A stretch of DNA of 49,322 bases from a virus, in IMG/VR virus record IMGVR_UViG_3300031456_000004, positions 1-49,322 of that record; one strand, written 5' to 3'. Below the pieces are notes generated by a model that was not told the DNA's origin, did not search any database, and worked only from the letters and a program-made list of their open reading frames with translations. Below are positions 1 through 49,322 of this stretch, piece by piece; the first letter of the stretch is position 1; each line of letters opens with the position of its first letter. A program made the translations under genes and the position numbers.

Positions 1-421
1 CCCCCGCCAGAGCGTCCAGGGACTTGCCGTCCGCCGTGAGGCCTTGCGGTCCGAAGTACGGCACACCCGTGCGCCTGGCAAGCTCATTGCCGAAGAAGAC
101 GTGCTCGACCCAAACGATGCCTTTGTGTTTGACCATCCAGTTGGCGCAGGCGTTGAGCGCGGAGTCGTCGTGCCATTCGTAGACGCTGTTCGGGACGAAC
201 GTAGGGCCGATGCGGCGCCACGTGGCGAGGGCGCGATCGGTGTCCGGCACGCGGCCGGAGTCGATGGCCTCTGCGACGGTGCCCTCGGTGTCGACGCCCG
301 GGATGTGGTAGTTCTTGAGCACGTACCGGACGGTCCCGTGCCACGCCTTGCGGGCGTTGCGCCACTCTTCTGGCGCGGGAGGGTCCCATCTGTAATGCAG
401 GCCGAGTGCGAGCTCGCGCGC
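1..421. repeat. Terminal overlap, left copy (imperfect)
   Basis: Bases 1-421 match 48902-49322 with about 17 mismatches and no gaps. Both copies encode the same helicase segment, and most mismatches are silent or conservative. This is best read as the closure of a circular or permuted genome with strain variation at the join rather than an exact packaged terminal repeat. Confidence 0.85.
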
Positions 422-1387
422 GTACATCCAAGCTTCCGTCGCCATGCTGAAGGTGCGGCGGTCGGGCAGCGGTGTCTCCCACCCGGGGTTGGCCTCGGTG
501 CCGTCCCCTCGCAGAGTCCGGAAGTTGTCCTCCGTGGCTTGGCTGACGGGGTACGCCGCCGCCGTCGCGATGAGCGAGCAGCCTTCGACGTTCTCGCTGC
601 CCGTGGCCACCACGCCAGGGGTCCAGAGAAGGCGGTTGCGGAAGCCGTGGCGGCCGTCGCGCTGTTCGTCGTCGCTGCGTTCGGTGCACCAGTCGAGGAG
701 CGCCCCCGGGTGCGCGCTGTCGAAGAGATTGGTGTCCTCGTCGAGCGCCGTGGCCCATTGGTCCAGGTCCTCCCACGTGCTCGGGACGGGGGCTCCAGCC
801 TTCAGCGCCCATGTAAGTATGTGTGCGAAGTCCTTCAGCGACTTGCGCATGACGCTCCCGCTCACCGCCAACAGCGGCGTTTGGGGGAACTCGTCGAAGT
901 AGGCCTTGACGCGGCGTGTCACGCCGGCCTTCGGGTTCTTGAGTTTGTGGACCTCGTCCGCTTCGATGCAATCCGGGCGGAAGGACGCAAGGAGCTTGGG
1001 GTCCCTCCCGATGGCCTCGTAGCTGAGGAGCGTGATGTTCCGTACCAGGTTCCAGTGTCGGGCCAGGTGGTTCTGCTCGTTCTTGGTCTTCTCGACGAGC
1101 ACCGCGGGGAGGAGGAGCACGGGGCGGATGGCCCCGATCATCTGCGGCGCCAGCAGGGTCAGCAGGGTCTTGCCTCCGCCGACGACGATGGCACCAAACA
1201 GCCCGCGGTTCTGCCCGAACTCGACGAGGGCCTGCGCTTGGGTCGGCCGGAGCGCCATGGTCCCGCCAGGCATCTTGAGACGCTCGGTGAGCTGGCGCGC
1301 GGCCTCGGTCCAATCCTGTTGAGGGTCCCGCCGCGGGAGCGCATTGATGCGGAGCCACTCCCGGGTGCGGCCGACTTGACCGCTCAA
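1..1387 (-). CDS. SNF2-type SF2 helicase, N-terminal part (gene crosses the contig ends)
   Basis: ATP-dependent DNA helicase or translocase, probably for replication or recombination. Read leftward it shows Walker A GGGKT (within VVGGGKTLL), a DEVH box (IEADEVHKLKN) and motif III-like AVSGS. The start is taken as TTG at 1387, which overlaps the TGA of the zinc-ribbon gene upstream in the TTGA pattern; an in-frame ATG at 1447 is possible but would overlap that gene heavily. The frame runs open to base 1. Joined through the 421-base overlap to 48901-48540 it gives 582 codons with no frame break. It belongs to the early leftward operon after the RecB-like nuclease. Motifs are seen; the role is inferred. 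Confidence 0.85.
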   Translation of the reverse strand, partial: MSGQVGRTREWLRINALPRRDPQQDWTEAARQLTERLKMPGGTMALRPTQAQALVEFGQNRGLFGAIVVGGGKTLLTLLAPQMIGAIRPVLLLPAVLVEKTKNEQNHLARHWNLVRNITLLSYEAIGRDPKLLASFRPDCIEADEVHKLKNPKAGVTRRVKAYFDEFPQTPLLAVSGSVMRKSLKDFAHILTWALKAGAPVPSTWEDLDQWATALDEDTNLFDSAHPGALLDWCTERSDDEQRDGRHGFRNRLLWTPGVVATGSENVEGCSLIATAAAYPVSQATEDNFRTLRGDGTEANPGWETPLPDRRTFSMATEAWMYARELALGLHYRWDPPAPEEWRNARKAWHGTVRYVLKNYHIPGVDTEGTVAEAIDSGRVPDTDRALATWRRIGPTFVPNSVYEWHDDSALNACANWMVKHKGIVWVEHVFFGNELARRTGVPYFGPQGLTADGKSLDALAG

Positions 1388-1545
1388 CGCCAGCTCTTCG
1401 GCGGGGGCTCGAGCTCTTCCTCTTGCTCGTGGTGCGCCTCGAAACATTCGTCGCAGATGGGCATTACGTCTGTCACTTCGCCGTCTTGGACTTGAATGGT
1501 GAACTGCGGGGAGCAGGCTTCGGAACAGACGTAACAACGTTTCAT
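1384..1545 (-). CDS. Small zinc-ribbon protein (53 aa)
   Basis: Starts MKRCYVCSE and carries two CxxC pairs (CYVC near residue 4, CDEC near residue 31) followed by an acidic Glu-rich tail. This is a classic treble-clef or zinc-ribbon spacing, so it probably binds zinc; the partner is unknown. ATG at 1545 overlaps the previous stop as ATGA, and its own TGA overlaps the TTG start of the helicase, so the trio is probably translationally coupled. Function unknown. Confidence 0.75.
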   Translation of the reverse strand: MKRCYVCSEACSPQFTIQVQDGEVTDVMPICDECFEAHHEQEEELEPPPKSWR

Positions 1546-1760
1546 GGGGTCGTTTCGATCAAGTGGTCGAGATGGTCACGGAGCTGGACCGCCTCTGCGC
1601 GGGTGAGCTTGATGTAGGTCTGGTCGTTGTAGACGTCTTGCGTCAAAACGGTGAAGAGGTCCGAGATCTTGAGGTGCGCCAGCTCGGCCTTCCCTCCAGC
1701 TTTGAACTCGAGCACCTTGGTGCCTTGGAAGGCGGCGCCGGCGAGGCCTGCGAGGCTCAT
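1542..1760 (-). CDS. Hypothetical protein (72 aa)
   Basis: A 72-residue soluble protein beginning MSLAGLAGAAFQG. Its C-terminal half (TRAEAVQLRDHLDHLIE) is helical and resembles the generic end of small phage proteins that regulate or bind partners. No family is recognised. ATG at 1760 overlaps the stop of the membrane protein upstream (ATGA) and its stop overlaps the zinc-ribbon start, which supports the chosen frame. Part of the early leftward operon. Confidence 0.7.
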   Translation of the reverse strand: MSLAGLAGAAFQGTKVLEFKAGGKAELAHLKISDLFTVLTQDVYNDQTYIKLTRAEAVQLRDHLDHLIETTP

Positions 1761-1927
1761 GGTGTGGCCCGCCTTGCGGTCGCCAAGTGGAAGCAGAACC
1801 CAACCACGTTCATGGCTGCGATGGCCCAATAGAGCCCGCCGTCACGGAGCGCGAGCGCCGTCCAGATCGGGAATTGTAGGATGTCGAAGGCGACCGCCGT
1901 CCACCAGAGTTTTGCGAGGGTGCTCAT
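1757..1927 (-). CDS. Small two-helix membrane protein (56 aa)
   Basis: Predicted to have two hydrophobic helices (about residues 6-26 and 31-50) joined by a short charged loop, so it is probably an inner-membrane protein. No family recognised. Its ATG overlaps the TGA of the nuclease gene as ATGA, and its stop overlaps the next gene the same way. An early membrane protein in a replication operon could be a host-takeover or superinfection factor; this is only inference. Confidence 0.7.
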   Translation of the reverse strand: MSTLAKLWWTAVAFDILQFPIWTALALRDGGLYWAIAAMNVVGFCFHLATARRATP

Positions 1928-3456
1928 CGCGTCGGCCTCACCACCACGTCGGCACGGAAGGACAGTTCGACGAGTGCGGCCGCGCCTTCGGGCGAGGTGG
2001 TGTCGAGGTACATCTCCGTGAGCGTACCTGCGTCGATGAACCCTTGCGCCAGGCGGCCGGCCTCCAACGCCAGCTCGCGCAGCCCGCGACCGAACTCGAT
2101 TTCCTTGTAGTCGCGCACCTGGAAGAGCGTGCACACCTTGCGGTTGGCCTCTTGGAAGAACTCCACCGCGTCGGGCACGTCGCCGTCCGGGCGGCAATTG
2201 ACGTAGAGCGTGAACATCCGGTCGTGGTCAGGGATGCACTGCGGCGCGGGGGCTTGCGTGTCCTGGACGATGGTCTGCACCGCGTTGTGCGTGACAGTGC
2301 CGGCCGCAAGTGCGGGGGCTTCGGCGGCGCGGGCGGCGGCCATCTCCGCGGGGCTCCGGCGCGTGCGCTTGGCCTTGGGCGCCTCTGGCACGGTCGGCGC
2401 CGGCGAGGGCACCACGACAGGAGCGGGGGGCGCCGCCGCGAACACTTGGCTCGGTTGCTCCGGGGGGTTGATGCCGCCGTTCACCGGGAAGTTCGTGATG
2501 ACCGGGCGTTGGTCGGGGAAGGTCGGCTGCGTCTGGGGCGGGAAAGGCATGGTGGCCTGGCCGGGCGGGACGATGACGCCTTGGGTCACGGGGGCGGGGG
2601 GCGCGACGGGCGCCGACTGGGGCGGAAAAAACGACATGAATTCCTCGATCCTTGCTTGCTCGGTTTCGAGCGGGTCTAGTTTGCAGGTGCCTCGATAGGG
2701 ACACCCACCGTATGCGTCGCAGTGCAATGGGTTCGGCGGCAGTTGCTCGAGCACACTCGCTGCGTCCGTGAGTTTATGATATGCATGCACCACCTCCGTG
2801 GCAAGGACCTCCAGCTTCCTAAATTGCTTTTTCACCGTCTCGACGTCGAAGCGCACATAGACCGGTTTCGCCTTCCCTGCGCCAGTGGGCAGGTACAGCC
2901 ACATGAGGTCGATGACGGGCGCCTCGAACTCTGCCATGGTCTGGCTGGCGTAGAGGATGGCCTGGGGGTCTTCGAGGAGCGTCTCCTCGGTCTTGGCGTA
3001 CTGGAGATTGCCGGTCGACTTGTAGTCGATGAGCGTGAGGGGGCTGCCAGGGAACATGCCGCCAGGGGCGACGACGAGGTCCCTGCGACCCTTCCACAAT
3101 ATCGGCGGTTTGACGGCGCCCTGGGAGTCGCCGGTGCGGCTCGTGTCGAATAGGAACTCGGTCTCGGTCAGGGCTGCGGGGTGCGGCGCTGGGAGGTGGG
3201 CGAGGGCCTTGGCGGCGATGGGGCTGGCGCGCAAGGTCGTGTCCCAGGCGATGCCGTCCTTCTGGTACTTCTCGAGAAGGTTGTGCACCTCGGTGCCGAG
3301 GAGCGCGCTGTCCTGGTCCGCCGGGCGAGGGAGAGGGTCGGGTCCGTATCGAAACGCCCACTTGCGTTTGCAGCCGTCCTTCCACGTTTGGAGCTCGCTG
3401 GCGCTCACCTGGTACCAGCCAGGGATGTTCTGGCGCACGTAGGGGGTATCGGTCAT
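1924..3456 (-). CDS. RecB/Cas4-like PD-(D/E)XK exonuclease with long C-terminal extension
   Basis: 510 aa. The N-terminal 260 residues form a RecB-family nuclease: Cys near residue 29 in WKDGCKRKW, GTEVH (GxxH motif), LIDYKSTG (the D...EXK-type core) and a C-terminal cluster CDAYGGCPYRGTC. Together the four cysteines suggest a 4Fe-4S site as in Cas4 and AddB. A Pro-rich linker and a roughly 100-residue domain of unknown fold follow. Likely used for end resection in recombination-dependent replication. The start MTDTPYV at 3456 is chosen over upstream in-frame codons because GAGG lies six bases before it and because the leader hairpin occupies the preceding sequence. First gene of the early leftward operon. 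Confidence 0.85.
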   Translation of the reverse strand: MTDTPYVRQNIPGWYQVSASELQTWKDGCKRKWAFRYGPDPLPRPADQDSALLGTEVHNLLEKYQKDGIAWDTTLRASPIAAKALAHLPAPHPAALTETEFLFDTSRTGDSQGAVKPPILWKGRRDLVVAPGGMFPGSPLTLIDYKSTGNLQYAKTEETLLEDPQAILYASQTMAEFEAPVIDLMWLYLPTGAGKAKPVYVRFDVETVKKQFRKLEVLATEVVHAYHKLTDAASVLEQLPPNPLHCDAYGGCPYRGTCKLDPLETEQARIEEFMSFFPPQSAPVAPPAPVTQGVIVPPGQATMPFPPQTQPTFPDQRPVITNFPVNGGINPPEQPSQVFAAAPPAPVVVPSPAPTVPEAPKAKRTRRSPAEMAAARAAEAPALAAGTVTHNAVQTIVQDTQAPAPQCIPDHDRMFTLYVNCRPDGDVPDAVEFFQEANRKVCTLFQVRDYKEIEFGRGLRELALEAGRLAQGFIDAGTLTEMYLDTTSPEGAAALVELSFRADVVVRPTR

Positions 3457-3465
3457 GTAGGCCTC

Positions 3466-3502
3466 AAAAGAAACCCCTGCCGGGGATCGAAGCCGGCAGG
3501 GG
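3466..3502 (-). terminator. Intrinsic terminator/attenuator in the early leader
   Basis: A perfect 10-bp stem (CCCCTGCCGG / CCGGCAGGGG, loop of nine) is followed on the minus strand by TTTCTTTT. It lies between the leftward promoter and the nuclease start, and the U-tract runs straight into the GAGG ribosome site. It would terminate most transcripts unless relieved, so it is probably an attenuator or antitermination target. Confidence 0.75.
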
Positions 3503-3532
3503 CGGGGGACACGAAAGGAGGTGACACCAGAC

Positions 3533-3561
3533 ACCATACGGCACCCCGCTTCCCCTGTCAA
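3533..3561 (-). promoter_or_regulatory. Early leftward sigma70 promoter
   Basis: On the minus strand: TTGACA, 17-base spacer, TATGGT. The predicted RNA starts near 3526 and has a leader of about 70 bases containing the hairpin at 3474-3502. It drives the nuclease-helicase operon and lies back to back with the rightward promoter. Confidence 0.8.
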
Positions 3562-3575
3562 GGTATAGTGCAAGC

Positions 3576-3604
3576 TTGACGCCAGGTAAAGCGCGTCGTA
3601 TGCT
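3576..3604 (+). promoter_or_regulatory. Early rightward sigma70 promoter
   Basis: TTGACG, 17-base spacer, TATGCT; the start would be near 3611. The mRNA therefore begins downstream of the first in-frame start codons and supports initiation of the primase at ATG 3639 behind AGAGGA. It is divergent from the leftward promoter, with the two -35 boxes 14 bases apart. Confidence 0.75.
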
Positions 3605-3638
3605 GTCATGGGGTCTATTCCCCCACGAAAGAGGATCG

Positions 3639-5840
3639 ATGGCTCTGCCGACGGACACGCTTGCGCTTTTTCCGTTGTACCCTGTCGCGCCGGATGGTCG
3701 GTGCACTTGCAAAAACGCCACTACGTGCGACCGCGTGGGTAAGCACCCGATGTACGCATGGTCGCGCCTGGCCGCCGCCGAGAAGGTCCACGGGCCCGCG
3801 GGGTGCGGGTACGGCATCGCCACCGGCATGCGCTCCGGCATCGTGGTGGTGGACGTCGACGTGAAGGACGGCGTGGATGGTCGTGCGGCGGTGTCGCACC
3901 TACCCCCTACCTATACCGTGCGCACCCCTACCGGGGGTTACCACTACTATTATGCCTACCCTGGATGGCGCGTGCGTACATCGGCCGGGGAGTTCGCGCC
4001 AGGGGTCGATATCCGGGGCGATGGCGGATATGTCGTGGCACCTGGATCTAAGCACGCTAATTCCGGTTTTTATACGGTGTGCAGCGATGTCGAGATTAGC
4101 GAGTTTCCCGAAGCGCTCGAGGCGTGGGACGGGATCGTCGCTCGCGAAGCGTCCTCCCTGGTGGAATCCCCATTAGCCCGAGGTCAGGACCACACTGATT
4201 GGAACTTCCGCTGGAACGAGGCTATTCGGCATTGCCAAGCGTGTGTGGCCACTGCGCCAGGAGATGGCGGTGCAGCGCTCTTCGTGGTGGCACAAGTCTT
4301 GGTGCGCACCTACGAGCTCCCTTTGGATGCCGCAATGGCCTTGCTGGTGCAGGTGTGGAATCCTCGCGTGCTCGATGCCGACGGCAACCCCTATCCTTGG
4401 GACGAGGACGACTTCGTGCGCAAACTCGAACAGGCGCGGGACGTCGGCACCTTCCGCGTGGGTTGTGCGCCAGAAGGCATGCAGGACCTTGGCGCGGTAT
4501 TCGCCGAGGTGAGGCTCGAGCAGAAGGTGTCGATCGCGGCGCCCCGGAAGGTCAAGGCCGAGGGGCATACCTACAAGTGCAAGCCTGGCGACGTGCCCAA
4601 CGGAGAGCGCTCCAAAGCCTCCCTAGGCGACGTAATCCGGGTCCTATCGACCCACCCCGATTGGGCAGGCACGTTCCAGTACGACGAATTCGCCGACAGG
4701 ATCATCGCGGTCGATCCGCCGATCGCCCTGCTGGCAGAGGGGCCGAAGGGGCTCCAAGACGTCGATGTGATCAATGTGAGGCTCGAGCTCGAGGTCATGC
4801 ACGACATGCTTGTCGGCAAGGATCAGGCCTGGGATGCCGTCGTCTCTGCTGCGGGCCAGCACACATTCCACCCCGTGCAGGACTACCTGCGCTCGTTACC
4901 GGTCGGGGATCCGCGGATGTTCGATGGGTTGGCAGCACGGCTGTTCGGCGCCATCGCCCCCATAGAGGAGGTCTTCCTGAGGAAGTTCATGGTGGCCGCC
5001 GTTCGACGCGCTTTCAAGCCAGGCACCAAGGTCGACTCGGCGTTGGTCCTATACGAGGAAGCCGGCGGCAAGCAGAAGACCACATTCATCAAAGAGCTTT
5101 TCGGTTTCGATTGGGTGGCGTCCTTGTCGCACAATACGCCAGAGGTGGGCAGAAAGCTCCAAGGCAACTGGTGCCTGGACATGGGCGAGATGGGTGCCGT
5201 CACCAAAGGGGAGCTCGAAGACATCAATGAGTTCATGACCGCTTGCGATGACCACTATCGTGCCCCCTACAGCCGCACCTTCCAACGTCGCGCCAGAGGG
5301 GCGGTGCTGACCGGCACGACGAACAACCCCTCGTTCATGCGGACGTCGGCGCACGCTCGACGCTTCTGGCCGATCGAGATCCGTAAGATGATCGACATGA
5401 CCTACCTCCGTGCCAATAGAGATGCCATGTGGGCGGCCGCCGTCGCCCTCGCATTCGCCTCACCTATGTCGGATTGGCTGTTCGACGGTGCGCACTGGCT
5501 GGATGGCACGGAGCTCGCCGCCGGGGTGGTGGTAGGGCTCGAGTACCAGGACCGTGATGCTTGGCATGAGAGCATCGAGCAATACCTATACGGTAGGACT
5601 TTGACCACACCCACCGAGATCTATACTTGCCTGTTCGCAGGGGCCCAGGGTGAGGGGGGATACGACAACCGCAAGCGCGACCGTATCGTCAGAGTGCTGA
5701 GGCACATCGGCTGCGTCTCGCGCGCCACTCGCATCGAAGGCAGAGTCATCAAGCGTTGGCATGTGCCGGAAGAGCTGGCGATGCTGCAGTTGGCGATGAG
5801 GCTAGGCGAACCCTCTCTGCCAGACCCTAGACCTAGCTGA
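3639..5840 (+). CDS. Primase-polymerase / VirE-type superfamily 3 helicase fusion
   Basis: 733 aa. The N-terminal domain is a bifunctional primase-polymerase (AEP type): GKHP near 35, the metal-binding VVDVDVKDG (Asp 72 and 74), TPTGGYH near 97 and GVDIRGDGGYVVAPGS. The C-terminal domain matches the virulence-associated-E helicase family: Walker A AGGKQKTTF near 478, Walker B CLDMGEM and sensor GTTNN. It would prime and unwind phage DNA. Start ATG 3639 has AGAGGA seven bases upstream and lies just inside the mRNA predicted from the promoter. It is followed by a strong terminator and then the candidate origin, a natural position for an initiator. Confidence 0.88.
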   Translation: MALPTDTLALFPLYPVAPDGRCTCKNATTCDRVGKHPMYAWSRLAAAEKVHGPAGCGYGIATGMRSGIVVVDVDVKDGVDGRAAVSHLPPTYTVRTPTGGYHYYYAYPGWRVRTSAGEFAPGVDIRGDGGYVVAPGSKHANSGFYTVCSDVEISEFPEALEAWDGIVAREASSLVESPLARGQDHTDWNFRWNEAIRHCQACVATAPGDGGAALFVVAQVLVRTYELPLDAAMALLVQVWNPRVLDADGNPYPWDEDDFVRKLEQARDVGTFRVGCAPEGMQDLGAVFAEVRLEQKVSIAAPRKVKAEGHTYKCKPGDVPNGERSKASLGDVIRVLSTHPDWAGTFQYDEFADRIIAVDPPIALLAEGPKGLQDVDVINVRLELEVMHDMLVGKDQAWDAVVSAAGQHTFHPVQDYLRSLPVGDPRMFDGLAARLFGAIAPIEEVFLRKFMVAAVRRAFKPGTKVDSALVLYEEAGGKQKTTFIKELFGFDWVASLSHNTPEVGRKLQGNWCLDMGEMGAVTKGELEDINEFMTACDDHYRAPYSRTFQRRARGAVLTGTTNNPSFMRTSAHARRFWPIEIRKMIDMTYLRANRDAMWAAAVALAFASPMSDWLFDGAHWLDGTELAAGVVVGLEYQDRDAWHESIEQYLYGRTLTTPTEIYTCLFAGAQGEGGYDNRKRDRIVRVLRHIGCVSRATRIEGRVIKRWHVPEELAMLQLAMRLGEPSLPDPRPS

Positions 5841-5855
5841 GAGCCTCTGAGGTAG

Positions 5856-5891
5856 GCCCCGACCCCCTGTAACCGGGGCTCGGGGCTTTTT
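5856..5891 (+). terminator. Intrinsic terminator after primase-helicase
   Basis: An 11-bp GC stem (GCCCCGA+CCCC with GGGG+C/TCGGGGC) and a short loop are followed by TTTTT. It closes the primase transcript 15 bases after the stop codon. The loop contains GTAAC, the first copy of the repeat that fills the next 300 bases. Confidence 0.85.
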
Positions 5892-5893
5892 AG

Positions 5894-6192
5894 TGCCTGA
5901 ACGTTACCCTCGTTACCTCGATGCAACCTCGCCTCGGGTTACGCAATAGCGCCATAGAATCAGGTACTTAGACCATCTGTAACCGTGTAACCTTACTTTT
6001 TATATAAGATTATATATATATAAATAAGGCCCTGCACTAGTAGCACCACTGTAACATTACAATGCGTAGCGCCGTACAGAGGGTTGTGGAAACGGTGAAG
6101 TTACAGGTAACACGGTTACGCACCGATCGGTCGGGCTATCCCTCTCCTCTGGCGCGAGGTCTAGCGACGGGGAGTGCAACCGTGACGGTTAC
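5894..6192. other. Candidate replication origin: GTTAC/GTAAC repeats and AT-rich stretch
   Basis: About 330 bases hold no credible gene. GTTAC or its complement occurs at 5903, 5912, 5938, 5979, 5987, 6051, 6100, 6107, 6115 and 6188 (plus 5869 in the terminator), far more than the one or fewer expected by chance. Several form close pairs 7-9 bases apart. Between two clusters lies an almost pure AT tract (5996-6027), a plausible unwinding element in a GC-rich genome. The flanking primase-helicase supports an origin; an operator array for head-gene control is the alternative. Confidence 0.55.
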
Positions 6193-6212
6193 AGTGGTCC
6201 GTGCGTACCTCA

Positions 6213-6223
6213 TGCTACATCCC
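6213..6223 (+). promoter_or_regulatory. Late motif TGCTACATCCC before DUF2213 gene
   Basis: The 11-mer ends four bases before GTG 6228. There is no Shine-Dalgarno sequence in front of this start. First of nine identical copies with identical spacing; proposed phage-specific promoter giving a leaderless transcript. Confidence 0.75.
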
Positions 6224-6227
6224 GGGA

Positions 6228-7319
6228 GTGAAGAGACTAGATCTGCTAGGTAGGCTGAAGTCGGATGCGGGCAGAACCCCCCAAGGGGGTTTGAGAGTGC
6301 CTGCCAATCTCACGAGGACCGGCGTGTTCAAGTACACGTACGCCGATGGGTCCACGGTGCGTGAGCTGAGGCACCCTGACGAGGTCTTCGCCCCCGCCTC
6401 TCTGGCGACGCTGACCGATGCCACCGTCATCGAGGGGCACCCCGACGTGGTGCGGCCTGACAATTGGCAATCGCTCGCCGTGGGTCACGTGCACGAGGCG
6501 ACACGTAATGGCAAGTTCGTTACTGCCAAGGTGATAGTGCAGCACGGTCCGACTATCTCTAAAGTGGATAGTGGAGAGCTTATCGAACTAAGCTGCGGCT
6601 ATGAGTGCAATGTGGTCGAGGAGAGCGGCGTCTACGAAGGCGAGGCTTACGACTCCAAGCAGACCGACATCCGCTACAACCACGTCGGCATGGGTCCTCG
6701 GGATTGGGGACGGGCAGGTAACGAGGTCCAACTAAACCTCGACGGTGGAGTGTCAAGGGGTGATGGTAGTGCGGTCTGCTACATCCCTGGCATGAAGACT
6801 GATGCGGAAGTTATCGCGGAGCTTCGGGCAGATCTCGCCCGCGTGACCGCAGACAGCGCCAAAGCCGACAAGGCCAAGGCAGATGCGCTCGAAGCGAAGT
6901 ACGACGCCAAGGTGGCGGAGCTCGCGGTAGTGCAAGCCAAGCTCGATGCGGCCCTCGCCGCGGGCTCTCCCGAGGCCGTCCAGGCCAAGGTCGACGCCAA
7001 GGTCACTCTCCTCTCTGGCGCCAAGTCGGTGCTCGGCGAGAAGTTCGACGGCAAGGGCACGGACGAGGAAGTGTACGTCCAGGTCATCAAGGCCAAGTAT
7101 CCAGAACGCGACCTCGAAGGCAAGAGCGTGGACTACCTCCGCGCGGCGTTCGACGGCGTGGTCACGGACTTCGCCAAAGGCGAGGACAGCCTCGGTGCGG
7201 CCCGCAAGGCGACCTCGAACCCCGGTGCAACCGGCGGCAACAAGATCGCCGAGTCGCAAGCCAAGATGAAAGAACGCAACGCCAAGGCTTGGGCCGGCGC
7301 GCCCAAGGGGAGCAACTAA
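6228..7319 (+). CDS. DUF2213 phage protein, probable prohead protease with scaffold tail
   Basis: 363 aa from GTG 6228, chosen because the late motif sits exactly four bases upstream; GTG 6201 in the same frame is the alternative. The N-terminal 180 residues match DUF2213, found next to DUF2184 capsids and DUF1073 portals. Conserved-looking IEGHPD (near 73) and LSCGYE (near 122) could provide His and Ser of a herpesvirus-like assembly protease. The C-terminal 175 residues are Ala/Lys/Glu-rich and predicted coiled coil, as in scaffolds. An internal late motif precedes Met 189 in the same frame. First gene of the head operon. Confidence 0.8.
   Translation: MKRLDLLGRLKSDAGRTPQGGLRVPANLTRTGVFKYTYADGSTVRELRHPDEVFAPASLATLTDATVIEGHPDVVRPDNWQSLAVGHVHEATRNGKFVTAKVIVQHGPTISKVDSGELIELSCGYECNVVEESGVYEGEAYDSKQTDIRYNHVGMGPRDWGRAGNEVQLNLDGGVSRGDGSAVCYIPGMKTDAEVIAELRADLARVTADSAKADKAKADALEAKYDAKVAELAVVQAKLDAALAAGSPEAVQAKVDAKVTLLSGAKSVLGEKFDGKGTDEEVYVQVIKAKYPERDLEGKSVDYLRAAFDGVVTDFAKGEDSLGAARKATSNPGATGGNKIAESQAKMKERNAKAWAGAPKGSN
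6777..6787 (+). promoter_or_regulatory. Internal late motif for nested scaffold
   Basis: The exact TGCTACATCCC lies inside the DUF2213 coding sequence, four bases before an in-frame ATG (6792). Its perfect match and spacing inside a gene argue that it is functional and not simply a coding coincidence. Confidence 0.7.
6792..7319 (+). CDS. Nested capsid scaffold protein (in-frame product of DUF2213 gene)
   Basis: 175 aa, identical to the C-terminal part of the DUF2213 protein. It begins MKTDAEVIAELRADLARV, has long Ala/Lys/Glu-rich heptad-like helices and ends in a basic tail (MKERNAKAW), the usual plan of a scaffold with a capsid-binding C-terminus. Lambda C/Nu3 is the known precedent for a scaffold made from an internal start in a protease gene. 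Here the internal start has its own late motif, so extra scaffold could be made by transcription rather than by ribosome re-entry. Inference, strongly supported by the motif. Confidence 0.65.
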   Translation: MKTDAEVIAELRADLARVTADSAKADKAKADALEAKYDAKVAELAVVQAKLDAALAAGSPEAVQAKVDAKVTLLSGAKSVLGEKFDGKGTDEEVYVQVIKAKYPERDLEGKSVDYLRAAFDGVVTDFAKGEDSLGAARKATSNPGATGGNKIAESQAKMKERNAKAWAGAPKGSN

Positions 7320-7320
7320 C

Positions 7321-7815
7321 GTGAGCCAGACCGTATACACCCTCGACCACGCGGTCGCTTACGCCGGGCAGATCGCCGACGTATACATCGGGCAGGACAT
7401 CACGTCCTTCCCCGCATCGGAGGTTATCCCGGCCGGTCGCATGTGCGAAGTCGTTGCCGGCAAGGCGCGCCTCGTTCAAGGCACGGGCCAGGACAGCACG
7501 ACCCTCGGCGGCGTCTCCTGCTACAACGCAATGGCCATCCCGGGCGGCTACCAGATCGGCGACATGGTCCCCCTTCTACGCAACGGCCGCATCTGGGTCG
7601 ACTTCGTTGGCACGGGCGCAACCGAGCTCGAAGACGCGAAGTACTCGCACTCGTCCACGGTCGCTACCGACCGCGGCAAGTTCACCGACGCGGCCTCGGC
7701 TGCTGGCGCTGGCGTGGAAGTCTCCGCCGTCGTTGGTAAGTTCCGGGACCGTCCGGCTGGCCCTGGCGGATCCCCTGCCATCGCATGCGTTGAACTCCGT
7801 CTGCCGGCCACCTAA
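7321..7815 (+). CDS. Head decoration/cement-like protein
   Basis: 164 aa from GTG 7321, two bases after the upstream stop. The pattern of a small beta-rich protein with a start like VYTLDHAVAYAGQIAD and a C-terminal segment ending in VELRLPAT fits head-stabilising proteins encoded between the protease/scaffold and the major capsid protein (DUF2190-like position). No catalytic motif is present. The name rests mainly on position, so an alternative small structural role is possible. Confidence 0.65.
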   Translation: MSQTVYTLDHAVAYAGQIADVYIGQDITSFPASEVIPAGRMCEVVAGKARLVQGTGQDSTTLGGVSCYNAMAIPGGYQIGDMVPLLRNGRIWVDFVGTGATELEDAKYSHSSTVATDRGKFTDAASAAGAGVEVSAVVGKFRDRPAGPGGSPAIACVELRLPAT

Positions 7816-7826
7816 GAAAGACGACA

Positions 7827-8873
7827 ATGGGTTACATCTACCTGACTGACTCTGAGATCGACAGCGCCAAGCCGACTGTCGACATGGCGGCCGACCTGAA
7901 TTGGGCATTGCAGCTCATGCTCGGGCCGAGCCGCGTATACGACGGTCGACGCATCGACGCGAACGAGACGGCCATCTTTGCGCGCCAGCTCGAGTACATC
8001 TTCACCCAGACGTACGACGTCGAGTACCCCGAGCTTCAGGCTCGCTCGATTCTCCCCATCGTCTCGGGCATCCCTTCTGGCGCAGAGCTGCACACCTACA
8101 GCCAGTTCGACAGCGTGGGCAAGGCGAAGTTCGTGGACTCCCACGACACCGACTTCCCGACGGTCGAGGCCAAGGGTCTGCAGTTCACGGGCAAGATCAA
8201 GAGCATCGGCGCCGCGTACCAGTACACGCTCCAAGAGCTGCGCGCTGCGGCAATGGCAGGCTTCCAGCTCGATGCGACCAAAGCGCGGATGGCCCGCCTC
8301 GCGGTCGAAACCCTGCTCGACCAAGTCGCTGCCTACGGCGATGCGGCGACCGGCCTGCTCGGCCTGACCAATGCGACCAACGTCCCCTCGACCGCCAAGG
8401 TCGGCGTGGCGTGGAACGACCCGGCCATCACGCCGGCCATCATCCTCCGCGACGTGCGGGCGATGTTCAGCAAGATCTGGTTGGGCACCAAGACCACGCA
8501 CCGTGCCAACACGTTGCTGCTCGACTCGGCGAACTACGACCTTCTGAGCAACACGGACTTCGCGATCGTCTCGGGCACCACGACCCTCGTCGGTAGCGGT
8601 AACCTCCTCTCCTACATCCAAGCCAACGTGCCCGGCCTCCAGAGAATCATCCCTTGGCAGCGCCTCGACACGGCGGGCGCGGGCGGCCTGGCGCGCATCA
8701 TGGCGCTCGACCTCAACCCGAACGTTCTCGGTCTCGTCGTGCCGCAAGAGTTCGAGCAGAGCGCTCCGCAGAACGCGGGCTTCAGCACGAAGATCCTCTG
8801 CCACATGCGCACCGGCGGAGTCGTCGTACGATACCCGCTTGCAGTCACCTACATGGACGGTACTCGCGCGTAA
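7827..8873 (+). CDS. Major capsid protein (DUF2184-like)
   Basis: 348 aa, HK97-fold major capsid protein. Features typical of the DUF2184 group are DVEYPELQARSILP, the stretch around AAYQYTLQELRAAAMAG, the QVAAYGDAATGLLGLTN loop and a terminal beta segment VVVRYPLAVTYMDG. It follows the scaffold and decoration genes and precedes a strong terminator, as expected of the most highly expressed late gene. It has an AGAAAG ribosome site before ATG 7827 and is probably transcribed from the upstream late motifs. Confidence 0.85.
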   Translation: MGYIYLTDSEIDSAKPTVDMAADLNWALQLMLGPSRVYDGRRIDANETAIFARQLEYIFTQTYDVEYPELQARSILPIVSGIPSGAELHTYSQFDSVGKAKFVDSHDTDFPTVEAKGLQFTGKIKSIGAAYQYTLQELRAAAMAGFQLDATKARMARLAVETLLDQVAAYGDAATGLLGLTNATNVPSTAKVGVAWNDPAITPAIILRDVRAMFSKIWLGTKTTHRANTLLLDSANYDLLSNTDFAIVSGTTTLVGSGNLLSYIQANVPGLQRIIPWQRLDTAGAGGLARIMALDLNPNVLGLVVPQEFEQSAPQNAGFSTKILCHMRTGGVVVRYPLAVTYMDGTRA

Positions 8874-8902
8874 CCCGCGAGCAGCACGAGCATAGCGTGC
8901 CG

Positions 8903-8935
8903 GCCCCGGCGATCGAAAGGTCCCCGGGGCTTTTT
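8903..8935 (+). terminator. Intrinsic terminator after the capsid gene
   Basis: GCCCCGG and CCGGGGC form a 7-bp stem around a 14-base loop, followed by TTTTT. It ends the head transcript and separates it from the leftward small gene at 8940-9128. Confidence 0.8.
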
Positions 8936-8939
8936 CACG

Positions 8940-9128
8940 TCAAGTGCAATCGGACAGGAAGGCTGCAAGCTCAGTGCTTTGCGGCTCGAACACGTCGAGC
9001 ACCACATCGTCGCAGCAAAGCTCTACCGTGGTTTGCTTCTCGTTAGCCATCGCCTGCGCTTCTTTGCGGATGGCGCGAAGGGTGCCGGTGCGGGTCAGTG
9101 CGTCATTCGTGATGTTGAGCGTCTTCAT
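8940..9128 (-). CDS. Small acidic protein in a leftward island (62 aa)
   Basis: Begins MKTLNITNDALTRTGTLRAIRKEAQAM and ends in an acidic, Cys-containing segment (ELCCDDVVLDVFEP). No family recognised. It points against the surrounding late genes and has its own promoter, whose -10 box lies seven bases before the ATG, so the message is probably leaderless. With the capsid terminator on its far side it behaves as an independent moron-like cassette. Confidence 0.65.
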   Translation of the reverse strand: MKTLNITNDALTRTGTLRAIRKEAQAMANEKQTTVELCCDDVVLDVFEPQSTELAAFLSDCT

Positions 9129-9135
9129 GTCCCTC

Positions 9136-9163
9136 AATCTAACGCCCCCTGGCGCGGTGTCAA
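9136..9163 (-). promoter_or_regulatory. Leaderless sigma70 promoter of the leftward island
   Basis: Minus strand: TTGACA, 16 bases, TAGATT, seven bases, ATG 9128. The start point would fall on or next to the A of the ATG. Same architecture as the promoters at 14432, 35713 and 41201. Confidence 0.75.
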
Positions 9164-9210
9164 GGACGATCGACGAAAGAGGTAGGCGTACGTATGTGGT
9201 GGATTGTTCC

Positions 9211-9239
9211 TTGACGGATGCGTGTCCGGTGGCCAGGCT
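9211..9239 (+). promoter_or_regulatory. Possible rightward promoter for small-gene cluster
   Basis: TTGACG followed after 17 bases by CAGGCT, a weak -10. It lies upstream of four overlapping small genes (9252-10111) that otherwise have no promoter after the capsid terminator. Tentative. Confidence 0.3.
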
Positions 9240-9251
9240 GTTGGTATCCCA

Positions 9252-9419
9252 ATGCACAAGCCGCCGACGTTCACGATCGACCAACTACGCACTATCTCAA
9301 TCGCAACCCACTTGCTCGACGCTGCCGAATACGTACTACGACACAAGAAACTCGCAACGCTCGAGGACACAATCGAAGTAGCTAAACTCATTGCAATGCT
9401 CGAAGGTCAAGGTAAGTGA
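9252..9419 (+). CDS. Hypothetical protein (55 aa)
   Basis: Begins MHKPPTFTIDQLRTISIATH. It is largely helical with a charged C-terminus (LEDTIEVAKLIAMLEGQGK). No family recognised. It is the first of four closely packed small rightward genes between capsid and neck genes. The start at 9252 is preferred over an upstream in-frame codon at 9204 because the latter would enter the divergent promoter region. No clear ribosome site is seen. Confidence 0.5.
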   Translation: MHKPPTFTIDQLRTISIATHLLDAAEYVLRHKKLATLEDTIEVAKLIAMLEGQGK

Positions 9420-9420
9420 C

Positions 9421-9639
9421 ATGTACGCACTATCGAATCTCGAATCGGACGGAATGGTACGACTACACATTAGCGCCACGGACGACGGGCTTACGGTTGC
9501 GGACTCGCCAGGCTACCGTCGTGCCACGGCACGCATGACCAAACGACAAGCGCAGGCACTTGCCTACAAGTTGCTCCACGCAGCTAACGATGGCTTTGAC
9601 GATTCCGAGGTTGCGCCCTCGACGAAGAGGGGCGCATGA
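9421..9639 (+). CDS. Hypothetical protein (72 aa)
   Basis: Begins MYALSNLESDGMVRLHISATDDG two bases after the upstream stop. A beta-rich N-terminus is followed by a basic helix (MTKRQAQALAYKLLHAA), possibly nucleic-acid or protein binding. Its stop overlaps the next ATG as ATGA. Unknown function. Confidence 0.6.
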   Translation: MYALSNLESDGMVRLHISATDDGLTVADSPGYRRATARMTKRQAQALAYKLLHAANDGFDDSEVAPSTKRGA

Positions 9640-9842
9640 TCTCCCTCGAAAACATGCTGGCCACGATGTCTGCCAAGGGGCTCGTCACGATCACTGCGAT
9701 GGCCGCCGGCAAGAAACGGGTTGGCACACTCGTTGAGTTCAGCTACGGTAGTGGTCAGGTGACCCGAGCATGGGCCAACGGCCTAGGCGAAGCCGTCACC
9801 AAAGCGTACTTTAGATCTGTCGACCGAGGAGTCTTCGCATGA
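9636..9842 (+). CDS. Hypothetical protein (68 aa)
   Basis: Begins MISLENMLATMSAKGLVTITAMAAGKK; a compact alpha/beta protein without recognised motifs. It overlaps both neighbours by ATGA, which supports it as a genuine, translationally coupled gene. Unknown function. Confidence 0.6.
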   Translation: MISLENMLATMSAKGLVTITAMAAGKKRVGTLVEFSYGSGQVTRAWANGLGEAVTKAYFRSVDRGVFA

Positions 9843-10111
9843 CCAAAGAACCCTGCACGTGCTGCGCGCTCGCTGAGGACAATGCCGATCGCTCTGATAC
9901 CCCCGACGCTCTGCACAAGGGCTTCTTCCTGAGTGGCCTCTCGTTCGGCATGCTGCACCTGGGAGAGGACCTGCCGCTGCGTCTCTGCACCCGGTGCAAG
10001 GCCGCGACCATGAAGCTGCTGGCGGACCTGCGCTCGAAGTTCGAACAGATCAATGGTTACCCGCTAGGGCGCAAGCCGGTCGAGGCACCCAAGGGTACGG
10101 CCCTCAACTAG
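9839..10111 (+). CDS. Small Cys-rich protein (90 aa)
   Basis: An N-terminal CTCC and a later LCTRCKAA (CxxC) give a likely zinc site, and a helical C-terminal half follows. No family recognised. It ends 24 bases before the next late gene, with the late motif in that gap. It probably belongs to the same small cluster rather than to the neck genes. Confidence 0.6.
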   Translation: MTKEPCTCCALAEDNADRSDTPDALHKGFFLSGLSFGMLHLGEDLPLRLCTRCKAATMKLLADLRSKFEQINGYPLGRKPVEAPKGTALN

Positions 10112-10120
10112 CTTACCTTC

Positions 10121-10131
10121 TGCTACATCCC
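10121..10131 (+). promoter_or_regulatory. Late motif before neck genes
   Basis: TGCTACATCCC, then TGGC, then ATG 10136. No ribosome site precedes this start. It would restart late transcription downstream of the capsid terminator. Confidence 0.75.
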
Positions 10132-10135
10132 TGGC

Positions 10136-10513
10136 ATGGCTGTTACGCCTGCCGACTTCAAACTGTCGTTTCCCGAGTTCGCTGGCGTCATTGGCGGGCA
10201 AGCGGTGGACGACGCTTACATTCAGGTCTGGCTGGACCGCGCGGCACGTCACATCTCGCCCACGGTCTGGCGCGCCAAGTACGACGATGGGGTGCTCTTC
10301 CTCGCTGCTCACTGGATGACCGTTGGCCCGCAAGGCCAGGGCGCCAAGCTGAACAACGCTGACGGGACGAGCACCTACGGCAAGCAGTACGACCGCCTCA
10401 AGCTCGAGGTCACGGGAGGCTACCGCGTGTCGGTCGCCATGTGCCCGGCCGACGGGTTCGGAGGCATCGGTTTCCAGACGATCGGATGGCGACCTTGGGG
10501 TCCGTGGTTCTAG
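10136..10513 (+). CDS. DUF4054 neck/head-completion protein
   Basis: 125 aa. It begins MAVTPADFKLSFPEFAGV and continues with VDDAYIQVWLDRA and a conserved aromatic GFGGIGFQTIGW end, matching DUF4054 proteins found just downstream of capsid genes in DUF3383-sheath myophages. It probably forms the head-tail adaptor. It leads a three-gene neck group starting from its own late motif. Confidence 0.75.
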   Translation: MAVTPADFKLSFPEFAGVIGGQAVDDAYIQVWLDRAARHISPTVWRAKYDDGVLFLAAHWMTVGPQGQGAKLNNADGTSTYGKQYDRLKLEVTGGYRVSVAMCPADGFGGIGFQTIGWRPWGPWF

Positions 10514-10516
10514 GCC

Positions 10517-11020
10517 ATGGCGTCCACTAAGGTTACATCTAAGGACAACGGGTATAAGAAGACCCTTGTGCGCATGGGTGCGATGAGCGGCACGAAGCTT
10601 TTCGTGGGCGTCCCCCCTCAGGCGGACAACGTCAAGCACGGCAATAACGGCCTCACCGTGAGCGCCCTCGCGGCGATCCACGAGTACGGCCTCGGCGTTC
10701 CCGAGCGGTCGTTCCTGCGTGCGTGGTTCGACGAGAACGCCGAGAAGATCCGACAGGCCATCAGCGTCATGGCGAAGGCTATCGCCGCGGGTCGCCTCAC
10801 GCCAATGCAGGCCATGGCGCAACTCGGCCTCAAGTTCGTCGGCGAGATCCAGGCGCGCATGGCTCGGAACATCCCGCCGCCGCTCGACCCCAAGACCGTC
10901 GCCCGCAAAGGGTCGAGCATCGCCCTCATCGACACCGGCGTACTGCGTAGCTGGATCTCTTACATCATCCTACTAGACGGCAAGTCCTCGGCGCCAGTGC
11001 GTCCAGCGGGGGCGAAGTGA
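10517..11020 (+). CDS. Neck/tail-completion protein (gp10-like)
   Basis: 167 aa. The layout resembles HK97 gp10-like tail-completion proteins: a basic N-terminus, an AAIHEYGLGVPERSFLR segment (small loop followed by a conserved PERSFLR), a helical middle and a C-terminal DTGVLRSWISYII. The motif PxRSFLR after HE(Y/F)G is typical of that family. It overlaps the next gene by GTGA. Confidence 0.7.
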   Translation: MASTKVTSKDNGYKKTLVRMGAMSGTKLFVGVPPQADNVKHGNNGLTVSALAAIHEYGLGVPERSFLRAWFDENAEKIRQAISVMAKAIAAGRLTPMQAMAQLGLKFVGEIQARMARNIPPPLDPKTVARKGSSIALIDTGVLRSWISYIILLDGKSSAPVRPAGAK

Positions 11021-11553
11021 GCACGCCCTTCGATCTCCCTAAGGCCGAGCTGGCCGCCCTCGTCGCTTCTCTGGCGCAGGTCCCCCTCGATGTGGTGATC
11101 TGGGACGGCGACCCTGAGCCTCGAACCAGCCCGCGCGGGGGGAAGATGTGGGGACTCATCGTCCTCAATCTCACGACCGACATCTCGTGGGGACAGTTCG
11201 AAGAGCGGCAGACCGCCTTCGACGCAGGCACTGGCGCATTGACCACGGTCCAAGTGACCACCGGCGTGGCGACTATCACGTGCCAGGCCAGGCAGTTCGA
11301 TCGCCAAGAGGGCTTCGATGTCTTGCGCAAGATCCGCTCGGGCATGCAGAAGTCCTCGACCGACGATGCGCTCACGGCGATCTCGATGGGCTTCAACAGC
11401 ATCTCGACGATCAACAATCTGAACATGATCGCCGACCATCGGACGATCTCTTTCGCGACGCTCGAGTTCAAGCTGAACTACGCGCTCTACGATGACATCG
11501 ATCAGACGTGGATCGAAAGCGTCGAGGTCACGCAAACCGGCATGGTGCCATGA
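11017..11553 (+). CDS. Neck terminator-like protein
   Basis: 178 aa from a GTG that overlaps the previous stop (GTGA). The size, beta-rich composition and position between a gp10-like protein and tail genes fit the gp12-like phage neck terminator family (LIC_12616 type). I see no catalytic residues. The assignment is by position and overall pattern. Confidence 0.55.
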   Translation: MSTPFDLPKAELAALVASLAQVPLDVVIWDGDPEPRTSPRGGKMWGLIVLNLTTDISWGQFEERQTAFDAGTGALTTVQVTTGVATITCQARQFDRQEGFDVLRKIRSGMQKSSTDDALTAISMGFNSISTINNLNMIADHRTISFATLEFKLNYALYDDIDQTWIESVEVTQTGMVP

Positions 11554-11568
11554 AGGATCGGTGCCCCC

Positions 11569-12699
11569 ATGGCTGACGTGTCGATCAAAGAAATTGTAAG
11601 GGTCACGATCAATGTCGTGAACCCCTATACGGGCGGAGGCAGCGGAGGTTTTCCGTTTCCCCCAGAGCCTTTGGAGGAAGACGTGAACATCAAGGCAATC
11701 GCAAACATGACGCTCAACGCAGGGGACTGGACGTGCGTTGCGCCCGATGGCCGCGTCACCCTTGCAACGACCGCGGCACTCACGCTCGCGGGCGCGACCC
11801 TAGGCGTGGTCGTGGCGGGCGGAAACGTCGGCCAACAGGTCACCATTCAAGTGGACGGCCTGCTCACGCCAGGGCAGCAACCCGACATTGCGCCAGCGTT
11901 CGGCCCCATCCAGGTCAACACCACGACAGGCAAAGGCAGCGTGGTCACCACCTTCGACCCTGCTGGTTACCCGATCGGTTTCTCGAACGCCGCGGGTTAC
12001 GTGACCATGGTGCGAGGCCTCGCCTTGAACACGCATGGCGCCTATGCCTATGGCCAAGACGGCGGCCTCATCGCGGACTACAACGCGGACCTCGAGACCG
12101 CGGGCGCGCTCGCCACGTGGACGGATCGCGCAGGGTCAGGGAACCACTTGGTCCAGGCCACTGGCGCGAACCAGCCCATCATCGTGGCCGGTGTCCTCAA
12201 CGGTAAGAAGGTGCTGCGCTTCGACGGCACCAACGACTACATGTCCAAGTCGACGTTCGCGCTGAACGCCAACGAATTCACGGCTTACGTGGTCTCGAGC
12301 CTCGCGGCGGTCGGCAGCAACCCGATGGCCATCTACTACAGCTCGGGGGCTTGCATCGTCAATTGCTCGGGAGCCAGCGGACAGCCGTCGATCTCTCGCA
12401 CGAGCGGCGTGGCTACATACACACACAATATCGTCGGCGAAGGCTTCGCGATTCGCTCTTCGCAGATGCGCAACGACGGCACGAACGAGCTCTTCTACCA
12501 GGGCGTCTCGCGCGCGACGGCCACGGACGCCACTGCTATTCCGGTCTCCGGTGCGGCCATCGGCGTCGGCGCTCTCGCCAACGGTGCAGGCTTCTGGATG
12601 CAAGGCGACATCGCCCGGATCCTCATCTACAATAAGCGCCACACGCCGGCCGTGCGCCAGGCCATCGAGGCCCAGCTCGGACTGGACTACGCGTTGTGA
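11569..12699 (+). CDS. Tail-associated protein with LamG/concanavalin-like domain
   Basis: 376 aa. The N-terminal 150 residues include a small-hydrophobic beta-repeat region (TLATTAALTLAGATLG), perhaps a capsid or fibre-attachment domain. The C-terminal 200 residues look like a LamG-type jelly roll: WTDRAGSGNHLVQAT, GKKVLRFDGTNDYM and the terminal YNKRHTPAVRQAIEAQLG are signature-like. Such domains bind sugars on the host surface. It overlaps the next gene by GTGA. Confidence 0.65.
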   Translation: MADVSIKEIVRVTINVVNPYTGGGSGGFPFPPEPLEEDVNIKAIANMTLNAGDWTCVAPDGRVTLATTAALTLAGATLGVVVAGGNVGQQVTIQVDGLLTPGQQPDIAPAFGPIQVNTTTGKGSVVTTFDPAGYPIGFSNAAGYVTMVRGLALNTHGAYAYGQDGGLIADYNADLETAGALATWTDRAGSGNHLVQATGANQPIIVAGVLNGKKVLRFDGTNDYMSKSTFALNANEFTAYVVSSLAAVGSNPMAIYYSSGACIVNCSGASGQPSISRTSGVATYTHNIVGEGFAIRSSQMRNDGTNELFYQGVSRATATDATAIPVSGAAIGVGALANGAGFWMQGDIARILIYNKRHTPAVRQAIEAQLGLDYAL

Positions 12700-14096
12700 G
12701 CGGCCTTCGTCTGGACGTATCGAGGGGTGGCGCACCGCCCGTGCAGATGGCCAACGTCCAAGCCTATGGGCACTCGATCGCCGCGGGCGGGGCGGCTACG
12801 CGCGTGGGCACGACGGACTTCTACGCCAGGCTGAAGAACACCCTGGACCCGCGGTACTTCTCGATGCGGTACCTCGGACACCCGTCGCAGTACACGGCTC
12901 AGATTCTCCCTCAAGCCGCCGCGGACATCGACGCGTTCGTCGACCCTACGAAGATCAATATCTTCATCTACATCGAAGTCATCAATTCGGTGTCGCACTA
13001 CATGGCAGGTCTCGGGCAGGACACGGCGACTGCGGCGGCGAACGCCATCGTCGACCATATGCTCATGTTCTCATTGCGCAAAGCGGCAGGCTTCCAGAAG
13101 TGCATCGCCTATACGATGTACCACCCTTTTGGTTTCGACGGGCCGCAGAATGCTTGCGTTGACCTCATCAATGCCGCCCTGCGCGCAGCCGTTGGCGGAG
13201 GCATCATCGACGCCGTGGTGGACATAGCAGCCACGGCAGAACCTCGCTTCACGGTCACGGGCCCGCCAGGCACGAGCCTCACGGTATCGGACAACACGCA
13301 CCCCACGGACTACGGCCACGCCATCATGGCGGACCGCGGGCGGCCAGTCATCCAGGCGATCTACGAGAGCGCCGGCGGACCCCTCCACTCCTACACCCCG
13401 CTGTCCAATGGCGACCTGCTGGCGTGGTATGAAGCCGCCCCTGCCAACGTCACGCAAGACGTCTCTCAAAAGGTCTCCCTCTGGAAGGACCTGTCGTCTT
13501 GGGGATACGACCTTTCAGCGGCAGGTGCGCTCCGCCCCACATTCAATGCAGCGAACGGGTTGTACGGCAGCCGTCCTACGGTGGACGCCGCGTCGAACTG
13601 CATGACCACCGCGCTCAACGTCGACCTTTCCTACACGCGCAACTTCGAGATCGTGATGCTCTTCACGTGCTCATCCACGGCCACGATCATGGGCGAGTTC
13701 TCGTCCCTGTACAGCTCGTTCACGGATTCGTGGATCATGCAGTACCACAATAACTCGACGGGTCCGGAGATCACCGCGATCGGCAACGTGGGCCCCTCGG
13801 TCTGCCGCGCCCCTACGCCCACGACCGTCAAGGCGGTCTCGCTCATTGTGGACAACACCTTGTCGTCCGGGCAAGCGCGCATCCTTTCAGAGGGCGTCCT
13901 CGTGCCAAGCATCGTGCAGATCGACGGCCCCAACACCAATCGCTTTGGGCTCCGTACCCTGAACCTATTCGCTCGCGCGGCAGGTATCGCACCCAGTACG
14001 ATGTCCTGCGCGGCCTTCCTCATGTTCTCCCGCATCCTTACGACCCCCGAGCGTACGGCCCTGTTGGCGTACCTTATGGCTGCTTGGCCGCACTGA
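12696..14096 (+). CDS. Tail fibre/spike with SGNH hydrolase and LamG-like domain
   Basis: 466 aa. Near residue 24 AYGHSIAAGG holds the block I Ser, and near residue 198 DNTHPTDYGH holds the block V Asp and His of SGNH/GDSL esterases, so it probably deacetylates or cleaves a surface polysaccharide during adsorption. The second half resembles the LamG domain of the gene before it, with a matching end (TTPERTALLAYLMAAW), suggesting domain duplication. GTG start overlaps the upstream stop. Its 3' end overlaps the convergent lipoprotein gene by 23 bases. Confidence 0.7.
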   Translation: MSGLRLDVSRGGAPPVQMANVQAYGHSIAAGGAATRVGTTDFYARLKNTLDPRYFSMRYLGHPSQYTAQILPQAAADIDAFVDPTKINIFIYIEVINSVSHYMAGLGQDTATAAANAIVDHMLMFSLRKAAGFQKCIAYTMYHPFGFDGPQNACVDLINAALRAAVGGGIIDAVVDIAATAEPRFTVTGPPGTSLTVSDNTHPTDYGHAIMADRGRPVIQAIYESAGGPLHSYTPLSNGDLLAWYEAAPANVTQDVSQKVSLWKDLSSWGYDLSAAGALRPTFNAANGLYGSRPTVDAASNCMTTALNVDLSYTRNFEIVMLFTCSSTATIMGEFSSLYSSFTDSWIMQYHNNSTGPEITAIGNVGPSVCRAPTPTTVKAVSLIVDNTLSSGQARILSEGVLVPSIVQIDGPNTNRFGLRTLNLFARAAGIAPSTMSCAAFLMFSRILTTPERTALLAYLMAAWPH

Positions 14097-14424
14097 CGAA
14101 GTCGATATCGGCATAGGCGCCGACGGTCACATTGGTCTGGCCGTCGGTCGTGCCGCACTGCACGGTCACGCGCTTGGCGTAGTCGAGGTCGCGGATCCAA
14201 TGCTCGAGCACCACGCCGTCGGCGGCTTTGACTTCGACCGCGGCGGGCAAGGTCTCGTAGTCGTGCCATGCATACCACACGATGTCGCCATCGGCGAAGT
14301 AGTTGCCGTGGTTGCAGCGCTCGACGATGGTGTCGACCGTCGGCTCGTCGTCGGGGGTAGCGGCCGCGCAGCCGGCGAGAGCAAGGGCGAGGAAAACGAA
14401 CAGGGAAACAATTGCGTTGTTCAT
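14074..14424 (-). CDS. Predicted lipoprotein in a leftward island (116 aa)
   Basis: Signal peptide plus lipobox (LALAGC, Cys near residue 19), then an acidic linker and a compact beta domain with one or two Cys. It is probably anchored in the cell envelope. It points against the late genes and has its own strong leaderless promoter, so it is likely expressed early or independently. An envelope lipoprotein expressed this way could block superinfection; this is speculation. No family recognised. Confidence 0.65.
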   Translation of the reverse strand: MNNAIVSLFVFLALALAGCAAATPDDEPTVDTIVERCNHGNYFADGDIVWYAWHDYETLPAAVEVKAADGVVLEHWIRDLDYAKRVTVQCGTTDGQTNVTVGAYADIDFVSAAKQP

Positions 14425-14431
14425 ATCCCAG

Positions 14432-14459
14432 AACGTAACCCCGTCTCGAGGTCTGTCAA
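14432..14459 (-). promoter_or_regulatory. Leaderless sigma70 promoter of the lipoprotein
   Basis: Minus strand: TTGACA, 16 bases, TACGTT, seven bases, ATG 14424. The TGA stop of the upstream gene lies inside the TTGACA box. The whole 39-base unit, including the CTCGAG palindrome in the spacer, is about 80% identical to the promoter at 35713-35740. Confidence 0.8.
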
Positions 14460-15676
14460 GTGACTGCGGTCTTTATGCCCGACGAATGTAGTCCGACGTA
14501 GAGCTTGTCGTTCGAATTCCAGAGGAAGCGGTTGCCGTCCGACATGATCTGGTTCCGGGGCGGGTCGACGCCGCCAGCGGTGTTCAGGTTCCCGGTATCG
14601 GTCACGTGCCAGCTCACTCCGCTGTCCACGCTGTAGAGCAAGGTCGAGCGTTCAAGGGTCTGGCCTACGTCGCGGTTGGTCAACATGCACCACACGCTGC
14701 CCGCGCTCGAGAGGTCCCACACCTCCCAGTTCAAGGATCCGCCGGCGAACTTGAGCGTCCAGGTGATCGCATCGGGGCTCGTATAGACAGAGATCTGGTT
14801 GGCCGAGAAGTTCGTGAACAGGCTCACGTACATCCACAACCCCTCGACGGCGTTGTAGTGAATGGCCCGGCCGGCGAAGTTGGCGGCGTTGGGGAGACCG
14901 GTCCTCAGGGTGAACGTTACACCGTCATCGGAGGTGAAGTAGTTGCCGCCCGTGGTGGCGCTACGGGGGACGGCGACGAAGCGCGTGGGGCTCGAAGCGC
15001 AGGACCAATGACCCGTAAAGCCGGAGAAGGTCGCGGGCACGGAAGAGCTGGCGTTGGTCCAGTTGGCCGCACCGGCGGACTTGTACATCACGGGGGCGGA
15101 GCCTGTCGTGCCGAGAGCGATGAAGGTCGAACCGCTGGCCAGCCAAGAGACTTCTCTGAAGGTGTTGGCCACGGACGGCATCGTCCAGGACGACCACGTG
15201 TTCGAACCCGTTGGCAGGGAATACCCCCGCCCGCCCGTGCCGTCAACCCCCACTACCAGCCCCGCCGGATTGGCGCCCAAGATGGGCTTGCTCAACGTAG
15301 CGACGGGCCATGCACCCATAGTCGTCCAGCCCGTGTCGTAGCTGACGTAGGGGAAGTCGCCCGCGCCCAAGCTGGCGCTCGCAATCCAACGATTGGCCAC
15401 GGCGTCATAGGCGGTCTTGTAGGTATTGGTGAACCCCGCATCTTTGAACGTCAGAGTCTCCGCCTGGCCGAGCCCGTCGACCGCGCTCTGCAGCGCCACG
15501 AACCCTTGGTTGTAGACGTAGTTGACGTACTCGGCGGCGGCGGCCTGGCCCGGGATGAATCCTCCAGCAGCGCTCGGCGGCGCGACCTTGATCGGTGTGC
15601 CTGCCCACGGGTCTGGACCGGCCGGGTAATTCACGTTCGTCGCCCAGTTGAAGAAGACACCGGTAGGTCGAGCCAT
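14456..15676 (-). CDS. Tail protein with predicted beta-propeller
   Basis: 406 aa beginning MARPTGVFFNWATN. Repeated segments such as WIASASLGAGDFPYVSYDTGWT, NYFTSDDGVTFTLR, VYTSPDAITWTLKF and LLYSVDSGVSWHVTD fit BNR/sialidase-like blades, suggesting a six- or seven-bladed propeller that binds host glycan. The start at 15676 is chosen because the late motif ends exactly four bases upstream. It runs leftward amid rightward late genes, sharing a divergent late promoter with the lysis cassette. Confidence 0.65.
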   Translation of the reverse strand: MARPTGVFFNWATNVNYPAGPDPWAGTPIKVAPPSAAGGFIPGQAAAAEYVNYVYNQGFVALQSAVDGLGQAETLTFKDAGFTNTYKTAYDAVANRWIASASLGAGDFPYVSYDTGWTTMGAWPVATLSKPILGANPAGLVVGVDGTGGRGYSLPTGSNTWSSWTMPSVANTFREVSWLASGSTFIALGTTGSAPVMYKSAGAANWTNASSSVPATFSGFTGHWSCASSPTRFVAVPRSATTGGNYFTSDDGVTFTLRTGLPNAANFAGRAIHYNAVEGLWMYVSLFTNFSANQISVYTSPDAITWTLKFAGGSLNWEVWDLSSAGSVWCMLTNRDVGQTLERSTLLYSVDSGVSWHVTDTGNLNTAGGVDPPRNQIMSDGNRFLWNSNDKLYVGLHSSGIKTAVT

Positions 15677-15680
15677 GCAA

Positions 15681-15691
15681 GGGATGTAGCA
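15681..15691 (-). promoter_or_regulatory. Late motif for the propeller tail gene
   Basis: TGCTACATCCC on the minus strand, four bases before ATG 15676. It faces away from the copy at 15702-15712 with only ten bases between them. Confidence 0.75.
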
Positions 15692-15701
15692 CATTGTCGT
15701 C

Positions 15702-15712
15702 TGCTACATCCC
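15702..15712 (+). promoter_or_regulatory. Late motif for the lysis cassette
   Basis: TGCTACATCCC, then ACGC, then ATG 15717. The position where a -35 box would lie is occupied by the opposite motif copy. Confidence 0.75.
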
Positions 15713-15716
15713 ACGC

Positions 15717-15959
15717 ATGACGGCCGAAGCCATTGCGATAATCGGCCTCGCCATAACCTTGGCGGGGGCAATCTGGAAACTCTCTGCCATCGTGGCCCCG
15801 CTCAACGGTCTTACCGATTCGATAGAGAATCTTCGCAACGACATGATCGATCTCGGCAAAGCAGTGGTCAGGCTGCAAACCAAGGACGAGGTCGAAGACG
15901 AGCGACGCAGCACACCGGGCCCGTTCCCGGGATTCAAGCACCGAGGAAAACTACGATGA
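15717..15959 (+). CDS. Small membrane/coiled-coil protein, lysis cassette
   Basis: 80 aa. It has one N-terminal transmembrane helix (about residues 4-24, AIAIIGLAITLAGAIWKLS) and then a charged predicted coiled coil. This topology resembles XhlA-type or i-spanin-like lysis accessory proteins. It overlaps the next gene by ATGA and heads a five- to six-gene lysis group from a late motif. Exact lysis role unassigned. Confidence 0.65.
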   Translation: MTAEAIAIIGLAITLAGAIWKLSAIVAPLNGLTDSIENLRNDMIDLGKAVVRLQTKDEVEDERRSTPGPFPGFKHRGKLR

Positions 15960-16189
15960 AACTCACCCCTACCCTTTTCGTTGTCTCTCTCCTAGGGCTC
16001 ATCGCAGGGCTCATTCTCGCCGCGGTCTTCGGGGGCACGTACGCCGCCGCGATCGTAGGCACGATCACCACGACCATTGCAGGTCTCCTCGTCATGGCGA
16101 GGGGCGAAACACCGCCGACGCTCGTCGCGCCAGCACCCGCGGTCGATGTCAAACCCGATCTGAAAGTGATCTCTGGAGGCCAATCATGA
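15956..16189 (+). CDS. Holin-like two-helix membrane protein
   Basis: 77 aa with two hydrophobic helices (about 6-28 and 31-50) separated by a tight GGTYAA turn, then a polar tail ending KVISGGQS. The size and topology fit class II or III holins. Translational coupling to the genes on both sides and the nearby transglycosylase support a lysis role. Confidence 0.65.
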   Translation: MKLTPTLFVVSLLGLIAGLILAAVFGGTYAAAIVGTITTTIAGLLVMARGETPPTLVAPAPAVDVKPDLKVISGGQS

Positions 16190-16410
16190 AAGCCTTTCTC
16201 GTTTCTGTTTTCGCATCCCTCGTCTTCCTCTCCGGCTGCGCTGGTGCAACAGGCCAGACCGTGACCCGCGTCGTGATCGCCGGCACGTTCCAAGAGGGGC
16301 TCACCAAGTGCGTCCTATCCGCCACCCCGCAAACTCCCTACACTGAATGTGCCGATGCCGTTAGTGCGGCGTTCGGCGTTCCCTCTGCCGATGCTGGAGC
16401 CGACCGATGA
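16186..16410 (+). CDS. Small lipoprotein, o-spanin-like
   Basis: 74 aa with a signal peptide and lipobox (FLSGC, Cys near residue 18). It lies in the lysis group after a holin-like gene, where outer-membrane spanins are often found. The mature part has two more Cys. If it is a spanin, the membrane/coiled-coil gene at 15717 is the candidate partner. This would imply a diderm host. Confidence 0.55.
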   Translation: MKAFLVSVFASLVFLSGCAGATGQTVTRVVIAGTFQEGLTKCVLSATPQTPYTECADAVSAAFGVPSADAGADR

Positions 16411-16568
16411 GCGCCCTTACCGACTTCGTAAACGCTGGCCGTGAAGTGATCGAGGAGCTCTCTCGCGAGACTCTCCCTAACGACGCGGTCCTGCTGAAAC
16501 TTCTGCAGCTCCAACGCAAGGTGACGGACGCCGTCGCCGAAGCAGTGCTCCCGCCCGAGGCTCTGTAA
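16407..16568 (+). CDS. Small helical protein (53 aa)
   Basis: MSALTDFVNAGREVIEE then a leucine-rich helix (LLKLLQLQRK) and a short tail. No signal peptide or membrane helix is present. It overlaps the lipoprotein stop by ATGA and is followed directly by the endolysin ATG. Unknown function within the lysis group, possibly an antiholin-like regulator, which is speculation. Confidence 0.6.
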   Translation: MSALTDFVNAGREVIEELSRETLPNDAVLLKLLQLQRKVTDAVAEAVLPPEAL

Positions 16569-17360
16569 ATGGCCTTCGTCGACGCCAACGGTTGGACCGA
16601 TAGCGACTACCGCGTGCTCGCGCGCGAAGCCTGCAAAGGACACTTTCGTCCTGAGGATTGGCTTTGCGTAAGCGCCAATGAAAGCGGGTTGGTCGTTCGT
16701 CGGGACACCGTTGGCGCCGACGGGAAGATCTTCAGAGGCTCCGGAACCTTCGCCCAATTCACGAACAAGAATGGTTCCGCGGGCGCGCGCGGTCTCACGC
16801 AGATGATGCCGGCTACATTGAAAGGGCTCGGCTTCGTGCCCGGCGATGCCGACTTCGATTCGTCGAGAGGTGATTACAGGGAGCTTTCGGTACAGCAACA
16901 GATTGTCTGGAGCGGCAAGTACTTCAAAGCCACCGGCGTTCGGAGCTGGAATAGCGCCGGTGATCTCTACCTCGCCAACTTCATGCCTGGTCGTTTGGGC
17001 CACAAGGACGACCCTGACTTCCAGCTCGCCGTGGCGCCAACGCGCAACTACACGGATAACATCGGCTTCGATCGTAAAGACGCCGACGGCAAGCGCAAAG
17101 GTTTCATCACCGTGGGCGATGTAGGCCGCGCGGCTGCAGCAAGTTTCTCTTCCTACCCTTATAAACAAGCAGCATTGTCCCTCAACTCTGTACGACAGAT
17201 GCGGCTCAACGAGTGCCTCACAACCCGCGAACCCCTGACGACCGATGGCCTGATTGGCCCGATCTCTCTGAGTCGGGTGAAAGAGTTTCGGTATGCCGCC
17301 GGCCTGCCACTGTTCGGCGGGTTCGACGCAGTGGTAGATACCGCACTGTTCGGCGAATGA
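16569..17360 (+). CDS. Endolysin, lytic transglycosylase-like
   Basis: 263 aa with a lysozyme-like fold: SANESG (catalytic Glu near residue 38), ARGLTQMMPATL near 73-84 (the GLTQ motif) and YLANFMPG. It would cleave peptidoglycan glycan strands. There is no signal peptide, so it would need a holin for export. The C-terminal about 60 residues (LTTDGLIGPISLSRVKEF) could be a wall-binding or peptidoglycan-binding-like segment. Member of the lysis group. Confidence 0.8.
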   Translation: MAFVDANGWTDSDYRVLAREACKGHFRPEDWLCVSANESGLVVRRDTVGADGKIFRGSGTFAQFTNKNGSAGARGLTQMMPATLKGLGFVPGDADFDSSRGDYRELSVQQQIVWSGKYFKATGVRSWNSAGDLYLANFMPGRLGHKDDPDFQLAVAPTRNYTDNIGFDRKDADGKRKGFITVGDVGRAAAASFSSYPYKQAALSLNSVRQMRLNECLTTREPLTTDGLIGPISLSRVKEFRYAAGLPLFGGFDAVVDTALFGE

Positions 17361-17476
17361 GACTCGGGGGGTTGCTCTTCGAGGCGATCGGGGAAGAGCG
17401 CGTCTGGCGCGCTGTCTTCTTCCTTGGCGGCACGGCCTTTGGTGCGGTGTGCGGAGCGCTCATCGTCAACTGCTGA
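17357..17476 (+). CDS. Single-helix membrane protein (39 aa)
   Basis: A short N-terminal region (RLGGLLFEAIGEERVWR) is followed by one transmembrane helix (about 18-36) ending IVNC. It overlaps the endolysin stop by ATGA. A pinholin- or antiholin-like role is plausible from position. It ends 15 bases before the next late motif. Confidence 0.55.
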   Translation: MRLGGLLFEAIGEERVWRAVFFLGGTAFGAVCGALIVNC

Positions 17477-17491
17477 GGAGGTAGGCCTTCC

Positions 17492-17502
17492 TGCTACATC
17501 CC
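17492..17502 (+). promoter_or_regulatory. Late motif before sheath gene
   Basis: TGCTACATCCC, then TGGC, then ATG 17507. It would start the long tail transcript running through sheath, tube, chaperone, tape measure and baseplate genes. Confidence 0.75.
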
Positions 17503-17506
17503 TGGC

Positions 17507-18844
17507 ATGGCTATTACGGACATTGCCGACGTATCGATCGTCGCTACCTCGTCGGCTCCGGCAGCCGCAAACTTCGGGATCGCGCTCCTCGCGGTCAATA
17601 AGGTCCCCGCCGGTTTCACCAATCGCGTCCGCCTGTACGGCTCTCTGAAGGAGATGACCGACGCGGGCTGGCTGGTCTCGGACCCGGGGTATATCGGCGC
17701 TGTCGACTACTTCTCCCAGACGCCTCGCCCCAAGACGTTGAAGATCGGACGCCGCGCCAACAAGACCGTGCAGTCGCTGAAGCTCACGGTAACCAGCGCG
17801 GTCACGGGCGAGGTCTATAACATCACGGTGGCGGGCGTGCCGCTCACATACACGGTCCTTGTCGGCGCGACCACGACCACGGTAGCCTCGGCCATCGAGC
17901 TGCTCACGGAAGCGGTCGCCGGCGTGGACTCGGTGAGCTCCACCAACACTATCACCCTGAGTGCCACTGGCGCCGTGCCGGGCGTCCTGATCGACCTGGC
18001 GGATTGGTCCCCTAACTTTCTGGTAGAGGACATCACCGCGGATCCCGGTATCGCCGCGGACCTCATCGCCATCCAGGCGGAAGACGACGGCTGGTACGGT
18101 CTCTCGATCGACTCGAACAGCAAGGCCGAAGTCCTCGCCGCTGCAGCGTTCATCGAGCCCCTCGAAAAGATCTTCATCTACAACACGGTCGATACGGTTT
18201 GCGGTGATCCTGCTGTCACCACGGATGTTATGTCCTCGCTGAAGGCGCTGTCGTACATGCGCACCGGCGGCCTCTACGATCAGAACCGCCTGCTCGGTTT
18301 CAGCGGCCTGGCCTGGATGGGCAACCGCTTCGCCGGTTCCGACCCTGGTTCGGACACGTGGTCCTACAAGACCCTCGTCGGCGTCAAGGTCGACACCAAC
18401 GTCACGGCCGCCCAGCGCGCCGCCATCCTGTCCACGCCGACGACCACGGGCAAGAACGGCAACATTTACACGCTCATCGAGAACAGCGGCCGCACCGAGA
18501 ACGGCAAGGCGGCCAGCGGCGAGTGGCTCGACACGGTCCGCTTCCTGGACTGGCTCCGGTCGATCCTCCGCACCGGCATCGCGCAACTTCTCTTCAGCAA
18601 CCCGAAGGTCCCCTACACGGACACGGGCATTGAAGCCGTCGTCAACGTCGTCAAGGGCGCGCTCTCCCGCGGCGTCGCGGTCGGCGGTCTGGCCAACGAC
18701 ACACCCTACGTCGTGACGGCTCCGGCCGCGGCGGACGTGGATCCCGCAGTGCGCCAGCAACGTCTCCTCCCCAACGTCACGTTTACGGCGCGGCTCGCGG
18801 GCGCCATCCACATCGTGCAGATCACTGGATCGGTGAGTTCGTAA
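17507..18844 (+). CDS. Contractile tail sheath protein (DUF3383)
   Basis: 445 aa. Begins MAITDIADVSIVATSSAP; the pattern of an N-terminal conserved segment, YFSQTPRPKTLKIGRR, an inserted beta domain and the C-terminal TGIEAVVNVVKGALSRGVAVGGL matches DUF3383 sheaths of myophages. It wraps the tail tube and contracts on infection. Start fixed by the late motif. The tube gene follows within two bases. Confidence 0.85.
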   Translation: MAITDIADVSIVATSSAPAAANFGIALLAVNKVPAGFTNRVRLYGSLKEMTDAGWLVSDPGYIGAVDYFSQTPRPKTLKIGRRANKTVQSLKLTVTSAVTGEVYNITVAGVPLTYTVLVGATTTTVASAIELLTEAVAGVDSVSSTNTITLSATGAVPGVLIDLADWSPNFLVEDITADPGIAADLIAIQAEDDGWYGLSIDSNSKAEVLAAAAFIEPLEKIFIYNTVDTVCGDPAVTTDVMSSLKALSYMRTGGLYDQNRLLGFSGLAWMGNRFAGSDPGSDTWSYKTLVGVKVDTNVTAAQRAAILSTPTTTGKNGNIYTLIENSGRTENGKAASGEWLDTVRFLDWLRSILRTGIAQLLFSNPKVPYTDTGIEAVVNVVKGALSRGVAVGGLANDTPYVVTAPAAADVDPAVRQQRLLPNVTFTARLAGAIHIVQITGSVSS

Positions 18845-18845
18845 C

Positions 18846-19280
18846 ATGGCAACCGTCGGCAATTACAACGCCCGTAACATCATCATCATCGCGGCCGGCA
18901 TCCCGATCTCGGGGGGTTTCGCCCCCGGCTCTAAGGTGAAGGTCACGCAAACGAACGACAGCTACACGGTGCAAGAGGGCGTCGAGGGCGACATCACGCG
19001 CTCGGCCACCAACTCCTCGCTGTTCACCGTCACCTTCCGGCTCCTCCAGACCAGCAAATTCAACGCTCCGTTGTCCGCCTTCCACACGGCAGACCGCGCC
19101 AGCGTGAACGGTTCCGGCATCGCACCCACAACGGTGAAAGATAAAGGTGGCGCTTCGCTACACTTTCTGGCACAGTCGTGGATTACGAAGTTTCCGGAAG
19201 CAGATTACTCGGGTGAAGACACCTTTAGGGAATGGGTAATCACTGGTCTTTCGGAGGTCAATATCCTCGGAGGCAACTGA
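18846..19280 (+). CDS. Tail tube protein (DUF3277)
   Basis: 144 aa, single small beta-barrel protein typical of DUF3277: NYNARNIIIIAAGIPISGG at the start and GLSEVNILGGN at the end. It forms the inner tube. It directly follows the sheath and precedes the frameshifting chaperone, the standard order. Overlaps the next start by TGATG. Confidence 0.85.
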   Translation: MATVGNYNARNIIIIAAGIPISGGFAPGSKVKVTQTNDSYTVQEGVEGDITRSATNSSLFTVTFRLLQTSKFNAPLSAFHTADRASVNGSGIAPTTVKDKGGASLHFLAQSWITKFPEADYSGEDTFREWVITGLSEVNILGGN

Positions 19281-19645
19281 TGGCAACGGGTAGCGTAAAG
19301 ACGACGATCGGGAAGTTCAGTTACGAGCTGCACCCGGTCGACGCCGTAACCGGTCGCGCGGCATGGGCGAAGTTCAATCGCATCGCCAGGGCGGCGATTA
19401 AAGACGGAGACAATATCAACGTCTTCGTACACGGTTCAGATGCGGATGTCGAGTTCTTCTGCGACATGCTCTCCGCCGCGACGTTCGTTTCGGGAGGGGA
19501 CTACGCCAAGGGAGAGGCGCCGCTCCTCGAGAGCGTCTTCGCCACGCACTTCCAGGCCAACTACCAAGAGATGTCGAAGTGGCTGCATTGGGCGCTTGAG
19601 GCAAACTTCGGGGGTTTTACCGCTACCGTCAAGCCCGCGAGCTGA
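19280..19645 (+). CDS. Tail assembly chaperone, short (unshifted) form
   Basis: 121 aa alpha/beta protein beginning MATGSVKTTIGKFSYELHP. It lies between tube and tape measure, where gpG-type chaperones that coat the tape measure are encoded. Near its end is a canonical slippery heptamer, so a fraction of ribosomes should make a longer form. Family match is by position and gene organisation. Confidence 0.75.
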   Translation: MATGSVKTTIGKFSYELHPVDAVTGRAAWAKFNRIARAAIKDGDNINVFVHGSDADVEFFCDMLSAATFVSGGDYAKGEAPLLESVFATHFQANYQEMSKWLHWALEANFGGFTATVKPAS

Positions 19646-19848
19646 AGGGTTCGACGGGCGGAAAGAACCAAGCCAAACTTGAGCTCCCCCCCGAAGTCGA
19701 CTGGGATATATGGCGGCTGCTTACGTCTTCGAGGTTGAGGGTCACCATGCGCGAGCTGAAGGAAGATTATTCGTTTGACGACCTCGCGTGCGCGCACGCG
19801 GTACTCGACGAATTCGACCGGCTCGTGTCTGAGGCGGGGGACAGGTAG
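19280..19848 (+). CDS. Tail assembly chaperone, -1 frameshift fusion (gpGT-like)
   Basis: A -1 slip at GGGTTTT (19612-19618) changes the frame after codon 113 and adds 76 codons to the TAG at 19846, giving about 189 aa. The added part is highly charged (LELPPEVDWDIWRLL, MRELKEDYSFDDLACAHAVL) and helical, like the T domain that links chaperone to tail tube. No independent start with a ribosome site serves this second frame, except an internal ATG near 19747. The same organisation is known in lambda G/GT and many myophages. Confidence 0.7.
19612..19618 (+). other. Programmed -1 frameshift site GGGTTTT
   Basis: In the zero frame the heptamer reads G GGT TTT, which is the canonical X XXY YYZ form. 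It lies nine codons before the zero-frame stop and the -1 frame stays open to just before the tape measure gene. Confidence 0.75.
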
Positions 19849-19850
19849 CC

Positions 19851-21488
19851 ATGGCGCTTCGGGAGATCCTCGCCGAGTTCGAGATCAAGGTCGACGACAA
19901 GGCGCTAAAGAATCTTGAGGGGGGGCTCGAAGGCGCGCTCGACAAGCTGCATTCCGTGGCCGCGGCGTTCACCGGTGGCCTGCTTATCAACGAAGTCGGC
20001 GAGTTCATCAATCACCAGATCGAACTCGGCAGCCAGATCAATGACACGGCGGAGAAACTCGGCGTCGGCACCGAGGAGCTACAGCAATTCCAATATGCTG
20101 CAAAGCTCTCTGGCGTCGAGGCCGAGTCCGCGGCGCAAAGCCTCGGCTTCCTGAACAAGAACATCGGCGGTGCGCTCGGCGGTAACAAGGAGCTGGTCAA
20201 GACCTTCGCCGATCTGAAGGTCCCGCTGAAGGACGCAGGCGGTAATGTGCGCGAGCTCGGGGACGTCCTGCCCGACATCGCCGACGGCTTCGGCTCGCTC
20301 AAGAGTCAGCAGGAGAAGACGACCGTAGCGATGTCGATCTTCGGTCGGTCTGGCGCGGCGTTGCTGCCCATCTTGAGCCAGGGAAGCGACGGTCTGGAGG
20401 AGCTCTACAAGGAGTTCGATCGCCTCGGCGGATCGTTGACCGAGGACTTCATCAAGGGCGCGGACGAAGCTGGCGACGAACTCGACAAGCTCAAGTTCTC
20501 GTTCGAGGGGCTGAAGTCGCGCATCGCCGTCGCGGTGTTCCCGACGTTGACGACCCTGACCAAGTACCTCGAAGGCGTGAGCGGTTCGCTCGTGCACCTG
20601 TCGAAGGAAACGAACGTCGTGCAGGTGGGCCTCTACGCGCTCGCGGGCGCGGCAGGCCTCGGCGGTTTGCGCATCCTGGCATCGTTGTCCAAGTCCCTCG
20701 GCTTCACCGCGAAGGCGGCGGAGGGCGCGGGCGGCGCCATCAAAGCGATCTTCAATCTCGGTTGGAAGGGCGGTCTGATCCTCGCTGCAGTAGGCGGAAT
20801 CGCGCTGGCGGCAGAGGACATTTACACGCTCTTCACTGGCGGCACGTCTGCGATCGGTGAATGGCTCGACAAGTTCGGAGGCATCGGTACCGCGCAGAAA
20901 CTGGTCGACGACGTCACGGCATCTTTCAAGACGCTGGAGCAAGCGATCGTAGATGCAGGGTTCACGACGGACGCGTTCAAAACCGACGCCGGTGCTGCGT
21001 TCAAGTGGCTGTTCGACGCCGTGATCTGGGAACTCGACGCTGTCATCCAGCTCTTTGGCGCGCTCGCGAAGGCGACTACATGGGTGGTCGATGCGGTGAG
21101 CAGCATCGATTGGGCGGGCATCTTCGCCGCGCGCGAGGACGGCGGAACCGGTGCAGCGCAAGCCGCGCCAGCAGCCGGTAAGTACGCCGAGAACATGGCC
21201 CGACGGAACGCGCAACGTCTCACGTTCTCAGGCAAGGAAACGATCGGCGGCCTCGAAGGCGGTTCCAACTTGCCCGCCACCGTCCCGCTCCCGCCGAACC
21301 TGCGACCTAAGGGCGCATCCGCCACGGGCGGCGCCGGCGCGTCTATCTCCAACACCGTGCAAGTCACGGTGCAAGGCGGAAGCAACCCGCAAGAGACCGG
21401 ACGCAATGTGAGCCAAGGGGTGAAGGACGCCCTCTCTGGCGCGAACAACGACGCGCTCAACGCGATGCTACAGCTAGGAGGTACGTGA
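19851..21488 (+). CDS. Tape measure protein
   Basis: 545 aa, rich in Ala, Gly and Leu helices, with hydrophobic segments near 270-290 and 300-330 (GGLILAAVGGIALAAEDIYTLF). It sets tail length and is coated by the chaperone encoded just upstream. It is short for a myovirus, implying a tail of moderate length. The Gly/Ala/Pro-rich C-terminus precedes the baseplate hub genes. Overlaps the next gene by TGATG. Confidence 0.8.
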   Translation: MALREILAEFEIKVDDKALKNLEGGLEGALDKLHSVAAAFTGGLLINEVGEFINHQIELGSQINDTAEKLGVGTEELQQFQYAAKLSGVEAESAAQSLGFLNKNIGGALGGNKELVKTFADLKVPLKDAGGNVRELGDVLPDIADGFGSLKSQQEKTTVAMSIFGRSGAALLPILSQGSDGLEELYKEFDRLGGSLTEDFIKGADEAGDELDKLKFSFEGLKSRIAVAVFPTLTTLTKYLEGVSGSLVHLSKETNVVQVGLYALAGAAGLGGLRILASLSKSLGFTAKAAEGAGGAIKAIFNLGWKGGLILAAVGGIALAAEDIYTLFTGGTSAIGEWLDKFGGIGTAQKLVDDVTASFKTLEQAIVDAGFTTDAFKTDAGAAFKWLFDAVIWELDAVIQLFGALAKATTWVVDAVSSIDWAGIFAAREDGGTGAAQAAPAAGKYAENMARRNAQRLTFSGKETIGGLEGGSNLPATVPLPPNLRPKGASATGGAGASISNTVQVTVQGGSNPQETGRNVSQGVKDALSGANNDALNAMLQLGGT

Positions 21489-22189
21489 TGGCGTTGGTTC
21501 GACGCGCTAGTTTGATCTGGACCACGAGCCAAGGGGCCAGCCAGTTCTTGAACTTTGATCTCGTTACGAGCGAGGACACCGAGCGCACGGTCACTGTCAC
21601 CACGAGTCCTGTTGAGAAGGGGCCGAACGTCGCGGACAATGCGCGCGCGGAGCTCCCGTCGATCTCTCTCGAGGTCGTTGTGTCCAACGCGCCCATTCGC
21701 GACGCGAACTATCGAGGCTCCTCGAACCAACTCGTCGAGCTCCCGGCGCCGACCTACCCGGCGAAGGTCGGGATCTTCGCGGTGGTCAACACGTTCATCG
21801 CGGGTTACGACCAACCTATCCCGACGTCCGTCTCCGCGCTCAAGTTCAATCAGTTGTTCGATGCCGTCAAGGAAACAGAGAACGTCCTCAACCGTCTCGA
21901 GGAAACCTCGCAGCTCATCGACGTCTATACCACCACGTCCGCCTGGCGCGGGTGTGTGCTGGAGTCCCATCATCTGCATAAGGATTCCAACACCGGAACG
22001 AGCGGCAACTTCACGCTGGCGTTCAAGCAGATTCGGATCGTTGAACTGAAGATCGTTACCGCGCCAGTGCCTACAGAGATACGCGCGAAGACCGCCGTGA
22101 AGAAAGGCCCGCAAGGTCCAGTCGTCGTCGATCCGAAGAAGCGCGTCTCTCTGGCGGATAAAGGCGCGCACCGCGTAGGGGTCCTCTAA
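21488..22189 (+). CDS. Distal tail/baseplate hub-associated protein
   Basis: 233 aa. The position after the tape measure, the size and the pattern of DUF6977-like proteins (Dit or gp53-like roles; DNRAELPSISLEVVVSNAPI-like segment) suggest a baseplate hub component. ATG 21488 overlaps the tape-measure TGA; an adjacent in-frame GTG at 21485 is possible. Its C-terminus is basic and Pro/Lys-rich. Confidence 0.6.
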   Translation: MALVRRASLIWTTSQGASQFLNFDLVTSEDTERTVTVTTSPVEKGPNVADNARAELPSISLEVVVSNAPIRDANYRGSSNQLVELPAPTYPAKVGIFAVVNTFIAGYDQPIPTSVSALKFNQLFDAVKETENVLNRLEETSQLIDVYTTTSAWRGCVLESHHLHKDSNTGTSGNFTLAFKQIRIVELKIVTAPVPTEIRAKTAVKKGPQGPVVVDPKKRVSLADKGAHRVGVL

Positions 22190-22521
22190 TGAGCATGTTC
22201 CTAATCCCCACGTCGACCGATCCTTTCTATTCGCAGATCACGGACTTCGACGGCATCGACTATCTCCTCGAGTTCCGATACAACCAGAGAGAGAACGCCT
22301 GGTACTTCAGCATCTCCCTCGCCGACGAGACGCTCTTGTTCAGCGGCATCAAGGTCGAGATCGGCGCCAATCTGCTGGAGCGTTTCTCTGACGTGCGCCT
22401 TCCGCAAGGGACGCTCTTCGCTCTCGAGTCCGGTAACGATACAAGCACCGCCGGGCTGCTGGAGCTAGGCATCGACTCTCGCGTGACGTTGGTCTACGTG
22501 GATGCTGGCGGTGTCGTGTGA
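22189..22521 (+). CDS. DUF6983-like baseplate protein
   Basis: 110 aa, compact beta protein beginning MSMFLIPTSTDPFYSQ. The segment YLLEFRYNQRENAWYFSI followed by GIKVEIGANLLERF is characteristic of the small beta-sandwich baseplate proteins (DUF6983 type) encoded between Dit-like and hub proteins. It overlaps both neighbours by one to four bases. Confidence 0.65.
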   Translation: MSMFLIPTSTDPFYSQITDFDGIDYLLEFRYNQRENAWYFSISLADETLLFSGIKVEIGANLLERFSDVRLPQGTLFALESGNDTSTAGLLELGIDSRVTLVYVDAGGVV

Positions 22522-23336
22522 GCACGAAGATCTTCGGACGCGAGTACAAGCTGACCGTGGCGACGTTCGACGTCTCTGCGCTGCGCGTGCAATTCGACAT
22601 CACCAAGACGCTCAAACCGACGCCGAACACCTGCGAGATCAAGCTCTACAATCTCACGCAAGAGCACCGCAACGAACTCGCCACGCCGAAGAAACTCCCG
22701 GTGCGTTTGCAGGCCGGGTACAAGGGGGCGCTGGCGCAACTCTACCTCGGCGAAGTGCGGCGCGCGCGCTCGGTCACGGAGGGGGCGGACGTGGTGACTT
22801 ACCTGTCGACCGCGGACTCCGAAGACCCTTTGCAGAAGACGCGCTTGAACCGCCCTGTTGGCGCGGGGGCGTCGCCGGCGGACGTCCTCCCGATGCTCGT
22901 CGCGGCGCTCGGCGTGGGCGAGGGGAACGCCAAACAGATGGTCGCGAAGCTTCGCGCCAAGGGGGCGGCGAACGTCTACGGCAAACGCGCGGTGCTCTCG
23001 GGTCACGCGGCTCAAGAGCTCACGGACTTCTGTCGAAGCGCCGGTATCGAGTGGTCTATCCAGGACGGCCGCCTCCAATTCCTCGATCTGAACAAGCCCC
23101 TCGAGGGAACGGCTGTTGAACTTTCCGCCGACACCGGATTGGTCGGCTCGCCGACGGTGGATTCAAAGGGGCTGGCCGAAGCCAAGTGCGCGATGATTCC
23201 GCTGCTTCAGCCTGGCCGCAAGGTGGCGTTCAACAGCGAGCATCTGAAGGGCGGCTACCGAATCATTCAGGCGAAGTACAACGGTGACTCGCATGCCGAA
23301 GAGTGGCACACGACCATCACGTGTAAGAAGTACTGA
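22518..23336 (+). CDS. Baseplate hub protein (gp27/gpD-like)
   Basis: 272 aa from a GTG overlapping the previous stop. Order in the cluster and segments such as FDITKTLKPTPNTCEIKLYNL and the C-terminal GGYRIIQAKYNGDSHAEEWHTTITCK, typical of hub proteins that form the base of the spike, support the call. It precedes the spike gene. Confidence 0.7.
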   Translation: MSTKIFGREYKLTVATFDVSALRVQFDITKTLKPTPNTCEIKLYNLTQEHRNELATPKKLPVRLQAGYKGALAQLYLGEVRRARSVTEGADVVTYLSTADSEDPLQKTRLNRPVGAGASPADVLPMLVAALGVGEGNAKQMVAKLRAKGAANVYGKRAVLSGHAAQELTDFCRSAGIEWSIQDGRLQFLDLNKPLEGTAVELSADTGLVGSPTVDSKGLAEAKCAMIPLLQPGRKVAFNSEHLKGGYRIIQAKYNGDSHAEEWHTTITCKKY

Positions 23337-23342
23337 GGCAAT

Positions 23343-24023
23343 ATGAGTGGAGATCCGACAAGCCTAGCTGACGTAGTCACGGGTGCGATTGATGCCACCC
23401 TAGGTAAGATACATACGTCGATGCCGGGCAAGGTGGTCAGCTACAACTCGCTCGCGCAAACCGCCGACGTCCAGCCGATGTGCAAGCGCCAGCTCTTCAC
23501 CGCCGACGGCGAGAAGGTCTACGAATCCTTGCCGCTCCTGCCGGGCGTTCCCGTGTGCTTCCCGCGCGGTGGAGGGTACGTGGTCACCTTCCCTTTGCAG
23601 GCGGGGGACACCGTCGTCCTGGTCTTCAGTGAGGCAGGCCTATCCGAGTTCTTGGCGACGGGCAGCGAGGCCGAGCCGTGGGACACCCGCAGGCACCATA
23701 TCAGCAACGCGGTCGCCATCCCGAGCATCGCGCCGGACACCGCGCCACTGGCGAGCGGCGACAACAGCGCGCGCACCGCGGGCATCGTCATCGGCAAGGA
23801 CGGGGCTAACGAACAGATCCGTTTCGCCACTGGGAGCATCAAGCTCGGCGCCGACGCGACGGACTTCGTGGCGCTTGCCGGCCTGGTCAATACGAACCTG
23901 ACGAACATCCGGAACTTCTTCAACACACACACTCACCCCGAGACCGGCGCCACCACGGGCCCGCCTTCCGTGAACATGCCAGCCCCGAGCTCCGTGTCGG
24001 CGGCGTTGGTCAAGGCTAAGTAG
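23343..24023 (+). CDS. Baseplate spike protein (gpV/gp138-like)
   Basis: 226 aa. An N-terminal OB-like domain (GKVVSYNSLAQTADVQP, then LPLLPGVPVCFPRGGGY) is followed by a beta-helix-like end with HTHPETGATTGPP. The HTHP segment is characteristic of membrane-piercing spikes with metal-binding tips. It punctures the outer envelope. GAGG precedes ATG 23343. Confidence 0.75.
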   Translation: MSGDPTSLADVVTGAIDATLGKIHTSMPGKVVSYNSLAQTADVQPMCKRQLFTADGEKVYESLPLLPGVPVCFPRGGGYVVTFPLQAGDTVVLVFSEAGLSEFLATGSEAEPWDTRRHHISNAVAIPSIAPDTAPLASGDNSARTAGIVIGKDGANEQIRFATGSIKLGADATDFVALAGLVNTNLTNIRNFFNTHTHPETGATTGPPSVNMPAPSSVSAALVKAK

Positions 24024-24030
24024 TACATCC

Positions 24031-24041
24031 TGCTACATCCC
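24031..24041 (+). promoter_or_regulatory. Late motif before baseplate wedge genes
   Basis: TGCTACATCCC, then GAGG, then GTG 24046. A partial second copy (GTACATCC) lies directly upstream. Here the four spacer bases happen to read GAGG but sit too close to the start to act as a ribosome site. Confidence 0.7.
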
Positions 24042-24045
24042 GAGG

Positions 24046-24435
24046 GTGAGCACCTTCGCAATCGATCCGCTTACGAATGATCTACTGTTCGTGAACGGCG
24101 AGCTCGTGCTCGTGACGACCGTGCATGAGGAGGTCGCCATCGTCCTGAACGCAAAGTTTCAGCACGTCAAAGGCGGCTGGTTCTTGGATGTGCGCGAAGG
24201 GTTCCCGTGGTTCGAAGTCGTCTATGTCAAGAACCCCGACGTGCAGATCATCAAGGGCGTTTTCCGCCAGACGATTCTCGATACGCCTGGCGTGACGGAC
24301 GTGCCTCAACTTGACCTCGCGTTCGACCGCTCCACCCGCGCGTTGACCGGCACCTTTCGAGTCCTCTGCGACGACGGCGTGACCATCGTGGGCGGTCCTG
24401 GCAATCCCTTTATCGTGGAGTATCCGACCCAATGA
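24046..24435 (+). CDS. Baseplate wedge protein (gp25/gpW-like)
   Basis: 129 aa. Position before baseplate J, GTG start set by the late motif, and the motif-like GGWFLDVREGFPWFEVVYVKNPD followed by a terminal cystatin-like beta segment match gp25/W-type lysozyme-like wedge proteins. It forms the inner baseplate with J. Overlaps J by ATGA. Confidence 0.75.
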   Translation: MSTFAIDPLTNDLLFVNGELVLVTTVHEEVAIVLNAKFQHVKGGWFLDVREGFPWFEVVYVKNPDVQIIKGVFRQTILDTPGVTDVPQLDLAFDRSTRALTGTFRVLCDDGVTIVGGPGNPFIVEYPTQ

Positions 24436-25616
24436 GCGGCGTCGACATTACAGGTTTCACCGGCAAGACGATCGAAGAGATCAATGCGGAGATCTCCGCG
24501 GATCAATTGTCGACCGTCGACGCTGGGATGAATCAGAGCTCGTCCACCGCGCTCGGCCAATTGAACGGCGTCGTCGCCAAGAAAGCCGCGGAGATCTGGG
24601 AGGTCGCGCAAGTCGCCTACAACGCCATGAACCGCGACGCCGCGGAGGGCGTGCTCCTCGATAACATCGGCTCGCTCACCGGCTCCCCGCGCCTGCCCGC
24701 GGCAAAGTCCCTCGTCACGGAAACGGTCAACCTCGGCATCTCGTTTTCGCAGGGGCCTGGCGTGATGATCGTCGCCGTCGCCGGCCAGCCCGACGTCCGC
24801 TTCACCAACCGCGATACCGTCACGTCGACCACGGCCGGCAACTATTCGGCGGTCTTCGAGGCGGTGGACTACGGGCCCGTCGTCGCCAACGCCGGCACGC
24901 TCACGGTCATCACTCCCGTGTCGGGGTGGAACAGCGCCACCAACGCTTCCGACGCGGCCGTCGGCAGAGACCGGGAATCGGACGCAGACTATCGCATTCG
25001 CCAGCGGGACGAGCTCGCCGCCTCTGGCTCGGGAACCGTCGACGGCATGCGTGCGGACATGCTGAAGGTGCCGGGCATCTTGCAAGCGTTCGTATTCGAG
25101 AACGCCTCCGACGCCACGGACTTCGAGGGTCGGCCGCCGCATTCGGTAGAGGTCGTGGTGTTCGACGGTCTCTCGCCGACGGTCGCGAACAGCGTCATCG
25201 CCCAAGCGATCTGGAACACCAAGCCGAGCGGCGTCGCCACCTATGGCACCACGAGCGCGACCGTGACCGATACGTCCGGCACCATCCACTCGGTCTTCTT
25301 CTCGCGCGCCACGGTGAAGCCGGTGTACCTGGACTTTATCAACGTCGCCATCGATCCCGTTACCTTCCCCGTCGGCGGCACGCAGGCCATCAAGGACGCC
25401 GCGGCGGCGGCCGGGCGCGAGGTGCTGAAGCTCGGCGTCGATGTGTCGGCCGCGTACTTCAAAGCCGTGCCGTTCCGCGTGGTCGGTGTGACCGACGTTT
25501 TGACGTTGGAGCTCGGGTTCTCCCCGTCGCCCTCCGCCACCGTGAGCCTCGTGGTTAGCCCGCGCGAGATCGCCCTCGTCGATACGGCGAACATCACCGT
25601 GACGTACCTGCCATGA
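24432..25616 (+). CDS. Baseplate J-like protein
   Basis: 394 aa, baseplate wedge J family. Typical elements are the N-terminal GVDITGFTGKTIEEINAEI, an internal RQRDELAASGSGTVDGMRADMLKVPG and VVFDGLSPTVANSVIAQAIWNTKPSGVATYG. It forms the wedge ring to which fibres attach. It overlaps both neighbours by ATGA. Confidence 0.85.
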   Translation: MSGVDITGFTGKTIEEINAEISADQLSTVDAGMNQSSSTALGQLNGVVAKKAAEIWEVAQVAYNAMNRDAAEGVLLDNIGSLTGSPRLPAAKSLVTETVNLGISFSQGPGVMIVAVAGQPDVRFTNRDTVTSTTAGNYSAVFEAVDYGPVVANAGTLTVITPVSGWNSATNASDAAVGRDRESDADYRIRQRDELAASGSGTVDGMRADMLKVPGILQAFVFENASDATDFEGRPPHSVEVVVFDGLSPTVANSVIAQAIWNTKPSGVATYGTTSATVTDTSGTIHSVFFSRATVKPVYLDFINVAIDPVTFPVGGTQAIKDAAAAAGREVLKLGVDVSAAYFKAVPFRVVGVTDVLTLELGFSPSPSATVSLVVSPREIALVDTANITVTYLP

Positions 25617-26206
25617 GCCTTCCCGTCTACGATCCGAACCACGTCCTAGAAGGTCTGGCGTTGCTGCTCCAACAGTGGCGCTCCTCGCCCAAGGTGACGG
25701 GCATCCTGACCACCTACCTGAAACAATTCCAGGTGCTCGAAGACACGGTGTGGGACGTCATCAATTCGCGCATGGTCGACACCGCGGTCGGCGCGCAACT
25801 GGACATGCTCGGCGACTTGGTGGGCGAGGCGCGCAAGGGGCGCAACGATACCGACTACCGCGCCGCGGTCCGCCTCCGCATCAGGGTGAACCGCTCGCAA
25901 GGCCGGGCGGTCGATGTCATCGACGTCGCCACACAAGGCAGCGGAGCGCCGGCGATCTACCGCGAGTACCCCGAAAGCCTTGTGTGGGAAGTCGAGCTGA
26001 ACAACTCTTCCTCTCCTGTCGAAGTCGCCAAGCTCCTCATGCAAACGAAAGCCGCGGCATCGCGCGGCTACATCGTCTACACCGTCTGGCCCACACCCGC
26101 CGACACCATGCGTTGGAACAGCGTGACGGCGCCGGTCGCCGGCCGCGTCTGGGCGCACACCTCTGGCGCACCTGTCAAGCGTTGGGCCGGCGTGGCCACC
26201 GTTTAG
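25613..26206 (+). CDS. DUF2612 baseplate protein
   Basis: 197 aa. The pattern LLQQWRSSPKVTGILTTYL near the start, VGAQLDMLGDLVGEARKGRNDTDYR in the middle and a small C-terminal beta segment match DUF2612, which follows baseplate J in this phage group. It probably links baseplate to fibre proteins. It ends convergently with the RuvC-like gene, overlapping it by four bases. Confidence 0.75.
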   Translation: MSLPVYDPNHVLEGLALLLQQWRSSPKVTGILTTYLKQFQVLEDTVWDVINSRMVDTAVGAQLDMLGDLVGEARKGRNDTDYRAAVRLRIRVNRSQGRAVDVIDVATQGSGAPAIYREYPESLVWEVELNNSSSPVEVAKLLMQTKAAASRGYIVYTVWPTPADTMRWNSVTAPVAGRVWAHTSGAPVKRWAGVATV

Positions 26207-26652
26207 CCTTCGCTCTTCGGGAGCCGACCCACGCGCCAGAGGTAGAGGTTGACGGCGTCCTTGATGTCTTCCTCGTGGCTTGGCATGCGAGCAACGGCGG
26301 CGTCGACCATGGCCTTCTCGAAGTCGAACATCTTGCGGCGGCCGCGGAGGTGATGCGTCTTCTTCGACACTGAGCCTTTCCACTCTTTAGGGAACACCTC
26401 TTCACACTCGACCTTGCAATAGATCTTGAGTCGTTCCTTGTAGGTGCCGACGCGGATGAGCAGTGTACCGATCGAGTTCGGCGCGGCCTTGCCCTTGCTG
26501 TAGATCTCAGGTCGCTCAATGAGAGCGCGATTGAATTGGTGCCAGGGCCAGTCCTCCCCGTGTCCGCACCCACGAAGACGGTGTTGGCCCGCACCCTCCC
26601 CGAGAGCCCATCCGGTCTGTTCGCCCGGGTCGATGGCGAGGATGTCAGTCAT
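26203..26652 (-). CDS. RuvC-like Holliday junction resolvase
   Basis: 149 aa. ILAIDPGEQTGWAL at the very start is the first RNase H-fold motif (Asp 8), and the C-terminal EEDIKDAVNLYLW supplies a late acidic motif. It probably resolves branched DNA before packaging. ATG 26652 overlaps the upstream stop by eight bases. It is the last gene of the leftward packaging group that starts with the small terminase. Confidence 0.7.
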   Translation of the reverse strand: MTDILAIDPGEQTGWALGEGAGQHRLRGCGHGEDWPWHQFNRALIERPEIYSKGKAAPNSIGTLLIRVGTYKERLKIYCKVECEEVFPKEWKGSVSKKTHHLRGRRKMFDFEKAMVDAAVARMPSHEEDIKDAVNLYLWRVGRLPKSEG

Positions 26653-27073
26653 CAGACTCTCCAAGTCGGAGGCGGTTCTTGCTCCAGTCGCACTTGGTTT
26701 CTTCCACCGCCGCGATGAACGCCTTGCCCCCGGGCTTCGAGCCGTCGACGTTGAAGCGATTGGTCACGGGCTTCTCGCGGGCACGCCTAGCAAGTTCCAA
26801 CGTCGAGCACCCCGGTGTCGAAGGCTTCGAGTGCTGCGCGGGCCGATGCACCTGGCACAAGGGGCCGAGTACGGAGCCGACACCGTCATCGTAGCAGTCG
26901 CACTTGGGGCGTGAATGCTGCGCGGCGAAGAGGGCCGTCTTGAGGGCATCTAGCTCGTCCCAACAATGACTAGGCGGCGCCATATTGGAGCAATACTCCA
27001 CCAAGTTAGCCGCCGCGGCCATCACTTCCCGCACGCGCGGGTCGTCGAATTGGGGGAAGTCGTCGGGGCTCAT
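26645..27073 (-). CDS. Hypothetical protein (142 aa)
   Basis: Begins MSPDDFPQFDDPRVREVM. A helical N-terminal half is followed by CDCYDDGVGSVLGPLC, which could form a metal site, and a basic C-terminus. No family recognised. It overlaps the coiled-coil gene upstream by ATGA and the RuvC-like gene downstream, so it is co-translated with packaging functions. Confidence 0.6.
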   Translation of the reverse strand: MSPDDFPQFDDPRVREVMAAAANLVEYCSNMAPPSHCWDELDALKTALFAAQHSRPKCDCYDDGVGSVLGPLCQVHRPAQHSKPSTPGCSTLELARRAREKPVTNRFNVDGSKPGGKAFIAAVEETKCDWSKNRLRLGESDD

Positions 27074-27243
27074 CGGTAGATGTCCGTGTAGGCCACTGGT
27101 ACCTCGTAGTGGATGTTGTTCTGTTCGAGCGTCTGCTTTAGGACGCCGACCGTCGCGACCAGCGCTTTGATGTCCTCTTTCATCGAGGCCACCGCGATCC
27201 GCAGATCCATCAGCTCATCTCTTTTCGTCGTCGTTGCGCTCAT
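27070..27243 (-). CDS. Small coiled-coil protein (57 aa)
   Basis: MSATTTKRDELMDLRIAV then a heptad-like helix (VASMKEDIKALVATVGVLKQTLEQ) and a short polar tail. It is probably an oligomeric accessory of the packaging group. It overlaps the small terminase stop and the next start by ATGA. Confidence 0.6.
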   Translation of the reverse strand: MSATTTKRDELMDLRIAVASMKEDIKALVATVGVLKQTLEQNNIHYEVPVAYTDIYR

Positions 27244-27749
27244 GTGCCGCCGGCTTTCTTGGAAAGGGCATTGAAGATCTCCAGCTCCTCATCTGTCATG
27301 TGCGACAGATCTACGGTCTCGACCTTCTCCGTGCTCTCGCCTCTCACCAACCTATCCAGCTTGACGGTGATGTCAAGGAGCTTCCCGAGCTCGGACGGTT
27401 TAGCCGAGGCCGCGCCCCCGAGAGCGCTCGCTTGCTCCAGCATCTTGCCGACCTCTAGCTGAAGGAACACTCGCATGTCCGCGAGGATTGCCATGTGCTC
27501 TTCGGCGATGACCTTCGACGACTTGGCGATCTCTGCTTTCTTGCACTCGACTGCGAAGGCTGAAAGGTGGTTATCGTAGGCGCGGGTGCGTATCGGCCAG
27601 GCCCATTGCTTGTGCCAGCGGAACATCTGAGCCACCGGGAACGCACCGTAGGCGTCCACCTTGCGCGGCAGTGGCATGTCTCGGTGGTAGACGAACGCGC
27701 GGAAGGCCTCATCCGGTTCGCCCTCTTGGCGCTCCCAAAGATCTGTCAT
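27240..27749 (-). CDS. Probable small terminase subunit
   Basis: 169 aa. MTDLWERQEGEPDEAFRAF followed by an HTH-like middle (VAQMFRWHKQWAWPIRTRAY), a long predicted coiled coil and a C-terminal tail fits small terminase proteins, which open with W..R.GE...AF..F. It binds packaging-initiation DNA. Start ATG 27749 is set by the late motif, four bases upstream. It faces away from the portal gene and shares its divergent late promoter. Confidence 0.65.
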   Translation of the reverse strand: MTDLWERQEGEPDEAFRAFVYHRDMPLPRKVDAYGAFPVAQMFRWHKQWAWPIRTRAYDNHLSAFAVECKKAEIAKSSKVIAEEHMAILADMRVFLQLEVGKMLEQASALGGAASAKPSELGKLLDITVKLDRLVRGESTEKVETVDLSHMTDEELEIFNALSKKAGGT

Positions 27750-27753
27750 GAAG

Positions 27754-27764
27754 GGGATGTAGCA
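27754..27764 (-). promoter_or_regulatory. Late motif for small terminase operon
   Basis: TGCTACATCCC on the minus strand, four bases before ATG 27749. It is back to back with the portal motif, with seven bases between the two copies. Confidence 0.75.
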
Positions 27765-27771
27765 TACCCTC

Positions 27772-27782
27772 TGCTACATCCC
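27772..27782 (+). promoter_or_regulatory. Late motif for portal operon
   Basis: TGCTACATCCC, then TCGT, then ATG 27787. Divergent partner of the copy at 27754-27764. Confidence 0.75.
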
Positions 27783-27786
27783 TCGT

Positions 27787-29448
27787 ATGAGTTGGATGAA
27801 ACGCTTTAGCAGCCGCATCGACGCCATCGCGCGCGTCATCCAGCCGCCGGCCCCGGTGACTGCCTCCACCCCTACGGCCGCACGTTCGCGGTGGAACGCC
27901 GATGGGTGGGAGAACTTTGCCACGGGCTTCGGCACTTCGCAAGACAAGAGTGCGCACGGCTTCTTCGCCAGCAACTGGGAGCTCTGGTCGCAGATGCTTT
28001 CGGACATGTTCTACGGCGACCCTCTCGCCGCCAAGATCGTGTCCCTGCTTCCTCAGGAATCCTTCCGCCGCGGGTATTGCCTCGAGTCCGATGCGAACCA
28101 GCCCATGGCCGACACGTTGACCGACGCATGCGAGGCGCTCGACCTCGACAACAAGATCCTCTGGGCCGCCATATGGGGCCGGCTCTATGGCGGTTCGCTC
28201 CTCGTCATCGGGATGAACACCGGCTCGGACCAGGCCTCTCCTCTGCCGCCTGGCGCGACGGGCGTGCGCTTCCTGAACATCGTCGATCGCCGTGACGTGC
28301 AGATCGCCACCTACTACGAAGACCTCATGTCGCCGAAGTACGGGCAGCCGGAGATCTACGACGTGCGTAGCCAGACGGGCGTGCTCACCAAGATCCACGA
28401 GAGCCGGTGCATTCGTTTCGACGGCATCGAGGTCGACTACCGGAAGAAGCGCGAGCTGAAAGGCTGGTCTTACTCCGTGCTGCAGCGGCCGTACGCCGCG
28501 CTCCGCGACTTCGCCAACGCCTTCCGCAGCGCGCAAGTGCTGCTCTCGGACGCGAGCCAGGGTGTGTTCAAGATCAAAGGTCTCGTCGACATGATCGCCG
28601 CCGACGAAGGGCCCGAAGTCCAGAAGCGGATGGCACTCGTCGATCAGATGCGGAGCGCGTTGCGCTCGATCATTCTCGACGCCGATCAGGAAGACTTCAC
28701 GCGCGTCACGACGCAGTTCGCGGGCATCCCGGACTTGCTCGATCGGATCATGATGATGCTCGCGTCGGCGACCGACATCCCGGTCACGTTGCTCATGGGC
28801 CGTTCGGCGGCCGGCATGAACGCCACTGGCGAGGGGGACGCGCGCGCGTTCTACGACACCGTGGCCGCCTACCAAGAGAAGGTCCTGACGCCCATCCTGC
28901 GCAAGCTCTTGCCCCTCATCGGCACCGTGCCAGAGGACCTCGAGATCGAATGGGAGCCTCTCTGGGAGCCGAGCGATCAAGAGCAAGCCCAAACCGAATT
29001 GACCGAAGCCCAAACTGAGAAAGCGATTGCGGACACCGACGCGGTCTATGTCGGCATGGGCGCTGTCTTCCCCGAGCAAGTCGCACTGGCGCGCTTCTCC
29101 GATGTTACTGGCGGCAAGATCGAAGTGAACCCGGCCGCTCTGCAAACCAGCATCAAAGCTGAAACCGATCTCGTCCTAGATCCCGCAGTTACTGGGCCAG
29201 GCGGCGGACAAGAATCCGGCGGCGCATCGCAACAGATCTTCGGCTACCATCTCGAGCATCCGATCTTCACGGTCAACGAGATCCGCGCGCGCTTCGGAAT
29301 GCAGCCGGTCGAAGGTGGCGACGTGTTCGTCCAGGGTGTGGCGCCTACAGCTCCGCCCCCCGACACCGCGCCACCAGCGGACGGACAGCCGCCGTCGGCA
29401 GGAGAGGACCCCTTCCCTCCGAAGAAGCCGGATGCCGCGGCTAAGTAA
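27787..29448 (+). CDS. Portal protein (DUF1073)
   Basis: 553 aa. DUF1073 portals show the sequence around GLVDMIAADEGPEVQKRM and the conserved DIPVTLLMGRSAAGMNATGEGDARAFYD, both present here. It forms the dodecameric DNA gate of the head. The C-terminal 60 residues are Pro/Gly-rich and probably disordered. Start set by the late motif. Its end overlaps the head-morphogenesis gene by 17 bases. Confidence 0.85.
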   Translation: MSWMKRFSSRIDAIARVIQPPAPVTASTPTAARSRWNADGWENFATGFGTSQDKSAHGFFASNWELWSQMLSDMFYGDPLAAKIVSLLPQESFRRGYCLESDANQPMADTLTDACEALDLDNKILWAAIWGRLYGGSLLVIGMNTGSDQASPLPPGATGVRFLNIVDRRDVQIATYYEDLMSPKYGQPEIYDVRSQTGVLTKIHESRCIRFDGIEVDYRKKRELKGWSYSVLQRPYAALRDFANAFRSAQVLLSDASQGVFKIKGLVDMIAADEGPEVQKRMALVDQMRSALRSIILDADQEDFTRVTTQFAGIPDLLDRIMMMLASATDIPVTLLMGRSAAGMNATGEGDARAFYDTVAAYQEKVLTPILRKLLPLIGTVPEDLEIEWEPLWEPSDQEQAQTELTEAQTEKAIADTDAVYVGMGAVFPEQVALARFSDVTGGKIEVNPAALQTSIKAETDLVLDPAVTGPGGGQESGGASQQIFGYHLEHPIFTVNEIRARFGMQPVEGGDVFVQGVAPTAPPPDTAPPADGQPPSAGEDPFPPKKPDAAAK

Positions 29449-31165
29449 CCGCGCACTGCGCCGCCAGTCGGCGATGATGCTGTCAGCTAACAAGCAAGCC
29501 GAAGCCAGGTATGCGAGTCAGCTGCGCGGCATCATGGCGGCGATCAATGCAGCGACGCTCAACCAGATCGGCGACACCGTCCCGACGGCGCACGAGCTCT
29601 CGCTCATCGCGGCCAAGGTGCGTGCAGCCATTCCGACGCTGGTCAACACCGCGTTCACGAAGATGTCGACCGACGTCACGGCACACAACGCCAAAGCGTT
29701 GAAGGCTATGGGTGTCCCCCTCGGCCCGCGGCCAGTGCACAAGCAGCGCCAGCGGCGGCACGTGCACGGACACCGTGGCGACGCGGTCGGACAGACCCTG
29801 GCGAAGCAGCTCAATGAGCCCGGCATCTCTTCTCAGATCGATACCGCGCGCATGGCGAACATCGCGCTCATCACCAATGCCGCGCGCGATTACGCAGCCG
29901 ACGTGCAAAGCGTCTTCAACGATCCGAAGAACGTCGGATTGCACGTCAAGGATCTGACCGACAAGCTCGTCGAGCGCGGCAACGTTTCGCAAAGCCGGGC
30001 GGAGCTGATCGCACGTGACCAGACGCTGAAGTTGAACGGGAACATCACGCAGATCCGCCAGACGGCTGCGGGCATCACGTCGTACACGTGGTCGACCTCC
30101 AACGACGAACGCGTGCGCGAAGAGCACCGCGAGCTCGAGGGCCAGGTCTTCACGTGGGCGGATCCGCCGTCGGTCGGCGCGCCAGGGCAGGACTTCCAGT
30201 GCCGGTGCATCGCGGTGCCGGTCATCGAAGGGCTCGAGGAGATCTTCGGCGACGAGCCAGCAGCTCCGACCGACGTGACCCCTGCCGAAGAAGCGACCAT
30301 CGATCAACCAGTGTCGGAGGAAGTCTTCGAGCCTGCACCACCGCCACCGCCGCCCGCTCCTGCACCACCGCCGGCACCGTTGCCCCCCGTGGCACCGAAA
30401 CCTCCGCCGCCTGTTGTGGTCAAGCCGGTCAAGGAGCCCAAGCCCCCGAAGCCGTTCAAAGAACCGAAGGCTCCCAAGCCCGCTCCCGTCGCGGTTCCGA
30501 AGGCCCCCCGGCCCGCTCCCGTCGTGGCGCCTGTCGTCGAAGAGCCTGCTCGTAAATTGACTTCTGAAGAGCTCCCCCCTCGAACGCCGTTCACTGTCGG
30601 CAAGCACATTCGCAACCCTATCGACGCACCGTCGTTCACCCCGCAACAGGTCGACAAGTTCGCCGCACTCCTAATCCCCGACGGGGGGCATGAGTTTTTC
30701 CTGTCGCGATACCCTCTCGAGAATGTCAAGCTTTGGGACAAGGTAGAGGAAGGCGCCAACGGTATGTACCGGGCATCCCAGAAACAGATCGAGGTGAGGG
30801 CTGCCAGTATGCCGGAACCCAGCAAAGCTCCGTTCGAGCTAGGGGTAAGCTACGTTACGACTGACGCGGTCGACACCAAAGAAGGGGCACAAGAGGTGGC
30901 TCTGATACACGAGTTTGGACACCACATCCACTTGGCCGATCGAGCGGAACCTGGTTCCGACTTTCGAAAGGTCGACGCGGTCATTGCACAAGCCTATGAA
31001 ACGCGCCAGAGTGCGGTGTCAGGTTACGCGGAAACCATGAAAGAAGAATACTTCGCCGAGACGTATGCCATGTGGCGCAAGTACCCCGATCTGCTTATTG
31101 ACCATGATCCTAGCGGCCATGCCATGGTCGAAGAAGTCCTAAGGCTAAGGCATATACGACGATGA
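29432..31165 (+). CDS. Mu F/SPP1 gp7-like head morphogenesis protein fused to a zinc metalloprotease
   Basis: 577 aa. The N-terminal 275 residues match the phage minor head protein family, with the signature TWSTSNDERVREEHRELEG followed by PGQDFQCRC. A roughly 70-residue Pro/Lys-rich linker (30330-30550) leads to a C-terminal domain holding HEFGHH near residue 493 and EEYFAETYAMW about 40 residues later. That is an HExxH...E arrangement of gluzincin-type metallopeptidases. It may process head proteins or travel into the host. ATG 29432 is chosen over an earlier in-frame ATG (29315) that lies deep in the portal gene. Confidence 0.8.
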   Translation: MPRLSNRALRRQSAMMLSANKQAEARYASQLRGIMAAINAATLNQIGDTVPTAHELSLIAAKVRAAIPTLVNTAFTKMSTDVTAHNAKALKAMGVPLGPRPVHKQRQRRHVHGHRGDAVGQTLAKQLNEPGISSQIDTARMANIALITNAARDYAADVQSVFNDPKNVGLHVKDLTDKLVERGNVSQSRAELIARDQTLKLNGNITQIRQTAAGITSYTWSTSNDERVREEHRELEGQVFTWADPPSVGAPGQDFQCRCIAVPVIEGLEEIFGDEPAAPTDVTPAEEATIDQPVSEEVFEPAPPPPPPAPAPPPAPLPPVAPKPPPPVVVKPVKEPKPPKPFKEPKAPKPAPVAVPKAPRPAPVVAPVVEEPARKLTSEELPPRTPFTVGKHIRNPIDAPSFTPQQVDKFAALLIPDGGHEFFLSRYPLENVKLWDKVEEGANGMYRASQKQIEVRAASMPEPSKAPFELGVSYVTTDAVDTKEGAQEVALIHEFGHHIHLADRAEPGSDFRKVDAVIAQAYETRQSAVSGYAETMKEEYFAETYAMWRKYPDLLIDHDPSGHAMVEEVLRLRHIRR

Positions 31166-31344
31166 GCAAACCGAATCTCAAAGAGCTGCGCGCCGTTGGC
31201 CAGGAGCTCTCTCGCATCCTAGACACCAACGGCGCGTTGACCCACGCGGAATACGAACGCCTTCTGGCGCGCGCGCGCGTGGCCGCGGCCGGTAAGCCGC
31301 TGCTCGAATTCGTCTTGAACTGGAACCCGAACCCGCCGCGCTAG
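31162..31344 (+). CDS. Small helical protein (60 aa)
   Basis: MSKPNLKELRAVGQELSRIL then a basic helix (EYERLLARARVAAAGKPLLEF) and a short Pro/Asn tail. It overlaps the metalloprotease stop by ATGA. No family recognised. It ends convergently with the Dam gene, sharing four bases. Confidence 0.55.
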   Translation: MSKPNLKELRAVGQELSRILDTNGALTHAEYERLLARARVAAAGKPLLEFVLNWNPNPPR

Positions 31345-31925
31345 TACGGCATCATGATCCCGCCGACATCCCAGAAGTATTGGGCGAACTCGGCGGTGCG
31401 GTCCGTGTGTCCTGGTACGTAGATGATCGCGTTGGCGTGGCTCGGTCCGTCGCGGTCCTCTCCCGTGGGGTCGATGAAGGCCAGGCGCTTGGCGGGTATG
31501 CACATCGGGAACGACGTGACGGACTTCGCGCCACGGCCCTGCAGCACCTGCAAAGACGAGACGCTGAAGCACATGAAGATCGCGTGTGAGACGTGGCCGA
31601 GCACGGCCTCTTGCATGAGCTTATCCCAGAAGAGCGCGGTCTTGCTCTTGCTCGAAAGCGCGTGGCCCTTGGGGTACTTGCCGCCCGGTGGGTTGCAATA
31701 GACGGACGCCTTGCCCTGGTAGACCCCCGAGTCGAGGTACCAGGGTTGCGCGAGACCGTCGTCCCTCTCCGTGAAGATCTGTTGCGCACGGACCGTGGCG
31801 TTGGCCTCGACTGAGGACGCCGGGTCTACGTCGATGATGCCTCCGAACACCGAGCGCACTCGTTCGAGGATCGGGTCGGGCGTGCGCCAGCCATCGGCGC
31901 CAGACGTGTGCTGGACGAGGGTCAT
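31341..31925 (-). CDS. Phage-type DNA N6-adenine methyltransferase
   Basis: 194 aa. Features of the phage Dam family are WRTPDPILERVRSVFGGIIDVDPA near the start and YCNPPGG near residue 78 (the NPPx catalytic motif), followed by WDKLMQE. It would methylate adenines, probably protecting phage DNA from host nucleases. The ATG overlaps the upstream stop by TGATG. Last gene of a 13-gene leftward chain. Confidence 0.8.
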   Translation of the reverse strand: MTLVQHTSGADGWRTPDPILERVRSVFGGIIDVDPASSVEANATVRAQQIFTERDDGLAQPWYLDSGVYQGKASVYCNPPGGKYPKGHALSSKSKTALFWDKLMQEAVLGHVSHAIFMCFSVSSLQVLQGRGAKSVTSFPMCIPAKRLAFIDPTGEDRDGPSHANAIIYVPGHTDRTAEFAQYFWDVGGIMMPY

Positions 31926-32362
31926 CAGTCGGTCTCCGGAAGCTCGACGAAGTCCGTGCTGTCGACCACGGGCGCGCACGTCGAGCAGTCGTAGGTGATG
32001 TCGTTGCCGCACTCTGAACAAGCCACTGGCTCAGGAGACCACAAGGGTACTGCGTCGATGACCCCCGAGCCCGCGAGCTCGCGCAGGCCCGCGTTGACGA
32101 GATCGACGCACTCCGCGTGCGGAGACTTGGACTCTTCGGGGTAGAGCTCTTGTACGGTGAACGTCGCCAGGCTCTGACCACTGTCGTTTATCAAGTCATA
32201 GATCTTTCCGAGGGTGTCGTCCTGCTGATCGGCGTACTTGACCAGCGCCCGCGCGGTCGCCGTGGCGATGCGGAGTTGTTCCTTGGCGGCGGCGAGTTGC
32301 TCGGTCAAGGACTCGATCTCTTGCTTCATGTCGTGGTAGCTGAATGTCGGGCTGTCGCTCAC
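31925..32362 (-). CDS. Hypothetical protein with coiled coil and zinc ribbon (145 aa)
   Basis: A GTG start overlapping the previous stop (GTGA). Residues 10-40 are a coiled coil (MKQEIESLTEQLAAAKEQL); near the C-terminus CSECGNDITYDC supplies CxxC plus further Cys, a likely zinc ribbon. Function unknown; a DNA- or RNA-binding adaptor is plausible. Member of the leftward chain. Confidence 0.6.
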   Translation of the reverse strand: MSDSPTFSYHDMKQEIESLTEQLAAAKEQLRIATATARALVKYADQQDDTLGKIYDLINDSGQSLATFTVQELYPEESKSPHAECVDLVNAGLRELAGSGVIDAVPLWSPEPVACSECGNDITYDCSTCAPVVDSTDFVELPETD

Positions 32363-32571
32363 GGTGTCCTCAGATCGTCGGCCACGCGGTGAAACTCGGT
32401 GTACATGTCGAAGTGTGTTTCTTCGTAGGCTTTCTCGGCAAGGTGCTCGAAGCACGTGGCCAGACGTTCGCGCTCGGCTTTGATGGCCTGCGCGATGCGT
32501 TCGTCGATCCAGTTTTGCAGACTGCCGAGGGTGAACGTGCCTTGAAAAGCGAGCGGCGGGAGTTCTTTCAT
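32359..32571 (-). CDS. Small helical protein (70 aa)
   Basis: MKELPPLAFQGTFTLGSLQ followed by a charged amphipathic helix (IDERIAQAIKAERERLATCF) and a second helix. No family recognised. Overlaps both neighbours by ATGA or GTGA. Confidence 0.6.
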   Translation of the reverse strand: MKELPPLAFQGTFTLGSLQNWIDERIAQAIKAERERLATCFEHLAEKAYEETHFDMYTEFHRVADDLRTP

Positions 32572-32786
32572 CGACGTGCCCTCCTCGCCGCTCGCACAAC
32601 GCGGGTGTTGGGCCACCCCATCGACAACGCGTACTGCACCGCCCAAGGGTAGCCGAGCTTGTAGGAGAGCCGGGAGTGTGCCCAGAGTAGCGCCCGTGGC
32701 GGGTCGGCCCCGAACGAGTGTGCCATGTCGATCAGGAACGAAAGGCGGATGAGACTCTCTTCGTTGTCGTCGTTAGGGGTGCTCAT
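32568..32786 (-). CDS. Hypothetical protein (72 aa)
   Basis: MSTPNDDNEESLIRLSFLID, a helical middle with WAHSRLSYKLGYPWAVQYAL and a strongly basic end (RVVRAARRARR), perhaps nucleic-acid binding. It overlaps both neighbours by ATGA. Unknown function. Confidence 0.6.
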   Translation of the reverse strand: MSTPNDDNEESLIRLSFLIDMAHSFGADPPRALLWAHSRLSYKLGYPWAVQYALSMGWPNTRVVRAARRARR

Positions 32787-33103
32787 TCGTCCTCCAAGAT
32801 GCCGTCGATGATGCCGACGGGCAAGACTTTGATGTTCGGCTCTGGCTCGGAGACCGCGGGTTTGCAAAGCACGTCCCACGTATCCAGCGAGATTGGCGCG
32901 CCAGAGTTCATGAGACGGTGGATGATGTAGGAGAGCTCAGCGATTGCTTCCTCGGTTCCGCCGAAGCGGACTTCGAGTGTGGCCTTGCGAAGTCTCGACT
33001 GGCGCACATTGCCTCCGTTCAACCCCCAGATCCGATCGGAGTCGTAAAAGCCGGGGTCGACGCGTGCCGTGCTGATGCTCTCGATGAAGACGGGAAGCTT
33101 CAC
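32783..33103 (-). CDS. Hypothetical protein (106 aa)
   Basis: GTG start overlapping the previous stop. Begins MKLPVFIESISTARVDPGFYD; an alpha/beta protein with a helix around GGTEEAIAELSYIIHRLM and an acidic end (IIDGILEDE). No family recognised. Member of the coupled leftward chain. Confidence 0.55.
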   Translation of the reverse strand: MKLPVFIESISTARVDPGFYDSDRIWGLNGGNVRQSRLRKATLEVRFGGTEEAIAELSYIIHRLMNSGAPISLDTWDVLCKPAVSEPEPNIKVLPVGIIDGILEDE

Positions 33104-33549
33104 GTGATCACCACACCTTCATGCAAGAGGATGCCCGACTCCCGAGCGAGCTCACGTACGGCTTTGCTCACCGCGTTGAGGATCCCTGGTTGGTGCGCGC
33201 CGGCGGGGAGGGGCGTTGCCGCCACGGGCGTGCCCTTCTGCGAGGCTTTCTTCCAGGCCAGGTGCTTGGCCTTGGTGGCGGCCTTGCGCGCGAGGGACTC
33301 GGCCTGGCGCCGGTCGTGACGGTTGCCGTACCGCGCTGCCGTCTTGAGCCGGAGCTCTGACTTGAGTTGCTTGACGCTTTGATACCCGGCCGCCTCCCGA
33401 CCTGCGACGAGCGCGGCATGGTCCTCGGCCGACGCTACGATCTCGCGCACGTCCGTCTCCGCGGGTGGCGCGGCGCCCGTGGTCCACACGGTCTTTACGA
33501 TCTCTTTGACTTCGGCAACGATCTCTTCGGGTGTCTGGTCTTCGTTCAT
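33100..33549 (-). CDS. Basic hypothetical protein (149 aa)
   Basis: MNEDQTPEEIVAEVKEIVK, an acidic helical first third, then a highly basic middle (RYGNRHDRRQAESLARKA, KAKHLAWKKASQKG) and a helical end. The RYGNR.DRR.AE motif is common in short phage basic proteins and suggests nucleic-acid binding. Start 33549 overlaps a short membrane-peptide gene upstream by ATGA. Confidence 0.6.
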   Translation of the reverse strand: MNEDQTPEEIVAEVKEIVKTVWTTGAAPPAETDVREIVASAEDHAALVAGREAAGYQSVKQLKSELRLKTAARYGNRHDRRQAESLARKAATKAKHLAWKKASQKGTPVAATPLPAGAHQPGILNAVSKAVRELARESGILLHEGVVIT

Positions 33550-33647
33550 GTTTTCGATCCTCTGTAGAAAGACAGTATCATGTACAGGAGCCACATGCCC
33601 CATATACCGCACGTGCCGATGAACAATCCGGCCCACATGTAAATCAC
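33546..33647 (-). CDS. Very small membrane peptide (33 aa)
   Basis: GTG start overlapping the upstream stop (GTGA), stop overlapping the downstream start (ATGA). Almost the whole peptide is one transmembrane helix (IYMWAGLFIGTCGIWGMWL) with a basic tail. The double overlap is the main support. Function unknown. Confidence 0.55.
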   Translation of the reverse strand: MIYMWAGLFIGTCGIWGMWLLYMILSFYRGSKT

Positions 33648-33829
33648 GGTGTCCCGATCTCCCAGAACCATCCGAATTCAGGGAACGTAATGTTCAATGT
33701 GGCTTTGCGTTTTGCAACCTTGGCGGCGTATTCCAGGCAGTCTTTCTGAGCCACATCGGTACTTCGCCAGCGGTTCATGCCCCCGGAGTAGGAACTGATG
33801 CACATGCGAATTCTTCGTCGACCGTTCAC
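33644..33829 (-). CDS. Basic hypothetical protein (61 aa)
   Basis: GTG at 33829 overlaps the upstream stop as GTGA; an ATG eight codons later (33805) is the alternative start. Arg-rich N-terminus, then KDCLEYAAKVAKRKATL and a hydrophobic aromatic end. No family recognised. Confidence 0.5.
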   Translation of the reverse strand: MNGRRRIRMCISSYSGGMNRWRSTDVAQKDCLEYAAKVAKRKATLNITFPEFGWFWEIGTP

Positions 33830-33993
33830 GGCTTCACCGCATGTTCTTCGACGCAGCAATGATCTCGATCGCAGTGCGTGCAAGCGGGTGTCGTCGCGGC
33901 CTTGTCGTCCGCGGCTTTACGGTCAGCGTAGACACCGACGATTCCCCAATCCTCACACCGGTTGCATCCGTAGACGACGATGTAGGCGATCAT
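33826..33993 (-). CDS. Small Cys/His-rich protein (55 aa)
   Basis: MIAYIVVYGCNRCEDWGIVGVY followed by ACTHCDRDHCCVEEH. Two CxxC-type pairs with extra His suggest one zinc site. It overlaps both neighbours by ATGA and GTGA. Function unknown. Confidence 0.6.
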   Translation of the reverse strand: MIAYIVVYGCNRCEDWGIVGVYADRKAADDKAATTPACTHCDRDHCCVEEHAVKP

Positions 33994-34994
33994 CGTCGTG
34001 CCTCGAAGCAATCGAAGCAGAGACCCATCGAGGTCTCGGACTCGGCGTGCTTGGATTGGTTGCCGCACTTGGCGCAGTGCTGCGCGGTCGACGTGCGCCC
34101 GCTCTCTGCGATTGAGAACCTCGCTTGGATGTCGACCCTTCCGATGTCCGCCCAGAGCTTGATCGGCTGGCCCGCGATCGAGGCGTCGAGCTCCGCTTTC
34201 GTGACGAACTGGAACGCCGCGCCGTTCATGTGGACGGGTCCGACCGCGCGCACGCCCGCGGGTTTGGTCCGTAGGATGGCGTCGATGATCTCGGAGCGCG
34301 AGGCGTGGAAGACCTCATCCTGCCGGACGAGGATGTGGATCTTGCCTGCGGCGGTGTCCTCGACGATGTCACACCAGAGCACGTTGTCGATGGCCGTGAC
34401 CGCGTCGATGATACCTTGTTTGGTACCAGCGCTGGCGACGAGTCCCGCGACGGTCGTGTGTCCAGGCGCCGAGTCGGAACGGAAGACCGGGATGCCTGCG
34501 ATGGTCATGAAGGGGTATTCGAACTCGCCCCAACCGTATCCCGTTCCGCCTCCGCCGTCACTCCAGTCTATCGCGCAGCCTTGGCTAGAGTGGACGACGT
34601 GGGTGATGACCCCCTTCCGCCCGTCTAGTTTGCGTTTGACGGACATACCTATCGTCGGGATGGTCTGGCCGACGGCCAGTGGTTTCGGCGCAGGACTCGT
34701 GACCTGCTGCGCGAGGATGCTCGAAGGTAGGAGCCCTTGCTTCCGCAGAGAATCGGCGAGCTCGAGATCCCTCGCAGCGAGATACTCGGCGTGCATGATC
34801 TGCAGCGGGGGCTTGACGTACGGGATAGTCGCCCTCGGCATGACCCAACGGTGCTCGCCGAACGTGACCTCGGGCAGCCGTGGCGTCGCGAGCTGGATCG
34901 TTCTCGGCTTCGGCGAGTTGGCACGCCACCATTCCGAGAACCCTGGCCCGACCAATGCGTCGACCTCTGCGTCCTTCGCTTCTCGTATCTTCAT
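33990..34994 (-). CDS. Hypothetical protein with C-terminal zinc finger (334 aa)
   Basis: The largest protein of this chain. It begins MKIREAKDAEVDALVGPG. A middle part (IIDAVTAIDNVLWCDIVED, then a segment with SEIIDAILRTKPAGVRAVGPV) faintly recalls the fold of baseplate J internal domains, and the C-terminus has CAKCGNQSKH...CFDC, a zinc finger. ATG 34994 gives a TGATG overlap; GTG 34997 would give GTGA. I cannot assign a function. Confidence 0.55.
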   Translation of the reverse strand: MKIREAKDAEVDALVGPGFSEWWRANSPKPRTIQLATPRLPEVTFGEHRWVMPRATIPYVKPPLQIMHAEYLAARDLELADSLRKQGLLPSSILAQQVTSPAPKPLAVGQTIPTIGMSVKRKLDGRKGVITHVVHSSQGCAIDWSDGGGGTGYGWGEFEYPFMTIAGIPVFRSDSAPGHTTVAGLVASAGTKQGIIDAVTAIDNVLWCDIVEDTAAGKIHILVRQDEVFHASRSEIIDAILRTKPAGVRAVGPVHMNGAAFQFVTKAELDASIAGQPIKLWADIGRVDIQARFSIAESGRTSTAQHCAKCGNQSKHAESETSMGLCFDCFEARR

Positions 34995-35320
34995 CACTTA
35001 CCTTCCTTTTTCCAGTGTGGTCGAATCTGCGTCTCGTAGTACCACTTGCGAGCGGCGTTGTCGCGACAATCGTCGGCGTTCATGTGAGGGTCCCACCCTT
35101 GGATGTGAACAAGAGGGCGCTCGCCCGGCCGACACTGGACGACTCGGATGCCGTTCAACGTCACGGCCGGCAACGGCCGCTGCTCCCAGACGTAATAGGG
35201 ATCGGTGCCCCAGCGTTGCGCTGGCATGACCACCTTGAGGTCGAAGACCTTCACGGTGCCGTCGGTGCAGTGCATGGTCAGGACGGTGCCTGCTTGGTTG
35301 TATTCGATCTTGTCGGTCAC
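34994..35320 (-). CDS. Hypothetical protein (108 aa)
   Basis: GTG start overlapping the previous stop. A beta-rich protein (AGTVLTMHCTDGTVKVFDLK, RPLPAVTLNGIRVVQCRPG) with a basic aromatic end (YYETQIRPHWKKEGK). No family recognised. Member of the coupled chain. Confidence 0.55.
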   Translation of the reverse strand: MTDKIEYNQAGTVLTMHCTDGTVKVFDLKVVMPAQRWGTDPYYVWEQRPLPAVTLNGIRVVQCRPGERPLVHIQGWDPHMNADDCRDNAARKWYYETQIRPHWKKEGK

Positions 35321-35511
35321 GGTCGCCACTCCCACTTGAACCCGTCGACCACGATGTGTGCCGAGTTCACGTACCCTATGTCGTCTATCTGGCTTTGAGC
35401 GAATCGCAAGCATCTCTCAGCGGCGAGGCCGGAGAGTTCGAACGTTGCCTTGATGTGCCCGGAATTCCCCGCGCGTGTTTCGATTCGCAGCACTGCATGC
35501 TTGGGGATCAT
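35317..35511 (-). CDS. Hypothetical protein (64 aa)
   Basis: MIPKHAVLRIETRAGNSGH, then an alternating beta/helix pattern (IKATFELSGLAAERCLRF) and an aromatic end. No family recognised. Overlaps both neighbours by ATGA or GTGA. Confidence 0.55.
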   Translation of the reverse strand: MIPKHAVLRIETRAGNSGHIKATFELSGLAAERCLRFAQSQIDDIGYVNSAHIVVDGFKWEWRP

Positions 35512-35705
35512 TTCTTGCTCCGGAAGTCGAGGCGGGGGCGAAGGCCGCTGGCAGAAGGCCGGGCGGTTTGCAGGACAGCGAGGGCGCACACACCGTCGCG
35601 GACATAGGTCCACATCTTGCGGTTACTGTCCCACCACCGTGGCCTGATGCGTAGCGTGAGGAGGTACGCCCGAAGGCGGGTGCGTTCCCTGTACCAGCGA
35701 ATCAT
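35508..35705 (-). CDS. Basic small protein, first gene of the chain (65 aa)
   Basis: Very Arg-rich (MIRWYRERTRLRAYLLTLRI). Its ATG lies seven bases after the -10 box of a strong promoter, so it is probably translated from a leaderless message and starts the 13-gene leftward chain down to the Dam gene. The basic charge suggests nucleic-acid or ribosome contact. Function unknown. Confidence 0.6.
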   Translation of the reverse strand: MIRWYRERTRLRAYLLTLRIRPRWWDSNRKMWTYVRDGVCALAVLQTARPSASGLRPRLDFRSKK

Positions 35706-35712
35706 ATCCCAG

Positions 35713-35740
35713 AAACTAACCCGCCCTCGAGACCTGTCAA
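35713..35740 (-). promoter_or_regulatory. Leaderless sigma70 promoter of the Dam chain
   Basis: Minus strand: TTGACA, 16 bases, TAGTTT, seven bases, ATG 35705. The terminase TGA stop lies inside TTGACA. The spacer holds CTCGAG and the block CTGGGATATG is shared exactly with the promoter at 14432-14459. Confidence 0.8.
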
Positions 35741-37188
35741 GCGTCTGGCTTGTACAATCCCGCGCGCTCGGCGCCAGCCATCATCGACGCGTAGGAGGAG
35801 CTCCTACTGTAGAGGTGATTCAACGCCTGAGCTCCGCTGTCCACCTGGTCATCGTGCGCACCGTTGGGGAAGGCGCAAAGCTCGTCCTCATACTCGAGGA
35901 TCCAAGGGCAGAGCTCGGACGTCGGGTGGTAGACGTTGCCCGATTCGTAGAACACCGCCGCGGCTTCGGCGCGCGCGATCTTCGACTCGCCCTTGTCCTT
36001 CACCGGGATCAGCCCCGCCACGTGCTTGCGGAGGATCTGCATGACCGACGGCCCGTTGGCCTTGTCTTCGACGAGGATGCCCCTGGCGCGCTTCCACTTC
36101 ACGCGCATGTCCACGATGCCCTTCGCCGAGCCAAGGACGTTGACGTGCTCCCTGAAGCGATCGAGGAGGTAGTAGTCCGCGCCGACCTTGCCCCACACCG
36201 TGCCGACAACCCAGTCGTTGTGCTCTTGATCCTTGAACGCCATGTCCCAAGACTGGATGATCGAATCGAACTTGACGGGGACGACCGCGTAGGTCTTGAA
36301 CCAGTTGCGTTTGAAGACGTTACCGCCGGCGGGCGACGGGCGCTGTTGGTGTTGGGCCGCGGTGCCTTGCGCCCGCAACGTGAGCTCGCGCGCGTTGATC
36401 TCCGCCAGGGGGAAGCGCTCGGGGAAGAACAGCTCGCCCTCCACGGTGCGCGGGTCTCGACCGAACGCGGTCACGCACGGGTTCTCGGCCTCGTACCGCA
36501 TCGGCAAACGCAGATGCACCCAGCCTTCGTGCTTCTCTTCCTTCAGGATGTACCCGACGAGGTCGTCCTCGTGCAGCCGCTGCATGATGATGCACTTCCG
36601 CACCGTCCGCGGATCGCCGCGGGTCGACAACGCCTGGCGCCACCATTCGACCGCCTGCTCGAGGTTCTTCATCGAGAGGTCCTGCGCTTTGGTGGGGTCA
36701 TCGATGAGGAGCATGTCGGGGTGGAACCCTGTGCCCTTGCCTTCGACCGACGTCGAGAACCTAAAGCCTCCCTTACTGTTCGTGAAGTACCGCGACGCCG
36801 GCTTCTTCGGCAGCGTGAACTCGCCGCCCCATCGATCCGTGAACCACTGCGACTTGACGATCTTCAGCATATGATCGGCGTCGCGCAGCGTCAGCCCGAG
36901 ATCAAACGAAGCGACGAGCGAGGAGAACCCCGGGTTCTGGATCCAACACCAAGCCGGGAAGAACACCGATGCGAGCATCGACTTCGTTCCACCCGGCGGT
37001 ATGTTGATGATCAGACGCCGTGTCTCCCCGCGGTACAGCGCTTCGAGGTGCGCACACACGAGGACGAGGTGCCAGTTGTCTACGAACGGTTTGGTGTTGA
37101 CGACGCCCCACGCCATCTTGACGAAGCGGTACAGCGAACGCTTGCCAAGCTCGCGCTCGGTCGATATGCGAATCTGTTCGGGGGTCAC
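35737..37188 (-). CDS. terL: Large terminase subunit
   Basis: 483 aa packaging ATPase-nuclease. Walker A NIPPGGTKSML (residues 62-72), Walker B MLLIDDP (159-165), and nuclease acidic motifs QSWDMAFK, VEDKANG and AHDDQVDS. The GTG start overlaps the stop of the sigma factor gene (GTGA). It lies more than 8 kb from the small terminase and portal, on the early-type leftward strand, and is translated together with the sigma factor. Confidence 0.9.
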   Translation of the reverse strand: MTPEQIRISTERELGKRSLYRFVKMAWGVVNTKPFVDNWHLVLVCAHLEALYRGETRRLIINIPPGGTKSMLASVFFPAWCWIQNPGFSSLVASFDLGLTLRDADHMLKIVKSQWFTDRWGGEFTLPKKPASRYFTNSKGGFRFSTSVEGKGTGFHPDMLLIDDPTKAQDLSMKNLEQAVEWWRQALSTRGDPRTVRKCIIMQRLHEDDLVGYILKEEKHEGWVHLRLPMRYEAENPCVTAFGRDPRTVEGELFFPERFPLAEINARELTLRAQGTAAQHQQRPSPAGGNVFKRNWFKTYAVVPVKFDSIIQSWDMAFKDQEHNDWVVGTVWGKVGADYYLLDRFREHVNVLGSAKGIVDMRVKWKRARGILVEDKANGPSVMQILRKHVAGLIPVKDKGESKIARAEAAAVFYESGNVYHPTSELCPWILEYEDELCAFPNGAHDDQVDSGAQALNHLYSRSSSYASMMAGAERAGLYKPDA

Positions 37189-37979
37189 GGGATCAGCAGG
37201 TCGCGGAGCTTGGCGACGATGCGCTCGTACTCGAGTTGGTCCGCTGGCTCGATGTGCTTGGCCTTCCGCACGTGGCGCCGCTCGAGCACGGTGAGTTTCT
37301 TCATCGCGCCAGCGAGCGCGGACAGGCGTTGCTCTTGCTCGTCTGCCTCTTCGATCTCGATCATCTGTTCTTCAGCATCCGGTCGGTCTTGGTGGGAGCT
37401 CTCGGTGCGCGCGAGCCGCGTGAGGAAGTTCTCTGCACCGTCATTCATTCCGAGGGCCCACTTATCCACGACGTCGACGGACTGGACGATCGGCGGGTAG
37501 CGCCAGCGCTCGAGCTGCGCTTCGGATACACCGAGCTCCTCGGCCGTGGCGTCGCGCCCGTGCTCAGCGCGTATGCGGTCCTGGCGCCGGAGTAGGTGCT
37601 GCGGGATGGTGCTCATGCGGCGTTGGTTGACGCACGGGACCTTGTCGAGGTACGTGTCGAGGAAGTGCCAGATCCAACCCCGAGTCGGTGTTGCGAAGAC
37701 GGTGCCGCGAGTCGGGTCGTACCGGTCCAGGGAATAGAGCAGCGCCTCGACCGCGACTTGGTTGTAGTCTTCGAGGGCGTCGGTGTTGCGCTCCAGCTCC
37801 TTCTTCCTGGCGAAGCGGTCGACTTCCCCGAGCATGAGCTGGCGGAACTGGTGGACGATCGTGTTGCGGATCTCGAGCGCGCGCGGCGAGCGCTTGTCGG
37901 TCAGCTTGGCGTACTCCCGGAAGAGCTCCCAATCCTGGACGTCCGGCGCCGGCGGTAGTCTTGCTTTTCGTTTGGTCAT
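37185..37979 (-). CDS. Phage-encoded sigma70-family factor with degenerate region 4
   Basis: 264 aa. Region 2 is clear at about residues 70-108: ALEDYNQVAVEALLYSLDRY, then DPTRGTVFATPTRGWIWHF, aligning with the core- and -10-binding helices of RpoD. Region 3 follows (STIPQHLLRRQDRIRAEHGR, DATAEELGVSEAQLERW). The C-terminal 45 residues begin like region 4 (ALAGAMKKLTVLERRHVRK) but lack the second helix-turn-helix of region 4.2, so -35 recognition may be absent. It is the natural candidate reader of the nine late motifs. ATG overlaps the phosphoesterase stop. Confidence 0.75.
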   Translation of the reverse strand: MTKRKARLPPAPDVQDWELFREYAKLTDKRSPRALEIRNTIVHQFRQLMLGEVDRFARKKELERNTDALEDYNQVAVEALLYSLDRYDPTRGTVFATPTRGWIWHFLDTYLDKVPCVNQRRMSTIPQHLLRRQDRIRAEHGRDATAEELGVSEAQLERWRYPPIVQSVDVVDKWALGMNDGAENFLTRLARTESSHQDRPDAEEQMIEIEEADEQEQRLSALAGAMKKLTVLERRHVRKAKHIEPADQLEYERIVAKLRDLLIP

Positions 37980-38926
37980 GGTACACGGGCGTACGAGAAC
38001 GCCTTAGGTGAGTCTTGCGCCACGGGGTACAGCTTGGCGGAGAATTCGGAAGCGCGGCCCTTGCGGTCGAGCGTAAAGGAGATTATGCTTCCTCCTACAT
38101 CCCATGGCCGAGATATCCTGTTTGCAAACTCCGAACGCTTCAATTGGAACGTGCCGCCCGACGCGCAGAAAACGTCCTCTGGGTGAGCATGACACATCGC
38201 GAAATGGTGAAGATGTCCGGACAGAAGCAAGTCGCAAGGCTCTTGAAGCGTCTCAGCCCGAGCGTTCAACATGCGGCGAATTGCGTTGGGCGTGGAGGCG
38301 GCTCCCATTGGGTGCCACATGTGAGTCCGAGCGCCGTGGAGAATGGCGTTACCTGCGCATGTTCCCGCGTGGTGCCAATCGATACCCGCGGCCCGCATGC
38401 GCTCCTCAATCACCCGTCCGAAGTCTAGACCTCCAGCCGCCGACGTATACCCATCATGATTCCCGCTTATTGAGGCTACCTGGAAGGGCGGCAACTTGCG
38501 CCATGTGGACACGAGCTCTTCGCACTGTTCGTCGCCCCCGGTGAAGCGCTGGTCTGGCACGAGGAGGGGCTTGACGCCGTCGGTCCAGTCCCCCGTGCCG
38601 GCCACCGTGCGGCAGCCGAGCTTCCAGGCCATCTGCCCGAAGCGGATGAGGCCGCGCGCGTGGAAGTGTTTGGAGCCTGCGTGCGTGTCCGTGATGTGCG
38701 CGATGTGGTGCCGGCCGGGCTTGGTGTCGCCGAGGACGACGAGCGGGCCCGGGCCGATGCTCACGCGGCTGGTGACGAACTGGCCGTTGTACTGGACCGC
38801 GAACCCTTGGCGCACGCCCGAGGCGATGGCTGCGCGGAGCTCCTTCTCGGAGCACACGAGCTTGCAGCAGAGCCACGTGATGGTGCGGGGAATACGACTG
38901 CAATGTCGAACGATCTCGTGAATCAT
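37976..38926 (-). CDS. Calcineurin-like metallophosphoesterase
   Basis: 316 aa. Metal-binding motifs in order: HITDTHAG (DxH), GTGDWTDG (GDxxD), ISGNHDGY (GNHD) and LSGHLHHF (GHLH). About 90 N-terminal residues resemble a small winged-helix or binding domain. Substrate unknown: nucleic acid ends or nucleotides are usual. The start at 38926 overlaps the previous stop by ATGA. A CTACATCCCATG sequence antisense to this gene is coincidental. Confidence 0.8.
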   Translation of the reverse strand: MIHEIVRHCSRIPRTITWLCCKLVCSEKELRAAIASGVRQGFAVQYNGQFVTSRVSIGPGPLVVLGDTKPGRHHIAHITDTHAGSKHFHARGLIRFGQMAWKLGCRTVAGTGDWTDGVKPLLVPDQRFTGGDEQCEELVSTWRKLPPFQVASISGNHDGYTSAAGGLDFGRVIEERMRAAGIDWHHAGTCAGNAILHGARTHMWHPMGAASTPNAIRRMLNARAETLQEPCDLLLSGHLHHFAMCHAHPEDVFCASGGTFQLKRSEFANRISRPWDVGGSIISFTLDRKGRASEFSAKLYPVAQDSPKAFSYARVP

Positions 38927-39489
38927 AGGTCGCACTCGATTCGGATATGAGAGACGATGCTGTCGTAGGTCGAGAAGCGGTAGTAGGGGCGCCGGCTCGG
39001 GAGGCGGGGGTCTTGGTTCCACGGACGATCAATGAGGACGGCCTCGGTCCCGCGGGTGTCTCCCCACTGGTTCACCGTGATGAGCTTGTCTTCGATCAGG
39101 AAGTCGCCGTCGAACATGTGCTTGTATTCGCCGGGCACCGACATCATCGGCAGACCGAAGTGTCGCAAGAGCCATTGCTGGCGTTCGTAGGGCCAGGTCT
39201 TCGACGACTGGTACGGGGCGGTGAGAGCCAGGACGGTGCCGATCGTCTTGAGCTCTTCGACGAACTCCTTGGCGCCGGGGTACCACTGCATGGCGGTGGC
39301 GATGCCCTCTTGCTGCAGTGCCTCGTTCAGGTACTTGGACTCCGCCGGCGCGAGCGTCTCGCGCAGATCCCAGTGGGTGAAGTCTGCCTCGGTGTAGTGC
39401 GTCGCGAAGCGGCGATTGAGGATCGGACAGATCATGCCGACGAAGTCTCCAATGCAGCCGTCGACGTCCAGGAGTATAACGGGTTTCAT
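38923..39489 (-). CDS. HAD-family 5'-nucleotidase-like protein
   Basis: 188 aa. Begins MKPVILLDVDGCIGDF, the DxDG motif of HAD phosphatases (Asp 8 and 10), with later LTAP and FLIEDKLITV (motif III/IV region). Similar phage proteins dephosphorylate deoxynucleotides. With the adjacent phosphoesterase and the dATP/dGTP diphosphohydrolase it points to nucleotide-pool management. Overlaps both neighbours by ATGA. Confidence 0.75.
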   Translation of the reverse strand: MKPVILLDVDGCIGDFVGMICPILNRRFATHYTEADFTHWDLRETLAPAESKYLNEALQQEGIATAMQWYPGAKEFVEELKTIGTVLALTAPYQSSKTWPYERQQWLLRHFGLPMMSVPGEYKHMFDGDFLIEDKLITVNQWGDTRGTEAVLIDRPWNQDPRLPSRRPYYRFSTYDSIVSHIRIECDL

Positions 39490-39803
39490 AGGGAGTCCTT
39501 GTGGAGCACGATGTGTTGGACGATGGTCTCTTCGACCGTCTCGTAGTTCTTGATCTTCATGATGTCTCGGAGCACGTGGCAGAGACCGGAGTGGTAAATG
39601 ATGCAGTGCACGACCTCGTGGTCGATCGTCGATTCGATCGCCGCGGGCGAGGCGCCAACGCGCACGAAGATCTTCCCGTCCCACGGACGGCAGCATCCGG
39701 CGTTGAGGTCGTCGCCGTCTTTCAGCTCGGGGACTTCTTCTGGCGTGGCGAGGAAGACTTCGTGCACGATGCCGCAGACGACGCGGTCAGGTAGGCGCTT
39801 CAT
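39486..39803 (-). CDS. Small HExxH metallopeptidase-like protein
   Basis: 105 aa. IDHEVVHCIIYHSG carries HExxH with a further His three residues later, a minimal zinc-protease core, after a beta-rich N-terminus (RVVCGIVHEVFLATPEE). The protein is short for an active protease but resembles minigluzincin-sized phage proteins. Role unknown; overlaps both neighbours by ATGA. Confidence 0.55.
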   Translation of the reverse strand: MKRLPDRVVCGIVHEVFLATPEEVPELKDGDDLNAGCCRPWDGKIFVRVGASPAAIESTIDHEVVHCIIYHSGLCHVLRDIMKIKNYETVEETIVQHIVLHKDSL

Positions 39804-40117
39804 TCGCAGGCCTCAAAGCCGACAACGCCCTCGGCGCGAAGCTCCTTGACGACCTTCAGCAGGCGGTGCTCGGCGAGGTTGCGCTCGCGGTCGACCACGA
39901 GGATGCGGTGGACGTTGAAGACCACGAACACGATGTTCAACGCGATGATCGAAAGGTGGCGGCCGCCGTACACGGAGCCCCCGATGGCGAAGCCGAGGCA
40001 CACCAGCTGCACCATGAGCGCGAGGGAGTGCATACCGTAGGACTTACTGTATGACTTGATCAGCGACAGGATGGCACGTGCGTGTCGGATCTTCGCGAGC
40101 TGCAACTCGGGGCTCAC
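39800..40117 (-). CDS. Membrane protein (105 aa)
   Basis: GTG start overlapping the previous stop. A basic amphipathic N-terminus, two adjacent hydrophobic helices (about residues 29-50 and 54-72), then a charged cytosolic-looking helix (RERNLAEHRLLKVVKELRAE). Function unknown. Confidence 0.6.
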   Translation of the reverse strand: MSPELQLAKIRHARAILSLIKSYSKSYGMHSLALMVQLVCLGFAIGGSVYGGRHLSIIALNIVFVVFNVHRILVVDRERNLAEHRLLKVVKELRAEGVVGFEACE

Positions 40118-40644
40118 GTGCAACCGTCCGTGCGCATGGTCTGCGCGAGGGCAAACGTGATGCAACACCACGCGTGGGCGAGGTGCGCTTTCTTGGACAC
40201 CGGGTCCTGCCATTCGCCGGCTCGCCAGGAGTTGATGTGGCGCACGGCCGCGTCGAGGTAGTCGACGGTCGGGATGCCCTGCCAATTGTTGGCGCCGTAG
40301 CCTGTCGTTCCGTCCGGTCGGGGAGCATCGTAGGCGCCGTACATGAGCACGTCCACGCCGAGGCCGACCGCTTCCCACGGAAGCAACCACCATTGCCTTT
40401 TCGCCTGGCTGTCCTTTTGAGCACCCGGCTTTCGCGACAGGACTCCGCGGTGCGTGTCGACGGGTAGGCAGTGGAGGCGAGGGGCGTCGTGTGCCTCTCG
40501 AGCTTTGACCAGGTCGATCGAGGCCTTCAGCTTCTCGATCATCTCCTTGCGCTCGGCTTCGTCATCCGGTAGGCCGAAGCTTTTCTCGAAGTCTACTGCC
40601 GCGGGCATCCGATACTTGGAAAGGTCTATGCCGTCACTGCTCAT
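40114..40644 (-). CDS. DUF5664/MazZ-like dATP/dGTP diphosphohydrolase
   Basis: 176 aa. The body matches the dATP/dGTP diphosphohydrolase N-terminal family (DUF5664): LPWEAVGLGVDVLMYGA, GYGANNWQGIPTVDYLDAAV and an acidic-His end. In 2-aminoadenine phages MazZ makes dGMP for Z synthesis; no PurZ or DatZ is visible here, so a general dNTP-control role is more likely. Its ATG lies six bases after a possible -10 box. It heads the chain down to the large terminase. Confidence 0.7.
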   Translation of the reverse strand: MSSDGIDLSKYRMPAAVDFEKSFGLPDDEAERKEMIEKLKASIDLVKAREAHDAPRLHCLPVDTHRGVLSRKPGAQKDSQAKRQWWLLPWEAVGLGVDVLMYGAYDAPRPDGTTGYGANNWQGIPTVDYLDAAVRHINSWRAGEWQDPVSKKAHLAHAWCCITFALAQTMRTDGCT

Positions 40645-40650
40645 ATCCGG

Positions 40651-40678
40651 ATTGTGGCATGTTGCTACAGAGGCGCAA
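40651..40678 (-). promoter_or_regulatory. Possible weak leaderless promoter for the sigma/terminase chain
   Basis: Minus strand: TTGCGC, 16 bases, CACAAT, six bases, ATG 40644. The geometry equals the other leaderless promoters although the -35 is poor. It may need activation. Confidence 0.45.
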
Positions 40679-40688
40679 GCACAATCGA

Positions 40689-40805
40689 TTAGGGCGCTGA
40701 AACTTTCTTGATCGCACCCGCGACACCGACACATGCGCACGACGCGCCGCACGCGGCGAAAGGCAGCAGGGCGAGGACCAGTAGGACCTTCAGCAGCGTG
40801 TTCAA
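40689..40805 (-). CDS. Mini-lipoprotein (38 aa)
   Basis: A TTG start overlaps the upstream TGA as TTGA. The peptide is a signal sequence with lipobox FAAC (near residue 19) and a tiny Cys-rich mature part. It is coupled to the secreted protein upstream and may form an envelope pair with it. The start codon is inferred from the overlap. Confidence 0.5.
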   Translation of the reverse strand: MNTLLKVLLVLALLPFAACGASCACVGVAGAIKKVSAP

Positions 40806-41194
40806 TTGCGCACCACAATCAGCGCGAGCTCGCAACCCTCGACGAGGTAGGTGCCCCGGCCGCGGTACCACGACGCGTCCCACTTCACTACGATGCCGCG
40901 CTCGGCCTCGCCCTCTTCCGCGTCGAGCTGCACCATCACGCCGCACGCGCTCTTCGCGGTGGTCTGCGTCGCCGGCGCGCCGGTGTAGACGCCGTCCTCG
41001 AACGTGAACGAGATGCGGCCGCCCATGTCCCGAGCGACGGCGATGCACGCCTCGCTGGCGTTCTTCGGGGCGACGGCAAGAGCCGTGTACTCGACGTAGC
41101 CGGCGGGAGCCTTGCACACGGGAGCCGCGGCGGTGGCCGACGTGGCGGAGAGCACGACCACTACGAGAGCGACGATGATGGCGACGAGCTTCAT
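40802..41194 (-). CDS. Secreted (signal-peptide) protein (130 aa)
   Basis: A cleavable signal peptide (MKLVAIIVALVVVVLSATSA, likely cut after ATA) is followed by a beta-rich domain with four Cys (CKAP, ACIAV, SACGV, GCELA) that could form two disulfides in the periplasm. Its own strong leaderless promoter suggests early or separate expression. Candidate superinfection or envelope factor; no family recognised. Confidence 0.65.
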   Translation of the reverse strand: MKLVAIIVALVVVVLSATSATAAAPVCKAPAGYVEYTALAVAPKNASEACIAVARDMGGRISFTFEDGVYTGAPATQTTAKSACGVMVQLDAEEGEAERGIVVKWDASWYRGRGTYLVEGCELALIVVRN

Positions 41195-41200
41195 ACTCCA

Positions 41201-41228
41201 ATCATAACTTCGGCGACCACGGTGTCAA
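41201..41228 (-). promoter_or_regulatory. Leaderless sigma70 promoter of the secreted protein
   Basis: Minus strand: TTGACA, 16 bases, TATGAT, six bases, ATG 41194. The -10 differs from consensus in one base, making this the strongest-looking promoter in the window. It overlaps the stop codon of the polymerase gene. Confidence 0.8.
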
Positions 41229-42041
41229 CCTGCCGTTCGCATCTTTCAACGGCTCCGCTGATTTAGACCACCGCGTCATGAGCAGGGTCTCTATGGGCTC
41301 AAAAGGACATCCAGGTAACCACGGATTGGCGCCTTCTGCCATGACCTGCCCGAGCCGGACCGCTGCCTCTGGCGCGACGTCGACAGGGGATTCGGCGATG
41401 ATCTCGTCGTGTACGAAGTTCACACACCTTGTGCCGAAGAGCTGGGAAGTAGGCACCGCGTAGCATTCCTTCTGCACGAGCCAGAGCGCGTGACACGCGG
41501 CATCGGCGCCGAGCCCCTGGAAGAACGAGTTGGCAGCGGCGGTGTACGTCGCACCCGAGCGCCAGCGGTTGGAGCGGAGGTGCCGGAGCGTCGCGAGTTT
41601 CTTCGGATTGTTGACGAGCTTGCGGATGAAGGCAAAGTAGTCTTGCATCTCCGGCCACTGCGCCAGCCACTGCTGCTTGAGCTCCTTGGCGCGCTCGGGA
41701 GTGAGCACCACTTTGTAGGACTTCTTCGCGAAGAAGACGAACTTTTCGACGCCCAAGCCCCCGGGCAGACCGAAGTTGCAAACCTTACCCACCTGTCGCA
41801 TATTGTCGAAGTCCTTGTCCTTGGACTTCTTCAGCTTGGTGCCCTCCTCGTAGGTGATGCCGAGGATCTTGGCGGCGAGCGCCGTGTGCGGGTCGATGCC
41901 GGCGTTGATCGATTGGGCGAGGGTCGAGTACCCCACGAGGTCGAGGCACGCCTGGCCGAGCGTGTGGAGCTCCAACGACGGGTAGTCGCCTTGAATAAAC
42001 ACGTACCCCGGGCGGGGCACGAAACATTGACGGACTTCCAC
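41202..42041 (-). CDS. Family A DNA polymerase, palm/fingers subunit (split gene, part 2)
   Basis: 279 aa from GTG 42041, which overlaps the zinc-protein stop (TAGTG). It starts MEVRQCFVPRPGYVF exactly where PolA motif A begins: IQGDYPSLEL (motif A), RQVGKVCNFG (motif B) and FVHDE (motif C) are all intact. The upstream part of the enzyme is the separate gene at 42315-43568. All polymerase catalytic residues are kept, so the two chains could assemble into an active enzyme. Confidence 0.85.
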   Translation of the reverse strand: MEVRQCFVPRPGYVFIQGDYPSLELHTLGQACLDLVGYSTLAQSINAGIDPHTALAAKILGITYEEGTKLKKSKDKDFDNMRQVGKVCNFGLPGGLGVEKFVFFAKKSYKVVLTPERAKELKQQWLAQWPEMQDYFAFIRKLVNNPKKLATLRHLRSNRWRSGATYTAAANSFFQGLGADAACHALWLVQKECYAVPTSQLFGTRCVNFVHDEIIAESPVDVAPEAAVRLGQVMAEGANPWLPGCPFEPIETLLMTRWSKSAEPLKDANGRLTPWSPKL

Positions 42042-42187
42042 TACCAGCACCCTTGGCAGGTTCGCGGCTCGCCTTCGAGGATGGCGCAGCAATCGTCGCA
42101 CGTCACGTCGCCGCAGATCGAGCACTCGCTGTAGAACTCTTCGTCGTCATCCGCGTCGTAAGTTTGCCCGCATGCACATTCGATCAT
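42041..42187 (-). CDS. Zinc-ribbon protein inside the split polymerase (48 aa)
   Basis: CACGQTY near residue 4, CSIC, CDDCC and CQGC supply at least four Cys pairs in 48 residues, consistent with one or two zinc ribbons. The start overlaps the preceding stop (ATGA) and the stop overlaps the second polymerase gene (TAGTG). It may help hold the two polymerase parts together, or be unrelated cargo. Confidence 0.65.
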   Translation of the reverse strand: MIECACGQTYDADDDEEFYSECSICGDVTCDDCCAILEGEPRTCQGCW

Positions 42188-42318
42188 CGTCGCCCCCGTC
42201 GGTACCAGGAGAAGGGGATCCGCCGCGACCGCCCGGCTAGCGCCACAAGGAGCCGCTCCGCCGTGTCGATGTCATAGCACTGCATGCCGGTGATCAGTCG
42301 TAGCTCGCTCGGTTTCAT
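42184..42318 (-). CDS. Small protein inside the split polymerase (44 aa)
   Basis: MKPSELRLITGMQCYDIDTA then a helix and a strongly basic tail (GRSRRIPFSWYRRGRR). It overlaps the first polymerase gene by ATGA and the zinc-ribbon gene by ATGA. No family recognised. Confidence 0.6.
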   Translation of the reverse strand: MKPSELRLITGMQCYDIDTAERLLVALAGRSRRIPFSWYRRGRR

Positions 42319-43568
42319 TCGTCGTCCTCGTCATCATGAAGCGCCGCGCGGCGCCAGTTCTGTACGTTCGGTTTGGAGCTCGTGGTCCGACCCGTTTCGG
42401 CGAGATCGAACCGAGAGTGAATTGGGTAGTGGATGCCTTGCAATACCGCTTTGATGTCGTTCGAAAGCATCTTGGTGAGCGTCGAGAACATCGCGTACGC
42501 GTGCAGCGCTTCGTCGTCCACCGCCACGCAGGAGTCCGAGGTCAGGGACACGCAGTCGTATTCGCCGAACCCCTTCTCGCCGGCCAGGTGCTTCTTCACG
42601 TCCCACGATGGGGTGCGGGGGACACGGAGCCCCTCGCGTTTGCAAAGCTCGACCATCGCCTTCTTCGGGAGCTTCGTGTCGCGCGTGCCGTTCGGGCGCA
42701 CCCAACCGATGTCGGTCAGGAAGGCTTTGATTTCCTCGTACTCCTGGCGCGTCTCGGCCTCGAGTAGCCGTACTCCCACCTCGTCGGTGCGCAAGCCCCA
42801 AGCCGACATGAGACCGAGCGCCCACATGCGCCGCGCCAAACGGAACTCGTCCTCCAAAAACTTCGCATGCTTCTCCTGGGAGATGAAGATGTCACACGTG
42901 GCGCGCGCGTCGTCCACGGCGTAGGTGATGCATCGCGTGGGGTCGTCGGCGATCATCGCCTCGAGTCCAGCGACGCGGTCCTTCAGCATGCGCTTCTTCG
43001 GTTCGAGGGCGAGGGCAGCGCGGGCCTGTTCGAGGAGGGGCACCGACAGGGCTTGGACTTCGATGGCGCGCTCGGTCCACCGTTCGAGAGGCGTATCGCG
43101 GAACCAACCGTAGGAGAGACGCCAGGCATCCTTGGTGAGGGCGAGCGGCGAGTGGCGCGTGACGACGTCGGAAAGCTCGTAGGTGACCTTGCGCCACTTG
43201 GACGTGACGGGGTCGCGGTAGCCGCGGTACTTGCCTGCGGCGATGTCGAGGAGCTTCTGGCGGAGCATGGTGTCGGTCACGCGGTCTTGCTCGTAGGCGT
43301 TGACCACGAGGGGCAAGAACTCCGGCCACTGCGCGCACACCACACGGAGGTCATAGGCGACGTTGTGCCCGACGATGAGGGTCTGGGGCGAGAGGAGGTT
43401 GTCGCCGACGAGTTCGCGGCTCGTGGTCCAGTGGTGCAGGGCTGGCACGGTGGTGGCGCCGGTGCTGGCGTCGACGTACTGCTCGGTGATGCAGACGATG
43501 GGTGGCGCCTGCCAACCGACTTCGATGAGTGCGGTCTCAGAATCCCAGCACCAAGCGGTGGTGGTCAT
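42315..43568 (-). CDS. Family A DNA polymerase, exonuclease/thumb subunit (split gene, part 1)
   Basis: 417 aa. 3'-5' exonuclease motifs: CWDSETAL (Asp 9, Glu 11), VGHNVAYDLRV (motif II) and YAVDDARATCD (motif III). It continues through the thumb and ends just after ETGRTTSSKPNVQN, the conserved element immediately before motif A, with an acidic tail DDEDDE. So the gene stops precisely at a domain boundary. It is followed by two small genes and then the rest of the polymerase, all overlapping. Confidence 0.85.
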   Translation of the reverse strand: MTTTAWCWDSETALIEVGWQAPPIVCITEQYVDASTGATTVPALHHWTTSRELVGDNLLSPQTLIVGHNVAYDLRVVCAQWPEFLPLVVNAYEQDRVTDTMLRQKLLDIAAGKYRGYRDPVTSKWRKVTYELSDVVTRHSPLALTKDAWRLSYGWFRDTPLERWTERAIEVQALSVPLLEQARAALALEPKKRMLKDRVAGLEAMIADDPTRCITYAVDDARATCDIFISQEKHAKFLEDEFRLARRMWALGLMSAWGLRTDEVGVRLLEAETRQEYEEIKAFLTDIGWVRPNGTRDTKLPKKAMVELCKREGLRVPRTPSWDVKKHLAGEKGFGEYDCVSLTSDSCVAVDDEALHAYAMFSTLTKMLSNDIKAVLQGIHYPIHSRFDLAETGRTTSSKPNVQNWRRAALHDDEDDE

Positions 43569-43729
43569 GTCTTGCCGCGCGTGAACCGCTCGACGGCCTG
43601 CCAGAAGTCTTTCGCCTCGGCGAAGGTCAGGTGCGCGATCATCGCACCGTCCTGGTCCTTGAACTTGACGTCGACACCGGTCGGTGTTTGCTTCACGTCT
43701 ACGCCGAACGCTACCGCTTCCTTGATCAT
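43565..43729 (-). CDS. Small hypothetical protein (54 aa)
   Basis: MIKEAVAFGVDVKQTPTGV, a short beta hairpin region and a helix (FAEAKDFWQAVERF). ATG 43729 overlaps the upstream stop, and its TGA overlaps the polymerase start, both as ATGA. No family recognised. Confidence 0.6.
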   Translation of the reverse strand: MIKEAVAFGVDVKQTPTGVDVKFKDQDGAMIAHLTFAEAKDFWQAVERFTRGKT

Positions 43730-44172
43730 GCCCATGCCTCTGCACGTTGCCGTGCCAATTGTGTCGCGGCCTTCTGCTCTAAGATCTCCCAAGCGTAGCA
43801 GTGCCGATGTGTCTGCGTCGGCAGGTGCCAATATTGAAGGCCCGCCCCGCTGTTCTTCTTCATGCGATAGCACTTCCAACAGAGACCGTGAGCCTTGTGA
43901 AGACGATCGGGGTGACACGTAGGAACGGCGCCCATCCGCCTGCCGCTGGCGGCGACTCTAGGCCGCGGGACGTATAGACGAAGGTGACTGGCGCGGCGGC
44001 GAGCCTTCGCTCTTGCCTTGATCTCGGGGAAGTGTGCTACAAACTTGCCTTTATCGCGCCAACGCTTGACGCTGTTTTCGGTCGCGCGAACTGCCGCGGC
44101 TTCCGTTTGATCCTGCCATGCACCGGAATATCCGAGCTCTCCCAGTGCTTCATCGAGGTCCGTGAATGCCAT
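43726..44172 (-). CDS. Hypothetical protein with zinc-binding motif (148 aa)
   Basis: A helical HTH-like first half (AAAVRATENSVKRWRDKGKF) is followed by CHPDRLHKAHGLCWKCYRMK, where C...GLCxxCY resembles the zinc motif of phage HNH or recombination endonuclease VII-like proteins. No catalytic H-N-H set is obvious. It starts one base after the upstream stop. Confidence 0.6.
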   Translation of the reverse strand: MAFTDLDEALGELGYSGAWQDQTEAAAVRATENSVKRWRDKGKFVAHFPEIKARAKARRRASHLRLYVPRPRVAASGRRMGAVPTCHPDRLHKAHGLCWKCYRMKKNSGAGLQYWHLPTQTHRHCYAWEILEQKAATQLARQRAEAWA

Positions 44173-44451
44173 TTAGATTCCCAAGCCTAGCGCGGTTTGG
44201 CAGATGAGGAAGATCTTTTCGTGGTCCTTGGCGACCGAGGTGTAGTCGAGCTTGCCGTCGAGACCGACGCGGATGTGTCCGCACTTGAACTTCCAGCTCG
44301 GACGGATCCAGTTCCGGGTTTTGACGTGCAGGTGGCGGCTCGAGTCTTGGGCGCCGAGGTCCGTGAAGTACCCCGCCGAGCGCAAGGCCTCGTCGAGCAG
44401 ATTGATGATCATGTCCTGGTACCAGGTGCTGCCGGAGACGGCCTCGGTCAC
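44173..44451 (-). CDS. Hypothetical protein (92 aa)
   Basis: GTG start overlapping the previous stop (GTGA). A mixed alpha/beta protein (MIINLLDEALRSAGYFTDLG, RPSWKFKCGHIRVGLDGK) with a helical hydrophobic end. No family recognised. Confidence 0.55.
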   Translation of the reverse strand: MTEAVSGSTWYQDMIINLLDEALRSAGYFTDLGAQDSSRHLHVKTRNWIRPSWKFKCGHIRVGLDGKLDYTSVAKDHEKIFLICQTALGLGI

Positions 44452-44741
44452 GGCGTTGCGAGCCCGCAGATGTTCCAGACGTGTGCCCACAACTTGAGCA
44501 CCAAAGCCCCGACGGTGAGAAACGCCGGGATGCCGACGAAGCAGAGGAGTGCGATGAACAACGCGCCCTGGAAGATGTCGTCGCGCCATATGCGCCCGTA
44601 CAGATCCCAAAGCCAGTCGCCGAAGCGGAAAAGGACGAAACGTTTCTTCTCGGGTCGCGAAAGGGTGCCCATCAGCTCCTTGGCGTATTCGACTGCGCGT
44701 TCGGTGTCTGCGTCGCGGTACGGTAATGACGGGATGCTCAT
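44448..44741 (-). CDS. Membrane protein (97 aa)
   Basis: The N-terminal half is soluble and charged; one long or two short transmembrane helices follow (about residues 60-90, ALFIALLCFVGIPAFLTVGA). A good AAGGAG ribosome site lies before ATG 44741. Overlaps both neighbours by ATGA/GTGA. Unknown function. Confidence 0.6.
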   Translation of the reverse strand: MSIPSLPYRDADTERAVEYAKELMGTLSRPEKKRFVLFRFGDWLWDLYGRIWRDDIFQGALFIALLCFVGIPAFLTVGALVLKLWAHVWNICGLATP

Positions 44742-44875
44742 GGTTTCTCCTTGCGCGCCTTCAGCGCTTCGATGGCCCACTCGATGAGGCCGACGGTGAG
44801 GGCGGAGCCGGCTGCGATGGCGACCGCGATGAGGACTTCGGTGCTGGGTTTGGGGCCCTTGTCGCTATCGCACAT
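44738..44875 (-). CDS. Small membrane protein (45 aa)
   Basis: A charged N-terminus, then one transmembrane helix (VLIAVAIAAGSALTVGLIEW) and a basic end. ATG 44875 has GAGGTG seven bases upstream; the directly preceding ATG 44878 is possible. Its stop overlaps the next membrane protein by ATGA. Confidence 0.55.
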   Translation of the reverse strand: MCDSDKGPKPSTEVLIAVAIAAGSALTVGLIEWAIEALKARKEKP

Positions 44876-45140
44876 CATTGGACACCTCGACCCATTCCGG
44901 CACGTGTCGGTGCATGTCGCAGAAGGAGATCATCTTTCCGTAACGCGTGATGAAACGGAAAAGATTCTCGGCGAGGAACAGACCGCGGTTTGCGATGTCC
45001 ACCGCGACGGGGGCGATTACGACGATGTCGATCGGATTGTTGAAGTGCTCGAGCTGAATCGTCAACGTTCGGAGATTCGGATTGTTGGCCGGACCCGCGG
45101 CGATGTTCGTTACCGTGCCAGTGTATTGGGCGATGCTCAT
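44865..45140 (-). CDS. Hypothetical protein (91 aa)
   Basis: MSIAQYTGTVTNIAAGPAN followed by beta-rich segments (LRTLTIQLEHF, IDIVVIAPVAVDIANRG) and a helical end. No family recognised. Overlaps the upstream gene by ATGA. Confidence 0.55.
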   Translation of the reverse strand: MSIAQYTGTVTNIAAGPANNPNLRTLTIQLEHFNNPIDIVVIAPVAVDIANRGLFLAENLFRFITRYGKMISFCDMHRHVPEWVEVSNDVR

Positions 45141-45451
45141 CGCGACCCCCGCGGGTCTTCGATGTAGCCCTTGCCGTCGCACTTCCAGTGCTTGTATTCA
45201 TCCGTCGCAGGACGACCGTCGCAGGTCGGGCACGCCATCATCCACCGCGCTCGGCCGTCCGTCGCCACCGCGCGCACCACGCGGTCGTGAGTCTTCGGGT
45301 GGCACTCCCAGACTTGGAAGCTCTCGCGGAGGTCGTGCGTGCCGGGCTTGGTGAAGGTGCTGAGGCGTTCGGCGCACATGAGCGCGGCGTCGAGCGTGAC
45401 GTACTCGTCCTGCTTGAGGTAGAGGTTGCTCTCGGGGCTCACGTAGTACAT
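45137..45451 (-). CDS. Zinc-ribbon-like protein (104 aa)
   Basis: MYYVSPESNLYLKQDEYVTLD, a helical middle and a C-terminal CPTCDGRP...WKCDGKGY that resembles DnaJ-type or glutaredoxin-like CxxC(G)xG zinc motifs. ATG 45451 overlaps the previous stop as TGATG; GTG 45454 is the alternative. Function unknown. Confidence 0.55.
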   Translation of the reverse strand: MYYVSPESNLYLKQDEYVTLDAALMCAERLSTFTKPGTHDLRESFQVWECHPKTHDRVVRAVATDGRARWMMACPTCDGRPATDEYKHWKCDGKGYIEDPRGSR

Positions 45452-45627
45452 CACTCTTCGCCCACGACGTAGCAGAATTCAAACTCACCGTCTTGCCCGT
45501 GCTCGGTGTCGTCGAGCACGCCGTCGGTGCCGTCCTGCAAAGCCTGCCAGGCCTCTTCTTCAGACTCAGCGTCGATGCTCCACGTCTCGACGTTCACGAT
45601 CTCTCGGCTGAAGATGTAGGTCTTCAT
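45451..45627 (-). CDS. Small acidic protein (58 aa)
   Basis: MKTYIFSREIVNVETWSIDA followed by many Asp/Glu (EEEAWQALQDGTDGVLDDTE). Small acidic phage proteins often mimic DNA or inhibit host proteins; this is only a suggestion. Overlaps both neighbours. Confidence 0.6.
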   Translation of the reverse strand: MKTYIFSREIVNVETWSIDAESEEEAWQALQDGTDGVLDDTEHGQDGEFEFCYVVGEE

Positions 45628-45959
45628 GACTTCGCGATCTCGGCAGCGATGGCGCGCGCGAACAGTTCCTTGACGTCGGCCTCCGTGCGGGAGTCGTTGA
45701 AGGCGATCAGGTCCTTGGTGCGGCCGAGGCTCGTGCGGCATTCTTCAGGTAGCGCGAGCCAGAGCGGGAATTGCAGCTCGCGCTCAGACTCGTAACCGCT
45801 CCCGTCATCGCCGGATCCTGCCCAATAGGTGGCCGTAACGACGCACATGGTGTTCAGACTAGCGTCGTGCGTCGCGGCCTCTCGGGGCCGGCCATTCCAC
45901 CAACCGTTCGTTTCGATGAGCGCGAGCGCTGCCTGCAAACCTTTTAAGATGACGTTCAT
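45624..45959 (-). CDS. DUF6197-like hypothetical protein (111 aa)
   Basis: Helical N-terminus (ILKGLQAALALIETNGW), a central CVVTATYWAG region and a C-terminal helix (ADVKELFARAIAAEIAKS), a layout seen in DUF6197 proteins. Function unknown. Overlaps neighbours by ATGA. Confidence 0.5.
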   Translation of the reverse strand: MNVILKGLQAALALIETNGWWNGRPREAATHDASLNTMCVVTATYWAGSGDDGSGYESERELQFPLWLALPEECRTSLGRTKDLIAFNDSRTEADVKELFARAIAAEIAKS

Positions 45960-46165
45960 GGTCCTTCGTGCCTCACGTTGGTGCGCCCTTTGAAGAGCGG
46001 TTTATCGTTCTCGTCCAGGATCGTTACCTGACAAGGCTGGTTACGTTTCCCGGCCTCGTCAAGGGCCGACCGGATGATTCCCGGTCGGTAGCTGTCGTAC
46101 TTGCGCCAGAGGTCTGCACCCGCGGCGGTGAGCTTGATGGCGTGGTGGTAGGTGAAGGGGCTCAC
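45956..46165 (-). CDS. Small hypothetical protein (69 aa)
   Basis: GTG start overlapping the previous stop. MSPFTYHHAIKLTAAGADLW followed by helix and a short beta end. No family recognised. Confidence 0.55.
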   Translation of the reverse strand: MSPFTYHHAIKLTAAGADLWRKYDSYRPGIIRSALDEAGKRNQPCQVTILDENDKPLFKGRTNVRHEGP

Positions 46166-47508
46166 GGCTTGCGCCCCGTGTGTGCGATGAGCCCTGACAA
46201 GACGGCCTTGGCGGTCGACGCGCGCTCTTCGAGCTCCTTGACGCGGTCAGAGCAACGCTTGACGGTCTCCTGGTCTCCTCTGCGGAGCTCGAGCATGCGG
46301 TTGTATTCGCTGTTGGCGACGCATGTTTTCTTCTCGAGCGCTTCACGCGCCTGAGCCTCGATCGCCGCCAGAGCTCTCAGCTCGTTGATCCTACGGTTGA
46401 AACCTGCCGCGTCCTTGTCCCATTGCGCCGCGGCTGCGATGAACTGCTTGCGTGTGCCGTCGTCCGTGACGTAATGCGTCTCGGTGGGCCGGGTCTTCCA
46501 CTCGCGGATCTGTCGCAAGATGTCGTTGAGGTTGGTCAGGTTCGGGTACGTGAACCCACATTCGGAGGTGAGCTTCGACCGCCACTCTTGCATAGCCTCG
46601 GCGCAAATCTTGCCGGCGAGCTTGAGCTCTTGGAGTTTGACGCATTCGGCGTCGTACTTGGCCTTCCACTGTTCCGCGACCTTGATCCAGCTTGTTTTGG
46701 TGCCCTCGCAGAACCGGTGCTCTTGCTGCACGTCCGCGAGCTGCTTCGTCAAGGACATGACGTGCGCGGCTTCCGATTGCGGCACCCCCAGAGGTGTCGA
46801 CGCGTAGGTCGCGGTCAGGGCTGCCACGCATTTCTTCAGGTACTCCCTGTCTTTTCTTCCTGCCTCGGCGTTCCGGCGGAGGTTCGCGTTCTCCTGCTTC
46901 AGCTGGTGGATCGTCTCGCGGTGGCGCGCGTCGCGTTGCTTCCAGGTTTCGCCAGCGACCAACGTACCGGCTTCGGCCTCACGGGCGAGGAGCGCGACGT
47001 GCTCGGCACGCAGCTTGGCGTACCCCTCTTGGAACTGCGCTCGATCGTCCACCTGGCGCTGGAGGTCTTTGCATCTCTTCTCTGCAGCCTGTCCTCGCTC
47101 GGTCGCCCCGTGCAATGCCGCGCCACGACCGACCATCTGGCCTTGCAGGCTCGCGACCTCGGCCTTGGCTTTCGCGAGTTCGTCATTGAGCTTTTGGTAC
47201 GCGCCGTGCGAGGTCGAGGCTTCGAGCACCTTGACGCGCCCTTGCAATTGGTAAGCCGCTTCAGCATTCGCCACGGAGCTCTTGCATGCTTGGTCGTACT
47301 TCTCGCGGAGGTCCTTGGCCGCGGCCCTCGTCATGAGTTTGGGGTCCAGCGCCGCGGCGAGGTCCGTCGGACCGAAGCCGTCCAACCGCCCCGTGAGGCT
47401 TTGGGTGCCGTCACCTCGTTTGATGTCGACCCACACGACGCCTTCTTCGCATCGGGTCACTTCGATGAATCCGCCGCTCGTGGTTCGTACTTCGATCTTT
47501 TCGACCAT
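46162..47508 (-). CDS. Long coiled-coil protein (448 aa)
   Basis: A short beta-rich N-terminal domain (residues 1-55) precedes about 380 residues of predicted coiled coil with heptads (for example YQKLNDELAKAKAEVASLQ). No catalytic motif is seen. It might scaffold a replication complex or a phage nucleus-like or tubulin-independent structure; unknown. It is the first gene after the tRNA-like RNA and its terminator; GGAGA lies upstream of ATG 47508, directly after the terminator U-tract. Confidence 0.65.
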   Translation of the reverse strand: MVEKIEVRTTSGGFIEVTRCEEGVVWVDIKRGDGTQSLTGRLDGFGPTDLAAALDPKLMTRAAAKDLREKYDQACKSSVANAEAAYQLQGRVKVLEASTSHGAYQKLNDELAKAKAEVASLQGQMVGRGAALHGATERGQAAEKRCKDLQRQVDDRAQFQEGYAKLRAEHVALLAREAEAGTLVAGETWKQRDARHRETIHQLKQENANLRRNAEAGRKDREYLKKCVAALTATYASTPLGVPQSEAAHVMSLTKQLADVQQEHRFCEGTKTSWIKVAEQWKAKYDAECVKLQELKLAGKICAEAMQEWRSKLTSECGFTYPNLTNLNDILRQIREWKTRPTETHYVTDDGTRKQFIAAAAQWDKDAAGFNRRINELRALAAIEAQAREALEKKTCVANSEYNRMLELRRGDQETVKRCSDRVKELEERASTAKAVLSGLIAHTGRKP

Positions 47509-47522
47509 GTCTCATGTTCTCC

Positions 47523-47573
47523 AAAAAGAAACGGCCCCGTCTCTCCCAAGAGTCAAGGGGAGAGCTAAGGGCC
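47523..47573 (-). terminator. Intrinsic terminator after the tRNA-like RNA
   Basis: Two nested stems (GGCCC with GGGCC outer, CTCTCCC with GGGAGAG inner) are followed on the minus strand by TTTCTTTTT. The U-tract runs directly into the ribosome site of the coiled-coil gene, the same arrangement as the early leader at 3466-3502. Confidence 0.75.
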
Positions 47574-47577
47574 TCGT

Positions 47578-47668
47578 GCACGAGTGAGGATTCGAACCAC
47601 GACCTCCCTTCCTGTTCCCGCCTTCAAGGGCCTAGGGAAGGGTGCTCTGCCGCTGAGCTTCCTCGTGC
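47578..47668 (-). ncRNA. tRNA-like RNA with enlarged anticodon loop
   Basis: 91 bases. A perfect 7-bp acceptor (GCACGAG/CTCGTGC), a canonical D arm (GCTC-AGCGGCA-GAGC), a consensus T loop (TTCGAAT) and a 7-bp stem in the anticodon position (CCCTTCC/GGAAGGG) are present, but that stem carries a 23-base loop instead of 7 and the T stem has two mismatches. CCA is not encoded. So it is either a degenerate or intron-bearing tRNA or a tRNA mimic; I cannot assign an anticodon. Bases 47669-47778 upstream are a leader with no gene. Confidence 0.55.
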
Positions 47669-47778
47669 GTTGGCGCCGACGTCTTTTCTACAGGACCTCG
47701 GCAGAGACTGCGCAGGAGCTACCCCACTTTTCCGGTCTTTCCCGGCTGTCCGCTCGGCGTCACCGAGCTCGTTCTTTC

Positions 47779-47807
47779 AACCTACGCCCTAGGGCGTCGG
47801 CTGTCAA
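47779..47807 (-). promoter_or_regulatory. Promoter for the tRNA-like RNA and downstream operon
   Basis: Minus strand: TTGACA, 17 bases, TAGGTT. Start near 47772, giving about 100 bases before the tRNA-like fold. The upstream gene's TGA lies inside TTGACA. Confidence 0.75.
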
Positions 47808-48400
47808 GCCATGCGGATGAAAAGGATGTCGTTGTACGCGGGGTTCTTCCGGCCCGTAAGGACCTCGGCGCCGACCGAGCGCCCGTTCATGATGGTCAGG
47901 TCCGCAAGGAGCGCACGGAACGCACCTTGGGTTTGCGCACGGTCGCAGCCGACCGCTACCAGGAAGTTCGCCACATCGTCCGCACGGTACCGTGCTGCTT
48001 CGCCTACGCCAGTGAGCGGGAAGAGGTGCGAGCGGACGCCCGTGACACCGTTGGTGGACTCGATGACCTCGAAGTCGACCGCGATGGCGGGGCCGATCTT
48101 GTAGCCGTTGAAGGACGTCACATTGACGATGCGGAGCTTGTACTGACCGAGTGGTCCGGTCTTGAGCTTCGCCGTGTTGGCACCGGGATTGACCGGTTCA
48201 CCGCCGATGAGGCCGATGACGGCTTCGGCTGCGTGCGGATTGAAGGCGCGGGATTGTGCGGGGGCGGCGGGAGCCGGAGCGTAGGCCGGGGCTGCGACGG
48301 GCGGGGGCGCGTACTGCGGGACCGGAAAGCCCGGAAGGTTTGCGTTAGGGCTTGCGGCGAGCGGAGCAGGTGCGGCGGGAGCGGTGTTGAAAAAACTCAT
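47804..48400 (-). CDS. Probable ssDNA-binding/OB-type protein (198 aa)
   Basis: A disordered Pro/Ala-rich N-terminal third (about residues 5-60) is followed by a compact beta domain (YKLRIVNVTSFNGYKIGPAI, VDFEVIEST). The position at the end of a nuclease-helicase operon and the beta pattern suggest an OB-fold single-strand binding or annealing protein, unusual in carrying its flexible tail at the N-terminus. ATG 48400 overlaps the lipoprotein stop. Assignment is tentative. Confidence 0.5.
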   Translation of the reverse strand: MSFFNTAPAAPAPLAASPNANLPGFPVPQYAPPPVAAPAYAPAPAAPAQSRAFNPHAAEAVIGLIGGEPVNPGANTAKLKTGPLGQYKLRIVNVTSFNGYKIGPAIAVDFEVIESTNGVTGVRSHLFPLTGVGEAARYRADDVANFLVAVGCDRAQTQGAFRALLADLTIMNGRSVGAEVLTGRKNPAYNDILFIRMA

Positions 48401-48543
48401 GGTTTGGTATCCTCGAATGTTGGAAAGTAAACGTGTGGTGTACCGTGTACGTGTTTCGTATACGTGACTGCGATTGGCGGGTCGGGCAGAGCGCCGCGAC
48501 ACCCACAAGAAAGCAACGCAAGAACGATGGCGAAGAGCCTCAT
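48397..48543 (-). CDS. Small lipoprotein (48 aa)
   Basis: MRLFAIVLALLSCGCRG: a signal peptide with lipobox LLSC (Cys near 13) and a short mature part with no motif. The ATG overlaps the helicase TGA (ATGA) and its TGA overlaps the next gene. A lipoprotein within a replication operon is unexpected. Confidence 0.6.
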   Translation of the reverse strand: MRLFAIVLALLSCGCRGALPDPPIAVTYTKHVHGTPHVYFPTFEDTKP

Positions 48544-49322
48544 CGCCTCCAACGATAGCCTGGCATGCTTCGGATGTCAATCTCCGTTGGAAAGTCTTTC
48601 GAACAGAGCGCGATCTTCGGCTCTTGCTTCAGCATGTCAAACACCGCGCCACCGGTGGCCAGAGAGTTCATGAGACCGTCGAAGTGTTCAATGCACCCTA
48701 TCATGATGTCGACGTACACCTCGTCCTCGCGCTGGCCCGGGCGGTGCGTGCGGCCGATGAGTTGCTCGAAGGGCAGCGCGGTCGAGGGGCATGCCGTGAT
48801 GAGGTTGCGGTTCCAGCCGTACTGTAGGTTGAAACCAGTGGAGCACGCGGCGATCGAGCAGATGATGGGCTGGCGCGGGAGCTTGGGGTTGTCGCGGTAC
48901 GCCCCCGCCAGAGCGTCCAGGGACTTGCCGTCCGCCGTGAGGCCTTGCGGTCCGAAGTACGGCACACCCGTGCGCCTGGCAAGCTCATTGCCGAAGAAGA
49001 CGTGCTCGACCCAAACGATGCCTTTGTGCTTGATCATCCAGTTGGCGCAGGCGTTGAGCGCGGAGTCGTCGTGCCATTCGTAGACGCTGTTCGGGACGAA
49101 CGTAGGGCCGATGCGGCGCCACGTGGCGAGGGCTTCCCCGGTGTCGGGCACGCGGCCCGAGTCGATGGCCTCTGCGACGGTGCCCTCGGTGTCGACGCCC
49201 GGGATGTGGTAGTTCTTGAGCACGTAGCGGACGGTCCCGTGCCAGGCCTTGCGGGCGTTGCGCCACTCTTCTGGCGCGGGGGGATCCCAACGGTAGTGCA
49301 GACCGAGTGCGAGCTCGCGCGC
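48540..49322 (-). CDS. SNF2-type helicase, C-terminal part (continues from base 1)
   Basis: The C-terminal RecA-like lobe of the helicase. CSIAACSTGFNLQYG (motif V) and QLIGRTHRPGQREDEV (motif VI, arginine finger) are clear. Bases 48902-49322 duplicate 1-421, so this piece and the one at 1-1387 are one gene of 582 aa once the ends are joined. The stop overlaps the lipoprotein start by ATGA. Confidence 0.85.
   Translation of the reverse strand, partial: ARELALGLHYRWDPPAPEEWRNARKAWHGTVRYVLKNYHIPGVDTEGTVAEAIDSGRVPDTGEALATWRRIGPTFVPNSVYEWHDDSALNACANWMIKHKGIVWVEHVFFGNELARRTGVPYFGPQGLTADGKSLDALAGAYRDNPKLPRQPIICSIAACSTGFNLQYGWNRNLITACPSTALPFEQLIGRTHRPGQREDEVYVDIMIGCIEHFDGLMNSLATGGAVFDMLKQEPKIALCSKDFPTEIDIRSMPGYRWRR
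48902..49322. repeat. Terminal overlap, right copy (imperfect)
   Basis: Matches bases 1-421 with about 17 mismatches, concentrated at 49131-49136 and 49281-49302 in this copy. The protein changes are few (for example Val to Ile and Asp-Arg to Gly-Glu), so both versions look functional. Confidence 0.85.

Follow-up and report, generated by a model that had tools for sequence, protein, structure and literature searches.

The window analysed here, i.e., the whole stretch of 49,322 nucleotides of the IMG/VR record IMGVR_UViG_3300031456_000004, contains a sigma factor gene whose product appeared to end without region 4.2, and nine late motifs that appeared to share no -35 sequence. This raises the question of whether the one reads the other, and whether the loss of region 4.2 explains the missing -35, as the first-pass annotation had proposed. 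The two ends of the window (1-421 and 48902-49322) are repeats of one another, differing at 17 of 421 bases and identical over the first 127, and the contig therefore probably represents a genome close to closure, in which the overlap differs between strains. A DUF6197 protein encoded at 45624-45959 on the minus strand (Pfam, E 8e-13) is a possible clue to the host group.

The sigma70-family protein P0001 (37185-37979, minus strand) is encoded by an intact reading frame of 264 aa from ATG through stop. Its 3' end overlaps by 4 nt the start (GTG at 37188) of the large terminase gene terL (35737-37188, minus strand), which follows directly downstream and has no late motif of its own. Both genes belong to a leftward chain, as annotated before, and replication genes are part of this chain as well. 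The family A DNA polymerase of the window (41202-43745, minus strand) is divided between two ORFs that are separated by two small ones (products of about 44 aa and of 48 aa, the latter rich in Cys), whereas the polymerase of the relative L119 is a single ORF of 624 aa (5167-7041); a group I intron was considered for the split gene and rejected, no Rfam match being obtained.

Regions 2 and 3 of P0001 had been described as strong. Both are present, yet the wording overstates the case for general family profiles: Pfam region 2 reaches 18.1 bits, under the cutoff of 24 bits, Pfam region 3 does not match P0001, and PHROG 351 (sigma factor) matches at E 8e-5. The identity as a sigma factor is settled by a profile of four orthologs, built without P0001, which matches residues 19-169 at E 7e-19, against E 0.5 for the best of 2000 shuffles. 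An AlphaFold2 model based on a 13-sequence homolog alignment, which replaced a single-sequence model that was too weak, has a mean pLDDT of about 93 over most of region 2 and the region 3 helices. By ortholog profile and model, region 2 comprises residues ~17-113 (37641-37931, minus strand) and region 3 residues ~127-160 (37500-37601, minus strand). At the sigma70 positions 430, 433, 437 and 440, region 2 carries P, G, H and D, and region 3 carries His at the position of H455 and Arg at that of E458. Judged by PHROG, ortholog profile, predicted structure and synteny, P0001 is thus a sigma70-family protein with regions 2 and 3. No other sigma-like ORF was found in the window. In tblastn searches with P0001 the matches were weak ones to Synechococcus phage sigmas (E 4e-4 to 6e-3), none of them establishing direct homology to gp55; a PDB sequence search returned no sigma, and general sigma factors were among the matches listed by a fold search.

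In place of region 4, P0001 is predicted to possess a C-terminal helical hairpin without a helix-turn-helix (residues 202-262; 37194-37376, minus strand). In the AlphaFold2 model, a disordered linker (~162-199) is followed by two helices (202-238 and 245-262), such that the structure prediction suggested as a check by the first-pass annotation yields a two-helix hairpin and no full region 4 fold. A region-4 profile scores 1.3 bits on this C-terminus, and 139 of 300 shuffles score as well; in leave-one-out scoring, 11 of 12 homologs obtain 12.9-45 bits, scores that none of 300 shuffles equals, whereas the twelfth, L258, fails as well. The earlier claim of a missing region 4.2 is thereby upheld in the sense that region 4 appears absent or eroded, with no recognisable region 4.2. 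Alignments with MAFFT place the C-terminus differently, so that the exact region 4 residues lost are uncertain. Elsewhere in the window no region 4 was detected either (best E 0.32 over ORFs of at least 25 aa).

The window is a metagenomic contig with a single representative, and the missing region 4 might in principle reflect an assembly error or a decayed gene. This we consider hardly credible: no frame around the 3' end of P0001 encodes region 4, which rules out a hidden frameshift; the 4-nt overlap between sigma stop and terL start is kept as in L119 (sigma ends at 9986, terL starts at 9983); in the alignment the C-terminal change looks like an internal in-frame shortening; and the flawless late motifs indicate intact late regulation.

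The late motif itself reads TGCTACATCCC-N4-[A/G]TG and is present in nine perfect copies. Its first eight bases, TGCTACAT, occur nine times exactly in the window, each time followed by CCC, N4 and ATG or GTG (shuffle expectation 0), i.e., nine genes start exactly 7 bases past an identical 8-base sequence, and the spacer between TGCTACATCCC and the start codon has one length only. Within the window, copies at the same spacing with one or two mismatches are absent, and a single copy with three mismatches contrasts with 3.4 expected by chance. The nine motifs noted before are consequently real, and stricter than had been described (an 11-mer at a fixed distance from the start codon). When the first base of the start codon (A or G) is taken as +1, all nine have T at -15, G at -14, T at -12, A at -11 and CCC at -7 to -5, and the invariant block aligns to the canonical numbering of extended -10 elements. 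The earlier reading as an extended -10 plus a CCC discriminator agrees with this register, and so does the claim of no shared -35, the columns -36 to -31 being unconserved. Weak conservation at -41, -22 and -17 was not counted as a -35, because two divergent pairs account for four of the nine rows and share upstream sequence. None of the listed motif genes is preceded by a Shine-Dalgarno match of at least 4 nt. Since the sites can be read as extended -10 elements with the start codon as +1, leaderless extended -10 late promoters are the simplest reading of the nine sequences. A motif search of viral contigs gave single chance matches among the matches listed and no phage sharing the motif, and a search for the divergent pair gave no match.

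All nine motifs are situated in the virion and lysis half of the genome. On the plus strand, motif scan and annotation predict late promoters for the head maturation protease (6213-6223; GTG 6228), for virion structural protein/neck genes (10121-10131; ATG 10136), for the tail sheath (17492-17502; ATG 17507), for the baseplate wedge (24031-24041; GTG 24046) and for the portal (27772-27782; ATG 27787). The latter forms a divergent pair with the predicted promoter of the small terminase (27754-27764, minus strand; ATG 27749). The second divergent pair consists of the predicted promoters of an unknown gene at 14456-15676 on the minus strand (15681-15691, minus strand) and of an 80-aa ORF starting at 15717 (15702-15712, plus strand); the latter ORF lies upstream of an Rz1-like ORF and probably belongs to the lysis region. 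The remaining copy is nested within the protease gene (6228-7319): it was found by the motif scan at 6777-6787 on the plus strand, before an in-frame ATG at 6792, whose product of 175 aa is charged, alanine-rich and coiled-coil-like and probably a scaffold. No CTANNCT, the late motif of related phages, was seen inside their protease genes. The putative nested scaffold promoter, the fixed distance to the start codon and the precedent of T4 gp55 had all been missed before.

The extreme invariance of TGCTACATCCC and its fixed distance from the start codon would also suit a binding site for an activator or a translation-start signal instead of a -10 element, and the two divergent pairs form inverted repeats. 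Such a function is very improbable, however, because the sites occur singly as well as in pairs, because their position and their TG..TA content are exactly those of an extended -10, and because in relatives this position is occupied by a TA-containing motif of different spelling.

Of these relatives, L204 and L205 were found, with others, by means of a polymerase alignment and L252 by means of a sigma alignment, and L119 was included in addition; scans with sigma alone or portal alone found no relatives. In L119, L204, L205 and L252 the sigma gene is situated directly before terL, in synteny with the window. The four orthologs share with P0001 this position, an insertion of five residues between regions 2.4 and 3 (5/5) and late starts of a leaderless -10 type, but unlike P0001 each of the four has retained region 4, as judged from alignment and leave-one-out scoring (below the Pfam cutoff in L119, L204 and L205), and the eroded sigma is found in one genome only. 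Their late motif differs as well: in L119, L204 and L252, late genes start 5-6 nt past CTANNCT (CTANNCT-N5/6-RTG), without TG, whereas for L205/G003, with 4 sites, no clear late motif could be established. Twelve CTANNCT sites from these three genomes are invariant at -13, -12, -11, -8 and -7 and unconserved upstream, although the sites were picked by inspecting late starts, such that part of this conservation stems from selection. Genome-wide, the motif is enriched in the three relatives (8 vs 0.9, 10 vs 1.6 and 4 vs 0.3 expected).

No -35 conservation is found at these 12 sites either. The proposal that the missing region 4.2 explains the missing -35 therefore fails: since relatives that bear region 4 lack a -35 as well, its absence characterises the clade as a whole and is no consequence of the loss of region 4.2. 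The covariation of protein and motif, proposed as a further check, gave a more favourable result, as the three relatives with near-identical region 2 share CTANNCT, whereas the window sigma, divergent in regions 2 and 3, goes with a different motif. What might track the loss of region 4 is the TG extension together with the strict 11-mer, which for a single lineage (n=1) is suggestive only. Residues 455 and 458 of sigma70 read the TG element (PMC2613000). At position 455, P0001 has His and a TG motif, whereas the relatives have Pro or Val and no TG; with one lineage and Arg at 458, a link between His455 and TG is likewise suggestive only, and the replacement of E458, the other TG-reading residue, speaks against reading of TG.

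The main rival to P0001 as the reader of the motif is the primary sigma of the host, P0001 then doing something else. Promoters of this kind (-10-only and leaderless) exist in some high-GC bacteria: the TANNNT promoters of M. tuberculosis show no conservation at -35, and leaderless genes make up about a quarter of the total (PMC3898074). The window motif resembles these in being -10-only, with the start at the start codon and no -35; the CTANNCT of the relatives fits TANNNT; and in G007, a relative that lacks a sigma, 5 TGNTANNNT-RTG sites occur where 1.4 are expected. The actinobacterial element, however, is a degenerate hexamer with T at -7 that is read by a host sigma, whereas the window motif has C at this position (TACATC) and breaks TANNNT; a variant-free 11-mer is far stricter than usual primary-sigma promoters; and the window has no excess of TANNNT-RTG (33 against 32.2 expected). 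We consider reading by the host sigma unlikely.

Instead, P0001 is more probably a late sigma that reads the nine leaderless extended -10 sites with regions 2 and 3 and without a -35, a pairing of factor and motif to which we assign a probability of roughly 0.6. According to this reading, P0001 would be encoded as a late sigma in the leftward replication operon, would replace the host sigma on core RNA polymerase late in infection and would direct it to the nine identical sites in the virion and lysis half. Regions 2 and 3 would read TG at -15/-14, TA at -12/-11 and then CATCCC, a span from -15 to -5, and transcription would begin with the start codon's first base, such that the late mRNAs would be leaderless. 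With region 4 eroded, P0001 could not read a -35; extended -10 elements are known to bypass the contact between sigma4 and the -35 (PMC7403470). Against a function of P0001 in this role, two core aromatics of region 2.3 (at 430 and 433) are replaced by Pro and Gly, which makes its melting function uncertain.

Among phage sigmas that function in the absence of region 4, T4 gp55 is the best studied, and its extreme divergence makes its origin difficult to follow. gp55 reads an 8-bp, -10-only late promoter that resembles extended -10 promoters (PMC2988020, PMC7892883). Like P0001, it is a late factor of the sigma70 family with sigma2 and without sigma4, acting at a -10-like element without a -35; unlike gp55, P0001 has retained region 3 in recognisable form, together with a C-terminal hairpin as a remnant, and the 49-kb window phage is unrelated to T4, apparently leaderless in its late genes, and possesses the TG element and CCC. 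A T4-type replisome was not found in the window, the polymerase belonging to family A and no sliding clamp being present among the proteins scanned. By analogy, P0001 may thus work like gp55, as a functional likeness that does not imply identity with it. In the Thermus phage P23-45, middle and late expression is biased to extended -10 promoters because gp39 displaces region 4 of the host sigma (PMC7403470). In both phages the contact between sigma4 and the -35 would be removed at extended -10 promoters, but in the window phage it is the phage sigma itself that lacks region 4.

The T4 precedent also suggests a variant in which P0001 needs a second protein to read the motif, one providing the function of region 4 at the flap in trans, as gp33 does for gp55. 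Two relatives encode free-standing region-4-like helix-turn-helix proteins of 69-83 aa, L119/G001 (18857-19105, minus strand) and L204/G002 (15120-15326, plus strand), the latter matching Pfam Sigma70_r4 at E 2.8e-7, and these are possible separate region-4 partners. L206, a more distant relative, has two sigma-like ORFs (10699-11385 and 13615-14271), one with a canonical region 4 and the other, by Pfam, with region 2 only. In the window no such partner is detectable by the region-4 search described above, which weighs little, as gp33 itself has no recognisable sigma homology. Obligate dependence on such a partner is rather improbable, slightly more so than reading by the host sigma. For P0001 as the late sigma, a helper may nonetheless be required or act alongside it, because even extended -10 promoters can depend on sigma4, as for sigmaB of M. 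tuberculosis (PMC7403470); the residual C-terminal hairpin may still touch the beta flap.

More tentatively, and with doubts that outweigh our confidence, the comparison could mean that, within one clade of small phages, the domain that reads the -35 was lost from one late sigma and retained in its orthologs, and that the late promoters compensated by acquiring the TG and an 11-base signal that is invariant and tied to the start codon. At one and the same genome position, the clade possesses orthologs that have region 4 and one that lacks it, and three of the four relatives have a readable late motif, such that the loss of sigma4 and the accompanying change of promoters are open to testing by domain swaps. 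The fixed 11-mer with its start codon would constitute a compact signal for leaderless expression. The arrangement resembles the known trick of T4, here in an unrelated small phage whose relatives keep the lost domain, and, if true, it would show in nature the states before and after sigma4 became dispensable.
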